Origin: Rhodocollybia butyracea
Lineage: Eukaryota; Basidiomycota; Agaricomycetes; Agaricales; Omphalotaceae
Reading direction: 5' to 3'
Length of the DNA stretch: 64,000 nucleotides
NCBI GenBank assembly: GCA_015501585.1
Contig: JADNRY010000261.1
Location: 23,262 to 87,261 of the forward strand
Shown: positions 1 to 64,000 of the stretch, piece after piece
Layout of the letters: each line of letters opens with the position of its first letter
Position numbering within the stretch: position 1 is the first letter of the stretch
The notes under the pieces: model-generated
The model's input: only the letters and a program-made list of their open reading frames with translations
The model's database searches: none
Told to the model about the DNA's origin: nothing
Translations under genes and position numbers: made by a program

Positions 1-2050
1 TCTTAAATCGATTGAATTAGTTCGGAGCTTTCGCTGACCATAATGTGAAAACGTTTATGGAGAAGCAAAAGGCAAAAGTGGTCGGATACCAGCAGATCGA
101 TCCTGTACCACTATCAAACGACTCCTCTCTGGTGACACTAGTTGAAAATGTGAAAAGCACAGTATCAAAGTCGAAGGTGTTGGTTTTAAAGTTCAATATG
201 TGCATTGCTGCCTTTACTGTGCGGATGTACATGGAGGTATGATTTACGCTCATTTATGCCAGCTCGGTGACTTTATCCCGTCAAAGGGCTTCGTACAACT
301 CCCCAAGAAAGCGAGTGCAACTCCAGCATGGACGGTTCTGGTGGACATGCTACAAGAAAACGGGTGTGTGATCCACGACTTGTAACTCGTCCGAATTAAA
401 ATCCGGCTTAGGTTAACAACCCTACAACCATTGCGTAGTGACACGACTATGTGCGACTCCTACGACCCATCACGCTGGCAAACAGTGATCCATTGTGCTG
501 TTGGATTTTCGCCGATCGTCCTGCTACAGGACAAGAAGCTGAAAGGAATTAACAGAGCGGTGTTGCTACAGGTATGGCTTCGATAACCTTCTTTAGTTCA
601 ACTGCTCAGTAACAATACAAGTATGCCACACACCTAAACAAGAGGAACAAGCCAAAGGCGATACAGGACATCGAGGCCTGTATTTGGTCCAATATTTTTA
701 GTATGGCAATCAATTTTCTTTCGGTCGATGAAGCCCTAGACAAACTTTTCTCTGATACAAGCCCCATATTGAACAAGATGTCCGAAAACGAGGGCCGTTA
801 TTTTTCCATTGGCAAGTTTAATTTTTCGTTTTTGTTGGGAAAACTAATGATACTATTCAAGATACCGATCTTCCGAGCAACTCTTCTGTCGTGTACAACG
901 ACCCAGCCCCTCCCTACGCTCCATCACAGGAGATTGCCGGATTCGAGAGGGGAGGCAGGGTACAAGACTTGGGGGACCCAGCAAGCACTCACGGGGAGTT
1001 CATGACGGTGGCTGTCCAAAATTCTGGTGGTAGTGTTGAAGATGACGAGACAGAGTATTGGCTGAAGAATGATCCGTTCTGGGCTCGCCTACAGAAAGAC
1101 CACGAGTTGGTTAAGAAGAAGCTATCTGCCCTGCTAAAATTTGTTCGTTTCGTTTTACGCCTGGTTCATATGAGATACTCATGTGCAAGCGTTCAGATTA
1201 AGCACGACACCAATCTTGCTCAGAAAACAAGGCCCCTTGGTCTCGATTCGTTGTCACGGATTGCCACAGGAAGGTGGCTCAACACAGAAACGATCTCTCA
1301 TTTTGGGACTCTATGGGCTCGACAAGAGACTCGAAACACCGTGCTGTTTCTTGATAGTTGGTTCCAAACCAAGTTCATGTATGACAAGAGCGGTACAATC
1401 CTGGGCCCCCAGTTAGACAAACAGGCCAAGCTAAATACACATTTAAATCGGAAATTAAAAGTACGTGTTTTGCAACTACTTGAATGTATGCACTGAAATA
1501 TTGTCGCCATAGACACTCAAGAAGACTATCGATCACGTCGAATACTGCTACGTTGTGATTAATGAAGATTTGAAACATTGGTACTCATTTGTAATCGATT
1601 TTACGAACAAGACAATGTTCGTATGTGATAGCTTACCACGAAAGGGCAGAGCAGAAGCAATGATACCGGTAGTATTTGTACGCTGAATTGTATGTTTCTG
1701 TTTGCTAATCTTTGGCATCTAGTCATTGGTTTGGATCTGTCGGTCGATCCTTCTGTTGATGGGCAAGGAAATGGTCATGACAGAGTGGGGATGGCTATCT
1801 CATAGCAACGTGAGTGGATTATACCCAAGGGAGGGTAGTTGTATCTAAACTGCACTCAAAGGTTCCCAAACAAGCTGATACCAACTCCTGTGGACTGTAC
1901 GTTTTGTGGTGCCTTCGCCAGCTTTTATACACTGGAAACGTTGGAAAAGAGGAATTCTCGCCGGGGCTGAGAGTGAGTGAAGATATGAGATGTAAACGAG
2001 TCCACTTGCTGGTCGAATATCTCGAGCACAGCGGGTATTATTTAGGATAA
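1..2050 (+). pseudogene. Ulp1-type (C48) SUMO protease-like gene, copy 1, 5'-truncated by window edge
   Basis: Homologue of the intact gene at 10547-13198, aligned exon by exon. The C48 core is visible: substrate-fold segment near 1260-1380, catalytic His in a KHWY motif and Asp in VIDF (about 1575-1605), then Gln and Cys in KQADTNSCG (about 1868-1895). The family cleaves SUMO or related modifiers; C48 domains are also carried by some fungal and plant transposons. Introns sit where they do in copy 3, for example 1459-1515 and 1811-1860. A TAA replaces a CAA codon of copy 3 at 383-385. A 48-nt GT-AG stretch spanning it (about 364-411) could remove it in frame, so this copy may not be fully dead. 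The 5' exons are outside the window. It ends about 235 bp before the convergent zinc-finger-like gene. Confidence 0.65.
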
Positions 2051-2285
2051 TAATTGTGATGTCATTGGTATCGGAACTAAATTCAGTTCAGAGAACTGCC
2101 TGTGGAGAAATCCCCTGTTTCAAGTGGTTATTCAGGTAGTCGGACACCTGAGCAGGATCATGGAATTCAGGTAGAGTAACAGTCAAGTAATAGCTGGGAT
2201 CGTAAAATGCAGGTAGTAGCTGAATCATAAGTAACGCGATTATAATAGTTGGTTCACAGACAGCAGTAGCATAGCGGAAAGTCCT

Positions 2286-3436
2286 TCAGTTGAGCTCTGA
2301 TAGGAAAAACACATCAGCTACGAGCACAGGAACACAGCAAATGAAACATACCAGGAAGAAGAAATCCCTTGGCCGGTCGCTCCAGGCGCCCGTCGTCGCA
2401 TAGGGTGAAATAAGCATTAGCGACGAGGACGAGGTTGGTAAGTTGGCTCTGGGCCTGCGTTGGTTCGGGATACGCGGTTTGTAAGAGCCAGATAGCATAG
2501 TGGAGAATCGTTTTAAAGCTGTCCTTGGCGATTCCAAGCTCTTGGAATACTTGTTCGCGGAGTAGGGGGACGCGGAAGACAAGATATCCCAGGGAGAACC
2601 AAAGATCTCTCCACAGCTCCCTCGAGCTCGCCTGGTCCCTGGAGCATCTGTTTTGGACCGGGTGGAAATCAAACGCGGGGAGTTGGGGACAGAAGCACAC
2701 ATAGCATACAGATCGCTCAGGTTTTTTACCGTATCGAAGGCAAGGTCTGAATATGCTGAGATATTCTGATTGCTTTGATGTCATTCGAGTCTCAGAGCAC
2801 TGGAAAAGCTGGCTGTGAAAAGGGACTCCAAAACCAGTCATTATGACGTCGTAGGGGCAGACATGAAGGATGCTTGACATCCAATTGGCGACGTAGGCAT
2901 ATATGCCATCGACGGATTGACGCCGGGCGATAATAGATTCGAGGTTTACGTGGATGGCTGGAGGGGCAGGATAATAGGCCGGAGGAGCAGGATAAGTTGG
3001 AGGGACTAAGGAGTTTGGACCTTGTGGAGACGGATAACGAGCGCGTTTGTGTTCGCGTAGATCCGGCCATTCATCTGCGGCGCGCTTGGCTGTGAGATGA
3101 TTGGCCCTGTAATGTTCCCAAACGGTTCCGATAGAACCAAGGGTGGCACATTGTGGTACCGGGCAAGCATAGAGCTTGCCAGAAGTTCTTTCCAGTACCA
3201 CCGTCAAATCTAGCATCAATCATGAACTAGAGTATAGGTCATTTACATTAAAAAGGCTTACTAGCAGAGACTTTCATTTCCACGTGAAGTCTTGTCGATT
3301 GAGCATGTTGGGATACATGGCTCGAGAGAGCGCTAGGACGCGTGCTTTCAGGGCAGTAGGGACTGGAACTGGTAAGAACGACGCGTAAAAAAGAAGAAAA
3401 AGACGCGTACCAATCCGTGGAAGCGTTAAAACACAT
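2286..3436 (-). CDS. Cys/His-rich zinc-finger-like protein, copy 1 (unknown function)
   Basis: Exon model complement(2286-2317, 2352-3209, 3262-3368, 3411-3436) closes in frame, 340 residues, start MCFNASTD. Two Cys/His clusters lie near the N-terminus; the second is CPVPQC followed by HYRANH, spacing C-x4-C-x11-H-x4-H, like a degenerate C2H2 finger. A proline/tyrosine-rich linker follows (PPTYPAPPAYYPAPP), then a C-terminal domain with VCYVCFCPQ, HP and a hydrophobic segment LGYLVFRVPLLREQVFQELG. No known enzyme motif. It is about 90% identical in sequence to the gene at 8851-10011 and a distant paralogue of 16916-18788. The last intron is only 34 nt. It converges with a Ulp1-type gene, as copy 2 does. 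A nuclear DNA- or protein-binding role is inference only. Confidence 0.8.
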
Positions 3437-3488
3437 AAAGACACGATGGTGGTGGTACGAGAATAAGGGATATTCCAAGTTCAGATTT

Positions 3489-3504
3489 GCCTTTTATAAA
3501 AGGC
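3489..3504 (-). promoter_or_regulatory. Palindromic TATA box upstream of zinc-finger-like gene copy 1
   Basis: Perfect 16-bp palindrome GCCTTTTATAAAAGGC, 53 bp upstream of the inferred start codon. It is conserved with identical spacing in copy 2 (10064-10079). A TATA function fits the position, but being a palindrome it gives no orientation. Confidence 0.5.
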
Positions 3505-3561
3505 ACGGGATATATTGCCCACGCTATATATCGCTTTGACCAAATACAAACACATACTAAG

Positions 3562-6500
3562 CTAGTTGTCTACAATGTCCATTCTAAATACATATCCTTC
3601 GCCAGGTCCTTCCCATTCATAGGAGTTTCCGACGTCCCTCCATTCCTCTTTCCTAATCTCGATTTTTGAACTCTCATCTGCCTGCACAACAAGTTTATTG
3701 ATCAGCGCCTCGACCTTTTCATCTATCCCCCGTGCTCGCGTCCACCATTCTTGAAACAGATAGTCCCTCGGACAAAGGTCTTCTTCGATGGCTTCACAGA
3801 CTTCAGTAGAGGTCACGTAACGTTCTGTTTTCCCATCCCCTACATCCTCCGAAAAAAACCCTTCTCGGCGAAAGTTCGCGATGTGCCTGACTAGGAGTCT
3901 AGCATGGCGGAATAGAAAGGTACGACCGAGGTTCTCTAGCATGTTAAAATCTTCCTCGATCTCACATTCTTGCCCATCTGTCTGACATCGGGTGATCCGG
4001 AATTTTTTGTAGAGCCATTCCCGAAAACAAGACGCACATTCCCTAGCAGACTTGTAATCCTGAGGCTCCTTCTCCCCAGCGTATCTTTCAGGACTGATCA
4101 CCCAAGCAAGATCGGCCAGGTTCAACAAGGCCAAGAGGTTGACGAGATCTTCAACGCGCCTAAGATCTGGAATGTGGGAAGGGGTGCTCGCCTTACCCTT
4201 GATTACCTTGAAGTACGATTTCTCTTGTTCTACAAGTGCAAGATACCAGAAGAATAAGACCCGAAGGATCATGGTGAGCTCTTGGGACACGGGGGCATTT
4301 GTGAGATACGAAGAGGCCACAAAATTGTGGTAATTCGCGAAGACGGTCTTGGCCATGGTTGCGGAACTGACAAAGTAACCACCAGAACAGATGGAGTCTT
4401 CGACGGTAAATACGATATGGATCGTCGCAGGAGGTAAGCAGCTGGTAACCGCGTCAGAATAAAGGAGGGAAAAAAAGAGGGTAAATGACATACAGAAGGT
4501 CGCCTGGCCTAAGCCATATTCCAAACCACTCATAATCAACGTCGGCATTGAGGCTGTTCGCCAGTGCAGCCCCATAGGCTGGGATCCATCCTGTCCCGTG
4601 TTTCTTGTTTTTAGGGAGACAGACAAGCCACCATTTTGCACCGTCCTGGACAAGAATCTTTGTACACGTCCCGCCGACATCCATGTGCTCCATGTGTTCA
4701 GCCATCATTTTGGTGGCAATAATCCAGTCCATCAGGGACCGAGGGTAGTACGGTGTGAAGCCTATGGGAGGCGTACCAGAAAGGAACTTAACGGCGTAAA
4801 AGTCAGTCGCAAGATGATCCATTTGTACGTGGGTGGCGAGTGGGTTTGATAAGGAATTCAGAATTTTGTCAGACTTGAGAAAATCGCGCAAGCTTCCTTG
4901 CACGTGGACGCTGTGGGGCTCCTCTGGATCGTATAGAGAAGTATCTGCATAGTGGTTAACATATTGTCCGAGTGCCTAAATAACAGGGAGTTACCGTGTA
5001 TGGTGCGGGGCACATCAATGTTCCCTATCTGGAGAAAACTATCCTCGTCGAATTTCATCGTGGTCGGAACACCCCGGATAAGGAGGAGTTTGGTTCGAAA
5101 ACTTTCTTGTATTTCCGTGGCGGACGTCTTGTTGAGCTCTTCGTGCGAGATCACGCGGATGTGGGGGGAATCGGGACCAAACGACTTTACATTATTCGTA
5201 AGCTGCTGGTACCAATCATGAGCGTTCTTCTTCGCCTGTCCGAGATTGAGTCAAAACGCTTCAGAAGTTGAAAGGAGGGAATTACTCACGTAAGGCTCCC
5301 ACTCGAACAATGTGGATTCCTTTCCATCCCCAGTCCAAATTTCTACTGCAGGGTATTTCTCCTTCTTTGCCTAATAGACATGTAAGAAACGAAAACGTCG
5401 CAGACATGGAACTGACCTTGGTGCTTGGAACGAGCTTAGGGAGATCAAGTTGAACAGGTCTGAAAAGCGAAACCGCGGGTTTAGAAATTTCGGGTTTCCG
5501 AATCTCTGGTGTCTCGACGGCCTTCTTCTTTGTCACCTTCTTCTTCTTTTTCGGAGGCGGTTTAGTGTCACCCTCTAGAGTAGAAACAAATGAACAAAAG
5601 GTGAGTTGACGAGAATGATTCATACCATTTTCTTGAGAATTGGGTGCCGAGCCTGCAATAGAAAGTCGGCAATGTTTCTCTGGTATATATAAAAGGTTTA
5701 CCTGAAGGTTTGTTACGTGCCCGCAACGCGTATCTTGACGAGCGTTCTTCCTGACCATCATCGTCGTCATCCACCGACGGCTCCCGTGCATGCTTGCTTC
5801 CAGTAATGGCACTTTCTTCCATGAACTTGGCTACGTCATCCTCTTGCTGCGACATGTTGACATCCATGTTTTCGACGGGAGGTACCTGCGTCTTACTTGA
5901 CGAGGGTTCTTGCTGCACTGGTTCAGCTAGCGACGACTCGCCTCCAACCAGGCTACCAGATGCCGCGTCGACCTCCATCTTATCTACATCCATGTCATGC
6001 TCTGAAGACGAAAAGAACCCGCCGCCACCCCCAAGCTGGTCTCCGTTACCAACATCCACAGCACTACATGACGCGTCCTGATGCATCGTGTCTCCAGAGG
6101 CGAGCTGGGCACTATGCGACGAGGATACCTGCTGAAGGTTGCAAGGCGGGTCACCTTCGACAGCACTTGACGACGCATCTAGATCCATCTTGTCCATAAG
6201 AAGACCAAGGTCGGTGCTATTCTCCTCTCTGTTGGCCTTTTGCACCGCGCCGGATGACATGTCCAGCTCCTTTGCCCCTCCATTGTCATGAGAAACAGCT
6301 TCCACGATCGAATTTGTCTGCTCGGACTTCCCAATGTGTGTACTCGAATTCCCTGCTAACCCATCAGACGACGCATCCTGTGGCAACCCACAAGTTTGAT
6401 GACTTGTCGACGATGACGATTGATCTACGTCAATGACTTTGAGCGTTTGAGAGTGTTCACCTTGTAACTTCTGCTTGAATTCGAGGTAAAACGCTGGATC

Positions 6501-6641
6501 GTCCATACCATATGGCATTGGAAGGTTCCTGTATTTTGGTGTTGGTGTTTGGGGAGTAGGCCAAGGTATTCTAAAGTTCCGTGGTTGGGAATACCTTTTT
6601 TGCACTTTTCCAATCTCTACGAGAGGCTCTAGGACTGACAT
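3562..6641 (-). CDS. JmjC domain-containing protein (putative 2-oxoglutarate/Fe(II) oxygenase)
   Basis: Seven exons, complement(3562-4441, 4494-4944, 4995-5235, 5290-5370, 5417-5574, 5626-5652, 5702-6641), total 2778 nt, closing exactly at 925 residues. Residues 1-310 are low-complexity, rich in Ser, Asp, Gln and Val, with an acidic stretch (DDDDD). A lysine-rich segment (PPPKKKKKVTKKK) about residue 330 could be a nuclear signal. The C-terminal half is JmjC-like: EHMDVGG supplies the HxD iron ligands (about residue 587), a KWWLVCLP strand follows, and IHIVFTVEDSICSGGYF supplies the distal His (about residue 640). JmjC enzymes hydroxylate or demethylate proteins, usually histones. The substrate cannot be told here. 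It is not closely similar to the JmjC genes at 31591 and 59621. A helical C-terminal extension of roughly 280 residues has no recognised domain. Confidence 0.8.
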
Positions 6642-6889
6642 AGTGGCGATGGTATGATAGCTTTTCGGTAAGTAGAGAACTCGAGTATGTATAGGTCACA
6701 TGATATCATCAATCACATGGGCATTTAGCCTTTAGGGCGTCAAGTTTCTCCTTTAATATTATGGCTACAAAGATTACTGCCCCATGACTTAGAATTATCA
6801 GCACTCTAAGAGGCCATCCTCTGAGCTGGAAAGGGTAAGCGAATGAATAACTGCTGATGAATGGTTGAGCATTACTTATGGCACCCGTG
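6642..6889. other. Intergenic stretch without a recognised feature
   Basis: Promoter-side flank of the JmjC gene. I see no gene or repeat here. The 155-codon open frame on the minus strand across 6709-7176 is antisense to Ulp1-like remnants and has no family signature. Confidence 0.4.
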
Positions 6890-8137
6890 CTGGCTACTCG
6901 GCTAATAGCGGCACACGAAGATTCTGCCATTGATGTGTTGTTTGGACGACCTACCAGAACCAGACTGTAGATATGGAAAAATTGAAGAACAACGTGCTTC
7001 TCATTTAGTTTGGCTACGTTGTTGACCCCAGGCGTGGCTGCAAGGCATTTATCCAAGGACAGAATCACAAGTTTAACGCGTATAGAATATTCGTACACGA
7101 GCGACGGAACCCCCCTAACCCTTTTGGACGTCAAAAATACTGTCATGGCTGGTAAACTCTGGACCCTCAAATCCAATTAAATCCTTCCATATCAAGATGT
7201 ACAAGAAGGTATCATATCCTCGTTAAATACGGCGGCATCCTGTACTCTCCCTTGATTCCTGCTTTTCCGGATAGATCCTGTAAAGCAGTTGGACCAGCAG
7301 GAGTCCCTAAACTCGAACCATGGAGAACCAAGGCATCGAGTTTTGTTATGTTGCCATCAATGAAGGCAACAACCACTGGTTCACAGGGATTATTGACTTT
7401 GTCCGGAAGCAGTTTTACGTGTGTGACAGCCTTCCACAAAAAGGCTGAGCGTATGAAGCAGTGCTTGGTACCTGCTGTAAGTTTTTTTTTTTGTGCTAGT
7501 GTTTGATATCTAAGGTCTATTTGCCGGACCATTCGTTTGTTACAGGGAAAATATATGGCTGTGAACGAGTGTGAACGAGTGGGAGTGGGCGGTGGGCGAC
7601 AAAATTATATACATAAAGTTAACCCCTAAGCTGTTCTTAAACGTCTGAAAGCAATCTGATTCGTGCTCTTGTGGACTGAAAGGGTTGTGGTATCTCCGCC
7701 AGCTCATATACACGGGAAGAATTGACGCGGGGGACTTGGCGCCAGATTTCAGCTTAAGGGAACTAATCCACTTGTTAGTGGAATATCTTGAACAATGTGA
7801 TATCTTTAGTGGTTGTATCAAGTGCATGAATGACGTCATTACTATCAGAATTGAAAATGAGTTCCGATTGTTACTCAGACATATCACCCTCCTGGAGGCG
7901 CATTTTGACAATGGGCAAGCACCAGAGTTCATCATCACCATACGAAGGCTCCAAACAGCGAAAATTAGAAGAGCAGGAGAGGAGATCAAGGCCAAAGGGC
8001 GGGTAGTCTGCCAGTTGCTTTCGTGTTTACTCTGCTACACTTGTGCTTTCATGTTTCATGGTGATGGAACGTTGGGCAATAGATTAGATTCATACTTTGA
8101 TACCCAAGACTCTTCACTTTTCTTGAGCCTGCTTTGA
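6890..8137 (+). pseudogene. Ulp1-type protease, degenerate copy 2
   Basis: Remnants align in order with the intact gene at 10547-13198. A VDPRRGCK segment about 7023 matches the start of exon 2. The KMYKK exon end lies at 7190-7207. A QLDQQESLN segment about 7288 is joined by deletion. The catalytic His/Asp block (NNHWFTGIIDF) is at 7361-7402, and the Cys block CSCGLKGLWYLRQL about 7664-7708. The exons between are deleted, and stops and frame changes occur (for example just before the Gln of the KQ motif), so no continuous protein is possible. The open frame 7685-8137 is the C-terminal end reading on past the normal stop. Confidence 0.7.
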
Positions 8138-8579
8138 CGAGGATGCACAGCATATTTCCAAATATGGGAATGCGACCCATACATATATGGAAACTGGGAA
8201 CAAGATGCCTAGCAAAGACAGGGTATTTTTAAAAAAAATCAAACCTACTAATAAAAAACCCAAGCAGCGCTCAGGAACTTGACTGAACGATGAGAGCACA
8301 TGAAGGTACTGGCAGACTGAAAACTCCTGGGGCGGATGTTCGAAACCGTTTACAAGCATTTCCCAGCAGTAGCTTGAAGTATGGGAAGATAGATAATGGC
8401 TTGAAAACGAGTACACCAGAAGTGAGACTCTAAGGAGGATGCCGAAGAACTTGTGCTACCTGCCCTACTATTTCCTATACACCACTGCAAGATCCACTCC
8501 TGTTGTAACCAACGAGTGGTCTCAGCTATCTGCTCGCTCTACCTGGCCATGCACCACCCACAGAGCGTTTGTATCACAC
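8138..8579. repeat. Dispersed repeat fragments
   Basis: No gene seen. Bases about 8151-8210 match about 13358-13417 (sharing a GCGACCCATACATATA core), so the sequence downstream of Ulp1 copy 2 is shared with that downstream of copy 3. This supports duplication of a unit longer than the protease coding region. Confidence 0.5.
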
Positions 8580-8626
8580 TAAATGTTGCAAAAGAGGAAT
8601 CCTCGCCAGGGCTGAGCGTGAAGGTA
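8580..8626 (+). pseudogene. Short Ulp1-like 3' fragment
   Basis: The sequence encoding VAKEESSPGLSVK matches the VGKEEFSPGLRVS region near the 3' end of copy 1 (about 1939-1980). It is an isolated fragment lying about 225 bp before the convergent zinc-finger-like gene copy 2, the same geometry as copy 1. Confidence 0.55.
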
Positions 8627-8850
8627 TTATCACAAATTTCTTTTGCGCTGGGACAATGGCTCTTGAAAACGTTCACAGTCAGGTTTTTGTTATTCGTGTA
8701 GTGAGGCCAAGTGGGATCATAGTGTACAGTTAAAGAGCCGAGCAGGTATATATAATCGCGAAAGTTCGTCGAGTCATAAGCAGTGTAATTGTTAGCAACA
8801 AGTCATAGCAATAGCAGAGCAGACATAGCAGTAGCGTAGCAGAAAGTCCT

Positions 8851-10011
8851 TTAGTTGAGCTCTAAACTCATCAGCGACGAGCGCAGGACCACAGCAAAGG
8901 AAACGCACCTGGAAATACGAACCCCTTGGCCGGTCGCTTCAGGCGCCCGTCGTCGCATAGGGTGAAATAAGCATTTGCAACCACGACGAGGTTGGTAAGT
9001 TGGCTCTGGGCCTGCGTTGGTTCGGGATACGCGGTTTGTAACAACCATATCGCGTAGTGGAGAATTGATTTAAAACTGTCCTTGGCGATTCCAAGCTCTT
9101 GAAATACTTGTTCGCGGAGTAGGGGGATGCGGAAGACAAGATATCCCAGGGAGAACCATATATGCTTCCAGAGCTCCCTCGATCTCTCCTGGTCCATGGA
9201 ACATCTATTTTGGACCGGATGGGAAGCAAACGCGGGGAATTGGGGACAGTAGCACACATAGCATACAGATCGCTGAGGTTTTTTACCGTATCGAAGGCAA
9301 GGTCTGAATATGTTCATGTACTCTGATTGGCGTGAAGTCATTCGAGTCTCGGAGCACTGGAAAAGCTGGCTGTGAAAAGGGTCTCCAACACCAGTCATGA
9401 TGACGTCGTAGGGACAGACGTGAAGGATGTTTGACATCGAATTGGCGACGTAGGTATATACACCATCAACCGATTGACGCCGGTTGATAATAGATTCGAG
9501 GTTTAAGTGGATGTCTGGAGGGGCAGGATAAGTCGCAGGGGCAGCACGATAGGCCGGAGGGGCAGGGTAAGTCGGAGGGACGAAGGAGTGTGGAGATTCC
9601 GGGGAGGGATAACGAGCGCGTTTGTATTCGCGTGGATTTGGCGTTTGGCTTGCGACGCGCTTGGTTGGGAGATGATGGGCCCTGTAGTGCTCCCAAACGG
9701 TTCCGATAGAACCAAGGGTGGCACATTGTGGTACCGGGCAAGCATAGAGCTTGCCAGAAGTTCTTTCCAGTACCACCGTCAAATCTAGCATCAATCATGA
9801 ACTAGAGTATAGGTCATTTACATTAAAAAGGCTTACTAGCAGAGACTTTCATTTCCACATGAAGTCTGGTCGATTCCTCGTGCTGGGCTACATGGCCCGA
9901 GAGAGCACTAGGACGCGTGCTTTCAGGGCAGTAGGGACTGGAACTGGTAAGAACGACGCGTAAAAAAGAAGAAAAAGACGCGTACCAATCGATGGAAGCG
10001 TTAAAACACAT
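8851..10011 (-). CDS. Cys/His-rich zinc-finger-like protein, copy 2 (unknown function)
   Basis: Exon model complement(8851-8861, 8909-9784, 9837-9943, 9986-10011) closes at 339 residues. Same architecture as copy 1: N-terminal Cys/His clusters, Pro-rich linker (slightly expanded, with repeated YPAPP motifs), and a C-terminal domain with VCYVCYCPQ, HP and LGYLVFRIPLLREQVFQELG. The old acceptor of the last intron has changed from TAG to TCG, but a new AG a few bases downstream restores a frame ending in ELN, as in copy 1. That repair, and the absence of stops in 339 codons, suggest the protein is still under selection. The homology extends upstream through the TATA palindrome to about 10100. 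Confidence 0.8.
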
Positions 10012-10063
10012 AAAGACACGATGGTGGTGGTACGAGAATATGGGATATTCCAAGTTCAGATTT

Positions 10064-10079
10064 GCCTTTTATAAAAGGC
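10064..10079 (-). promoter_or_regulatory. Palindromic TATA box upstream of zinc-finger-like gene copy 2
   Basis: Same 16-bp palindrome as at 3489-3504, again 53 bp upstream of the inferred start codon. Confidence 0.5.
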
Positions 10080-10546
10080 ACGCGATATATTGCCCACGCT
10101 CTAGTCTGCGTGAGACTTTTCGAGGTTCAATTCTGCGCGTTCAGACCTCGTTTTTGGTTCCCCAAGATGATTTGGAGCATAAAATCTGGATGAATCAAAG
10201 GCGAACCCTGAGTGGTAGTATGGCCACCATATACTGCTATATATCGCTTTGACCATATACGTAAACGCATGTACTTTGTGTGCCCTATCATCGTCTATAT
10301 ACAACCACTTAATACGCATTTACAACATCCATCTTGCCTCATCGTCACCGTATCGCTGCAGGCCTGTACAAACTTCTTCAGAAGCAACCTATCACTCTGT
10401 TTCGTGCTTCAAGCAGCAGCAGTGTGGCAGTCACATGATTAAAGGTGACTCAAAACCATGCCCCGCCATACTTTTGTGTGACTAATCAGATATCACATGA
10501 CTGGCTGGCGCCCAATTACCAGCGTCAAGTTTCTTTATCAACAACT

Positions 10547-13198
10547 ATGTCTGACGTTACTAGTGCCTGGCTTCCACGCAACGTCGTCGAGACGTTTACA
10601 ACCTTCCTAACCAACAACGAATCGTCTGATTTCGGAAAACTCAAAAATGAAATTCTCTTGGATTTCCAGAAAAATGAGCTATGGACTAAGCACGTGGCTT
10701 CAGAGCAAATCCAGGGCTTTACATCCGACGTCTGGCTCAAAATAACGTCTCGATTGTTTGGTGCTCATCTGATAGCAGCAGCTACAAAAGATCGTATTGA
10801 TTGCCAACTCGAGGTTCTTCCGCCAGAGACAGCCCTAGGGCAACAGGTAGAACGTCAGGTGCGTAATCACTTGGGTTTTGTTTATGTCTACTGAATTAAA
10901 CTGGTTAGTACGGATATCTCGTGGACCCCCAGCATGGGTGCAAACGATATTTTGAGCGACAAAAGCAAAAGTTGGACAGCTCCCGAGCGCGACTCAAAAA
11001 GCCCAAACCTTTGGACCAAAAGGACCATTCGCCATTATTGTGTCTCGTTTTGAACCTCCGAGAAACGGTCGGGCTCTCGGGACTCGTGAACTTGCGTTCT
11101 AATCTGCTGATCGCAGCGTTTCATATTAAGATGTACAAAAAGGTATGTTAGGTTTTCTATTCAAATCAAGGTTCATTGACGAAAATTCCATCAAAGGGTA
11201 TTATGCAACTACCTAAAAAACAAGGAGATGTTCCCGCTTGGTCGGTTTTGATAGAGGAGCTGTCGAATAAAGGGTATGTGGTCCACAGCTCGCAATTGAC
11301 CTTAATTAAATTCCGAGTTAGTTCTACAGAGCTAAACGCTCTCCGAAATGACCCGGACTTGATCAGTCATTACGATCCGGCTGATTGGCAAATTATGCTA
11401 CACTGTGCTCTTGCGGTTACGCCCATGGTCTTGTTAAACGACACTATACCGAGAAAGATCAGCAGGGGGGTGTTGTGGCAGTACGCGATGAGTTTGGCAG
11501 GCAAAACGAAGCCAAAGACCGTCCAGGATATAGAGTCTTGCATTTGGGACAATATGTTCCAGCTCATGAATGGCTCTGTCTTAGTCGATGATGCAATCGA
11601 TGCGATATATGCGTGTGCAACGTATCTTTCGCAAAATATGTCTAAAGAAGACTCTCTCTTTTTTTGCCTCGGTGAGTTGATTAGATTGAATGTTTTTTTT
11701 TTTTTTTTTTTTTTTTTTGGTGGTGAAACTGAATGGTGTTTGGAGGGTCGACTGTACCACCTATTCCGGAAGACGAGCCCGGAGATTCCACTGCGGCCCC
11801 CATTCTGCAAGACGAGCCCGGAGATTCCACTGCGGCCCCCATTCTGCAAGACGTGCCGGGAGATTCCACTGCGGCCCCCATTCTGCAAGACGTGCCGGGA
11901 GATTCCACTGTCGCCCCTGTTCCAGGTGACAACACCGTACTTCACGGAGATTCTGCCATACCTCATATTCCGGATGATGGCCCTCCTCCTGCATATAGTC
12001 CACCCCGGTCCAAGCAAGTTGTTGCGCACGAGAGGCGCAGAAGAGTAGATCGAGGAATCGTCATCAATAACCACATAACCATTCAAGCGGATAATTTGAT
12101 ATTCGGTGATGGTTCAGGATATTCCTCGGGAGCAGAGAGATCGTCGCCGGCTGCGGGGACATCGTCGTCGGTTGCCAAGTCTACAGCTGATCAAGACGAA
12201 ACGGAATACTGGACCAAGGAACAAGGGTTCTGGGTCCTGCTCGAGAACGACCCAGAGTTGGTTAACAGAACTTCCTCGGCCTTGTTCGAGCAAGTTTGTG
12301 ATCCTGCTTCTCTCCTGGTCCTATTGACTCACCCAAGTTTTTAGGTTGAAGCAGTGGAGTGGGGTCCAAACCAAAAGTCATTCCTGAATCCCAAATCGCT
12401 GCTGAAGCTGAAACGCGGTGAATGGATCAATGACGAACTGATCGCTCATTTCGGAACCACTTGGGCTCGACAAGGACAACGGCACCACGTACTCTTCCTT
12501 GACTCATATTTCCCATCGATCTTCATGTACAGTGACAAGGCATGTACAGCAGGTTCCCCCCAATTGGACCGTCAGGAGGAACTCAACCTCAACCTCGACC
12601 GAAGATTGCAGGTATGTATTTCGCGTTCACTTGTTCGCACCTGCTGATATAACCCCTAGAGTTTGGAGATGGCAATCAATGAAATTGATTTTTGTTTCAT
12701 TGCAATCAACGAAAGGAACACTCATTGGTTCTCGGCAGTCATTGACTTTCGGGGGAAAGAAATGTACATGTGTGATAGCATGCCAGAGAAATTCCGAGAT
12801 GTTCGAATCATCGCCGTAATACTTGTATCTGATGTTGTGAGGCGTTGGTTGCTAATTTTAATTTATTCTTAGAGTCTTGCGTGGGTCTGTCGCACCATCC
12901 TTTGGCTGCAAGGAAAATACATGGTCGAGGAGGAATGGAAGTGGGTTTTGAAAGATGTGAGTAGATGGATTTATGGGTGTCACAGCTGAACTCTAAATTG
13001 TTCTCAAAGGTCCCGAAACAAACCGACACATCATCTTGCGGGTTAAACGTATTATGGTATCTCCGACAGCTCCTGTACACAGGAAGAATCAGCGCAGTGG
13101 AGACCTATCCGGGGTTTAGCTTGAAGGAGAGTATGGAGTGCAAAAGGGTCCACTTGTTAGTGGAATACCTTGAACATTGTGATATTACCTTTTCGTAG
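10547..13198 (+). CDS. Ulp1-type (peptidase C48) protease, intact copy 3
   Basis: Eight exons, join(10547-10858, 10909-11142, 11197-11671, 11746-12293, 12345-12611, 12660-12815, 12873-12956, 13010-13198), 2265 nt, closing exactly at 754 residues. Residues 1-340 have no known domain. A segment of four 13-residue repeats follows (11772-11927), then a Pro-rich linker. The C-terminal 220 residues are a C48 cysteine protease: RGEWINDELIAHF, catalytic His in NTHWF, Asp in VIDF, Gln and Cys in KQTDTSSCG. The family removes SUMO-like modifiers. C48 modules also occur in several DNA transposon families, and the degenerate relatives at 1-2050 and 6890-8626 suggest this is part of a duplicating unit. 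The intron at 11672-11745 holds a run of 28 T. Confidence 0.85.
11772..11927 (+). repeat. In-frame 39-bp minisatellite (4 units)
   Basis: Four tandem 39-bp units inside exon 4 of the Ulp1-type gene encode DEPGDSTAAPILQ with E/V variation in position 2; the last unit is diverged. The length is a multiple of three, so unit number can vary without breaking the frame. Copy 1 lacks this array. Confidence 0.9.
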
Positions 13199-13419
13199 GT
13201 GTAGTTGTACCATAATGATGTCATTGCTATCCGAGCTGAAACTCGATTCGAATAAGTGTTATACTTCTTGAGGTGGTACGTTGACAATGGGCCACTAGAC
13301 CAGTCCATCAAAGCTACTTGAGGGTTCAGAGGCTATAGAGGTTATCCGCTCACTACACAGCATATTCCCAAATATGGTAATGCGACCCATACATATAAGG
13401 AAACTGGGAACAAGGGCAG

Positions 13420-13485
13420 TCACTGATGGTGTAATGGTAGAACATGTCAAGCCAAGTTGGCCTAGGTCCAAATCCTGCTCAGGGC
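13420..13485 (+). tRNA. tRNA-like sequence, degenerate
   Basis: A-box-like TGGTGTAATGG and B-box-like GGTCCAAATCC at tRNA spacing, followed by a T run about 15 nt downstream (13501-13506). The acceptor stem pairs only partly. Isotype not assigned; probably a pseudo-tRNA. Confidence 0.35.
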
Positions 13486-13580
13486 AGGTAGGTGAGTTTG
13501 TTTTTTACTACTACTTAGAGGTAACACATTCCTAAACTGACAAAAAGGAAAATACACAACAAGGCATACAAAGTGCTCAG

Positions 13581-13658
13581 TGCCTGAGAGGGAGTCGAAC
13601 CCTGGTAAACTATCATGCATGCTTCAATCAACCGACTATACCGTTAGACTACCAGGCG
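13581..13658 (-). tRNA. tRNA-like sequence, minus strand
   Basis: On the minus strand: acceptor GCCTGG paired with TCAGGC, A-box TAGTCTAACGG, B-box GGTTCGACTCC, T stem four of five paired. The anticodon arm has an insert and the isotype is not clear. One of many tRNA-like units in the window. Confidence 0.45.
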
Positions 13659-13759
13659 GTATAGGTTTGCCTTGGTTGCCTCAATTTGTACGCATACAGA
13701 AAAGACGCAAGTCAAGTGAACTTGGTAAAAAACGCGTTTTCAGGCGCCACTAAATACAT

Positions 13760-14131
13760 AGACATGCCACTCGCGTTCTACTCTACGTGTTTTAACTCGT
13801 GGTTTTCCTCGGCCATCCGAACCTTGATTTCCGGTTCCATCAAGGCTTGCTGGTTGTCGAGCTTTTTTCTCAGTTCTGGGATAGTTTTCTACTCCTGCAC
13901 TCTAAGCTCCTCTCTTATTTTTAGTTCTGCCACCTTTCCTGCCAGAAGATCCAGTAAAACATCGGTTGTCGTGGCTAGAAATTGATTCTCCTCCATATCG
14001 GCATCATCGCCATCTAGTTGTGGCGTAATGTCAGACCTGGTAGATACCTCATAGAGTACTGATGCTAGCCTGTAGTATATAAGGCCAAGTAAAATATCGC
14101 TTATCCCTGCCCCACAGCTCCGAGTCCCCAA
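13760..14131 (-). pseudogene. Small coiled-coil protein, dead paralogue
   Basis: On the minus strand, ATTTDVLLDLLAGKVAELKI and the following residues match the intact gene at 14418-14762 (TTNNVLLDVLAEKVLELKL). Where the intact gene has a Lys codon (AAG) this copy has TAG (about 13889-13891). The frame then continues as coiled-coil sequence to about 13760. Confidence 0.6.
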
Positions 14132-14417
14132 TGGACCAGATACCTACGACAGGGAAAAGCTCGAGAATCCACGTAAAGTACTTGGAATACCCGAAGCAAA
14201 GTGTTCCCAAAAAAAAGATAAATCTTGATGGCGTGGTGGTAAATCCTTGGGTCCACCAAGCTAACAACAGTTCAATTCCTGGTTAGGGGATATCTACGTG
14301 TGGCGGGTGAGGACCTTCAAAACACATGAAAAGTAGCATCAGTTTGAATGTATTTTTGTATGAGATGGGAGCATCAAGCCTCAAGAGATGGGATACAACG
14401 TGCAAACTACAACACGT

Positions 14418-14762
14418 CTACTCTACGCATGGGTGTCCTTGTCCTTTTTTCAACATTTCATTCTCCTTGGTCAGCCTCTCAACCACTTCTTCAAGTCGTC
14501 CCACTTTTGTTTGTGATTCTGCCAATGCACGCTTGAGGTCAACCTCTTTTTCAAGCTCTGCAATTTTTTTATCCTTCTGGACCTGCAGCTCTTCCTGGAG
14601 TTTTAGCTCGAGCACCTTTTCCGCAAGGACATCAAGGAGGACATTGTTAGTGGTTTGGAGATGCATATGTTGGGTTGTAGTGGGTCTCTCTTCTGGATCA
14701 GAAAACTCCATCTCATCATCTTGGAGAGGTGGTCCAGTTTTTCCTCCACGAGGGAATACCAT
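14418..14762 (-). CDS. Small coiled-coil protein (unknown function)
   Basis: Single-exon frame of 114 residues starting MVFPRGGKTGPP. After a short acidic N-terminus, residues about 40-110 form an unbroken heptad-like helix rich in Glu, Lys and Leu (LELKLQEELQVQKDKKIAEL, then VGRLEEVVERLTKENEML). Such proteins usually oligomerise; nothing shows more. A dead paralogue lies just downstream at 13760-14131. A different coiled-coil protein of similar size is at 39107-39559. Confidence 0.55.
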   Translation of the reverse strand: MVFPRGGKTGPPLQDDEMEFSDPEERPTTTQHMHLQTTNNVLLDVLAEKVLELKLQEELQVQKDKKIAELEKEVDLKRALAESQTKVGRLEEVVERLTKENEMLKKGQGHPCVE

Positions 14763-14837
14763 TTTACTACATAGGAAAAGTTTAATCGTTGAATACCAAT
14801 CAGCTTTTGACGACATACCTTTTTCCAGCACAAACAA

Positions 14838-15224
14838 ACTACAATTTGATCAAAGTGGGTAACTTGTCGATTTACGACTGCACGAAATACAGATGAGCTG
14901 ATGCAAAGATTGTGCGTGGATAACTTACGTTGACAATGGTGGTAAGTTGAAGTCCAGCGTGGGAGTCAACAATTGTCAGTGACCGTGGGAGTACTAAATG
15001 ACTCAACGTCACCTGTTTGGACGCTGGTGCCATTGCAGGTAGTCCTGGTGCTATGCACCATCCTGTGGTCACAACCCGAGGGTTTGAACTGGCCAGGATG
15101 AAAACTCAACTAATACCCTTCATTCTGACTTCAGAATGCCTTGGAGGTGCATATCACATTACATTATGTAAAAGGCAAAGCGTCAGAAAGCGAGGCTGCT
15201 CTTTCAGCTTTGTTTTCTCTCACC
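14838..15224. other. Intergenic stretch, no gene recognised
   Basis: Upstream flank of the R2-like gene. I see no repeat or RNA gene here. Confidence 0.4.
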
Positions 15225-16340
15225 ATGTCCGACGCAAAAGTACTTTTGGTTGGGGATCTTGAGTTGTCAGAAGGTGAGATCATATCCATGCACAATTCTC
15301 CAGTCGATTTGACTATAATTTCAGCAGAGGAGCCTTTGATTGGACGCGCAAAAAAGAGATTTGTGTTGTTTCCAATTGCGTACCCAGAAGTGAGTGCTTT
15401 GGTGATGATGTTATTGTGCCTAACCCACCCAGATTTGGGCCTTGTATAAGAAAGCCCAGCATTCGTTTTGGACATCAGAAAGTTTCCACCTAAAGGAAAG
15501 CACGACAGACTCTCAACTACAAAGATTGGTATCTTTCATGGCATCAACTTTTGACTCTCCGACTATCCGTGATCTTAGTGGTCGAGTATCCAGAACCATA
15601 CAGATCCAAGAGGCACGGTCTTATTATGGTTTTCAGAGTATGCGCACGAGCATACAGCTCGAGGCTTACGCTGATATTCTAAAACCTCATTTTATCGACT
15701 GTTCGCCCAGTCTTCAGACCAAGATGAGTTGGATCGAACGTCAGATCGCCGATCCAGGATGCGAATTCAGCAAGCTGGTGCTAGTTGACGCGCTTGTTAG
15801 AGGTTTATTCTGTTCTGGCACGCTTACTGTGCTGGAATGGTTGGTTAGGGACAATCCATCTTCCAACACCTCTTCTGCCATTCACCAAATTATTCGAGAC
15901 CTTCATCAGGACGTCCAGTTCTGCTATGTGGTGTTCAAGAGCCTTTGCAAGCGCACACACCCTCAGAGTCTGGCCAAAGTCATCAAAGAGGCGGTTGGCA
16001 TCGAGCAAGATTTTGTGAAGGGTACTTTATATATGCTCCTAGCTTGTGGGAATCTTACTGGTTTAATAGACAACATCAGAACTGGATTGGATGTTACGCT
16101 GGTCAACAAGCATATTGAATGCATGGCTGATAAATTGGCTATCGGGTTTGGGGGTTCACCTATATACCACTCCCAGACCGTGTTCTCATCGGAACCGTTG
16201 AACGAGATAGAGACCCACGTTGGTGTCAAAAAACAGATCAGTTCTCTTTCAACGGCAGCACCCTTGTAAGTGCCACTGTCTGCTTTTCGGTTTTCAAGCA
16301 CTTGACGTGTGATGTTAGGGTCTTGGATGAAGATTTTTAG
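15225..16340 (+). CDS. Ribonucleotide reductase small subunit (R2)-like protein lacking metal ligands
   Basis: Four exons, join(15225-15273, 15325-15389, 15433-16265, 16319-16340), 969 nt, 322 residues. R2 identity rests on RFVLFPIAYPEIWALYKKAQ, SFWTSE, EARSYYGFQ and the C-terminal LDEDF, the tail by which R2 binds the large subunit. The metal ligands of normal R2 do not appear conserved. The Asp after WT-x-E-x2 is His here. The E-x-x-H after YGFQ reads as T-S-I-Q. The Glu of VEGIFFSG is Arg (VRGLFCSG). The E-x-x-H after SRD is replaced in IIRDLHQDVQF. Normal eukaryotic R2 is about 390-400 residues; this lacks the N-terminal extension. It may be a non-catalytic partner, as yeast Rnr4 is to Rnr2, or a regulator. 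The 51-nt intron 15274-15324 is in frame, so its retention would add 17 residues. Confidence 0.75.
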
Positions 16341-16915
16341 TAGAAGAAGTGTAATTACATGTCCTTGTATACTCGTGATTTTGGAAAAATAATTCCAACA
16401 GACTTTGTGCTGACAGTGCCCAAGTGGAATCGAACCTCTGTCTACTTGATATCACTCGTGGAAGATCTGGGGTCTAATATGCACTGCAAGGCCCCGTACA
16501 TGTAATATGAAGTCCACTTTCAGGAGCCTCATGTCATCGACAACAACCAATTGAAATGGGAGACTGTGGTAAAGGCAAAGAAGATAAAGGGTGAGGAACA
16601 GGGTTCAAGCAGCGTGTATGTGGTAGTCAGTATTCTGTGTTGTCAGGGAACACGACGATCAAGTTTAGTAGTTGTGGGCACACGTGTTGTATTGGTGAGA
16701 GGCCTCGCCATACTTTTGTTGCTCATCTGTCAGGTGATAAACATGACCTTTGATGTCATTACTACTGGAACCAAGTTGTAGAATGGATTATTTAATACAT
16801 GCATTTGTTTATTCGTTTAACATTACAGGGACGTTACAGAAAGTCGAGACGAGGAGCGTGAAATCATAACAAAGAAACTTGCAATCATAAGCGAGGGAAC
16901 GTGCAAGGCAAAGAC
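16341..16915. other. Intergenic, with a degenerate tRNA-like element (minus strand, about 16413-16493)
   Basis: A B-box (GGTTCGATTCC) near 16432 on the minus strand, with a complementary-looking acceptor segment TTGGGCAC, suggests a decayed tRNA-like unit. Nothing else is recognisable before the stop codon of the next gene. Confidence 0.35.
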
Positions 16916-18788
16916 TTAGCGGGCCTTCTTGGCGTACTGAATAACGCTAAAGAGTGCAGGGTCGTTTTCAACGTCTGTAATGGCAAGTTGGTAAAGCAAT
17001 AAGAGTAAGATCAAAATCACTTACCGTCAAACTCCATTTTGTGTTTTGGAAGCCCCTTGGCTTCCCACAACTCGAGTAAAGCCCAGACCACCACATAAAA
17101 GTTTACAAGACGTGAGAACGTTGTCGACGCAGGCATTACCAGCCAGCGGGCCCAGTCCGTGGTTGAGACAAACTGGTCAGCGAGTGTGGCATCTCCAAGC
17201 CACTCAAAGACGGCTTTACGTAGCGGAGAGCAGCGAAAGATAATATACACCAGACCCCGATAAAGATCCTGGAAGCGCTCTCGGCCTTGACAGCGGAAGC
17301 CCGGTGCGGCAATGGGATGTTTGAAGGTGGGTCCCCAATCCTTATCAAAAGGGCAGTAGCAGATTGCGCAGGTGTTACCGGGCAACTTCATCACCTGCTT
17401 AAAATGGAGGTAGTAATCACAATACTGGCCAGACATCGGGCCTGAGCAGTGGAATGTGTCTCGGAGACAGGAGGACCCCTGGTTGAGGACAGTATGATAA
17501 ACACAAACGCCTGCGAAATCGTTCTGCAGAAACGCAACCCGCTTGAACACTGCCTTGGGACCCTTGTCGTTGCTGAACTGGAACCCAGCTATTCGGCCAA
17601 GAGGGATCCTGACGAAAAAGACCCAGGGAGCTTCCTGAAGCTCCCGATATGGGACTGTCTCTCCGCTCGGCAGCACGTATAGCTGGCGATGGTTGTCAGC
17701 ACAGGTAGGATCAAAGATTTCACGTGAAATCGGCGCGCGCGGAGGTGGGATGACTTTGGGAGAAGATGATTGACTTGAGACCTTTGACCTGCGTGGAGAG
17801 AGCCTGGGCGAACCCGAAAAGGTAGCATTGTCAAGAGGAGCCTGGAGACCAAGACCCTTGGGCGAAAGCGGAGTTACGACGCGATGAACAGGAGAACGAG
17901 TCGGGGAAGCAGTGGGAGGACCGTCAGTGCGGGTCGAAGTGGCGTACTCTTGGATCAATCCTGGAACTTTCATGAAAAAGTCAAGAACTTCAGATGTGGT
18001 GACGCTCGTTCCCGGCTCCTGGCTCCTGGCGTAGGTTTCGAACGCGATCGGCAATGAATCCAGGTCGATGACAACAAGGCTGGTCGGCCTTGGATGACTC
18101 TAAAGACAGTTGTCAGTGAATAACAAGCAAAGAAATGAGCACTTACTACGGTCCCATTTTCGACGGGTTTCTACATGGACATGGTTATATGCGCCAAGTT
18201 TGAAGAGAAAACAGCTTACCAGAGCGGGAGCAGGAAGGCGCAGCTACATACGCATATATCAGCAACGTAAACCAATAAACAATTGAAAGGCCTACTGGTT
18301 CGCGATTCTTTTCTCTTGGTGGTCGATCGAGAAAGTCTAGGGGATACTTTTTGTACCCAGCAACGTCCCGATACCACTACAAAAAAAAAATCAATTACCG
18401 AAAAGACAAGTATTTGAGACGCTCTACCATGGGCAGTGCCTTGTGAGCTGTCTGAATATGTTTAAATAATTCCAAAGGCTCAGCGGAAAAAGTGCATTGG
18501 TCTATGCGTCTAACAGGACATCCAAAAGCCTTTTGGTTATCTGCTGAGGGACAATCCATCGTTTGGCCTATAAGATTGGTTAAGAATAATTTCAAGAGAA
18601 AGACCAGAAAAAGGCTCACCAACGGAGTCTACATAAAAATACAATGAGGTCGCAGTCTTGTGACCAAGCTTTATATGTTTGTGTAATTGACTTTCATTGA
18701 GCTGCTCTCTACAGAAGGGACACCTGGCAAGAGTTGGAAAAGGAAGAGAAAAGAAAAGAAGAGCTTACTTTACAGTGTCATCAGCCAT
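16916..18788 (-). CDS. Zinc-finger protein, diverged paralogue of the 2.3/8.9 kb genes
   Basis: Eight exons, complement(16916-16974, 17025-18099, 18147-18170, 18220-18243, 18296-18376, 18428-18567, 18620-18723, 18769-18788), closing at 508 residues. The N-terminus begins MADDTVKCPFC and forms a C2H2-like finger ending HKHIKLGHK. A second finger has GCPV, QCTF and HIQTAH. A Ser/Pro-rich linker follows (SPTRSP-type motifs), then a C-terminal domain NTCAICYCPFD, FKHP, LVYIIFRCSPLRKAVFEWLG. This matches, position by position, the VCYVCFCPQ, HP, LGYLVFRVPLLREQVFQELG block of the genes at 2286 and 8851. It is divergent from the OrsD/RecQ gene, with starts probably only 200-300 bp apart, so they may be co-regulated. 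Function unknown. Confidence 0.8.
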
Positions 18789-19088
18789 AACGGAAATAGA
18801 GACAAGGCAAATTAGCGCGCGCAAATAGATCTGTTATCACGTCGTGTTTAGGGCAGGTCTGTTGGTGCTTGACTGATGCCATTGTAAGTTTTTTTCATTG
18901 GACTCGTATCTTGATAGTACTTACGCTTTTGATTAAAAGATTCAAATGCAATAGAGCAGAATGCGCTTATCCGGCAGCATCCACAGCAAAAACTCATCCA
19001 AAAGCCTACCATTTTGGCACCAGTGTGAGTTTTCAAGGCAAGTAAATCTTCATCAGTTATATGCACATGGTTTTATGAAAATGGCCAG
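18789..19088. promoter_or_regulatory. Divergent promoter region and unresolved 5' exon(s) of the helicase gene
   Basis: Lies between the start of the zinc-finger gene (minus) and the first solid exon of the helicase gene (plus). The helicase frame is closed upstream of 19079, so at least one 5' exon must be in here. An ATG at 18961 with a donor at 19025 is possible, but the simple splice gives a stop at the junction. I could not settle the start. Confidence 0.45.
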
Positions 19089-22000
19089 GAAAAACACACA
19101 ACGTCGAGCGAATATCCGGAATTCTGCACTGTCCCTGTGGTAATCCGGCACATAACAGATACCATGTGGAACGGTTCAAAAAAATCTTTACCGACTTTTC
19201 CGTCCATCCTACCATCAATGATTTAGGTGAAAAGTATGCGGATCCATCGCCTCATCTCTACGTTAGCCCCTGTAGCGGCGTACCTTCTGCGCCTCCGACC
19301 CCGGATGAGATGATATCTCAGTTTTCATCTCTGCAGGTGGCCGGTCCTTCCACCACGGCAGAGCCTCTTGACGCCAGTCACCAAACAGAAGATGAAGACA
19401 TTGAGATGGAGGGAACCGTCGATGACTTTGGTGATAACGTGGACGAAGGAGAGGGGCAGGAATGGGAGGACGAACCAGCAGTTGGGCTAGATTCGGATAT
19501 GGAAATCTTGGCATCTGCAGATCATGACGAAGAAAAGGAACACGATGATCCAATGGATGGTATTCAGGTTCCAGAAGAAAGCTCAGAGGAAGACTCGGAC
19601 TCGGACACAGAGTGTCATGACGATTTTGATGAAAATCCTGCATCCCCTCCACCTCCTCCTTCTGATGAGCTTGTACAGGATCTAATATCCCGGTACGCTC
19701 CAGACCCTGACGATATCAACGAGAATGCTGCACGAAAGTTCCTCCAAGAGAACCAGATTGTTGTGGATCCAATCCAGCGCTGGACAGTCTGCCTCCAATG
19801 CCGTCTGCCTATTCGTTGGACAACTATTCACAAGCACCGACGCTGTGAACACCATTCTCGTTTCTCTCGACTTTCCCGTACCGCTGGCGCTTTTGTGGAA
19901 TTTCCGTCGGAAGAGGAGATCATACGAAACCTCCTTATTCTCAAAGCAGATCAAGCTACAGAATACAGTCTGCGGATGATTCCTCCTGTGGAGGGTCTCG
20001 AGGTGAAGACCTGTGTCAAATGCTTGTTTCCTGGTTGCGGAAAAATCTACAGCTCAAAAGGCTCCTTCGATTATCACTGGAGAACATCGCAGAGCCATAC
20101 TGGTAAAAGATCTAGCAGCAAAGTCAACGTCCACCCACTCGGGGGCATGATGTTTTCGCAGCAATACATCGAAATCACCGGCTCTCTGAACCATTTAGAC
20201 TCTGACAAAGTCCTCCAGAAAGTTTTGGCTCTTGCAAAGGAACGCGGGGTTCTCGATCCTCCAACTATAGCAGGCCCTCCTGGTACCGCGTCTGCAATGA
20301 ACCAGGTCTACAACGAGTTTCGCTGGAACGAAATTATTGAAGGCGCTGTTTTTGAAGACGTTCGAGTTTCTGCTCTCATCCCTGTTGCTTCTGAAGAGCC
20401 CGACTATTTTCGAATTGTCCAAGGCGCTCATTTCTACTACTGGTCCATCGTCCCGAAACTTGAGAGCTTGGGCACTACCGTCCGGCGTTGGATTCGATCT
20501 CTGCGGCCTAGGTAAGGTTTTGTTCTTTTCAAGTATTTAATTACTCAGATTTGTGCCAGTGAGATTCGCAACATACCTTTTCGTAGATTACAGGAAAAGA
20601 GCAGTATGGATCAGAACGCAAATGTTCTTGCTACCTTCCTGGTTTTCCTACTACGAAACACACGAAAGCCAATCCCAAGCTTTGATATTGTCCTCCACCC
20701 AGCCGCAAAAGGTGCTCTTACGATGCTGGGAGACAAAGCCACGGAAATACCTGGGCCTGCGGCTGAAGACCAGAAGATATACAACTCAAATATCAGTAAA
20801 GCCATCCATGACGCAGTTTGGACGTTCCTATCAAACCCATCTAGTGAATTCCTAGTCAATCGTCAGCTCTGTCCTCTTCTGCGGTTTTTCGTGGCCTCCC
20901 ACATTCGTGATGCTATTGGTACTCTTGGGATGATAACACAAGTCACACCAAGAATCTCGAAAATTCAGTGGTGCTTCCGAACCACTGGATGCAATGTCAT
21001 CATACTCGGACGGGAAGAATTTGATAACGAAGAGTTTAGGTACATGACTTGTTCTTATTCCCCAACGGTTACTGACTGAATTATTAGAACGTACGAAGCC
21101 CTTGTTCAAAATTACCTTATGGACGGTTACAGTACCGCATTCACTACGATGAGAGAGACCAAAAACAGGTTTTCGAGTGTGATTGCCAGCCAGCCAACCA
21201 TTGCTCGATTCACCTGGGACGTGGACTCCAAAGTTGTCAGTATGGATGGGACTCCGATCTCCGTTCAGAAGCTTTTCGACTCTTGGCAAACGTGTCTTGC
21301 AGATCTTGAAACCGCCACACGTAAAGTTTTCCGGGGCTATGACTATACCGCGATCCTTGAGCTCATAGATTCGAAAACAATCCCTCTTCCGGAAGAGTCA
21401 TCGAATTGGTTCGTTGACTCACGAGCAGAGCTGGACTACCTCTACTCGTTTATAGAGGAGGACCGTAATCAGCTAAAGCCGTATCGAGAGGTTCTTCTTC
21501 AGCATTTACTGAAGGATAAAACCATGTTCGCTGTTGCAAATGGCGAGCTCATCCCAAACGAGAACGCGATCTGGCAATGGTTTGCCGACTTGCAGGATTC
21601 TGTTAATCTCAAGTGGTATCTAACCCATGTGTCTAGCCCTGGAACTGGTCGAGGTAGAGAGTGGGAAAATATCTATTATGCCAATCATCCTTCCCATTCT
21701 AAAAATCTTCACTGCCTTAACGGAACACCTGGCTATGAACCCTATTACGGAAAAACGCAGGCAGTGAAGGGGTATACCGAATGCATACTCCGAACACCAG
21801 CCTGGCAGGTGATGCGATACGATATTTTAATCCTTGATTGCGCCTATTTCGCCGCCTCTCATCTGGGTAACCTCATTGGGATGAAGAAGGAGTTCTGTGC
21901 TAATTATCTCTATCGATCGTTTGTGAGATACGGAAGACCCATGGAATCTGCAGATTTCTCCAAGTTCCTCCAATACATTACCCAAAAGACAATCGGCGTT

Positions 22001-24531
22001 CCCCTTGGACTCCTCGACTACCGACAGCTTGACACTGCCATCCTGAACCAGATCGCACACCTTTCCCTTGAAAAAGCAGATTTCGAGGATACTGAAGTAG
22101 AGGAGATGCACCTGATGTCAGGCCATTCTGCCCAAACGGCGCGTAATACTTATGGAGTCAGTCACTCATCGGCCACCCCAACTATCCCTCAAGATATTGT
22201 AGCGTCTCAGCAACGTAAAGCACGGGTTTGGCAGGGGGTCATTGGTATGCTTCATCCTCGACTTCGCGTCAAAGCTTCAAGCATCTCCGTACGTTTTTTT
22301 TTTCTTTATTCATCTGATATTATTTTAAATCCCCACTAGCCCAATAGCTCTGGTTATACATTTTCTCCAGAGGTAATGGAACAAATTCTCGCGCCGATTG
22401 TAAAGTCCGCTGTTGAGGAATCGACTCGAACCATCATGGGTGGGTTACACAAGGAAATCCGTGAACTTAAATCCTTTATCACCGGGGCTTATACCTCGGG
22501 GATTCACCAAGTTCTTGAAATCATCACCGGCAGTGGTCCTGCGCCATTCTATGATTCTCCTCCTGTGCCTGTCTCCCAGGACTGAGAGATTTCATTCACC
22601 GAAACTGTTTCCCTCATCTTGAATCATTTTCTTTTCATTCTCCCCAACAAGCCGAGGCAATTGCAAGTGTCCAGACCAAGGACCACATCTTCGTTGTCCT
22701 TCCTACTGGCGGCGGAAAAAGCCATGCGTTTCTTGCTGCGCCCTTGGTCCAGCGTGGTGTTTATATTGTGATCTTTCCCCTCGTTTCTATTGTGAATGAG
22801 ATGAAGCTGCGCGCTGACAAGCTTCCGATCCAAGCAGTGATCTGGGGAGAGGACGAGTTTGACTTTTCACGGCCCGGGCTTATCCTTGTAGCGGTTCACA
22901 AGGCGGCAACCGACAAGTTTCGAGCTTGGATGAAACTTGAGGAAGTGTACAAGCATATCCGTCGAATATTCATCGACGAATGTCATCATATCATCACGGA
23001 CCCAGACTTTCGTCTTTGCTATGACATCCTGGTCTTTCTCACCGAGCTTGGGATTCCGTATACTTGGTTATCTGCCACTCTTCGTCCCTCCGATATGCCT
23101 CTTATCGTTGATACTCTTCAGATTCCGGGGGATGCTGTCATTCGTGAGATCCGGGCTTATACTGGCCGTCTCAACCACATTTACACCCACCAGAAAGTCG
23201 CTCCAAAAGATTTGGAAGAAGCAATTTTAGCCTGGGTTCGTCCGCGGGCAAAGCTGGAAGGGAAAGCACGAGCGTTGGTATATGTTTCAAGCCGAAAAGA
23301 ATGTGAGGGAATTGCCCAACTCCTAGATGTGGATTTTTTCCATTCCCAGCTTGATCCAGAACGCAAACGTACTTTGGCTCAGCAGTGGCGAGATGGTTCC
23401 GAATACCGGCACCGCTTTCTGGTCTGTACTTCTGCATACGGTGAGGGAATTGATTGTCCAGAGGTAGTCTGGGTCCTGTCTATTAATCCTTTTGGGATTA
23501 TCTCTCTTGTACAGTGGGAGGGACGTGCGGGACGGAATGGACAGCCAGCTGAATGCCATACGATCTTCACTCGCCTCCCAAGGATCAACGTGGGCCATGT
23601 CGACTCCAAAGGAGCTGCTGCACTTGTCAGGAGACTCACAGGCGGGGATTGTATTCGCTTGTCGCAGGCCTCTCTTGACCGTGAGACGCATTCCTGCTCA
23701 GCTCTTACAGGTGCACAGTTGTGCCAAAACTGCAATGAGGTATATCTTTAATAGTATCCGGACTATTAATACTCTAATTTATTACTAGGCTCCGATGGAC
23801 AATCTTGCCGGCGTTCCCAATATCAATCTCCAGAACCGGCTACTCAAATGGACACAATCCAAGCCGATTATTGACCCGACAATTCCTGTTTCGAGTGTTG
23901 CCAGCAGTGTCGTTCCTCTACGCGAAAGGTTTGAAGCAAGGGATAAAGCGCTCGAGAAATTCGAGCGAATACTGGACCAGATCGCTGCCCGGGGTTGTAT
24001 TTTTTGTTTTGTTGACGGGACTACACATCAACCCGACACATTTCACGAGCCTCACAACAAGTTTGAGCTCCTCCGTAGCAAGTTTTCAAGCTCGACAACC
24101 GCTCCGGGCTTCAACGTCAAGGCGAACATACATGTTCCTTATTGCTTCCATTGTTGGATTCCGTTTCGCCAAGTTGGCAGTAATCATCCAAATCCCGAAC
24201 CTGGCCGGGCTTGGGACACACAAGACTGTCCATATAATGGGACCCAACACACGATCATTCCCAGCCTCATAGCATACATTTGGGGCAAAAAGGAGGTGTT
24301 TGACAAGGTAGACATAAAGTTGGGTTTGGGCTGTAAGGATGTTGATGGCTACTACAACTCGGACACCCTGTGGAAATGGCTGACATCCCCGGTTGGAGCC
24401 ACTGAGTTGCAACCACCGTATGTTTTTGTAAACGCGTTCTTTGATACTTGTATATCTCTTGACTAATATTAACTGCTGGGCTAAGGCGCATGCGTATGCT
24501 CGTTCTGAACTTGGAACAACGCCTTGATTAG
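19089..24531 (+). CDS. OrsD-like zinc finger / tyrosine-recombinase-like segment / RecQ-type helicase fusion
   Basis: Seven exons after an unresolved start: 19089-20511, 20560-21039, 21088-22288, 22340-22532, 22580-23739, 23789-24417, 24486-24531, all joining in one frame, about 1700 residues. In order: CPCG and H motifs; a long acidic stretch; OrsD-like fingers (CLQCRLPI, HKHRRCEHH about 19790-19860; CLFPGCGKIY, HWRTSQSH about 20020-20100); a region of about 560 residues ending in DYRQ, GHSAQTARNTYG (22016-22156), which resembles tyrosine-recombinase box II and the nucleophile Tyr nine residues after His; then a helicase with LPTGGGKS, DECHH, SATL and QWEGRAGRNGQ, typical of RecQ. A CQNCN motif follows about 23721. 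RecQ genes joined to OrsD are known in fungi, some telomere-linked; a recombinase role is inference. Confidence 0.8.
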
Positions 24532-24906
24532 ATCCTAAAAAAGTAGCTCACTAGGACAAATGTTCGCCCTTACCCTCTTCAGTTTGTAGAAGCGTACAAG
24601 ACTGAAGCGTCATACCACTAGACTCCCTCAAAGTGTTTAATGATCCGTACTACTCAATAAATGTCGCTTAGCACTAGTACCTTCACTTATATCAATACCA
24701 CCCCAAACATTGATTGACCTAGGCTGATTGCAAATGGCGACAGAGCTGCGACCATGGAACATCAAAGGGAGACGTGAAGCACAAGGGTATTGGAGTGAGA
24801 ATTGTCTTCTAAAGCTTAAGTGAATTTCCAGTTTAACAAAGTGAAGATGTTTCCAAGGTAGATATAATAAACATCATTTAGCATGCAGTAGAAGAGATTC
24901 TTGAGT
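24532..24906. other. Gene-free stretch with a decayed tRNA-like fragment (minus, about 24597-24640)
   Basis: The minus strand at about 24597-24640 carries TCTAGTGGTATGACGCTTCA, matching the 5' half of the tRNA-Arg-like unit at 44935-45030. No B box remains. Nothing else recognised. Confidence 0.4.
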
Positions 24907-24976
24907 AAGAGGCACGTGATTTTATATGACTCAAAAGCATGCCATGCCACGGTTTTGGCTCACGTGATAACCACTC
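24907..24976 (+). repeat. Short dispersed repeat with paired CACGTG boxes
   Basis: GGCACGTGAT at the left and GGCTCACGTGATAACCAC at the right, about 45 bp apart, with CATGCCATGCCACGGTTTTG between. Similar copies are at about 40849-40916, 44353-44413 and 44797-44864. The reverse complement forms the 50-bp units of the tandem block at 45976-47893. Confidence 0.7.
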
Positions 24977-25224
24977 CTGCCTAATGTGCGTCTACTTGTT
25001 TGCAAGGTGTACTTTAGCCCCAGGATAGCAGGGGTTTGTGTTTGAATTTGCCTCAAACAGGCTGGAGACTGAATAAATTGATCAGGGTATCCGGGCGTAG
25101 CAGAGGGCTGGCTTGGAACAACATCCGAACCAAGTGCAGGCTCACCCAGCTCAAGGAAGAAAAGGAGTTTGGGAGCAAGGTGTTGGACATAGCCTTTGAA
25201 TTGTGGGACCCCTCTTCAGTAAAT

Positions 25225-25276
25225 ACTGGTCAGACTCTGGATACATTCAACTGAAGTGTGATACCACTAGACTACA
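25225..25276 (-). repeat. 5' half of a tRNA-Arg-like unit
   Basis: The minus strand reads GCCCTTGTAGTCTAGTGGTA then CACACTTCAG, matching the 5' half of the unit at 44935-45030; the 3' half is missing. Confidence 0.5.
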
Positions 25277-25620
25277 AGGGCATTTCAAATGGCCTTTTAC
25301 GTTGGTAAGTGGGTAAATAACCTGGGCGTGAATCTATAACTTGTAATACGTCAGGTCCCAGTTTGTTCCAGTATTATAGCCTCTGAAGTTGTACAAAAGT
25401 GTAGACATTTACTATGACTAGTGTTACACCAGAGCTGCCTTTCACGCAGACTCGGAGCAATTTTTCTGGAAGAATTATGGGAGAATTTTGGCAGAATTCT
25501 GGGAGATTCATCTATTTGGGGTCGCTGAGAACTTGAACTCATTTTTCCTACCCTGCACTCGTGGTCAGCTGCTGTGCAAGATTTTGAGGCAGCTAGTGGG
25601 GACAAGAGAGGATGTGATCA

Positions 25621-25699
25621 ACCCTGTGAGGTATGAACCTGCATGTGTTCGCTGAATCGGTTTTGTACACAGGTCTACTAACAGTTGAGCTATCAGGGT
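25621..25699 (-). tRNA. tRNA-like unit, CCCTGA family
   Basis: Minus strand: acceptor ACCCTGA with 3' partner near AGGGT, A-box TAGCTCAACTG, B-box-like GGTTCATACC. The anticodon stem is TGTGT/ACACA around a long loop. The sister at 26522-26598 has TGTCC/GGACA, a compensated change. No U33 in the expected place, so the isotype is not assigned. Confidence 0.45.
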
Positions 25700-26086
25700 G
25701 TGGATTACAACTGTGTGTTGTCTCTTGGTATACGCAAAGGGAAAATGCTGCTAAGCGTGGTAGAGGTCGGACTTGAAAAGAAGTCAGGTTCGAACCTGTC
25801 TGCTTCGGGGTTTGAACTTGGAAATATGTCAAGAAACAGTTGAGCTATCTGGACACCGCTCAAGTTTTGAACCTGCATGTACTGTAGGTGACAACTCAAG
25901 CCGCTGAGCGTGTTGGGGATACAGAAATCTAAACACCCAGTGGTGTAAAAGTGTTGAACATGTGCCTAGAATCCACCTGGGTAGCCAGACGGACCGGTAT
26001 TTATATCTTGGTACAATGTTGGCAAGCTTCACTTGTAGCTGGGGATAAGCTCCATCTCAAACATGATTTAACCTTTCCTAGTACAC

Positions 26087-26181
26087 ACTCAAATAGTCAA
26101 GTGGTCAAGACACCTTGAATATATATACCATTCATATACCAATATTTCAAGGAGGCGGGTGGTTCAATTCCCCCTTTGGGT
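26087..26181 (+). tRNA. tRNA-like unit, family A copy 1
   Basis: Family consensus: acceptor ACTCAAA/TTTGAGT, A-box TAGTCAAGTGG, D stem GTC/GAC, arm starting CCTTG and closing CAAGG around a variable insert, T arm with GGTTCGATTCC. Here the acceptor is ACTCAAA/TTTGGGT, with GGTTCAATTCC as B box and nine T at 26202-26210. Confidence 0.6.
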
Positions 26182-26521
26182 ATAGTTGAGAGATCCTCCA
26201 GTTTTTTTTTCCCACTGTCCCCAGTACTGCGGGACCACGCTGCAATACCCCGGTCATCTTTCATTCCTCCTTTGAGTGTAGCGGACTGATCATACAGTTA
26301 TCTTCCAGCATATAGGAATCAAGCAATGACTAGAAATGCAGGGAACATCCGTGACGTGTTTTAGCTGAGGGATCATATTGAAAGTCTGAGCATGGAATGA
26401 TGCACCTCAATCAAAGACAGCTCAGTGTGGGCACTGAATATAAGAGTCTTGGTGATTTGTAGTGGAGCAAAAAAAAAAAAAAACAAAAACAAAAACTGCA
26501 GAAATACCAGACGCGTCGATT

Positions 26522-26598
26522 ACCCTGTGAGGATCGAACCTGCGTGTCCACTGAATCGGGTTTGGACAGATATCAACTAACAGTTGCGCTATCAGGGT
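26522..26598 (-). tRNA. tRNA-like unit, CCCTGA family
   Basis: Minus strand: acceptor ACCCTG/CAGGGT, A-box TAGCGCAACTG, B-box GGTTCGATCC, anticodon stem TGTCC/GGACA around the 14-nt loop AAACCCGATTCAGT. The stem covaries with that of 25621-25699. No U33 in the expected place. Confidence 0.5.
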
Positions 26599-26648
26599 TC
26601 AATACTGCTACTGGTACAAAGGTACTTGGCAGCTGCAGGCTGTGACAC

Positions 26649-26693
26649 ACTCGAATAGTCGAGTAGCTAAGATCGTGCAGGGTTCAATTCGAG
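26649..26693 (+). repeat. Truncated family A tRNA-like unit
   Basis: ACTCGAATAGTCGAGTAG then directly GGGTTCAATTC; the anticodon arm is deleted and the acceptor is open. Confidence 0.5.
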
Positions 26694-26804
26694 AGAAAAG
26701 TCTCTAGGTGGATCTGCCACCCAACGCATGGCACAGTGTGACAATGTATAGAAGTTACGTGAGAGCCCGACATCACTTTACCAGGTTCACCACTTCCAGA
26801 GTGC

Positions 26805-26906
26805 ACTCGCATAGTCCAGTGGTCAAGACACCTTGAAATCATCCATATATCTGTTTCAAGTACATTTAGATTCCAGGGAGATGGGAGTTCAATTCTTCCT
26901 GTGAGT
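26805..26906 (+). tRNA. tRNA-like unit, family A copy 2 (GTGAGT type)
   Basis: Acceptor ACTCGCA/TGTGAGT, T stem GGGAG/CTTCC instead of GGGGG/CCTCC (compensated), arm CCTTGAAATC facing GATTCCAGGG with one mismatch. T run at 26928-26932. Confidence 0.6.
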
Positions 26907-26974
26907 ATTCACCATGAGACTGCGCAATTTTTGTGACCCCCCTCTGTTAACCTGGTGAACAGATCCTAATATGC

Positions 26975-27044
26975 ACTCAAATAGTCAGGTGGCCAAGACG
27001 CTTTGAAATTACAAGTGGGCGGGGGTTCGATTTCTCCTTTGGGT
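26975..27044 (+). tRNA. tRNA-like unit, family A copy 3, nearly insert-free
   Basis: 70-nt unit with acceptor ACTCAAA/TTTGGGT, A box, B box GGTTCGATTTC and an anticodon loop of only about 6 nt (AAATTA) between CTTTG and CAAGT. It shows what the family looks like without the insert. T run 27065-27070. Confidence 0.6.
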
Positions 27045-27182
27045 GTAGTGGAGAGATCATGCAGTTTTTTCGCCTTTACTGATGATAGTACTAATGTTGA
27101 GGGAGGGTTCTCTGGATTGTGTTGTCTCCCTCAAACAAATATGAGAAAAAAATACTAGGTCGAAATACAGGAGGCATGGATT

Positions 27183-27246
27183 ACCCTACAAGGTTCGAAC
27201 CTGTGAAGTTTGGCCATAGGTCAACTAACAATTGAGCTATCAGGGT
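27183..27246 (-). tRNA. tRNA-like unit, CCCTGA family
   Basis: Minus strand: ACCCTGA/TAGGGTA acceptor, A-box TAGCTCAATTG, perfect B-box GGTTCGAACC. Shortened anticodon arm; isotype not clear. Confidence 0.45.
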
Positions 27247-27433
27247 ATGAATTAAAAGTCCCTTGCCTCTGATGTCACTAAGCATAACATCTTTATATTA
27301 TTCTGGCCGATTTTACGCGCAGTAGAGCAAAGGACTTGTGAAAGAAAAGGCGACGCCGGCAGGATGTGCCCGGATGCAACAGACTCTGTGCATGAAACAA
27401 CACGTTCAACCAGATGGACGAATCCTAGTACAC

Positions 27434-27519
27434 ACTCAAATAGTCAAGTGGTCAAGACACCTTGAAATCATAACATCTTGAAGGATTAAGGAGGCGGGGG
27501 TTCAATTCCACCTTTGGGT
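27434..27519 (+). tRNA. tRNA-like unit, family A copy 4
   Basis: ACTCAAA/TTTGGGT acceptor, TAGTCAAGTGG A box, GGTTCAATTCC B box, arm CCTTGAAATC. T run 27556-27560. Confidence 0.6.
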
Positions 27520-27612
27520 GTAACAAGAAAGCAATATGTGTGAAGCTGATAGTAGTTTTTATTTGAAACCATTAGTGTTGGCGAGCAACCGATTCTACGA
27601 GGTCTAGTACAA

Positions 27613-27685
27613 ACTCAAATAGTCACACCTTGCAATTATAAACTTGACGCAGGATGGAGGCGAGGGTTTGATTTTACCTTTGGGT
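27613..27685 (+). tRNA. tRNA-like unit, family A copy 5, D arm deleted
   Basis: ACTCAAA/TTTGGGT acceptor and a B-box relic, but the D loop is lost (TAGTCACACCTTG). T run 27707-27712. Probably a pseudo-copy. Confidence 0.45.
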
Positions 27686-27879
27686 GTGCCCGAAAATAGA
27701 GTGAACTTTTTTCCCCTCTCTAGAAGACTCTTATCCACACAAGGTGGTGGTTCAGTTTGTCCTTTGATGTATAACCCAGTCTCTACAAGGTGGTTGGGAT
27801 GCCAGCAGGTAACTCGAAGAGTTGGCCAAGTCGTGATGCGCAGTGACACAGTGGCCAACTTTCAACACATCCAGTGCTT

Positions 27880-27975
27880 ATTCACATGGTCTAGTGGTCA
27901 AGACACCTTGAAATCATATAACTTGGGCTCACTGTGAGATTTCATGGAGACGGGAGTTCAATCCTTCCTGTGAAT
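27880..27975 (+). tRNA. tRNA-like unit, family A copy 6
   Basis: Perfect seven-pair acceptor ATTCACA/TGTGAAT, different from the family standard yet fully paired. A-box TGGTCTAGTGG, T arm GGGAG/CTTCC, T run of seven starting three bases after the unit (27978-27984). Confidence 0.6.
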
Positions 27976-28077
27976 GATTTTTTTCTCTGTCCTAGAGTAA
28001 TGTAACATGGGGGTGTTGTCTACATATGTGGTATGAACGCAAACACTATTTAACCTGGTAAACTACTTTTAGTATGC

Positions 28078-28175
28078 ACTTGAATAGTCAAGTGGCTAAG
28101 ACACCTTGGAATCATACATCAAGCTCCAGTGCTAGAGGATTCCGGGGAGGCGGGGGTTCGATTCCTCCTTTGAGT
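28078..28175 (+). tRNA. tRNA-like unit, family A copy 7
   Basis: Acceptor ACTTGAA/TTTGAGT, arm CCTTGGAATC paired with GATTCCGGGG (10 pairs, three G-U or compensated relative to copy 9), B-box GGTTCGATTCC. T run 28197-28203. Confidence 0.65.
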
Positions 28176-28279
28176 ATCCACGAAGTGTAAACGATGTTTT
28201 TTTCGACCCTATAGGGAATCTCAAGTGGTGCTGTTTTAGGACAATCTGAAGAGTTCTGGTCTGACCACATACAGTACTC

Positions 28280-28491
28280 ACTCGAGTAGTCAAGTGGCCA
28301 AGACGCCTTGAAGTTATACTAATATTTCAAGGAGGCGGGGGACCTTTGAGTGTAATAAGAAAAAAATAAGGTACTCCCTACATGAAACGTATGTACTTCC
28401 AGGTCTAGTACAAGCTCAATTAGTCAAGTGGCCAAGACACCTTGGAATTATACATCAAGCTCCAGTGCTAGAGGATTATGGGGAGGCCGGG
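28280..28491 (+). repeat. Two truncated family A units (28280-28351 and 28413-28491)
   Basis: Both have acceptor and A box and the CCTTG arm, but the T arm with the B box is deleted, so internal Pol III promoters are incomplete. Confidence 0.55.
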
Positions 28492-28918
28492 GTGTGCCTG
28501 AATCGCCGCGATAATTGGCATGTGTGAGAGTCCACTCTGGGCGAGACCAGTTTCTGAGGCTCGTCCAGGGATTGCCTGCAGTAAGCCAGGTCATTCTTAG
28601 CTTGGAATGATATCTTGATTAAACCCAGCTCTAAATTGTTGACCTCATACTAGTAGACACTGTTGGCAGGCACGAGCTGATCAGGGAATGACAATCAACT
28701 CGTTCAGGCTATGGACTCTCCAGTTTGGTGCCCAACACTTCTAGTGTGTCCAAGAAGCCATACAAGCAAAGTTGAATTTCATGGAGACGGGAGTCTGTGA
28801 GTAAATAAGCTTAATTTTTTCTACTCTCCAACTGGAACACGTATAGATTTGCACAAGCCAGCCATCATACTTTGAAAATGGATTTGAACCATAAGCTTAA
28901 ACCAGTCCATGACTTCAC
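28492..28918. other. Spacer without recognised feature
   Basis: AT-balanced spacer between tRNA-like units. A short GGAGACGGGAG fragment about 28782 is a T-arm relic of family A; nothing else is seen. Confidence 0.4.
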
Positions 28919-28975
28919 ACTTGGATAGTCAAGTGAACAAGACACCTCAATTGATTTCGAGGACGTGTTGCTGCA
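28919..28975 (+). repeat. Degenerate family A unit
   Basis: ACTTGGATAGTCAAGTG then AAGACACCTCAA, with no B box. Confidence 0.45.
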
Positions 28976-29084
28976 AGGGTTACCTGTAGTGGTGTATTGA
29001 ACGGGCTAATCTTTTTCCTGCACTTCTTGATGTATCACAGATTTTCGCGCGACAGCATTAGCCCCTTCACCACTCCTAGCACAG

Positions 29085-29167
29085 ACTCGAATAGTCAAGT
29101 GGGCAAGACGCCTTGCACCCAAGATTTCATCTTTCAAGGAGGCGGAGGTTCGATTCCTCCTTTAAGT
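29085..29167 (+). tRNA. tRNA-like unit, family A copy 8
   Basis: ACTCGAA/TTTAAGT acceptor, A box TAGTCAAGTGG, B box GGTTCGATTCC, arm CCTTG/CAAGG. Only four T at 29193-29196 follow. Confidence 0.6.
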
Positions 29168-29269
29168 GTAACGGAAATGTAATTGTATACAGTTTTAGTA
29201 AGCCAGACAGCCACAGCTATGTGAAAGCACATTGGTTTATTGGCCTAAATCTCAACACATCTAGTGCTT

Positions 29270-29364
29270 ACCCACATAGTCTAGTGGTCAAGACACCTTG
29301 AAATCATATGAATTGGATTGCTATCGGATTTCAGGGAGACGGGAGTTCGATTCTTCCTGTGGAT
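29270..29364 (+). tRNA. tRNA-like unit, family A copy 9
   Basis: ACCCACA/TGTGGAT acceptor (six pairs), arm CCTTGAAATC paired with GATTTCAGGG over ten positions, T stem GGGAG/CTTCC. Seven T at 29371-29377. Confidence 0.65.
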
Positions 29365-29499
29365 AAATGATTTTTTTCCACTGTGTGCCAGTTAGGCGAC
29401 CAACACTGAATGACTACACCCTCAATAGTCAGAGGTGTGAGCGCAAAAAAAGTGCTGTGTCTCAGGCATGTTAGAAACATCATTTAACCTGGCATTAGT

Positions 29500-29853
29500 A
29501 CACAATAAAATGGTTGATTGGATAAGACGCCTCGAAGAATCGCTTATAATGAGGAAAACAGTTTTTTTCTTTCCGTTACGGATGAGTGGGATTCTTTCCC
29601 CAAATGGATGTGCGCAAGATGCTAGTAACTAACCCTAACCCCTAAGTTTTAATTCGAAACCCATTTTACCAGGTCTAGTACACGCTCGAAAACTCAATGC
29701 CTTGAAATCATATGTTTAACCCCAGATAGTGCTGTGGCCGTAGCATAAATATTCTGAGTCGTACCACTCCTGTGAAACAGTCAAGTCGTCAAGACGCCTT
29801 GAAATTACACATACGAAATAAGATGAGGTAGGGGTTCGATTCCTCCTTTGGGT
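29500..29853 (+). repeat. Decayed family A units (about 29500-29565, 29690-29715, 29771-29853)
   Basis: Three pieces. The last keeps a good B box (GGTTCGATTCC) and GTCAAGTCGTCAAGAC, but its acceptor does not pair. A telomere-like CTAACCCTAACCCC lies at about 29629-29642. Confidence 0.5.
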
Positions 29854-30408
29854 GTACCTGTACTTCACGTAATAACAAAAACAGTTACCGATGAGTGGGA
29901 TGAGATGTACGCAAGACATTACAGCTTTAAAATTAAAAAAGAAGGTTTTAGGATCACAATCAAGATAGTCTCATAAAGTATTCCTTGGGCAGGAAATATG
30001 GCTCACATGTAATGATGTCATTAGGCTTGGAACTGAAGATTGGTTCCAATGTTAAGTCTTAGTGTTGTTAATATTTACGGATTCCAGAAGATGGCTGCAG
30101 GAGAGCGGGGATCGCCATCTCTCGATCCATGGGAGTCAATAAAAAATTAGAGAATGGGATTCGAGGCCCGCTCACTGGAGCAATAAACCACTGGACTATA
30201 AGTGCCTTGCTAGGGTGAATAGTTAGTGCATCTAAAGGTCAGTAGTTTCGTGCTTAACTCAGAATGATGTCAGATGCGTATAGCAGCCTCTGAAGTTGAG
30301 CATAAGTGAGGTAGCACTTTTATGACTCCAAGGATATGGTGTCAACTACTAGACCATGGTGGCTGCAATTTTAGTAACATAATGGGACTCGTATCAACTA
30401 ATAAGAAG
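29854..30408. other. Spacer with a decayed tRNA-like unit on the minus strand (about 30155-30225)
   Basis: The minus strand near 30190-30215 has TATAGTCCAGTGG and a B-box relic TCGAATCCCA. The rest shows no recognisable feature, apart from GATGTCATT sequence shared with several spacers. Confidence 0.35.
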
Positions 30409-30487
30409 GCTCAGATAGTCTAGGGGTAAGACAATTCAGTTGTATTGCCAGCCACGAATAGACGTAGGTTCAATTCCTACTCTGGCC
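30409..30487 (+). tRNA. tRNA-Thr(TGT)-like, with intron
   Basis: Acceptor GCTCAGA/TCTGGCC (one mismatch), A-box TAGTCTAGGGG, T arm GTAGG/CCTAC with TTCAATT loop. The anticodon arm is ATTC/GAAT around a loop starting G-U-UGU-A, giving U33 and anticodon UGU. An insert of about 11 nt follows position 37, where nuclear tRNA introns lie. Seven T at 30505-30511. This is one of the few units here that could be a working tRNA. Confidence 0.55.
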
Positions 30488-30613
30488 GTTCCACGTGTGT
30501 CCACTTTTTTTCTCTAACCTTCTGCATTTAAACTACTTCAACTTGCTAGGGTGGTAACGCAGATCGTTAAAGCACAAGTGCACACTTGACCAGGGCTACC
30601 ACTTTTACAGTGC

Positions 30614-30704
30614 ACTCACATAGTCCAGCGAGACGCCTCGAAATCATTCACATGAAGTTACATCTTTATTTCGAGGAGACGGGAGTTCGATCCTTCCTGT
30701 GAGT
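30614..30704 (+). tRNA. tRNA-like unit, family A copy 11
   Basis: ACTCACA/TGTGAGT acceptor fully paired. The arm CCTCGAAAT pairs perfectly with ATTTCGAGG, a covariant of the usual CCTTG/CAAGG. D loop shortened. Six T at 30721-30726. Confidence 0.6.
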
Positions 30705-30803
30705 ATGTGTGGATAGACGATTTTTTCCATCAGTACTTATTCCATATGAGGAGCAGGGATGGCAGCAAGTTGGACAAAGCGATAATAATGCATTCTGGTA
30801 TGC

Positions 30804-30860
30804 ACTCAAATAGTCGAGTGGCCAAGAAAGCAGGAGTTTAGGGTTTAGGGTGATTTTTTT
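30804..30860 (+). repeat. Truncated family A unit fused to telomere-like repeat
   Basis: ACTCAAATAGTCGAGTGG breaks off and is followed by GGAGTTTAGGGTTTAGGGTG, then seven T. Two TTTAGGG units match a fungal-type telomere repeat, but this is far too short to be a telomere. Confidence 0.45.
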
Positions 30861-30917
30861 GCCTACTCTCTATGTGAAGCTTGTGCAGGTTAGCCATTAA
30901 TTGGCGAGCTTGTACAA

Positions 30918-31002
30918 ACTCAAATAGTCAAGATCCATCATATATCAAGCTTCAGGGCCAGAGGATTCCAGGAAGGCGGGGGGTTTGAATCCTCCTTTGG
31001 GT
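30918..31002 (+). tRNA. tRNA-like unit, family A copy 12, D arm deleted
   Basis: ACTCAAA/TTTGGGT acceptor and T arm present (B box GGTTTGAATCC); A box truncated to TAGTCAAGATCC. T run 31027-31031. Confidence 0.45.
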
Positions 31003-31260
31003 GTGATGGAACAATTCATGTGGACATTTTTAAGTGAGCCAGCCTTCTTTGAATAGAAACTCGAAGAGTATGCTTCCCACAGGAGCAGGTTAGTCTTCAT
31101 CGCCGGCTATGCTCGCAGCTATGTGAAAGCACGTGTGTTTATTGGCCAACTTTTAACGCATCTAGTGCCCTAAGAGACGGGAGTTTTGTGAATTATGGCG
31201 TAATGACAGGCACAAAGGATTCTGACTTGAAAAGGGCCCTGGTTCACACTCCTGGTATGC

Positions 31261-31341
31261 ACTCGCATAGTCTAGTGGTCAAGACACCTTGAAACTGTAC
31301 TACTCGAGTCCTACAACAGATTCCAAGGTCTTCCTGTGAGT
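31261..31341 (+). repeat. Truncated family A unit (GTGAGT type)
   Basis: ACTCGCA/TGTGAGT acceptor and A-box TAGTCTAGTGG, but the T arm is deleted. Confidence 0.5.
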
Positions 31342-31590
31342 ATTAAAGGATGAGTAATTCATCCAGGAGGAACGTGCAAGCCAGATATAGACAGGAGGTG
31401 AGTAACGTCCGTCCAAGACGCCTCGGAAAGGGTTCTCTGAGTGTCCACACCGAGTCTGTGTTGCATAGCGATTGTGGTGGATGTTAACAGGGCGTTTCAG
31501 GGCAGCATTAAACACTGGTAAACTATCAAGACGAGGACATGGCAACTAGTTCATCTACTGTAACGAGGCACATCAGTACTGAATTATATT

Positions 31591-33435
31591 CTACTTGACA
31601 TTTTTGAGAAAGCGATCAAGTTCCTTCAACCACGCGGTTACTTCGGTATTTTCAAGTCCTTCCCAATGGACGCGATCTGGGCCACCACGCGACATAGCTG
31701 CCTTCCACCCCATAAAGACGTTACGTGCTCCAACCAGCAATACGAGTTCATCTGCAATCTCTGCAGCCTTGTTCGGTAACCCTTGGTTTGCTTTCTCCTC
31801 TTCCACTTTTGCCTTTTTCTTCGTCTCTGTTTCGAGTTTCTTCCACTTGGGCCACCACTCCATCATTTTCCGGTTCATCATCTTTGCGATTTCTAGCCCT
31901 TCTAAGCTCCAAGTTGAGACGCCAATATGGACAGACGCGGTCAAGGAGAGGCAGCAGTGGATGGTGAGGGGTGGAACGTCAAAACAATCGCCTTGCTCAA
32001 CCAGGTATACCTGCATACCCGTCATGTTTCTCATATACACGTCAAGCGAATGCTCAGGATGGTAATTCATCTCATATAAATTCCGACAGACCCATGATAT
32101 GTTATGTTCAATTGGGGGCCAAACCACCCATACCTTCGAGCCCCTTGCCTGGTAGATCCGCATTCCATACCCGAACCCATCCCTGTGAGCCGAGGTGATG
32201 CTTCCCGGCTGAGTATAGGTGGCCGGTCGTAGATCTGGAGAGTCAAAGACGATTGTAGAGGACTCCCATCGTATGTTGAGGTCTTTGAGCCCGTCGCGAG
32301 CTGCTACTGGCCAACTTTCAACAATCGAATAGTATGGTTCTTCGGGATCCACCAGACTTTCACGGTCGCTGAAATTGGCGATAAGCTCCGCTGAAATCCT
32401 AGTTAGAACACAAAAAAAAAAAAAAACTGGATGAGAAGAAACTTACACAGCAAAGGAAATGCATTCATTCCTAGTGAGCCAATACTCGCTTTTCTAACGT
32501 CAACTGCCAAGTCGGCCCAGATCATTGAAGTATTAAAAACTGAGCTCATTTCTGGAGCCGGGGCTTGGGTGAGAAGACCAGATGAATTCGGCATGTCGAA
32601 TGCGAAGGTTGGTTGGTTTTTCAGACGTTCGAGGAACCGGTCGACTCGATCGCGGAGGTTAAGGTGTCTGCAAGAGTGTGGGTCCCAGAGTGCTTGAATC
32701 TTTTCAGCTGGAGTCATTGTGTCTGGACTATAGTCAGCATGGAATGTACTTTCCCTGAAAAAGGTGGACTTGCCACTGTAAACAATTTTGGATGACTCGG
32801 GGTTAATCTTTTGTTTTTTCTACCCATAAATTAGATGTTTCATAGTTGAAAAGAGGTAAAAATGACGCACGTTTATTGGGGTAGAAGGCCCCGCTTCAGG
32901 AGTGTCTTGAGTTACGACTTTCTGCTTCTTGGAGTTTAATTTTCTCAACCGATCCTGGAAAAAAAACTCAATATCGATACAACTAACAACCACAACATCT
33001 TCACCTCGTTTCCTTCTATGTCTTCACTTATGGCATGCTTGTTCTTGCTGTAGTCTTCCCAGTGTTCTTTGAGTGTATTCCACGTATAGTGGGTCCCTTT
33101 TATTGACGATGGATGAATGAACGCTTGATTTAAAGGTTTCTCATTCCAGTTCAAGCCATCAAAGACCCAATATCGTTCAGATGAGGTGTTCAAATGGAGG
33201 TAACCAATCTTAGGATTCGGACTATCGCTTAGGGTTTCATACAGAAAGCGCGTGGCATCAGGAGGACCAGGTGAGGTTGAGTAGATCGTCTCAAAATTTT
33301 GACTGTTGATTCTTCGACTCTTGGACTTGGTAATCATAGCATCAACCAAGTCTTAATGCTCATGTTGGCTTGAGCATGGTAGGCATATCGAGATGGAAAC
33401 TTACTGGTGGAGTTTGGTGTATTGCTGTTTGACAT
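31591..33435 (-). CDS. JmjC-like cupin protein, paralogue 1
   Basis: Six exons, complement(31591-32390, 32447-32722, 32774-32819, 32871-32954, 33005-33351, 33405-33435), 1584 nt, 527 residues. The fourth intron appears to use a GC donor (32773), where the paralogue at 59621 has GT. Residues about 35-125 hold a conserved unknown module (PNPKIGYLHLN, YWVFDG). Residues about 260-420 are JmjC-like: SITSAHRDGFGYG (HxD), GSKVWVVWPP, and DCFDVPPLTIHCCLS with the distal His. The C-terminus is helical and basic, with KKKAKVEEEK. Five of six exon lengths equal, or nearly equal, those of the 59621 gene (31, 46, 276 and 800 nt identical). It probably acts as an Fe(II)/2-oxoglutarate oxygenase on a protein; substrate unknown. 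It sits inside the tRNA-like array. Confidence 0.8.
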
Positions 33436-33531
33436 TGAGGGGGGAGGGTTTGTTGAGGAATACCTTCTGTGTGGTCGAGAGAGTTTGGGGCGAGTGGTGT
33501 TGTCGACAAGTAACGGAAAGAGAAAGTTTGA

Positions 33532-33550
33532 GCGCTTATTGCTGCGCAAC
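33532..33550 (-). promoter_or_regulatory. Conserved 19-bp upstream motif of JmjC paralogue 1
   Basis: GTTGCGCAGCAATAAGCGC on the minus strand, 97 bp before the start codon. The identical 19-mer lies 98 bp before the start of the paralogue at 59621. Conservation amid diverged flanks suggests a regulatory site or the 5' leader. Confidence 0.5.
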
Positions 33551-33804
33551 ATGTTATGTAATATTTGATCTCGTAAAGTTCACTCGATCAGTCCACATTC
33601 AAGCGCATCTACGCCTGTTGTGTAGAAAAATACATAGACAAATTGTATCTTGGCAGGATTCTGGGATGTTCTGGGAGATTCTGGGAGATTGTGGCAGAAT
33701 TCTGGCGGAATCCAAGAATAGTGTATTCATCTCTATCCTAAATACGAAGAACTTGGTATAAACCCTGAAGCTCTTCAAGTAGCTTTCCTCCACGTATCTA
33801 ATAA

Positions 33805-33885
33805 TGTCTGTATGGCACGGTGGCATATGTGGTTCACAAACCTCTTGGTTCAGAGCAACCCGCAAGGGTTCGATACCCTCAGACA
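33805..33885 (+). tRNA. tRNA-like unit, family D
   Basis: Acceptor TGTCTG/CAGACA (six pairs), A-box-like TGGCACGGTGG, B-box-like GGTTCGATACC. Related decayed copies are at about 38432-38505 and 43330-43400. Isotype not assigned. Confidence 0.4.
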
Positions 33886-34135
33886 GCAGTTTTACCATAA
33901 TCATCATCCCATGTTTTTTCATGGCTGATTTATTGTTCATTGAGTAGTATTTTTGAAAAGCATATCCTTCAGTCAGCAAGCAGCGTGCGCAAACAGATCA
34001 ATTTCACGTGCATTACATATCACTTTATGTGACTAGAAGTCGGAATCAGAGTCAGAGTGAGCTCATCTAGCCACAGTGTTGCCAGGCACTTCTGGCCACC
34101 GTACCAAGACAACATTCACTCCGCTCCTAGTACAC

Positions 34136-34235
34136 ACTCGAATAGTCAAGTGGTCAAGACACCTTGAGATTATAGATCGTTGATTCGGCACTGTTTGTAT
34201 TTCAAGGAGGCGGGGGTTCAATTCCTCCTTTGAGT
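34136..34235 (+). tRNA. tRNA-like unit, family A copy 13
   Basis: ACTCGAA/TTTGAGT acceptor, arm CCTTGAGAT paired with ATTTCAAGG (one G-U), canonical A and B boxes. Six T at 34249-34254. The insert begins TATAGATCGTTG, shared with the decayed copy at 34746. Confidence 0.65.
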
Positions 34236-34363
34236 GTGCTGTAATACATTTTTTCTTGTACTTCTTGATAAGTATATTTCTGCGGACATGGGTTACTGGT
34301 AGGCACTGAATTAGTCACCTATCCTACAGTAACAGCATTCATCAAACTGCACTTGTAGTACGC

Positions 34364-34447
34364 ACTTGAATAGTCAAGTGGTCAAGACGCCTTGAAATAA
34401 TAGATGAGAAAATCAAGAAAGCATGGAGTTCGATTCCTCCTTCAAGT
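34364..34447 (+). tRNA. tRNA-like unit, family A copy 14
   Basis: Acceptor ACTTGAA/TTCAAGT, seven perfect pairs though both strands differ from the family standard. B box AGTTCGATTCC. The inner arm is poorly paired and no T run follows closely. Confidence 0.5.
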
Positions 34448-34499
34448 ATACATCGGGTTAACGCCAGTATACAAATTTGGTAGTCCACTTTGATAGTGT

Positions 34500-34594
34500 A
34501 CTCACTTAGTCAAGCTGCCAGGATGCCTTGAGATTTTGACAAGCAAGCATTGTCCATATTCCAAGGAGACGGGAGTTCGAGTCTTCCTGTGAGT
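34500..34594 (+). tRNA. tRNA-like unit, family A copy 15
   Basis: ACTCACT/TGTGAGT acceptor with one mismatch, altered A box (TAGTCAAGCTGCC), B box AGTTCGAGTC. Six T at 34611-34616. Confidence 0.45.
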
Positions 34595-34745
34595 ATCTGA
34601 GAATATATAATTTTTTCCATCTTCCAACAAGTGGGATTCACACATATTTTTATTCTGGATGGGGAAATGGCGAGAGCAGGGACGGTAGCAAGTTGAATCC
34701 AGGCATTGAAATGGGATAGCAATAAAGGGTTAGGAGAATGCAATC

Positions 34746-34812
34746 TGCCAAGACACCTTGAGATTATAGATCGTTGGTTCGGCATTTATATTTCAACGAG
34801 GGGGGTCCAGTG
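34746..34812 (+). repeat. Degenerate family A unit
   Basis: Shares AGACACCTTGAGATTATAGA with copy 13 but lacks both acceptor halves and the T arm. Confidence 0.5.
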
Positions 34813-34929
34813 TAATACATTTTTTCCGCGCTGCGTGAGGTGCCATAGATATAGATGGGTTGGCAAGTTACAGAAGAAAGTACTAAATTAGTCGCCTGCA
34901 CTTGACCTGGTTCACCACTTGTAGTACAC

Positions 34930-35025
34930 ATTCGAATAGTCAAGTGGTCAAGACGCCTCGAAATTATAGATACAAAGTGAAATCTCATCTTTCAAGGAGG
35001 CGGGGGTTCGATTCCTCCTTTGAGG
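34930..35025 (+). tRNA. tRNA-like unit, family A copy 16
   Basis: ATTCGAA/TTTGAGG acceptor, canonical A box and B box, arm CCTCGAAA facing TTTCAAGG with one mismatch. Six T at 35053-35058. Confidence 0.6.
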
Positions 35026-35104
35026 GTAACATCTTAACATCAGAAGAGTTAATTTTTTCTCAGTTGCTGGAAAAGGTAGGTGATGTCAACGAATTTCAAT
35101 ACAC

Positions 35105-35190
35105 ACTCAAATAGTCAAGTGGACAAGACACCTTGAGTGCATCTCACATTAACATTTCAAAGACGCGGAGGTTCGATTCCTCCTTTGAAT
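35105..35190 (+). tRNA. tRNA-like unit, family A copy 17
   Basis: ACTCAAA/TTTGAAT acceptor, canonical A and B boxes, arm CCTTGAG with ATTTCAAAG. Six T at 35218-35223. Confidence 0.6.
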
Positions 35191-35273
35191 GTATAAGGAA
35201 TGACTGAATGAGTTACATTTTTTGTCACATATAAGAGCATTCATCAAACTGCACTTGACCTGGTTTACCACTT

Positions 35274-35369
35274 GTACGAATAGTCAAGTGGTTAAGACGC
35301 CTTGAAATTATAAAACTGCCCCAGGATTTCAGGTTTCAAGGAGACGGGGGTTCGATCCCTCCTTTCAGT
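35274..35369 (+). tRNA. tRNA-like unit, family A copy 18, weak acceptor
   Basis: Canonical A box and B box (GGTTCGATCCC), but the 5' acceptor strand (GTACGAA) does not pair well. T run of about 13 at 35405-35417. Confidence 0.45.
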
Positions 35370-35527
35370 ATGTTATTTGCCATCCCAAACATGAGACAAT
35401 GTGAGTTTTTTTTTTTTTACCTGATGTTGTGATATCATTCTCGAATTGTTAATCACTCTGGGATTTCTTTTTGCATGGACATAAGACTCGAGCGCACGTC
35501 TCAGGCAACTTTAGTGCAGGTATTCAT

Positions 35528-35596
35528 GGCCTGATGGTGCAATGGTATTTCCCTTGGTTTGTTCTTGTAATCAAGAGGCTTTCTCCTAAGCAGACC
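35528..35596 (+). repeat. Degenerate family B tRNA-like unit
   Basis: GGCCTGATGGTGCAATGG matches the unit at 46499-46575, but the B box is deleted. Confidence 0.5.
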
Positions 35597-35599
35597 CTT

Positions 35600-36530
35600 G
35601 AAATAATGGCCTTGTGAAAATGTAGAGCCACGTTTTTTTTTCTCTCAAAAATAAATATGCTAGGAACGATTCCTTACCAGGCTGCACTTGTATGGCCTGA
35701 TACGCCTTTGGTTCCGATCTGAGTTTGAAAGGATTCAGCATTGTGTGAATGCCCTAAAAATGAGATGGACAAGTAACAACACTCTAGTCTGTCATAGTGA
35801 GGTTGAACAATTGAGCTCGCAAACACATAGTAACTACATGCTAGCTTATATACTATACATACTGTATAATATGCTACAGGCGCCTAAGTAATCTCCGGAG
35901 TTGCCACATCAGAAGAGCATGTCGAACCCCGCATCTTGCGAACAGGAGGGTCTCTGGTGACCCATCAACTGGGATCCTGGCAACACTTGAGTAAGAGGCA
36001 CATGATCCACCTGCTTGGTTAGTTTTACTCTATATTATGTAGTTGTATCAGGATAGCAGCATTGTGTAGGGATTTTTGTTTTGTTTTGGCTACTGTATAG
36101 AAACTCTGTTTTGCTTTGAAACAGGTTGCGGACATAGATTGAAGAAGGGAAAGTGAGACTTGAGGATGACGTGTGAACAATGATGTCATTGTAATCGGTT
36201 CTGATCTCTGGTTGTAACAGAAAAGTTGTTCCTGGCTTGGAACGACGGAACCAGAACTCACCTCATCAATAAAAAATAGTAATAGCTCAAGGATAAAAAG
36301 GGGTTCAGGGGTGCGGTGAATGTACACCGGACAAACACTTCACACTACCACTACTAGGCCATAAGGGCATTAATAATTTCCAGCAACACACCCTAAAGGG
36401 TATACATAATCAGATGAGCATGGTATGAGCTGAAGAGGTGCATGTTGGTCAGTGAAACGCGTCGTCACTCAACCCATGCTTTGTCCCAAGACCGCTTGTC
36501 TTTTAACCTGGTTCACCACTCCTAGTATGC
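35600..36530. other. Gene-free spacer
   Basis: No gene seen. About 36178-36290 (GATGTCATTGTAATCGGTTC and a following TGGCTTGGAACGAC) resembles 43512-43590 and 44512-44545, a dispersed repeat. A decayed tRNA-like end (CCATAAGGGCATT) is at about 36358-36371. Confidence 0.4.
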
Positions 36531-36618
36531 ACTCAAATAGTCAAGTGGCCAAGACACCTTGAAATTGTAAAATCCAACAATCTACCTTTTCAAGGAGGCA
36601 GGGGCTCAACCTTTGAGT
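36531..36618 (+). repeat. Family A unit with damaged B box
   Basis: ACTCAAA/TTTGAGT acceptor and good A box and arm, but the T arm reads GGGGCTCAACC, missing half of the B box. Confidence 0.5.
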
Positions 36619-36736
36619 GTACCGTAGAAATTGAATATCTAGAGAAGACCTGCGGTGCATTTTGTCCTTTGATGTATAGTAATAATCAGTAATCATTTTC
36701 AAAGCCAATTATCTGAGACCATGAGCTCTACTACAC

Positions 36737-36821
36737 ACTCAAATAGTCAAGTGGTCAAGACGCCTATACAAGGATAAATCTCATCTTTCAAGGAGGCGGG
36801 GGTTTGATTCCTTCTTTGAGG
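36737..36821 (+). tRNA. tRNA-like unit, family A copy 19
   Basis: ACTCAAA/TTTGAGG acceptor, canonical A box, B box GGTTTGATTCC, shortened 5' arm (CGCCTATACAAGG). Six T at 36849-36854. Confidence 0.55.
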
Positions 36822-36916
36822 GCAATACTTTGACATGGAAACATGTAATTTTTTCCCAGTTGTTGGAACAAGAAAAGTCTGATCACACTTTCCCAAGTCA
36901 ACGACCTCTAATACAC

Positions 36917-37019
36917 ACCCAAATAGTCGAGTGGCTAAGACGCCTTGAGATCATGGATCATTCATCCCAAAACTATATAAGTATTCCAAGGAGGCGGAGG
37001 TTCGATTCCTCCTTTGAGT
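36917..37019 (+). tRNA. tRNA-like unit, family A copy 20
   Basis: ACCCAAA/TTTGAGT acceptor (one mismatch), A box TAGTCGAGTGG, B box GGTTCGATTCC, arm CCTTG/CAAGG. Seven T at 37040-37046. Confidence 0.6.
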
Positions 37020-37135
37020 TTGATGGGAAATGATTGACATTTTTTTCCTGTTCTGCTCGATAGTGCTGCAGACATGATTGGCAAGTTAGTCAGTCATCAA
37101 ACTGCACTTGACCTACTTCACCACTTTTAGTACAC

Positions 37136-37609
37136 ACTCAAATAGTAAACTGCCCAAGACATGACCTATATTTCAAGTTTGATTCCTTACCAAGCCTCAA
37201 CAATCAGGAGTGACAATAAAAGGATTCTTACATGACATTGTTTCCCACTCCTGGTATGCGCTTGCATAGTCTTGAAGCACAAAGTTACATGGCAAGGAGG
37301 CGGGGATTCGATTTGTCCACTTTCCAAGAGGGACGTGGGATAAGAGATCAAAGCAATCAGAAATTTTATGTCATATATATCCATTTGTTTTAACGTCTGG
37401 ACTAAGTAGCCCGTGGGATAGGCCTACAGTATTGGGCATGAGCGCTGCTCCTTGTCAACTCAGGCCAGCATTTAAAGTGTTAGAAACACTGTTTAACCTG
37501 GTAAACTACTTTTAGTGTACACTGGAATAGTCAAGTGGTCAAGACGCCTTGAAATTATAGATGAGAAAATCAAGGATGCGGGGGTTTGTTGAGGGATCAT
37601 AAGTTTTTT
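37136..37609 (+). repeat. Three degenerate family A units (37136-37190, 37259-37325, 37521-37588)
   Basis: Each has part of the acceptor/A box and scraps of the T arm. The last begins ACTGGAATAGTCAAGTGG and ends at GGGGGTTTG, followed by six T (37604-37609). Confidence 0.5.
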
Positions 37610-38078
37610 GCCACTCTTATCCGCATGTATAGTGATTTTTTTCCCTGGTCCGGCGGGGATCTGCCAGCTGGAAACCTTAAAGAGTGCTACGGCGAGCCAG
37701 GGCTACAGCTATTGTGATAACACACCAGGCCTTACTTGCCAATTCTTCCTGTGAGCATTGAAGAATGGATCATTTTTTTTTGCCACTTTCCAAAGAACGC
37801 GGGAGCCACCTGGTTGGCAGAAGCAAGTACATCCGCTTGTTCTAATGTCTGGGCCGAGTATAGTGTGTGCTTGCCTTTTAGTTTTCGCTTAGCTCGAGCG
37901 ATGCCTGTTTCTATCTCACGGCAGCATACACACTCAAGTTGAGGCTCGATTTCTCCTTTGAGTATCCACGAAAAGCAGGATAAACTACAGGGAGTTATTC
38001 TTCTCGCAATGGAGAGAGACAGTTGCGCACAAAGTACTTGGATAAGCAATCCAAAAAAAAAGAGAAGCCATTTGAATT
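37610..38078. other. Gene-free spacer
   Basis: Fragments resembling family A 3' ends (TCTTCCTGTGAG about 37743; GGCTCGATTTCTCCTTTGAG about 37943) are scattered here. No gene is recognised. Confidence 0.35.
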
Positions 38079-38155
38079 ACCCAGAGAGGTTCGAACCTGC
38101 ATACGTATTAGTCAAAGGGTGGGCCACAACCTAAACCGTTCAGCTATATCAGGGC
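38079..38155 (-). tRNA. tRNA-like unit, CCCTGA family
   Basis: Minus strand: GCCCTGA/CTGGGTA ends, A-box-like TATAGCTGAACGG, perfect B-box GGTTCGAACC. Insert in the anticodon arm; isotype not assigned. Confidence 0.45.
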
Positions 38156-38431
38156 CTGACAGAAAGGCCAAATAAGACAATGATAACGGGGTTGTGTTCA
38201 GTTACACCCAATCGCGTAAGACGATCTGATTGCTCTGTATGTTGCGTGAGTTCCCCTCATATGTAGAATCAGACAACACATTATTCTTACACTAGACCTC
38301 CGTACGCTGGAACAACAGAGCATATGCGACTAAAATGGTAGAGCATCTCCCGTTGCACTTCGATCTGCCGGCTGGCATATTTTCCAGACGGCTCTCTACC
38401 CACAAGACGCCACATATTCGGAACTTGATGA

Positions 38432-38505
38432 TGGTCTGTATGGCACAGTGGCATAGTGTTATTATTCAACGCAATCTCCAAGAGTTCGATCCCTTAAGCC
38501 GGACA
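38432..38505 (+). repeat. Degenerate family D tRNA-like unit
   Basis: GGTCTGTATGGCACAGTGGC and AGTTCGATCCC at tRNA spacing, acceptor partly lost. Its left flank (GACGCCACATATTCGGAACT) recurs at about 43301-43320. Confidence 0.4.
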
Positions 38506-38772
38506 AACCCTTGGCCCAGAAGTGAAGCGTGAGTGTATGAGGAAAGACTGTGTGGTCTACATTTTACCCATACTGCTTGGCGTGTCAGAGATATAGTGCT
38601 GCGGACATGTGAAATGCTACAGCGACAGCATCCATCAGATCAGTCAAAGCCCCACTTGACCTGCTTTACCACTTGTATGTCACGATACACCCTCGTAGGT
38701 ATAAGCACAGCATCCTCTCACACGTATCATGTATTTGTTATTCTTCTTACAAGTCTCACTTGAGTTCTTACA

Positions 38773-38807
38773 TGTTTTACTCGTATTTAACGTAGCTTTT
38801 CATTACA
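38773..38807 (+). repeat. Left 35-bp direct repeat
   Basis: TGTTTTACTCGTATTTAACG followed by TAGCTTTTCATTACA; recurs at 40466-40500 with one mismatch. The pair bounds about 1.7 kb holding a coiled-coil gene. Confidence 0.7.
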
Positions 38808-39106
38808 AGCTAAAAGAGAGGCCAACAGCACAGGAATTAAATAACTTAACAAGCATCTACGTACGGGACCACAAAATTTCATCGCGCAGCGTTAACGATA
38901 ACTTAATATTACTTCGATCGTAGTACAGGGTTAGCAGCGAAAACTTTCTTACAAGCAACTACAGGACGCAACTTGCATTTGTTTGTTTCATTCATAAGTC
39001 AGATCGCTAAAACAAGAACTGTGTCAAACTCCAAGCACATCCAATAATATCACTACTAAAGTACAAAATTCGTCCGCAAATCTTTATAACTGACACAGGG
39101 ATCTCG

Positions 39107-39559
39107 TTATCTCAACAACACATTCAACCTATCGTTTTCCGCTTCCAAGATTCCATTCCTCCCTTCAAGTCGAACAACTTCTGATTGTAAAAACTCGCAC
39201 TTTTCTACCTTCTCTTCCAACTGTTTGCGTAGAAGATCCACCAACGCTTTTTGTTGTATCTGTGACTGCTTTTTTTTCTCCAACTCCAACATCGCTTCAT
39301 CAAACAGATTGGCCAATTCCTTATAAACATCCATCAGACATTCCCTCTCGATCCGATGTTCAACAAGTTCAAGAAGACGTTTCCGTCGCTCTTCAACTTG
39401 GACCTCCAGTACTTCAATTTCTGCATCTCTGGATATCACACGTTCGACTTCATCATCATCCGTTAACACATCCACCAGCGTTACAGAAGCAGACTGTGGC
39501 GAATCAACGATTGTGGAGACCATGCCCTCGGAAGCATCACTTTCCACGTTGGAGAGCAT
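39107..39559 (-). CDS. Coiled-coil protein (unknown function)
   Basis: Single-exon frame of 150 residues starting MLSNVESDASEG. The first 45 residues are acidic and Ser/Val-rich. The rest is predicted coiled coil with long Glu/Lys/Leu heptads (VEERRKRLLELVEHRIER, QKALVDLLRKQLEEKVEKCE) ending in ENDRLNVLLR. The layout resembles the smaller protein at 14418-14762, without clear sequence identity. No enzymatic motif. It lies between direct repeats at 38773 and 40466, so it may belong to a mobile or duplicated cassette. Confidence 0.55.
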   Translation of the reverse strand: MLSNVESDASEGMVSTIVDSPQSASVTLVDVLTDDDEVERVISRDAEIEVLEVQVEERRKRLLELVEHRIERECLMDVYKELANLFDEAMLELEKKKQSQIQQKALVDLLRKQLEEKVEKCEFLQSEVVRLEGRNGILEAENDRLNVLLR

Positions 39560-40465
39560 AATTGAATCTACGAAACCTCAGCATCTCAAACTAAGTCTTC
39601 AAACGCAATCCCATACCTTTCTACTTCAACACCACAAATGATAATTTTGAACGATGAACTTTCCAAACAATGTTCTATAATCAAAAAGAAAATGATAACC
39701 CAAGAAATTTTAACTCCCAAGCTCACTTACTCAGAAGTGGTACGTGTTGAAGACGCTAGACGCCCACTGCTTAGACGCCGATTGCGTAAACTATGACCGA
39801 ACCAACGACCACAACACTACTACTACTACACTATTAACTACAACAACTACACCGGTTCTAGCAATTGAGCCTAACTTTGACTTAAAATTCACCAACCTCG
39901 TCAACTTGCATTACCGCTAGCGAAACGAAAACCAGGTCACGAACACCCCGAATATATAGTACCTAAACTAAATTATGATCTTCTCCACACGTGTATCGTC
40001 ACAGGTAATCGATTATACTCCTGCTTATCCAACCTGCACATCAACAACCAAGAAAGACCGCAGCCTAACAGCTGCAGAACCAGAAGACTCCAAACAGGTA
40101 CCTCGGTTTCAGCAGACGACTATGGTCGGAACCGCAGTAACTGATATCGAATCCAGACAACACAACGAAACAATTAAGGACATGCGTTGGCTGCTGGGTT
40201 ATTTCAGATCAGTGCTCGGAAGACTAGTTTGTAAATCGTTAGATAGCACAACTTTCTACCTTAATGATATCTCTTTCACGTTTACACAACGGATTGCAAA
40301 AAACTCCAACACCGCATTCAATTCATTCACCTTTACATAGCAACACTGCTCCTACATTTTCAATAACCGTTCATTCACTGTACTTGTCTACTTCGTACAA
40401 CGATGTATCACCACTTCACCGTAACTCAGAGTCGGGGATTGCCGTGCTTTGCACGGCGCTAACGA
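39560..40465. other. Upstream flank of the coiled-coil gene; no gene recognised
   Basis: The open frame 39975-40340 has no family signature and no clear coding character, so I do not call it. A GCCGTGC/GCACGGC hairpin lies at 40441-40457 next to the right direct repeat. Confidence 0.4.
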
Positions 40466-40500
40466 TGTTTTACTCGTAATTAACGTAGCTTTTCATTACA
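40466..40500 (+). repeat. Right 35-bp direct repeat
   Basis: Matches 38773-38807 with one mismatch (TCGTAATTAACG versus TCGTATTTAACG). Confidence 0.7.
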
Positions 40501-40714
40501 TGCTTCAACTAGAGTTTCATGTGTATTTCATATTTACTTACAGTATTTAAACACTTGGAGATACCCAGATTCCCCAGTTAAATCAACTCTTACACACCTG
40601 CTTATTCTCTTCCCTCTCTTACCCTTGCTCTTCTCTTCTCTTATCCACTCTTATTCCCTCTTCTCCTCCTAAGAGGAAGTTCTCGCCGTCTCTCCGGCTT
40701 CACCTTCAGTACAC

Positions 40715-40755
40715 ACTCAAATAGTCAAGTGGTCAAGACACATCGAAACTAGGAT
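40715..40755 (+). repeat. Truncated family A tRNA-like unit
   Basis: ACTCAAATAGTCAAGTGG and AAGACACATCGAAA only; 3' part missing. Confidence 0.55.
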
Positions 40756-40848
40756 TTAGTTAGAGGCCCTCAAATAACATTCTTCACTACCCTCTACTCT
40801 TTGCTAGAGTGTCCAGACCACTGGACATATAAAACCCTTATAGTAAGA

Positions 40849-40916
40849 GGCACGTGATATCGATGTGACTCATAACCATGCCCTGCCACGGTTTTGGCTC
40901 ACGTGATAACCACTCT
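40849..40916 (+). repeat. Short dispersed repeat with paired CACGTG boxes
   Basis: Same element as 24907-24976: GGCACGTGATATCGATGTGA, CATGCCCTGCCACGGTTTTG, GGCTCACGTGATAACCAC. Confidence 0.7.
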
Positions 40917-41480
40917 CACGGCATAAGATTGAGAATAGCCTTTTGAGTTCAATTGTCTAATGTTAGGGACAGAGACTATATGTAAGACGTGAGAACATCA
41001 TACTATACAATGAGGTCTAGTAGAGCCCACTTGTGTGGGCATTATAATTTCCGGACACTGATCTACCACACACCTTGAACGTAGTGTATTGCATGCTCAG
41101 GGCAGAATAAAACCCCTGTCTGGTGGAACAGAAAAAAATAGAGGCTGTATGAATTACTCTCCAACATCTCAACATGCATATATGTTTGAGGTATGTCAGC
41201 GCATGAACTTTGACCCAAGCCCAAGCCGTTCTATGTGAGTTAGTACCAGGGCCGGAGTTTTAACGTCCACTGATGCGTGAAAGACAACATACCCTTTCGT
41301 TGTTGGCCACACTGCAATTTAATACCGTAGCATTTTGAGCACTTGGTAAATTGCGGGGCACTCAGATCCACACCTGGTCACGGGTTTTTGAGCGACTTTA
41401 CCACTGAAGGTGGTACATGTACTATATTATTTCATGTTGCTTGTGTATGCTAGCAAGTTCGTGTTTTGAGCTGTAGCTTT
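40917..41480. other. Gene-free spacer
   Basis: No gene or clear repeat. ACACCTTGAACGTAGTGTAT near 41073 recurs near 45060, part of the spacer repeat around the tRNA-Arg-like units. Confidence 0.35.
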
Positions 41481-41579
41481 GGCAAGATAGTCTATTGGTA
41501 AATGATGACTTGGGAAAATACCCAGTCGGTTCTAGTATGCGCCTATCAAGTGGGCGGGGGTTTGATTCCCTCTCGGTCA
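41481..41579 (+). tRNA. tRNA-like unit, family C (degenerate)
   Basis: GGCAAGATAGTCTATTGG at the 5' end and a B-box-like GGTTTGATTCC at the 3' end, related to the better unit at 51099-51172. Acceptor mismatched. Confidence 0.35.
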
Positions 41580-41659
41580 TGCTTTCACAACCAGTGTTCT
41601 TTTTCTGGTGCTTGTCAACCTGGTGGTTTCTAACCAATCACCACAGCTGACGATGTTCC

Positions 41660-43165
41660 CTACAACATGGGCAAAGCACCATCTTTCAGTTTCCAAATCA
41701 AGCACATACTTATACAACACAACACAGGAGCAACTCGTTGACATTTTCAAGTCAGTTGGTCAGGTTGTAGGTGACTTTTTTTTATTGCTGAGGTGATGTA
41801 TTTATGTTCACTGATCATATGTACATTGGTTTTCAACAGAGATACTGGAAAGCCAAAAGGCTATGGTTTCTGTGAATCTGCCGGTACTTTCAATTTATTT
41901 TATTGCATAAAGTTGCAGATGTCGTCTTACGCAAAAATATCGTTTTTCTCAATTTCAATCACCGCCTGTCTCTTCTCAACGACTGTGCATCGTCTAATGA
42001 TCCTTTGTTCACGTGAAATATTTGTGAAATATACTGCATTCTACCATGCATCCCTTCGAATTGTGGGCGACTTTATGTGCACGAAACTCGCTTCACAATT
42101 TTCCCCTCGCCCTTCATTAATACAAATGAACGAAAACTACGGATTCAGACCATGAGACGGCATCTTCTGCTGTTTGCAATCTTAACAACTATGAGGTTGG
42201 TGGTCGACCGCTTCAAATCGATTTGGCGGATTCAGATCCATAAAACGACGGTTCACGGTGAGCTGTTGGATGGCGGAGGGGGAGGGCCCCCACCCGATAG
42301 TAATAACAAGAGTCAAGACTTTCTATCTTCTTTACCGCCTGGGGTCCCTATCACTCCAGGTTCAACCGCCCTCGATACTATTAGTCAAACACTGGCAACA
42401 ATAAATCCGACTCAGTTAATGGATGTCCTGGCGCATATGAAATTGTGTTCTGATACTTTAACACGCTCGACTCCAGAACCTGACCTTTTACCAGGCATTT
42501 GTGATCACTCATCCTGAACAAGCTCGTATTCTGCTCATTTCACATCCTCAATTCGCGTATGCTTTTTTCCAAGCCTTGCTGTTCAATAAAATCGTGGATC
42601 AGAGCATCCTACAACGCATACTTGCTACAACTGTTGGTTCAGGTACATTAGCACCACCAGCTCCATAATTCTATTCTCCTAACAATTATCCAACTTCGTC
42701 ATGTCTGCCACCTTTCCCGTCCAACATGGCTCTGCCGCCGCCGATGTTTGCTCATACTCCAGGTGCTATGCCTCCTGCCGCTTTTTACAGACCAACACCA
42801 CCCCCTGGTATGTCCACATCATCGCAAATGCAACTTCATCCTGGACGCTCGTCCACACCAGTGTTACAACAACCCAGTCCCATACAGGCAAATTTCCAAC
42901 CACTTCCATCACAAGCTAATGCTTTAAGTAATATTAGTGAATCTCTACGCTATACATCCTTTCCTAGACAAAAAACAGGTCTTGACTAGATATCGTAGGT
43001 TCTCCTGAGACGGTTGGTGAGTATGTCGGACGAGCAGGTGAATGCGCCCCCTGAAACAGAACGAGCAGCGATTCTCCAGCTGGTGAGTAGATTTTTCTTG
43101 TTACTGGCCAGCTATTGACAGTCAAACTTTACAGCGTAAACAGTTTGCAGTGCAGGTGCGATTGC
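41660..43165 (+). pseudogene. Cleavage stimulation factor 64 kDa (CSTF2/Rna15) pseudogene
   Basis: Pieces of the RNA-binding 3'-end processing factor occur in order. RRM: YNTTQEQLVDIFKSVGQVV about 41720-41770, then RDTGKPKGYGFCE about 41840-41880, separated by a GT-AG intron, and NLNNYEVGGRPLQIDLADSD about 42180-42240. Then ELLDGGGGGPPP, SLPPGVPITPGSTALD and the hinge HPEQARILLISHPQFAYAFF (about 42505-42565). A Pro-rich part follows, and the C-terminal PETERAAILQL / RKQF split by an intron at 43083-43133. Lesions: frame breaks in the N-terminal RRM and just after LADSD, and TAA stops after LADSDP and PAP. Introns are kept, so it came from DNA duplication, not a processed transcript. About 42.0 kb an unrelated or diverged segment interrupts the RRM. 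Confidence 0.75.
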
Positions 43166-43611
43166 TCACACCCTTAGGTTATGACAAGAGATCAAGTGAA
43201 ATGACCGAGTCGCTATCAGGAATTGACAGGAGATGATGGCAAGTACATCCAGGTAGTGTGTCGTAGGACTAGCTTTAACCGGGCGGACAATTCCTATAAA
43301 GACGCCACATATTCGGAACTTGATAATGCCTCAGTGCATATGTGATTCGTCATTATTATTTAATGCAATCTACAAGGGTTCGATCCACTCAGGCAACATG
43401 GGCTTATAAGTATAACAGATTTATTTTTTGTTTGATTGTCCAGAGCACTGGAGGTGATATAGTCCCAGCACATGCCCTTGGACAGTTTGTCGCTGACAAG
43501 AAACTCGAGGATGATGTCATTGTATCTCTGGCTGTTGGTTCCTGGCTTGGAACGACACCTTACCCCGTCAATAAAAAAAGTAACAGCTCCTTAAGAGAGG
43601 AGTGGACGTAT

Positions 43612-43702
43612 ACCCTTAGTGGGATTTGAACCCACGCCTCCTCAGTCAGAGGTACATGGGCGCCTATAGGACTGAAGTCCTATACCGCTAGACTATAAGG
43701 GC
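43612..43702 (-). tRNA. tRNA-Arg(CCT)-like unit, second copy
   Basis: Near copy of the unit at 44935-45030 on the minus strand: GCCCTTA/TAAGGGT acceptor, A-box TAGTCTAGCGG, T arm GTGGG/CCCAC with GGTTCAAATCC. The D stem is disturbed (ATAGGAC in place of ATGACAC), so this copy is probably inactive. Confidence 0.45.
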
Positions 43703-44352
43703 ATTGTTAATTTTCGGACGCTGATCTACAACACACCTTGTCAATTAAATAGAGTGTATTTGGAGACACTTTTTTCGCAAGTTGTTGAAAACTTGATGCA
43801 ACTTTCCAAAAAGAGCTGGCAGCTCATTCGATCGGCCTAACCCTAAGATCTCCCGATTTGCATACGTCGTCATCGGTCCATCATCGCTGTCGCCGTTGAA
43901 CGTCGTTACCTCCTCATCGCTCTCATGGCCTCGTCGCTGGAGGAAACGACGAGCAAGCCTCAAATATTCAAATATTTCCGCTGTTATCATTGAATTAGTA
44001 TATACCTTAGACTACATGGCAAATTCATTGGATTATTCTGTACAAGCCTCTTAGATCTTAGAGCATTAGCTATGGGTCTCGCCGATAAACTTATCGTCGT
44101 CATCGAGTGCAACGACGGCGCCAAGGGATTCTAACCCTAATCTTTACGATGACGTCTGACAGAATATGATCGGATTTTTCGATCTTAAAGCTGTCGCAAC
44201 TTTCGAAAACTTACACGCAACATTGCCAGGGGGTTCCAAATACACTCTAATATTCAAAAATACTATAAAGCCACAGTTGTTAGAGGCCCTCAAACAACAT
44301 GTTTCTTGAGTGTCCAGAAGTGACGCACTGTCTGGTAACTATAAGGGTAAAA
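43703..44352. other. Gene-free spacer
   Basis: No gene supported. The 81-codon open frame at 43745-43990 on the minus strand has no recognisable family; the sequence is rich in CGTCGT-type short repeats. Confidence 0.35.
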
Positions 44353-44864
44353 GGCACGTGATCTTGTTATGACTCAAAAGCATGCCATGCCATGGTTTGG
44401 ATCAACCACTCTCATAGCCCTCTCACCTCATATAAAGAGTCTTTTAAGTCCACTTGGCCAGACACTGTCTATATGCGAGAGAGGATGACGTGTGATTGAT
44501 CATGCTATGCAAAGATGTCATTGTAATCAGATCTGATTTTCAGGCCTAGCAGAGCCTTGATTAGAGCTGAAGAGAGTGCAGGCAAGAATCAAACCCCAAT
44601 CTGATATATAAATAATAAAAGCTCAAGGAGAAACATATACCCTTGGTGGGGTTCGGACCCACGCCTCTTCAGTTAATGCTGAATCATAGTGGGCACTGAA
44701 CATCAATACTATTGACTACCCTCTACATTCTATTAGCATGACCAGCCCACTGGTCACGCACTGTCTGGTAAGCCCTAATAGCATATGGGTTAGAGGCACG
44801 GGATCTTGTTATGACTCATAAGCATTCCCTCCCATGGTTTTGGCTCACGTGATAATCACTCTCA
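44353..44864 (+). repeat. Two short CACGTG-type repeats (44353-44413, 44797-44864) and a tRNA-Arg-like 3' fragment
   Basis: Same dispersed element as at 24907 and 40849. In the first copy the right CACGTG is lost. In the second the left box reads CACGGGAT. Between them, about 44638-44680 on the minus strand is the 3' half of a tRNA-Arg-like unit. Confidence 0.6.
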
Positions 44865-44934
44865 TGGCATGCAGGCTCAGATGGGATTCAAACAAGTAAA
44901 AATAGGATACACTTCACAAAAAGGCTTGTACAGT

Positions 44935-45030
44935 ACCCTTAGTGGGATTTGAACCCACGCCTCCTCAGTCAGAGGTACAGGACATTGACGTTTATAGGAC
45001 TGAAGTGTCATACCACTAGACTATAAGGGC
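44935..45030 (-). tRNA. tRNA-Arg(CCT), with intron (candidate)
   Basis: Minus strand: acceptor GCCCTTA/TAAGGGT (seven pairs, one G-U), D arm GTC/GAC with A-box TAGTCTAGTGG, anticodon stem CTTCA/TGAGG, and T arm GTGGG/CCCAC with TTCAAAT loop. Loop positions 32-37 read GUCCUA, giving U33 and anticodon CCU. An insert of about 26 nt follows position 37, the normal place for a nuclear tRNA intron. Of all tRNA-like units here this is the most convincing true tRNA gene. Partial relatives lie at 24597, 25225, 43612 and 44638. Confidence 0.6.
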
Positions 45031-45403
45031 ATTCTTAAATTTCAGACGCTGATCTACAACACACACCTTGAAGGTAGTGTATTACAATGCTCAGATCAGA
45101 ATTAAAGGAAACAAATAGTGAAATTATCCTCCAACGTCTCATGTTTGAGCCATGTCAGTGCATTACTAATTGATGAAGTTGTGTCCGCCCGATCAATGCA
45201 GCCATATGGAATTTGGTACAAGCCGAAGAGGTGCGTGTGTAGTTTCTCTGAGTAAAGTACTTCTTATTAGGAGACCGGGTATGAAAATGTTGTGCTACAG
45301 TGTTGGCGAGATGCCATTGAGTGAGCCTGTTGTTTTTATGTGGACCAAGGTCATGAGTGAAGCACTTTGTTGAACATCATGTTTACCAGTCTCTCAGTAC
45401 ACA
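45031..45403. other. Gene-free spacer
   Basis: The 67-codon frame at 45170-45373 is too short and featureless to call. Confidence 0.35.
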
Positions 45404-45507
45404 GTCAGATGGTCAAGTGGCTAAGACACCTTGAAAGCGTGGGATGTCGGAAAGTCGAAGAATATTAATCTTCCAAGGAGGCGGACGTTCGAATACTCCT
45501 TTGGGTA
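45404..45507 (+). tRNA. tRNA-like unit, family A copy 21 (outlier)
   Basis: A-box TGGTCAAGTGG, arm CCTTGAAAG with CTTCCAAGG, T arm with CGTTCGAATAC. Acceptor AGTCAGA/TTTGGGT pairs poorly. About 8 kb from the main array. Confidence 0.45.
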
Positions 45508-46498
45508 TTGCGAAGAGTCTGGATTGCACTCTCTAGATGTAATTTCAAGTTGAAAATTTTTTGATAGAGTGTATTTGCAGTCAGTTCTGTTACCTTGGCG
45601 TCTCCTCGCTACATCACATAGCGATCACATTAGATGACCACAAACTCGTCATGCCGTATCATCAGCGTCTCCGCGTTACATGCCACCTTTTTAGTGTTTC
45701 AAATAGGCTCTATTAATAAGGTAAATAGCTATCAAATGGGATAAAAAATTGATAAGACAGCCGAAGAAGGCCCCACTAAGATAGATTCTGGCAGAATTCT
45801 GGCAAAATCCAAATAAAGTGGTAGCAGTGTGTAGAGTCGAGCTTCCTCTGGCGTCACTTTCACACATCCATGCAATATTTCCAGGAGGCGGGGGTTCAAT
45901 TCCTCCTTTGATGTTCCTCAAGGTGAACATTGTAAATCAATAAGAGGAAAGAAGGCGCAGCAGGGCAAAAAGATTATCAGGTCTCACGTGATAATCGAAA
46001 CCGTGGCAGGGCATAGTTATGGCTCATCAGGTCTCACGTGATATTCAAAACCGTGGCAGGGCATGGTTATGGCTCATCAGGTCTCACGTGATAAATATCA
46101 AATTTGTTTGGCACCGTCCCTGGGCCTTTTAAGTGTATCCAGCTACTTCAAGGCCAATGTTTTAGACAGACAATCCAAAGCTCTATTAGACAGTGGCAAC
46201 ATGATTCCAGCGTTGTGGGAAGATTACTTGGCAGTGGTCTGCCTAGGACAATCTGGGTCTGATATAGATCAGCTTATTGCTCTTGCTTAGAGATGGGCAG
46301 GTGAAACGAGCTCCAAGTTAAACTAACATCAGCCTATGGGATTTTGATTTGAATGACAATGACATCATTACCCCATTAGGTAACCAACAAGAAACCATTC
46401 CTTTTTAGGAATATCTATCATTTACTCACAATCATATGCCGCCAAATAAATTCTTTGAATGTGATTGTTAAAGAAAAGATATGGGTGCTCTTATCCAT

Positions 46499-46575
46499 GG
46501 CCTGATGGTGCAGCGGCATTTCGTTCATTCAACTCATCTTATCAAGATGCTTTGGGTTCGACTCCCAAGCAGGCT
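46499..46575 (+). tRNA. tRNA-like unit, family B (in 900-bp unit 1)
   Basis: Acceptor GGCCTGA/GCAGGCT (six of seven paired), A-box TGGTGCAGCGG, T arm TTGGG/CCCAA with TTCGACT loop. An inner hairpin CATCTT...AAGATG lies where the anticodon arm should be. Repeated at 47399-47475; the copy at 48298-48374 has a damaged B box. Confidence 0.45.
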
Positions 46576-47398
46576 CTAAGTAGATATTTCACTTGTGATC
46601 ATATATGACGGCCAGTTTTTTTTTATATCACAAGAAAAATATGGATGGGTTGGGAGGTCAACATGGGTCGTAGTCATGGCCAGATAGTCTAGTGGTAAAT
46701 GACAACTTGCTAATTCTAGTACACTCCTACCAAACAGGCGGGGGTTCAATTCCTCCTTTGATGTTCTTCAAGATGAACACTGTAAATCAATAAGAGGAAA
46801 GAAGGCGCAGCAGGGGAAAAAGATTATCAGGTCTCACGTGATAATCGAAACCGTGGCAGGGCATAGTTATGGCTCATCAGGTCTCACGTGATATTCAAAA
46901 CCGTGGCAGGGCATGGTTATGGCTCATCAGGTCTCACGTGATAATCAAAACCATGGCAGGGCATGGTTATGGCTCATCAGGTCTCACGTGATAAATATCA
47001 AATTTGTTTGGCACCGTCCCTGGGCCTTTTAAGTGTATCCAGCTACTTCAAGGCCAATGTTTTAGACAGACAATCCAAAGCTCTATTAGACAGTGGCAAC
47101 ATGATTCCAGCGTTGTGGGAAGATTACTTGGCAGTGGTCTGCTTAGGGCAATCTGGGTCTAATATAGATCGGCTCATCTCTCTTGCTTAGAGATGGGCAG
47201 GTGAAAGGAGCTGCAAGTTAAACTAACATCAGCCTATGGGATTTTGGTTTGGATGACAATGACATCATTACCCCATTAGGTAACCAACAAGAAACCATTC
47301 TTTTTTAGAAATATCTATCATTTACTCACAATCATATGCTGCCAAATAAATTCTTTGAATGTGATTGTTAAAGAAAAGATATGGGTGCTCTTATCCAT

Positions 47399-47475
47399 GG
47401 CCTGATGGTGCAGCGGCATTTCGTTCATTCAACTCATCTTATCAAGATGCTTTGGGTTCGACTCCCAAGCAGGCT
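47399..47475 (+). tRNA. tRNA-like unit, family B (in 900-bp unit 2)
   Basis: Identical in all structural parts to 46499-46575. Confidence 0.45.
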
Positions 47476-48297
47476 CTAAGTAGATATTTCACTTGTGATC
47501 ATATATGACGGCCAGTTTTTTTTTATATCACAAGAAAAATATGGATGGGTTGGGAGGTCAACATGGGTCGTAGTCATGGCCAGATAGTCTAGTGGTAAAT
47601 GACAACTTGCTAATTCTAGTACACTCCTACCAAACAGGCGGGGGTTCAATTCCTCCTTTGATGTTCTTCAAGATGAACACTGTAAATCAATAAGAGGAAA
47701 GAAGGCGCAGCAGGGGAAAAAGATTATCAGGTCTCACGTGATAACCAAAACCGTGGCAGGGCATGGTTATGGCTCATCAAGTCTCACGTGATATTCAAAA
47801 CCGTGGCAGGGCATGGTTATGGCTCATCAGGTCTCACGTGATAATCAAAACCATGGCAGGGCATGGTTATGGCTCATCAGGTCTCACGTGATAAATATCA
47901 AATTTGTTTGGCACCGTCCCTGGGCCTTTTAAGTGTATCCAGCTTCTTCAAGGCCAATGTTTTAGACAGACAATCCAAAGCTCTATTAGACAGTGGCAAC
48001 ATGATTCCAGCGTTGTGGGAAGATTACTTGGCAGTGGTCTGCCTAGGACAATCTGGGTCTGATATAGATCATCTTATGGCTCTTGCTTAGAGATGGGCAG
48101 GTGAAACGAGCTCCAAGTTAAACTAACATCAGCCTATGGGATTTTGGTTTGAATGACAATGACATCATTACCCCATTAGGTAACCAACAAGAAACCATTC
48201 CTTTTTAGGAATATCTATCATTTACTCACAATCATATGCCGCCAAATAAATTTTTGGAATGTGATTGTTAAAGAAAGACATGGGTGCTCTTATCCAT

Positions 48298-48374
48298 GGC
48301 CTGATGGTGCAGCGGCATTTCGTTTATTCAACCATTTTTATCAAGATGCTTTGGGCTCAACTTCCAAGCAGGCT
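48298..48374 (+). repeat. Family B tRNA-like unit, damaged (in 900-bp unit 3)
   Basis: Acceptor kept, but the B box reads GGGCTCAACTTCC, so Pol III use is doubtful. Confidence 0.45.
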
Positions 48375-48380
48375 CTATGA

Positions 48381-50551
48381 GCGCGCTTTTTTAATCCAGA
48401 GAAAAATCTACTGTGAATTATGAGTTGGTAAATCAAAATTCTCACAGAGATGGAGGACGATCCACCTACTGGATGAATAAGTGCCTTTCACGTGACCCGC
48501 ACGTGGAAAACCAAACTGGTACAACGATGCTAAATTCCAAGGCAAATCAACCTTGGGTCATGTCTGGCACCGCCTTCGGCGGGCCAGACCCTAAGTCATG
48601 GGATATCTTCAGGTTGTTTGATTAATCTTGGTGGGTTAACCCTAAGGATAAACCTTTATAACCGTAGTACAATCTTCCCAAGCAGCCCAGATATATTGTT
48701 GATTTTTGGGGGCACCCTTCAAACCGGGGGAAATCAAAGTAATGGAAGTTGTTTTAGCAATGAAAATGAACATTCGGTTAGCCAAAAGTTAGTGGGCAGC
48801 TGTTCTTGGTAAGCTGGTATAGGGCTTGAGAAGAAGGGGATAATAGAGCAAAAAATTATGACTCTGAGAATATAAAGGCATTTAACGAGCCAGGAAGAAA
48901 AACCGCTGGCCAAGTTGACAGGCAAAAGTGTTTGAATACTACCCAGGGCCCTTTGGCGTACTTTGACCTAAGCCCAAGCTGTTCTGTGTAGGTCGCTACT
49001 GGTCGCAGAGTTTTTCGGGAGTATTTCACCAAACCCCGGATATAATGTCACCGTGTATAGAGCCCAGCGCTCTCAGCTGTTGATTCTTGGAGACAAATAT
49101 GCTCAGTAGGAGGCTAGAAAGCGACTGATAACAGCTGCATTATTTTAAGGGTCAGGCAGGGCTGAGTGCAGGCTGTTGAATACCAGCATGTAGTTTTTTT
49201 CGGTATTGAGTATAATTCAGGCAATGCACACGTCAATATTGCCATTGACCTTACCAAGTATACTACCGATACACTCCTAGAGGCCTTGGCAACAACTTTC
49301 ACCGCAGAGACACACAGCTCTTGACATTGTAGAGCACAATATAGACAAGAACACCTTTGAGGGTACTAAAAAATGTGCATCTGAAAGAACAGCCCGTGGA
49401 GCAGAGCTTTGGGCCGTACCGGCCCAAAGCTCCTTGACCTCTGGTACTTCCGATGTCTGGGAGCACGCCCATATAATTTTTGTGGCCAGTTTGATTGTCA
49501 AAGACGCAGCGGTTGTTCGCAAAAAAAAAACCCCTAAAAAACCGAGTATTATAATACTTGGGTCAAGTATAATAGTAGGCATCAAGGGTAAGACTTACAG
49601 TTGCAGGAGTGTAGAGAGAGGAGTATTGCGAAAGGTGAGCAAAATATCTGTAAATTCAATCAGTATTTCGAAAGACACAGAAGGTTATCCCCCACCGCCA
49701 GGACTCAAAAATAAGGGCTACGCCCCAATACATTTCTGCGTAGACTCAAGATCTCAGTGCGCCGATTTCGAGGAAACCTGTTGGCAGGAGAGGCAACTCA
49801 CCAAATATCTGAGTTCGGGGTGGAAGGACCGGGATGTACTCTGCCTGCAAAACAACTATTAGCTTCCTGAAAAAATTGTAACATTAACCCCAGCCCTCGA
49901 AGAAACAAAAAGTCAAGCGCGATAAAGGCTACACCCATGGGGATGAGCGGAGGCCCGGCTTTGCTAGACATCCGGTCCCACGTTGTGTGGATGGGGAAGA
50001 ACCAGGAATAGGTCTCACTGGTTCCACAAAGCCCAGACTGAGCGAGGTAGAACTTGACAAAAGAAAAGAACAAGCTGCAAGTAGAAGCGGAAGCGCTGCG
50101 GTCGAGTACCCAGAGCCGGTAGCGTAGACTCGGTATCAGACGGAGGAAACGGGGAAAACTTATAATTATTTAGTTAGTATACCAGTTACTTGTAGTACTG
50201 GGTTGGGTTACTAGGTCGGAGCCGCTCCGATGCACCGCAGGCTGCCGTGGGAGTAGTATAGTTAGTAGTATGAGTAGTTTCAGGTAGTAAGTAGTACTGG
50301 TAGCCCCGGGACGCTAACATTGCAGACGCATGGCTAATAGTATACGACGTGCGCTATCCTCCCCCTCATCTGTGCACAATCAAGACATGTACACTAACTA
50401 ACTAGTAACTGCTTATCCTACTACTGCACTGCTAGCCGTGCATCCGCTAACAATGTTAGCGGCCCCGTGCTACCAGTACTACTTCAAGTAATATACGAAC
50501 TACTTATACTACTACTGTCCACGACAGAACTCCAAAGGTCTTCAGAATCTC
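48381..50551. other. Gene-poor stretch, no gene recognised
   Basis: Open frames of 60-142 codons occur (for example 49434-49862 +) but none shows a family signature or coherent coding character. A GGGCCG/CGGCCC inverted repeat (GCTTTGGGCCGTACCGGCCC about 49409-49434) is the most visible structure. TAGTAGT-type simple repeats lie at 50170-50310. Confidence 0.4.
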
Positions 50552-50790
50552 ATGATGCAATCAATCTAATTGGATTTTCATCAATCAAGATCAGATCGGC
50601 GTTACTCTGTGCCCTGGTGCTATGGCCTACTTGTCTTGTATCCCGTCGAATGGGTACTAAGCCCCCCGGCCTGTGAATGGTGCTGAAGGATCGTCAGGAC
50701 CAGTGGATGCGTTGGGCCAAACGGCTAAAGATTCTAATATTCGGATCTTTCGCAATAAAATATTCTTTGTACTGTGTATTTTTCAGATAG
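50552..50790 (+). repeat. Direct duplication, left copy
   Basis: About 230 bp (from TGCAATCAATCTAATTGGAT to the TATTCTTTGTACTGTGT region) recurs at 51565-51800, about 1.01 kb to the right, with many substitutions. No coding signature. Confidence 0.7.
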
Positions 50791-51098
50791 TGTACACACC
50801 GCACGTCGGCGACGTGCATGAATACGTGAACACACTGGGACTGAATTGGTATCATGATGCGCCCTGTGTATGCTCTCACTCCCGTCCATTCGTGCACAAA
50901 GTGCCCTGTGCACTCTACCGTATGAAAGTGTACTGAAGGTTGAAATGAGGAAAGCAAGTGGTATGGGCACACCGTGGACATGCACGGATGCTTTGAAGAT
51001 AGATCAACTGATCTGTCCAAGTGCGTACACAGCGTATGCTTGTGTATGCTAATAAGTGCTTTTTTAGCATACGTTAGTATAGCTTAGGTTGCAGTCAT

Positions 51099-51172
51099 GG
51101 CCAGATAGTCTAGTGGCACATGACAATTTGGCAAAATACCCGATAGGCCGGGGTTCGATTCCCTCTCTGGCC
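51099..51172 (+). tRNA. tRNA-like unit, family C (best copy)
   Basis: Seven perfect acceptor pairs GGCCAGA/TCTGGCC, A-box TAGTCTAGTGG, D stem GTC/GAC, B-box GGTTCGATTCC. The anticodon arm does not fold into a normal stem-loop, so no isotype can be given. Chimeric relatives are in the 900-bp units (about 46680 and 47580) and at 41481. Confidence 0.5.
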
Positions 51173-51564
51173 TTGTCTCTTACCTTTATTGATTTTTTGT
51201 TTGATTCGTTTGGTGTTTCATGACCCCGTGCATGTCCATGACGTTCCCTGCGTATGCTATCACTCCTACTCATCTATGCATGGATCTTTTATTGCCTTGC
51301 ATGGATCCATGCACGTCCACGACGTGCGATGTGTGTAAAGTCTTATCATTGGACAGATCAGTTGATCTATAGTCCAATGCATATATGCATGTCCACGATG
51401 TGCCCTGTATTGTGTACTCGACTTCTATCAAATTCCGACAGGATGCGATCTCCCCGCATCTTCACCCAATGTGCGGATCCTATACGTGGAGCATGTCGTG
51501 GACATGCACAGATTCACGAAACTCTGACAGGCACACTTATACGACTCGAGTACCTCTTCGTGGA

Positions 51565-51800
51565 TCTCCGGATGTGATCAATCTAATTGAACTGCCATCA
51601 ATTATGATCAGATCGGCGTTACTCTGTGCCCTGGTGCTATAGCCTACTTGTCTCATATCGCGTCAAATGGGTACTTAACCCCCCGGCCTGTGAATTCTAC
51701 TGAAGAATAGTCAGATCCTGTGGATGCATTGGACCAAATGACTAAAGATTCTAATAGTCCGATATTTCGGAATGGAATATTCTTTCTACCGTGTGTTTTA
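51565..51800 (+). repeat. Direct duplication, right copy
   Basis: Partner of 50552-50790. Confidence 0.7.
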
Positions 51801-51943
51801 CTATCCATTGATCTCATTCTTGTCTTAACCGACCTTTATTCCTCTCCTGCTCCAAGTAAAGATGGCCAACAGCAGTCTTCTGGAGAATTCAATGCTCATT
51901 TAAGGCAAAATACAATGTGATTACAACACACAATTCAGGAAAA

Positions 51944-54237
51944 TCATTTCTCAAAAACTCCCCGCAGGTAACCCTCGATGAAGCCGTTCGGAACTATGAA
52001 CTGAGCGTTATCCAACATGAATAGACCACATTGCCCTTCTTGAACCTCATTGACCACGTACAAATACTTACCCTCTTTCAGGACTAACCCTACGTCAATT
52101 CGACAAAACGCTCGAAGACTTGCAGCTCCAGGCACCCCATTCGTAAGTCGTTTAAAGACATTTTCCTCCCGTTCGATAACATCCTCGTAAACGTGGAAAA
52201 CAAACTTATAAAGCTCCTCTGTTCCTTCCATCGAGTAAGCGGAGCTGTTGGAAAACCAAAGCTCATCGTCTCTCCCACTTGCCGAGGTAGGCGCTGGGTC
52301 CTGTCCGTCCCAGATTCTGGATTGTAGAAATACACATCAACTCCAATAGTAAGAAGGCATCCAATGGCTTACTTTATTTTACTGAGGGAAGCAAGGCGCC
52401 CATACGCCGGTTGAGCTCTCCAGTAGCTGTATTTTTCTGGTGGGAGATGTTTTTCATCGGGGCGGGGGAATGGAATGGTGTGGTATGCCTGGACTATTGT
52501 TCCGAAACATATGAATACCCGGACTTCGCCCAGCGCTATAATACTTGGGTTGAATTTCATCGTGAAAAACACCCTCTTCGGGATAGCGGGGTCCGCTGGA
52601 GCTCCCAGTAGATCAAAGATATTGCGGAATCGCTCCCGGGTTTCTTCGTCGTTCGTCTTAAAGACATACCTCGCATCTGCTCCGTGTTCCATTTTGAGAA
52701 CCCAGCCCTCTTTCAGAGCGTCTAGCCCCTCTGCGACGGAATAGATCTGGAATGGACGCTCACCAAACCCACCAGCTTCCGTTACCGATTGGGACAGTAT
52801 AATCTGCATTCGAAGCTTTTGTTGCGTCACTACATCACAAGCAGGGTGGGGCCAGAATCTCGGTCCCAGGCCTCCCAGTATCTCAAAAGTTTCAAGCTGA
52901 TGGGGATTGGGATTATGTTTATGCGACTGGTTGAATTCTGTGGGGTCTCCCTCGCTACAAACGTTTAGAATCATGGGAAGATCAAGAACGGCCTAGGACT
53001 TACGAAGGGGGAGGAATAAAAACCCGGCCAATAACAAGTTGGCTTGCTTGAACCGTGCTCCATTCCGGATGGTTCTCTCTGTCTTCCAACAAGCGGAGAA
53101 AGTCATCGTTGTGAATGAAATTAACGTGAGCTCCCTTTTGCCAGAAAAGTAACGGCAACATCGCCTATTTTTATGTAGTGAGACTCAGCACAGCGTGATG
53201 AATAAGATCCCCAAGAGCCTTACCCATTCATGTAGGTACAAATAACAGAATTTCCTAGATTCCTTGACATCGAAATAGTAGAGTCGCTGAAGCAACTCTG
53301 AACACGCCCACATCTGGTAAAATTGTGCATGTCTAGTCACAGACAAATCAAACAGAGTATACGTCCAGTAAAAGTTGGACGAAGCCATATCCTGAGCTTT
53401 TGTGCGATTTTTCAACGGAGCGTCGGCTAGTTCCACGGGTGTAACAATGACAGAAATAGCCCGAGGAAAAGACGCAGGCTTGCGAGCAAACAATCCGGCA
53501 TTTTTATCAAATCCCTGGGTTCCCTCGATCCAAAAGAATCTGTCGGAAGGTAATGCATCAGCCACTGAACTTGGTTGGCCTGTAGGATTGGAATGCGAAT
53601 TAAAGGGTACAGCTCCTAACGCGTCGGGATCAATGAGAAGGCGCGGAGTTCCAGGCAATGTACCTCCATCGATAGCAACTCTACAGTCTTCAGCGGCAGC
53701 CAGATCAAACGGTCGCACAGAAGTGTTCAAGTGTGTCGGTAGATCTGGATATTGACACCGACCGTCAGGACCGATGGCGCCGTCTGTGCGAGGCGACTGG
53801 AACAACACCGGGAAAGTTGGCTCAACAGCCGCCCTCCACAGCTCAAGCCAGACTCCTTTGAGCTTTCCCCCACCTGAATTTTCTTCAGCCCCAATGGCAC
53901 TGACCCATTTTCTGGCCGATTCATTTCCAATGCTGTCGATTTCAAGGCGACCCAAGCTCTGTGCCCAAAGAATGGTAGCACGAATGCCTTCGGCTAGTGT
54001 GGCCGGTCGGAGTGAGTGGATATCAGGACAAACTCCCCCGCAAGAATGAGTTGTCGTTTTGGGGCTTAGGTGATCTGAAGCTCTAGCGTTGATACCAACC
54101 GGAAAAATGTAACAGTGATTAGGCATCCAAGCGCCAGGATTGTTTTTCGGTTCAGTGTGGCAGCACGTATGAGGACAGGCTCTCCAGAGAAGTCCCGAAT
54201 GTTCGGTGGTGAAGGCCGTAGCTACAGTCTTGCCCAT
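51944..54237 (-). CDS. Large unknown protein with ATP-grasp-like C-terminal half
   Basis: Four exons, complement(51944-52316, 52373-52954, 53004-53164, 53224-54237), 2130 nt, closing at 709 residues. The N-terminal 340 residues are Cys/Pro-rich at first (ACPHTCC, CGGVCPDIHSLRP) with no known domain. The C-terminal half has features of ATP-grasp ligases: a Lys in a strand (GWVLKMEHGADARYVF about residue 470), FNPSIIALGEVRVFICFG (about residue 525), and a late RIDVGLVLK...YVVNEVQEGQCGLF block, where Asp and Glu/Asn would bind Mg-ATP. Such proteins join a carboxylate to an amine or thiol; the substrates are unknown. A repurposed kinase-like fold cannot be excluded. Confidence 0.7.
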
Positions 54238-54382
54238 GATGGTGGTTGGTTACTGCGTATCGTGGCGATAAAGTTAATCGGTTCTGATGGCGTCTAATCG
54301 GCCCGCTCTAGCGTCTCTTTCATCTTAACTCTTTCGTTTCAACCACCATCTGCGCAGCTCGCCACTCGTCAATCCCTTCTTA

Positions 54383-55722
54383 ATGTCTCGGAGACCACGT
54401 CGAATTGCCGTCCCGAAGTGTGTGATTATCTCTTTATTCATTGATAGTCTTACCGACTTTTTCCTTACCAGCCCAGGTCCCTCTGTGACGACACGTAGCA
54501 GAACTTCGGCGAGAGCTTCCGATAGAGTCGGTGGCACGTTGAATGCGACGACACGAAGTGAAGAGGAGAAAACAACAGAGGCATCATCTACTCGGGGTCA
54601 TCGTGGCGCTGCTGTTCCAAGGCACGTCTATTTCTTACAGTTTAGTTTTTTTTTCGTTCGTACTAAAGCTGGGGGGCTAGATCCGACAACGATGAACATC
54701 TGAAAGATCGGAGATTAACAACACTGGACAGAGCTTCTCAGAGGTGTGTCATCTGTCCAAAGATTCCGACATTCTGCTAAATACCTGATCCAGCCAAGTT
54801 GAGGGAGCTGTGGTGGATGTATCTCCCTCAGCGCATTCTCCGCCCGATGCTTCCTCCTTCACGCGCCGGCGCCAAATCCCCCCACTAGGCATCTCATTTC
54901 CTGGCTCACCGATCCTTTTACTGATCCCCTGCTGGTTAGACAGGCGAACCTCTCTCCGGAGGATGCTCCTCCTTCGCGAGATACCAATACAGAAACTGCG
55001 TGCGTAAATCCATCCCTTCCTGACCTTTTTTGAAACTTGCTAACTTCCTATACCAGGATATCGGATGACGACAGGGAGATGGATCACATTCCTTCTTCTT
55101 CTATCCAGTGCGTAATTTCTCCCAGCTAGCCTATCTTCTTCTTGAAGCAACAGTAAGTAGGGGCCAATCCTCACGTCCGCCCACCACTCCTGGACCACCT
55201 GATTCAACAACGAGGAGAATATGGACGGACTTGTATGAAGAGACGTATCACACAAGGGGACAAAATGCTTTTTACCAATCAAAAATGCACGAGTCCAAGG
55301 AAGACTTTGCAATTCGACTCAAGGAAATGAAAGAGGCGTCGATCAGAGAAGGATTGGCAATGAATGCGAAAATTAGAGAGCAACGGCTCAAGGACTCGCC
55401 GAAAACCCATATGACCAAACCAGGGTATGGGGGGGTTCCGATAGAGTTGCGTACACATCAATCCAGATGGGAATACTACGGAGGTTCTTCTTTTTCTATT
55501 TGATTGCCGCGTTGTTCTAACGACGCCTTAAAGAACTATTAGATGAGGCCATAGGTGACGCACGCTTTGATGGAGTGCAGAGAGAGTGGTCTGAGCAAGA
55601 GTTGAAGGCAATTGCTGCAGCCAACAAGACGTTTCAAGAAGGTATTTTCAGTGAACTCGTTTAAAAGCAAGATCTTACCGTTTTATTCAGCTGCAGACCT
55701 GCCTTTTAAATCTCCTCGTTGA
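54383..55722 (+). CDS. Probable multi-exon gene, unknown product
   Basis: Starts MSRRPRRIAVPK with a donor soon after (54419). Further coding-looking pieces are Ser/Thr-rich (TRSRTSARASDRVGGT about 54490-54540). A clear exon about 55155-55425 encodes TDLYEETYHTRGQNAFYQSK and a charged helix (KEDFAIRLKEMKEASIREGL). A last part (LDEAIGDARFDGVQREW) ends about 55722 after an intron at 55641-55690. I could not close all joins in one frame, so boundaries are approximate. No family recognised; the charged helices and low-complexity N-terminus suggest a structural or nuclear protein. Confidence 0.4.
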
Positions 55723-55805
55723 CGTACTATAGGGAGCTTGTGTATCGAAGAAGAAGGAACCTATCCACACCGGGGATGACGACGACAATGACAATCGTAC
55801 ACAAG

Positions 55806-56095
55806 TGAAGTGAGTAACGCCCAAATGAAGTGAGCAACGCCCAAGTAAGGGAGCAACGCCCAAATGAAGTGAGCAACGCCCAAGTAAGGGAGCAACGCCC
55901 AAATGAAGTGAGCAACGCCCAAATGAAGTGAGCAACGCCCAAGTGAGGGAGCAACGCCCAAGTGAGGGAGCAACGCCCAAGTGAGGGAGCAACGCCCAAA
56001 TGAAGTGAGCAACGCCCAAATGAAGTGAGCAACGCCCAAATGAAGTGAGCAACGCCCAAACGAAAGGAGTCACGCCCAAGTGAAGTGAGCATTGT
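55806..56095 (+). repeat. GTGAGCAACGCCCAAATGAA minisatellite
   Basis: About 16 units alternating between 20-bp (GTGAGCAACGCCCAAATGAA) and 17-bp (GGGAGCAACGCCCAAGT) forms. Long open frames in all three minus-strand frames (about 92-130 codons) are a by-product of the lack of stops in the repeat. Confidence 0.9.
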
Positions 56096-56580
56096 GCGAA
56101 GTAGATAGTGCCCCCATGAGAACTCTGTTATTTATCGTTCAATCTGTTGCCTTATTGTTATCCCATTTTGTTTGATTCATATTTCTTAATACTACATACA
56201 CTGCAAGTCGCTATTCTTTATACTATACGGCAAGTCCTCACCTTATGACACTCGATTGCAATTTACTCATCTCATTAATTCAAGGAAGACATAGCGAGTT
56301 TCAGGGGGCGTAACTCTCGGCGGTACAGTGCACATTCCAGAGTTCTAACCTCCAGAGTATCAGGTGGAGGTAGCTCTCCGTGCTCCCCTGTACTCCCTGG
56401 TGAATGTATCAGAGCGAGGTGGCGTAAACTCTGGGAACTACCTCTGGTGCAGCCAGAATCCAAAGACTCTGGAGGATCAGGCGGCGATAGCTCTCCACAA
56501 TTCCTTCAGCCTTCAGAAACTTATCGGGCAGCGGTAACGCTCTGCACTCCCCTCTAGTGACCGGTAACTAAACGCGTCAG
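56096..56580. other. Spacer leading into the 110-bp satellite
   Basis: Irregular GGCGGTAGCTCTCC-like and CACTCCCCT-like motifs from about 56300 are diverged relatives of the satellite units to the right. No gene. Confidence 0.45.
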
Positions 56581-57120
56581 GGAGAGGTGGCGGGCACTCT
56601 CCGCTCTATCCTCTCGAGACGCATCAGTATCGGGTGGCGGTAGCTCTCCGCACTCCCCTCCAGTGACTAGTGACTAACTAAACGCGTCAGGGAGAGGTGG
56701 CGGGCACTCTCCGCTCTATCCTCTCGAGACGCATCAGTGTCGGGTGGCGGTAGCTCTCCGCACTCCCCTCCCGTGACTAGTGACTAACTAAACGCGTCAG
56801 GGAGAGGTGGCGGGCACTCTCCGCTCTATCCTCTCGAGACGCATCAGTATCGGGTGGCGGTAGCTCTCCGCACTCCCCTCTAGTGACTAGTAACTAACTA
56901 AACACGTCAGGGAGAGATGGCGGGCACTCTCCGCTCTATCCTCTCGAGACGCATCAGTATCGGGTGGCGGTAGCTCTCCGCACTCCCCTCTAGTGACTCG
57001 TCACTAACCAAACACCTCAGGGAGAGGTGGCGGGCACTCTCCGCTCTATCCTCTCGAGACGCATCAGTATCGGGTGGCGGTAACTCTCCGCACTGCCCCA
57101 CTAAGTAAACAAATCAGGAA
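56581..57120 (+). repeat. 110-bp tandem repeat (5 units)
   Basis: Units start at 56581, 56691, 56801, 56911 and 57021, each beginning GGAGAGGTGGCGGGCACTCT and holding CTATCCTCTCGAGACGCATC and GGGTGGCGGTAGCTCTCCGC. The exact 110-bp period and low divergence indicate recent homogenisation. It lies directly 3' of the dioxygenase gene. Confidence 0.95.
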
Positions 57121-57225
57121 GAGGTAAGTATGGGAACGAGGAGGCGGGAACTCTCCGCACTATCCTCACATACAGCCAGAAGCGCAAACTGAGAAACAGA
57201 ATTTAGCATTGAATGAGACGTTACA

Positions 57226-58293
57226 CTAGGGGTTTAGACCATGCTTAGCGAGAAGCCCACAAGTAAAGCCTGTGAGGGTTAGCCGTCGGCCTTCGGTAAT
57301 GGGACTTGCGCTATGCACGACCTTGCGCATGTTACACAAGATTACCTCTCCTGGTGCGACAGGTGTTTCCATGCCAAGCTCAGGGGTTCTAAGGGAGGCA
57401 CCCTTCCAGCTCCCAACTCCAGTGACCCAGGACCGCCCCTCTTTATCGTCAGACCAGTCGATATGATTTCTATCACTACAGCCCTCTCGAATGGACAGTG
57501 CAAAGAATGCTCCCTGGAAGTCTAGCCACGGCTTCTCCTTGAGTTCTTGCGCTAACTTCCTATGGACACGGGCTAAAATTCTGCTAAACTAGTCAGCGAA
57601 GCAAGTCTCTCCGTCTCTGAAAGCTTACTTTTCCTGGCGGGCCCAGACATCGGGATGATAAACCTTCAGAAGCGACACCATTCTGGGGGCCACTTCCTTG
57701 GAAATCATTGAAAGAAGCTCAGCTATGAGCTCTCTTACCCTAGGATTCTGCTTTTTCCACGTTTCACTGGTGACAAATGGAGTGGAACTTAATTTTTCCC
57801 AAATCCCTAGGTGAAGTGAGGGCTTGGAGGCGCGATTCCGTTCAGTTTCCGAAGCTCCCAACACCACCCCGTGGGCCACCATCTGATCCCAAAGAGATAG
57901 GATTTTGTCCTGGACCTCACGGGGTACAACCTCAGCAAACTTCTCCAGCACAATTTTTCCGTCACTTCCTTTCAGAAACACGCGTGGTTTCGCAGACGAG
58001 GTTACGAGGTGGGTTGAGGAAGGGAAGTCACGTCGAAGACGATGGGTCAGCTCACGGCCGTCAGGCTTCATGCTAAAATACAGTCCAGCTTGTCCGTTGG
58101 CCGTGATCGTGTCCGTGTCTTGGGCGTCGCGCCTCAGCAATTAAAACGCGAGGCTGAATTCTTGAGACTTACCGTAACCCTTGTGATCAAAGTGCCTATC
58201 TAAACGCCTCTTGGCAGTGTCGTCATTTCTTCTACCTCGTCGGTTTTTCTTTTTCTTAGGGTCGCTGTTGCGGTCAGGCGCGACTTTGGGCAT
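57226..58293 (-). CDS. 2-oxoglutarate/Fe(II) dioxygenase, TET/JBP-like candidate
   Basis: Three exons, complement(57226-57583, 57629-58118, 58173-58293), 969 nt, closing at 322 residues. The N-terminus is basic (DPKKKKNRRGRRN), possibly a nuclear signal. The C-terminal 110 residues carry the double-stranded beta-helix signature: NHIDWSDD (HxD iron ligands), GSWKGASLRTPELG, PGEVILCNMRKVVHS (distal His), and GRRLTLTGFTC with the Arg expected to bind 2-oxoglutarate. Order and spacing fit the TET/JBP-like family, which oxidises 5-methylcytosine or thymine in DNA and is expanded in basidiomycetes, often beside transposons. Other small fungal dioxygenase families share this core, so DNA as substrate is not proven. 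All key residues appear intact. Confidence 0.65.
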
Positions 58294-58389
58294 GAAGAGA
58301 GTTGGATGTCAAGAAGTAAATTACCTGGTAACGTGTTGACGTGTCAACTATGAAGTCACATGCTCAATTGATGTGAACCCACGCTCGTC

Positions 58390-59400
58390 GATAAGTAAGT
58401 CGTATGTATGCCCGATAGGCATAGAAGCGGCCAATAGTCCTCATTAAGTGACTTATAGAGCATGTACACCTATACGGTGTATTCTCTTGTCCATTCGTTC
58501 GTTCGTTCTTGCGGCCAGAAGGTTTTCCAGAAATTTTTCCAGAAATTTTTCAGAAATTTTTCAGAAATTGATAGGAAACCCACGCTCGTAAGTCGTAGAA
58601 GCGGCCAATAGTCCTCATTGAGTGACTTATAGAGCATGTACACCTATACGGTGTATTCTGCCGTCCATTCGTTCGTTCGTTCGGGCGGCCAAGAAATTTA
58701 CGCGTAAATTTCTTGGCCGCCCGAACGAACGAACGAATGGACGGCAGAATACACCGTATAGGTGTACATGCTCTGTAAGTCACTTAATTTCCAGAAAATT
58801 TCCAGAAAACTTTGTGGAACGCCCGAACGAACGAACGAACGAACGAATGGACGGCAGAATACACCGTATAGGTGTACATGCTCTATAAGTCACTCAATGA
58901 GGACTATTGGCCGCTTCTACGACTTACGAGCGTGGGTTTCCTATCAATTTCTGAAAAATTTCTGAAAAATTTCTGGAAAACTTTCTGGAAAACCTTCTGG
59001 CCGCAAGAACGAACGAACGAACGAATGGACAAGAGAATACACCGTATAGGTGTACATGCTCTATAAGTCACTTAATGAGGACTATTGGCCGCTTCTATGC
59101 CTATCGGGCATACATACGACTTACGAGCGTGGGTTTCCTATCAATTTCTGAAAAATTTCTGGAAAACTTTCTGGAAAACTTTCTGGAAAACTTTCAGCCC
59201 GCACGAACGAATGAACGAATGGACGGCAGAATACACCATATAGGTGTCCATTCTCTTTAAGTCAATTAATTAAGACTATCGGCTGCTTCTATGCCTATCG
59301 GGCATACATACGACTTACGAGCGTGGGTTTCCCATCAATTTCCAGAAAATTTTCTGTCCCGCACAAATGAACGAACTAATTAACGAATGGACGACAGAAT
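58390..59400. repeat. Palindromic cluster of inverted and tandem repeat units
   Basis: A perfect inverted repeat is centred near 58703 (TTTACGCGTAAA core) and extends about 80 bp to each side without change; diverged inverted matching continues to about 58390. To the right, three or four direct units follow (58711-59400). Each has CGAACGAACGAACGAATGGA, ACACCGTATAGGTGTACATG, a GCGGCC-type segment and AATTTCTGGAAAAC blocks. The same short frame can be read on both strands because of the symmetry; it is not a gene. Confidence 0.85.
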
Positions 59401-59504
59401 AGAGCGTATAGGATCAGGATATATATTTTTCCATATCTTTTTCAAGAACCACCGGGGAGAAGAGTCATCGAGTGGGATCAAGATCGCGTATTACCTAATA
59501 ATAC

Positions 59505-59523
59505 GTTGCGCAGCAATAAGCGC
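59505..59523 (+). promoter_or_regulatory. Conserved 19-bp upstream motif of JmjC paralogue 2
   Basis: GTTGCGCAGCAATAAGCGC, 98 bp before the start codon, identical to 33532-33550 upstream of the other paralogue. Confidence 0.5.
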
Positions 59524-59620
59524 CCGAACTCTCTTTTCGTTACGTTCGACGACAACGCCACTTCCCCCCAAGCCTCTCGAACACACTATAACGCGTTTCT
59601 AATCCAATCTAATCGATCCA

Positions 59621-61480
59621 ATGTCACAAAGCAATACGCCAAACGCCACCGGTAAGTTTTCATCTGGACGTACTTACCCAGTTCAAGCCCACATGAGCAT
59701 TAAGATCTATCCGATGCTACCCTTATGGTTTCAAAATCTCGTACAGTAAAGGGTCAGAATATTCAAACCATATACTCGACATCACCGGCTGCTCCTGCGG
59801 CCACGCGTTTTCAGTATCATACTATCTGCGATAGTCCCAATCCAAAGATTGGTTATCTGCATCTGAACACTACATCTAAACGCTATTGGGTCTTCGATGG
59901 CTCTGACTGGAAGGAGAAACCTGAGGGTCAAACATTCTTTCATCCAAGTGCCCACCGCTATACATGGGATACACACCACCTGCATTGGATCACGTATAAT
60001 AACAACAAATATCCGATAAGTATTGATAATGTGGAAGGAAACGAGGTGAGAACGTTGTAGTGGTTTATTAAGTGATTAATAATTCTTTTCTAGAACAAGG
60101 GGCTCAGAAAAATGACGATGAAGAACAGCAAAGCCACCAATGAAGCGACCAAGAAGAACAAAGCCACCAATGAAGATGCTCCTGAGGCGGGGCCTTCGAC
60201 CCATATCCAGGTACGTTATTTTTGCTACTTTTTCGCTGCAAATCATCTGATTATGCACAGAAAAAACAAAAGATTTATCCGGATCCATCGAGAAGTGTTT
60301 ACAACGGTAAGCTCACCTTCTTCAGGGACGTTCACCCGATGCTGAACGGATTCCAGAGAACATGACTCCAGTTGAAAAGATTCAAGCACTCTGGGACCCA
60401 GATTCTTGTAGGCACCTCCGGATCCGTGAACGAGTCGCCGAGTTCCTGCAACTTCTGTCAAATCAACCAGTCTATTCAATCGATACGCAGGATTCTGGCC
60501 CTCTTCTCACCAAAGCCCCCACTCCAGTTATGAAATCACCCTTTGATTCCTCGATGATCTGGACAGACTTAGCAGTTGACGTGAGAAAAGCAACAATTGG
60601 CTCGCTGGGAATGACAGTGACTCCCTCGTTGGGTAAGTCTTTACTCAGCCAGTTTTTTTCTACTCTTATTGGGATTTTAGGGAAGCTTATGGCGAATTTC
60701 TTCGACCGTGAGCTTCTAGTCGAACCCCTTGATCCGTACTATTCCATCATTGAGTGTTGGCCGTCAGCTGCTCGCGACGGGCTGAGAGATCTTGGCATAC
60801 GCTGGGAGTCCTCTACCATTATCTTCGACCCTCCGAATGAGCGACCAGCGACATTAACTCAGCCAGGAAGCATCACATCTGCTCACAGGGATGGGTTTGG
60901 TTACGGGATCCGAATCTACCAGGCAAGGGGTTCGAAGGTATGGGTAGTTTGGCCACCGACGGACAAAAACCTCTCGTGGATCTTCCGGAATTTACACCAG
61001 CCGGATTACCACCCGGAGCATTCGCTCAAAGCGTATATGAGCAACATGGAGGATATGCAGGTATACTTGGTTCAGAAAGGCGATTGTTTTGACGTCTCAC
61101 CCCTTACCATCCACTGCTGCCTCTCCTTGGACACGTCTATCCATATCGCTGTGTCAACCTGGAGCTTACAAGGCCTAGAAATTGCGAAAATGGTGAACGA
61201 AAAAATGATCAATTGGTGGCCCCAGTGGAAGAAACTCAACAAGGAGACGAAGGACAAGGAAAAAGAGGAACTGCAGAAAGGAAACCAAGGAGTATCGAAC
61301 ATGGCTCCACAGATCTCCGAGGAGCTTGGATGGCAGGAAGGTGCACGTAATATCTTTTTGGCGTGGAAGGCAGCTATGCAGCGTGGTGGCTCAGAACGCA
61401 TTAGGTGGGAAGAATTCAAGAATGAGGAAGTAGGGGCGTGGTTGAAGAAACTTGATCAATCTCTCAAACATGTAAAGTAG
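59621..61480 (+). CDS. JmjC-like cupin protein, paralogue 2
   Basis: Six exons, join(59621-59651, 59705-60045, 60094-60210, 60261-60306, 60357-60632, 60681-61480), 1611 nt, 536 residues. Starts MSQSNTPNAT. Same layout as the gene at 31591: N-terminal module with PNPKIGYLHLN and YWVFDG, a Lys/Asn-rich repeat-like linker (KATNEATKKNKATNED), MTPVEKIQALWDPDSC, then the JmjC-like core with SITSAHRDGFGYG (HxD), GSKVWVVWPP and DCFDVSPLTIHCCLS (distal His), and a helical charged C-terminus. All introns are GT-AG. The core is about 70% identical to paralogue 1. Likely an Fe(II)/2-oxoglutarate oxygenase acting on protein; substrate unknown. Confidence 0.85.
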
Positions 61481-61617
61481 AAACTATTCTGTGGGTACTG
61501 GTATTTCTCATCACAGATATGTTAATGGTGGTGATTTATTCGACCAAAAAACCTACGATCGTATGATTCAATAGACCGGTAGCAACGATGTCATCACCCA
61601 GGTCAGTGCATTACTTA

Positions 61618-64000
61618 TCTATGAGATAAACAGGGAGTCAACATCGCACACATCTTTGATTTAACCCTTGCTACCATCCTTTCGCCTCCGCTCGTATGGA
61701 ATTGTGGAATGTCGTGGAGGAGTACATCCTCTTCGTCTTCGATACTTTGACTTTCCAGCCTGGTGGAAAATTGGTTCAACGAGATAGGGCGCTGACTCGT
61801 GGATGCTCGTGAAGTGGAAGAAGGTCCAGCTGATGACCGTGAAGTTGAAGCAGGTGCAGCCTGGATTTCTTAGTTACGGACGGCCTCGATTCTCTGCTCA
61901 CATAAATGTGTTAGATTACGCCGGTTCCATATCTCCTGTCACATACCTGGTTGTGGTTTGTCTGAACGAGAACTTTTTGGCTTGTCTGAACGAGAACTTT
62001 TTGGCTTCGCTGTCTTCTTTAAGTTAACAAGTGGTCCCACTATATTGGATGCGGTTAGAAAGATTAAATTTACCAGGTAACTCGTTACCTTTTGGCTTCG
62101 TCTGTGAATCTGCAGTCTGGGAATCTGTCTTCCTTCTTTTGGGTGGTGGGCTTTTTGCAGACTGAGGGCTGTCTGGTGTGTGACTTGTTCCTGTGTGAGT
62201 CGTATGTTTCCAGAGCCTGTCTCTTCATACGGGTTTTGAAAGCTTACCATTGTCGCTTTTTCGTTCCAATGTATCAACAGACTTTTCTTGAGCTACCATT
62301 CGAGAGTTTCCAGCCCTTGTAGTTTTCCGACTGCCTTTGGACGGAGGAGGTCTCAGTAGTTCATCGTCTGATGATCGGTCCCCAACTTTGAGACGCAGAA
62401 ATCTTTGCCGGGGACTGAAGAGCAGCAGCAGTGGGCTTCACCGGAGATATAAGCATGGCCTGAAAGTCTATTTCCATGTCAGCTGAGAGAAAACCGATTC
62501 AGCATGCGAATGGGTCAAACTAATAAACATACCTCCAGATAGGGAAGCTTCATCGGTAGGAAAGCCCAGTTCTCCCTCTATGTTTAAATAAATCAGAATT
62601 CAAAACTCATCGATATAATGTACCTTCTTCCGTGACGCCCATTCCCTCAGCGTCGGTGCTCTGGAACGCATGAGGATCTTCCGCAATATCCATTCCGTCT
62701 ACGTCGGTGGTGGGTGCTGACTCGAACGCCTGAGGATCGGGTTGACTTTGATTTTCCAGAAGAGAATTTTGCACGATGTCCATTTCACCATCTTCGTTTT
62801 CCTTTTCTGGTGCCTGCGCCGTTTCTTCAGGCGCCTTTTCCTTGCCCTTCCCTTGCGACTCATTTACGTTTCTTAGGTTTCTCTGGCGCATTGATGGGGT
62901 CTTGAATCGCTTCTCCGTCCTCTGGACCTGCATCAACTATATCTCCACTGAGAAGACCTGCCAGCTCTATCGATGTTTAGGTGAAAAAGACAAATAGCCT
63001 ATGCAAGCGCGCAATAAGCCTACCTTTGGCAAGATTTTATGCACGAAGGCATCGTACATGTCTTTCTTTCCGCGTGCTAAAATTGTTGATCAAAATATCG
63101 GTGGAATTTTCAGCAAGTAAATGAATCGCTTTGACTTCTTTTTTCTGTGGTTGTCGATGCGCTCTCCCCGAATCTGAATCTCGTCTTGGGATGACCACGA
63201 TTGATCCTGTCCGCATAAAGTTTACGCTTTAGCGTTCTAGGAAAATAGAATGCTCACAAAAAATATCACTACATCTGCTATGGACAAGTTGAGCCCCGCG
63301 CTTCCGACGCTGGAAAAGATCAACACCCGCGCGCTATCAGGCTTGTAAAATTCTGCCACTGTCTCGGTTCGTTTGTCGAATGACATGGTGCCATCAATCG
63401 CTAAGGATTCAGTTCCATTGTAGAGTCGAAGAACCTAAGTAAAAATCAGTAATATTCCGTGGTACCGCGCAATAAAGCCTGACCTTTCGAAGTAAGGCCG
63501 TCATTGAGGGAAATTCCGAATAAATCAAAATTTTCCGAGTCTTTAAGTGGCTGAGTGCGGGGTCAAGCTTAGAGATTTTTGGAAAAATAAGCTTTCCGTC
63601 AGTAAATGTCACATCAGGAACATCATCCCGATTGAGATAGTAGGCGCAGATCTTCGCACAGACGTCCATTTTCGTAGACTTGATATTTTTCCACTCCGCC
63701 AACGATTTAAAATTGGGGTTTGGACTATTGGGATCCGATTTAGCGTATGCAACGCACAGCCGATATTCGAGATAGAATTTCTGCATATGAAACAGGTTAA
63801 TAACAGACACTTGAAGTGGATTTTTTATACCTTTGTTTGGAACTTGCCCGTATTATTTCCCGAGATGACACTGACAACAATTTGTCAACAAATCAAATTC
63901 TGTTTAAGAAAACTTACTTTGCTTTCGCATCATCTGCTCGCTGCGTAAGGATCTCAGTCTCCCGATCGGTCAGAGATAAAATCCAATGATATCTTTGTAC
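61618..64000 (-). CDS. SNF2-family helicase, C-terminal part (runs off the window)
   Basis: Minus-strand exons between 64000 and about 62900 encode the SNF2 helicase C-terminal lobe in order: NLFHMQKFYLEYRL, SKLDPALSHLKTRKILIYSE, FPSMTALLRKV, NGTESLAIDGT, VLIFSSVGSAGLNLS, IADVVIF, DQSWSSQDEIQIRGRAHRQP, and ARGKKDMYDAF. The loop around RGRAHRQP is motif VI with the arginine finger. Downstream (about 62930-61618) is a long acidic, repetitive tail with GMDIAEDPHAFQSTD-type repeats and SSRSDKPKSSRSDKP, split by several introns. The family remodels chromatin or clears DNA-bound proteins. The N-terminal lobe with Walker A lies beyond the right edge. Tail exon joins were not resolved. Confidence 0.75.

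Follow-up and report, generated by a model that had tools for sequence, protein, structure and literature searches.

Two arrays of putative non-decoding tRNA-like genes with an intron-like insert in Rhodocollybia butyracea

The stretch of Rhodocollybia butyracea DNA analyzed here (the window, 64,000 nucleotides) contains an array of tRNA-like genes at positions 26087..37609 of the + strand, downstream of a ribonucleotide-reductase-like gene. We consider it moderately likely that this locus belongs to a pair of old arrays of Pol III tRNA-like genes that evolved by birth and death and were retained for a role at the RNA level that is not normal decoding. According to this explanation the locus and its counterpart would be old, paralogous arrays whose RNA genes derive from tRNA. 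Duplication has proceeded block by block in the arrays, and many copies have decayed. Transcription by RNA polymerase III would yield RNAs of ~95-100 nt with a trailer, and the transcripts would be processed like tRNAs and act outside decoding, perhaps as stable tRNA-like RNAs or by giving rise to tRNA fragments. The preliminary description's idea of a source of small RNAs may hold. We advance more tentatively, as a proposal that falls somewhat short of being probable, that the fungus maintains dozens of such putative non-decoding RNA genes in two ancient arrays, with the fold selected and the anticodon-loop insert free.

Sequences that resemble tRNA without belonging to the decoding set are commonly classed as pseudogenes or SINEs. 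In the present case the combination of kept exons and T-runs, compensated stems, near-saturated insert and flanks, and a lost U33 speaks for selection on an RNA of tRNA shape, beyond decoding; if this is true, the units would represent Pol III RNAs of a class that resembles tRNA, is unable to act as tRNA, and has another cellular role. Since the two arrays offer dozens of natural variants, the role of such RNAs is testable by small-RNA sequencing in one organism; were the array inactive, it would still be a clear case of inflated tRNA gene counts in a genome.

The array and its units

A covariance model (R1) built from 27 intact units finds 28 copies in the array at E<=0.01, with a top score of 98.9 bits, although 9 of the 28 were model input and match by construction. 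Such a search with the copies' own model had been suggested in the preliminary description, and its outcome confirms that the array is real. The estimate given there of about 20 full-length and at least 12 truncated copies was close: 17 of the 28 matches are near full length (>=84 nt, >=55 bits), and extra half copies were found by pattern and repeat scans. The remaining 11 matches are shortened or score weakly, which is what the decay of an array would produce, and this counts against the explanation that we favor. While 27 matches belong to the array family, the one at 30409 (+ strand, R1 and Rfam tRNA) resembles another tRNA-like family with acceptor GCTCAGA. All 28 are on the + strand, so that the claim of a single orientation is correct for the array family; it does not extend to a second tRNA-like family, poorly preserved (ACCCTGA...CAGGGT), that is interleaved on the - strand at ~25.6, 26.5 and 27.2 kb. 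Independent support comes from the Rfam tRNA model, which at gathering score has 12 matches in the window, 9 of them within the array (30409 included), and ARAGORN makes a single call in the window array (35105..35191).

Every intact unit combines A and B boxes with a tRNA fold whose anticodon loop carries an intron-like insert, and most are followed by a T-run on the 3' side. The seven-pair acceptor, the A box, the CCTTG/CAAGG arm and the B box are present as first described, the two boxes being among the most conserved parts. The R1 matches, all on the + strand, include an intact unit at 34136..34236 that scores 98.9 bits (45.7 bits to Rfam tRNA) and further intact units at 34930..35026 and 35274..35370. 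Intact units of subfamily B (acceptor ACTCGCA/TGTGAGT in the first) are found at 26805..26907, 27880..27976, 29270..29365 and 34500..34595, the second having a counterpart in another array, on contig C80, that is 94% identical over exons and insert; another unit of this subfamily, at 30614..30705, scores 81.9 bits. The first unit (26087..26182, 82.8 bits) has a T-run on its 3' side, as seen in the T-run scan. Partial preservation is exemplified by a shortened unit at 31261..31342 (51.2 bits), a unit with a damaged T arm at 36531..36619, and a truncated unit at 37521..37590.

Residues involved in tRNA tertiary contacts are retained almost throughout the 29 intact units: 8-14 TA in 29, 54-58 TA in 29, A21 in 29, 18-19/55-56 GG/TC in 28, 26-44 purine-A in 28, and 15-48 GC in 27. 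In their cloverleaf, their two boxes and these contacts the units are as expected of a tRNA gene. Position 33 departs from this pattern: in the canonical register it is A in 23 and G in 6 of the 29 intact units, and T was found in none of these, nor in any of the 49 rows overall, which leaves the units without the U33 and readable anticodon of a decoding tRNA. Because position 33 is never T, normal decoding is unlikely. One could still suppose that these are decoding tRNA genes in which the anticodon loop is odd or the intron occupies a non-standard position (a 7-pair anticodon stem and a YAT anticodon being one example), since the tRNA body is canonical, the RRATYAT motif adjoining the stem is conserved, the genome's high-scoring tRNA genes have introns, and ARAGORN calls five C80 units tRNA-Tyr. 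Those calls, however, are obtained via a shifted loop that requires two extra base pairs, whereas the D and T arms fix the register at 26-44 and 27-31/39-43. On balance we regard a decoding function as improbable. In the extended pairing of positions 32-35 the first pair is weak (unpaired in 10 of 27), a point against the explanation that we favor; the intact unit at 28078..28176 has an extended anticodon stem with compensated pairs.

Exons, stems and the insert

Identities were calculated over the 300 pairs formed by 25 intact array units, all from one genome and located via their exons, a selection that favors conserved exons. Mean exon identity is 0.831 (range 0.71-0.97; shuffled 0.56-0.58), as compared with 0.564 in the middle of the insert (shuffled 0.526), 0.598 in the 40 nt upstream (0.556) and 0.573 in the trailer (0.570). 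Since the insert and upstream sequences slightly exceed their shuffled baselines, some pairs of units are younger, which also counts against the favored explanation. As to base pairing, 94.4% of 648 cells are paired, versus 90.7% after shuffling and 37-56% in slid structures. Changes on both sides of a pair occur in 29 cells versus 11.2 +- 2.3 in shuffled controls that ignore relatedness (0 of 500 shuffles as high), the independent events being fewer than 29 because the covariation derives in part from one split into two subfamilies; counted by pairs, 8 are changed on both sides versus 4.7 (6 of 500 as high). Compensatory changes affect the acceptor and T stems, as in the unit at 34364..34448, whose acceptor has become ACTTGAA/TTCAAGT. 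The true pairings thus do better than shuffled controls, a comparison singled out beforehand as one that could have refuted the idea of a tRNA-like family. Because the exons are similar, the insert and flanks are close to the shuffled baseline, and the stem changes are compensatory, we infer that the shape of the RNA is under selection.

A run of at least five T within 60 nt on the 3' side follows 39 of 47 units, against a background of 12-13%; the other 8 have none, another point against the favored explanation. Upstream T-runs accompany 8 of 47 units, and no unit contains one. Among 20 high-scoring tRNA loci from this genome, 17 carry a comparable run. At the level of sequence, an internal promoter followed by a T-run terminator is the layout of a Pol III transcription unit.

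These observations bear on two other explanations. An intron-bearing tRNA gene might have been duplicated in tandem, lost its U33 and drifted without function, leaving a decaying array of pseudogenes. Many copies are truncated, T33 is absent, and the blocks have been duplicated, in some cases very recently, all of which would fit; but it can be argued that neutrality could not hold exons so alike with inserts near saturation, and neither the compensated stems, nor the T-runs that follow 39 of 47 units and occur inside no unit, nor the persistence of both arrays following an apparent old duplication is expected from drift. We consider such decay unlikely. Alternatively, as had been suggested in the form of barrier or insulator DNA, the function could reside in the DNA, with A and B boxes binding TFIIIC as barrier or spacing elements and the RNA being irrelevant. 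The conservation of both boxes and the clustering of copies in one orientation agree with this; yet if boxes sufficed the RNA structure should be free, while the stems are compensated. Compensation of the acceptor and T stems and retention of C48 and A44 (contacts 15-48 and 26-44) exceed what a promoter needs and are left unaccounted for, and the T-runs have been kept as well, which makes a purely DNA-level function quite improbable.

The insert was at first described as ranging from 6 to about 45 nt. The lower end is confirmed, and the upper end was slightly high: lengths are 6-39 nt in 17 rows of the window array and 29-40 nt, mostly 31-34, in the 29 intact units. Examples are the short unit at 26975..27045 (6 nt), the units at 29085..29168 (19 nt), 36737..36822 (21 nt), 27434..27520 and 35105..35191 (22 nt each), and the intact unit at 36917..37020 (39 nt). 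Its variability is real and is not special in itself, as the insert occupies the position of a tRNA intron and diverges about as much as the flanks. Introns also vary from copy to copy in high-scoring tRNA genes of the same genome (tRNA-Leu- and tRNA-Ser-like). Judged by its location in the anticodon loop and by its variation between copies with constant exons, the insert is tRNA-intron-like. A hypervariable, guide-like insert was considered and rejected, divergence being not above that of the flanks; the insert probably represents a neutral intron or loop and not a guide. Genome-wide searches allowing up to 3 mismatches were made with two of the 25 insert cores: one matched only itself, and the other matched itself, a second array copy with an identical insert, and, on two contigs, a near match of 22 nt with 2 mismatches, which may be due to chance given 1 match for the reversed control.

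Genome distribution and mobile-element tests

A genome-wide pattern search yields 70 matches, as against 0 for the reversed control; 57 of the 70 lie in the arrays of C563, C500, C470 and C80, that is, the window locus, the contigs that overlap it (C500, C470), and a second, diverged array on C80. The same arrays hold 41 of 46 DNA matches; the other 5 are 3' halves elsewhere on C563, C500, C478 and C290. The C80 array has 41 R1 matches on the - strand; the two stretches concerned have a further 3 on the + strand, 2 outside the array and a weak one (20.8 bits) inside. It looks as though the two arrays arose by an old duplication and were both kept. Block duplications include one of 725 bp at 99.7%, and some are very recent. 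In the only 4 qualifying alignments of block duplicates, too few to rely on, identities are 0.87 in exons, 0.83 in inserts and 0.70 in spacers, the value for inserts being nearer that of exons. The overlap of C500 with the window has 14 differences, all single-base insertions or deletions, and that of C470 has 6, including 2 substitutions; most of them have the look of sequencing errors, and they are uninformative about selection. As for telomere proximity, no (TTAGGG)5 match occurs across the assembly, and the examined stretches of C80, C290 and C478 have only runs of 2-3 repeats.

Scatter over the genome, which had been named as an outcome contrary to the initial proposal, is mostly absent, the two arrays holding most copies; 13 of the 70 pattern matches do lie outside, several in one dispersed repeat. 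In the window the outliers are a 5' half at 40722..40751 (+ strand, pattern and repeat scans) and a unit at 45403..45507 (+ strand, R1 and pattern) within a repeat (~97-99.8% identity) common to C290, C478, C500 and C1016. When single tRNA-like copies from outside the array are folded, the cloverleaf is often missed, a common outcome for tRNAs.

The 13 outside matches and the carriage of the 45403 unit in a dispersed repeat are consistent with a mobile origin, in which copies of a tRNA-derived SINE, or LTRs of a Helenus-type TRIM whose promoter resembles tRNA, accumulated in tandem. Helenus elements are reported to have multiplied tRNA-like sequences in basidiomycete genomes (Pucciniales and three Agaricomycetes) and to inflate tRNA predictions; they are defined by a tRNA-like part inside LTRs and 5-bp target-site duplications (PMC10886601). 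Against this, most copies are confined to two arrays, flank matches are no longer than crosswise controls (4.46 vs 4.66, 5.43 vs 5.47, 6.24 vs 6.94), an A-run follows 1 of 47 units (1 of 46 in the flank test), and homology hardly reaches past the tRNA part, unlike an LTR or a SINE tail. The tandem-SINE idea of the preliminary description is thus abandoned along with that of an ordinary SINE, and an LTR/TRIM origin is unlikely; a mobile element of any of these kinds seems to us very improbable. With respect to Helenus, the short reach of homology and the lack of excess flank duplications (those of 5 bp being too short for our test) speak against such an element; neither LTR ends nor wide dispersal are apparent, and the stems are compensated. 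The tRNA-related SINEs of Aspergillus fumigatus are reported to have target-site duplications (PMC5063351); they too are tRNA-derived repeats in a fungus, whereas no excess of such duplications is found here.

Comparison with other tRNA-like arrays

A close parallel is with eukaryotic intron-bearing tRNA genes, which the units resemble in A and B boxes, acceptor, D, anticodon and T arms, tertiary contacts, anticodon-loop insert and short trailer with a T-run, as in the genome's own high-scoring tRNA genes; they differ in the absence of T33 (29 of 29 intact units), in forming an array with dozens of diverged copies of one family, and in that decoding is not expected.

Rodent 4.5SH RNA genes form tandem arrays with nearly uniform copies. 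Entamoeba also has its tRNA genes in arrays, with units described as mostly uniform within an isolate (PMC2652664); the layout is alike, but here the copies are diverged, of one family and seemingly non-decoding. Local tandem clustering is shared as well with the Arabidopsis tRNA Ser/Tyr cluster, which is reported to decode serine and tyrosine (PMC12308677), whereas the present tRNA-like family has no U33 and a variable insert. Finally, 4.5SH RNA is reported to be a Pol III small RNA of ~100 nt whose function is unknown (PMC3440375); the array units, of different origin, would be alike as putative Pol III small RNAs of ~100 nt.

Two arrays of a tRNA-like unit

Between 26087 and 37609 of the window, on contig C563 of a 95.6-Mb assembly of 1381 contigs, probably from a basidiomycete fungus, there are many copies of one tRNA-like unit, consisting of an acceptor stem (ACTCRAA/TTTGAGT), an A box, a three-pair D stem, a CCTTG/CAAGG anticodon stem, an AGGC variable loop and a T arm that contains the B box. 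The array put forward in the preliminary description is confirmed by a covariance model built from 27 copies (10 from the window, 16 from contig C80 and 1 from contig C434): it has 28 matches in this interval, all on the + strand, of which nine are members of the model's own sequence set and one, unit 30409, represents a different family. The general tRNA model of Rfam yields 12 matches in the window at the gathering score, 9 of them inside the array, and ARAGORN detects just one array unit, so that most of the array would escape a standard scan of this kind.

A core pattern of the unit (up to 2 mismatches) has at least 70 matches genome-wide and none with the reversed control, and a DNA search with the unit at 34136-34236 gives at least 46; both counts are lower bounds because the searches score best candidates. 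Fifty-seven of the 70 pattern matches are in the C563 array, in the overlapping parts of contigs C500 and C470 (identity to the window 99.9% and 99.7% respectively), and in a second array at C80:132501-148035. The remaining 13 occur singly and comprise the outliers at 40722 and 45403 of the window with their counterparts, an additional copy on each of C80 and C500, and copies on C290, C478, C1016, C434, C112 and C452; several of the 13 are located in one dispersed repeat. The DNA matches fall in the same arrays in 41 cases, the remaining 5 being short matches to the 3' half elsewhere on C563, C500, C478 and C290.

Among the titles and abstract openings of open-licence papers that literature searches listed, none describes an array of this kind. 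The nearest rival in print is an origin of the units from the Helenus TRIM family, which is reported in Pucciniales and some Agaricomycetes, with tRNA-like LTRs (PMC10886601). Judged by flanks and distribution, such an origin is unlikely, as the array units have neither shared flanks nor wide dispersal. Flank matches around the units are no longer than crosswise controls, and an A-run 3' of the unit is present in only 1 of 46 units. The 46 units are spaced irregularly, the median distance being 228 bp for the window array and 428 bp for the C80 array.

The second array, on C80, occupies a locus of its own and has 41 covariance-model matches on the minus strand. Its pieces are 67-88% alike to the matching window pieces, some units (for example 27880) have a direct counterpart in the other array, and an upstream block matches parts of the window between 3.7 and 16.3 kb at 66-83%. 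The window array is preceded by a reductase-like frame about 10 kb upstream, the C80 array by the match to this frame at a distance of about 1 kb. From these sequence comparisons we infer an old duplication of the locus, at a time when the array would already have been present. Within each array there are repeated blocks of about 200-840 bp, most of those listed sharing about 60-77% identity, while a 725-bp block reaches 99.7%.

Base pairing and predicted transcription signals

Standard pairs occupy 94.4% of the pair cells of 27 intact units versus 90.7% after shuffling, and both sides have changed in 8 pairs (4.7 expected; reached by 6 of 500 shuffles) and in 29 cells (11.2 expected; reached by 0 of 500), although the shuffles ignore the relatedness of the units and shuffle-based figures are thus not probabilities. 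In the same units slid structures pair 37-56% of the cells. Two changes characterise a subfamily, A-U to C-G at pair 6-67 and G-C to A-U in the T stem, and each may represent a single event; further compensatory acceptor changes are ACTTGAA/TTCAAGT, ATTCACA/TGTGAAT and ACTTATA/TATAAGT. A cruder count, which takes in 49 aligned rows and does not leave out the damaged ones, finds 515 of the 588 cells in the acceptor and anticodon stems paired, versus 494 ± 5 (maximum 510) in 2000 shuffles. Of 29 intact units, 27 to 29 retain the tertiary positions 8-14, 15-48, 18-55, 19-56, 54-58, 21 and 26-44; two have G-T at 15-48. The two arrays of tRNA-shaped putative RNA genes seem to be old and to carry signs of selection on the RNA.

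The units were found without use of T-runs. Among the 47 of 69 array matches that score at least 51 bits, 39 have a run of five or more Ts within 60 nt downstream, mostly 9-35 nt away, against a background of 12-13% at other array positions; T-runs lie within 60 nt upstream of 8 units, A-runs downstream of 1, and T-runs of five inside none of the 47. A comparable T-run is present 0-36 nt downstream of 17 of 20 high-scoring tRNA loci of the genome.

The insert and decoding

The preliminary description had stressed the variable insert between the CCTTG and CAAGG strands. Its position is that of a tRNA intron, and nearly constant exons with introns of differing sequence are also found in 3 Leu and 6 Ser loci among 20 strongly scoring tRNA loci that were fetched, the isotypes being our own reading (ARAGORN names few). 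Identities were compared in 300 pairs of 25 intact array units, with five units set aside (outlier 45403 and four whose ends are shifted), as well as the copies from other contigs and every unit whose insert falls outside 28-40 nt. Mean identity is 0.831 in the exons (range 0.71-0.97), 0.564 in the middle of the insert (0.526 shuffled), 0.598 in the 40 nt upstream (0.556) and 0.573 in the 30 nt downstream (0.570). The insert, like the flanks, is thus close to its shuffled value: it is nearly free and no more variable than the flanks. Its edges are conserved (RRATYAT at the 5' edge, TT close to the 3' end). Rather than a special feature, it is ordinary intron-like sequence.

Position 33 is U in decoding tRNAs. 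The 29 intact units have A (23) or G (6) there, and the counts over all 49 rows, some of which are damaged or out of register, are 37 A, 11 G and 1 C; by sequence, the units seem unable to decode as ordinary tRNAs. It is a minor possibility that they are decoding tRNAs with a shifted loop, a seven-pair stem and a YAT anticodon: the shift would put T back before the anticodon, and ARAGORN reads five C80 units similarly, as tRNA-Tyr. Apart from the insert, the array is more interesting than first stated, for its signs of RNA-level selection and its apparent non-decoding.

Neighbouring tRNA-like families and genes

Outside the family, the next best covariance-model scores in the fetched loci come from further tRNA-like families in the same regions, with up to 71.7 bits for a GGCCAGA family and 60 bits for an Arg-CCT-like gene at 44934; none of the 20 high-scoring tRNA loci sampled exceeds 44.7 bits. 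The GGCCAGA family is present at 46678, 47578 and 51099 of the window and at 2099 and 2631 of another C563 stretch (L041), and has 49 pattern matches genome-wide (up to 2 mismatches), many paired about 530 bp apart and several close to contig ends; a GGTCAGA copy lies nearby on the opposite strand. The tRNA-Arg(CCT)-like genes, with introns, are on the minus strand at 43611-43702 and 44934-45030. They have 12 genome-wide DNA matches, six of them (counting the copy at 44934) identical to that copy, and several within a repeat common to C290, C478, C500 and C1016. Another family (ACCCTGA ... CAGGGT), poorly kept, is interleaved with the window array on the minus strand (25645-25699, 26519-26601, 27172-27250), and similar sequence occurs in the C80 array.

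Above cut-off, Pfam identifies one helicase frame in the window and one frame for the small chain of ribonucleotide reductase. The latter, at 15424-16269, is assigned by Pfam in the window copy alone; DNA matching it at 71-83% lies beside the C80 array (C80:149349-150417), inside it (C80:134849-135654) and at C478:23993-24832. Three frames follow one another at 19079-23751: an OrsD-like one (below cut-off), one that Pfam does not match, and the DEAD/DEAH helicase. This stretch may be a mobile element that entered between the reductase-like gene and the window array. C470 carries sequence about 81% identical to the interval 18817-24467. Two JmjC-like genes, also below cut-off, are at 31591-33352 and 59704-61480, one of them inside the window array on the minus strand.
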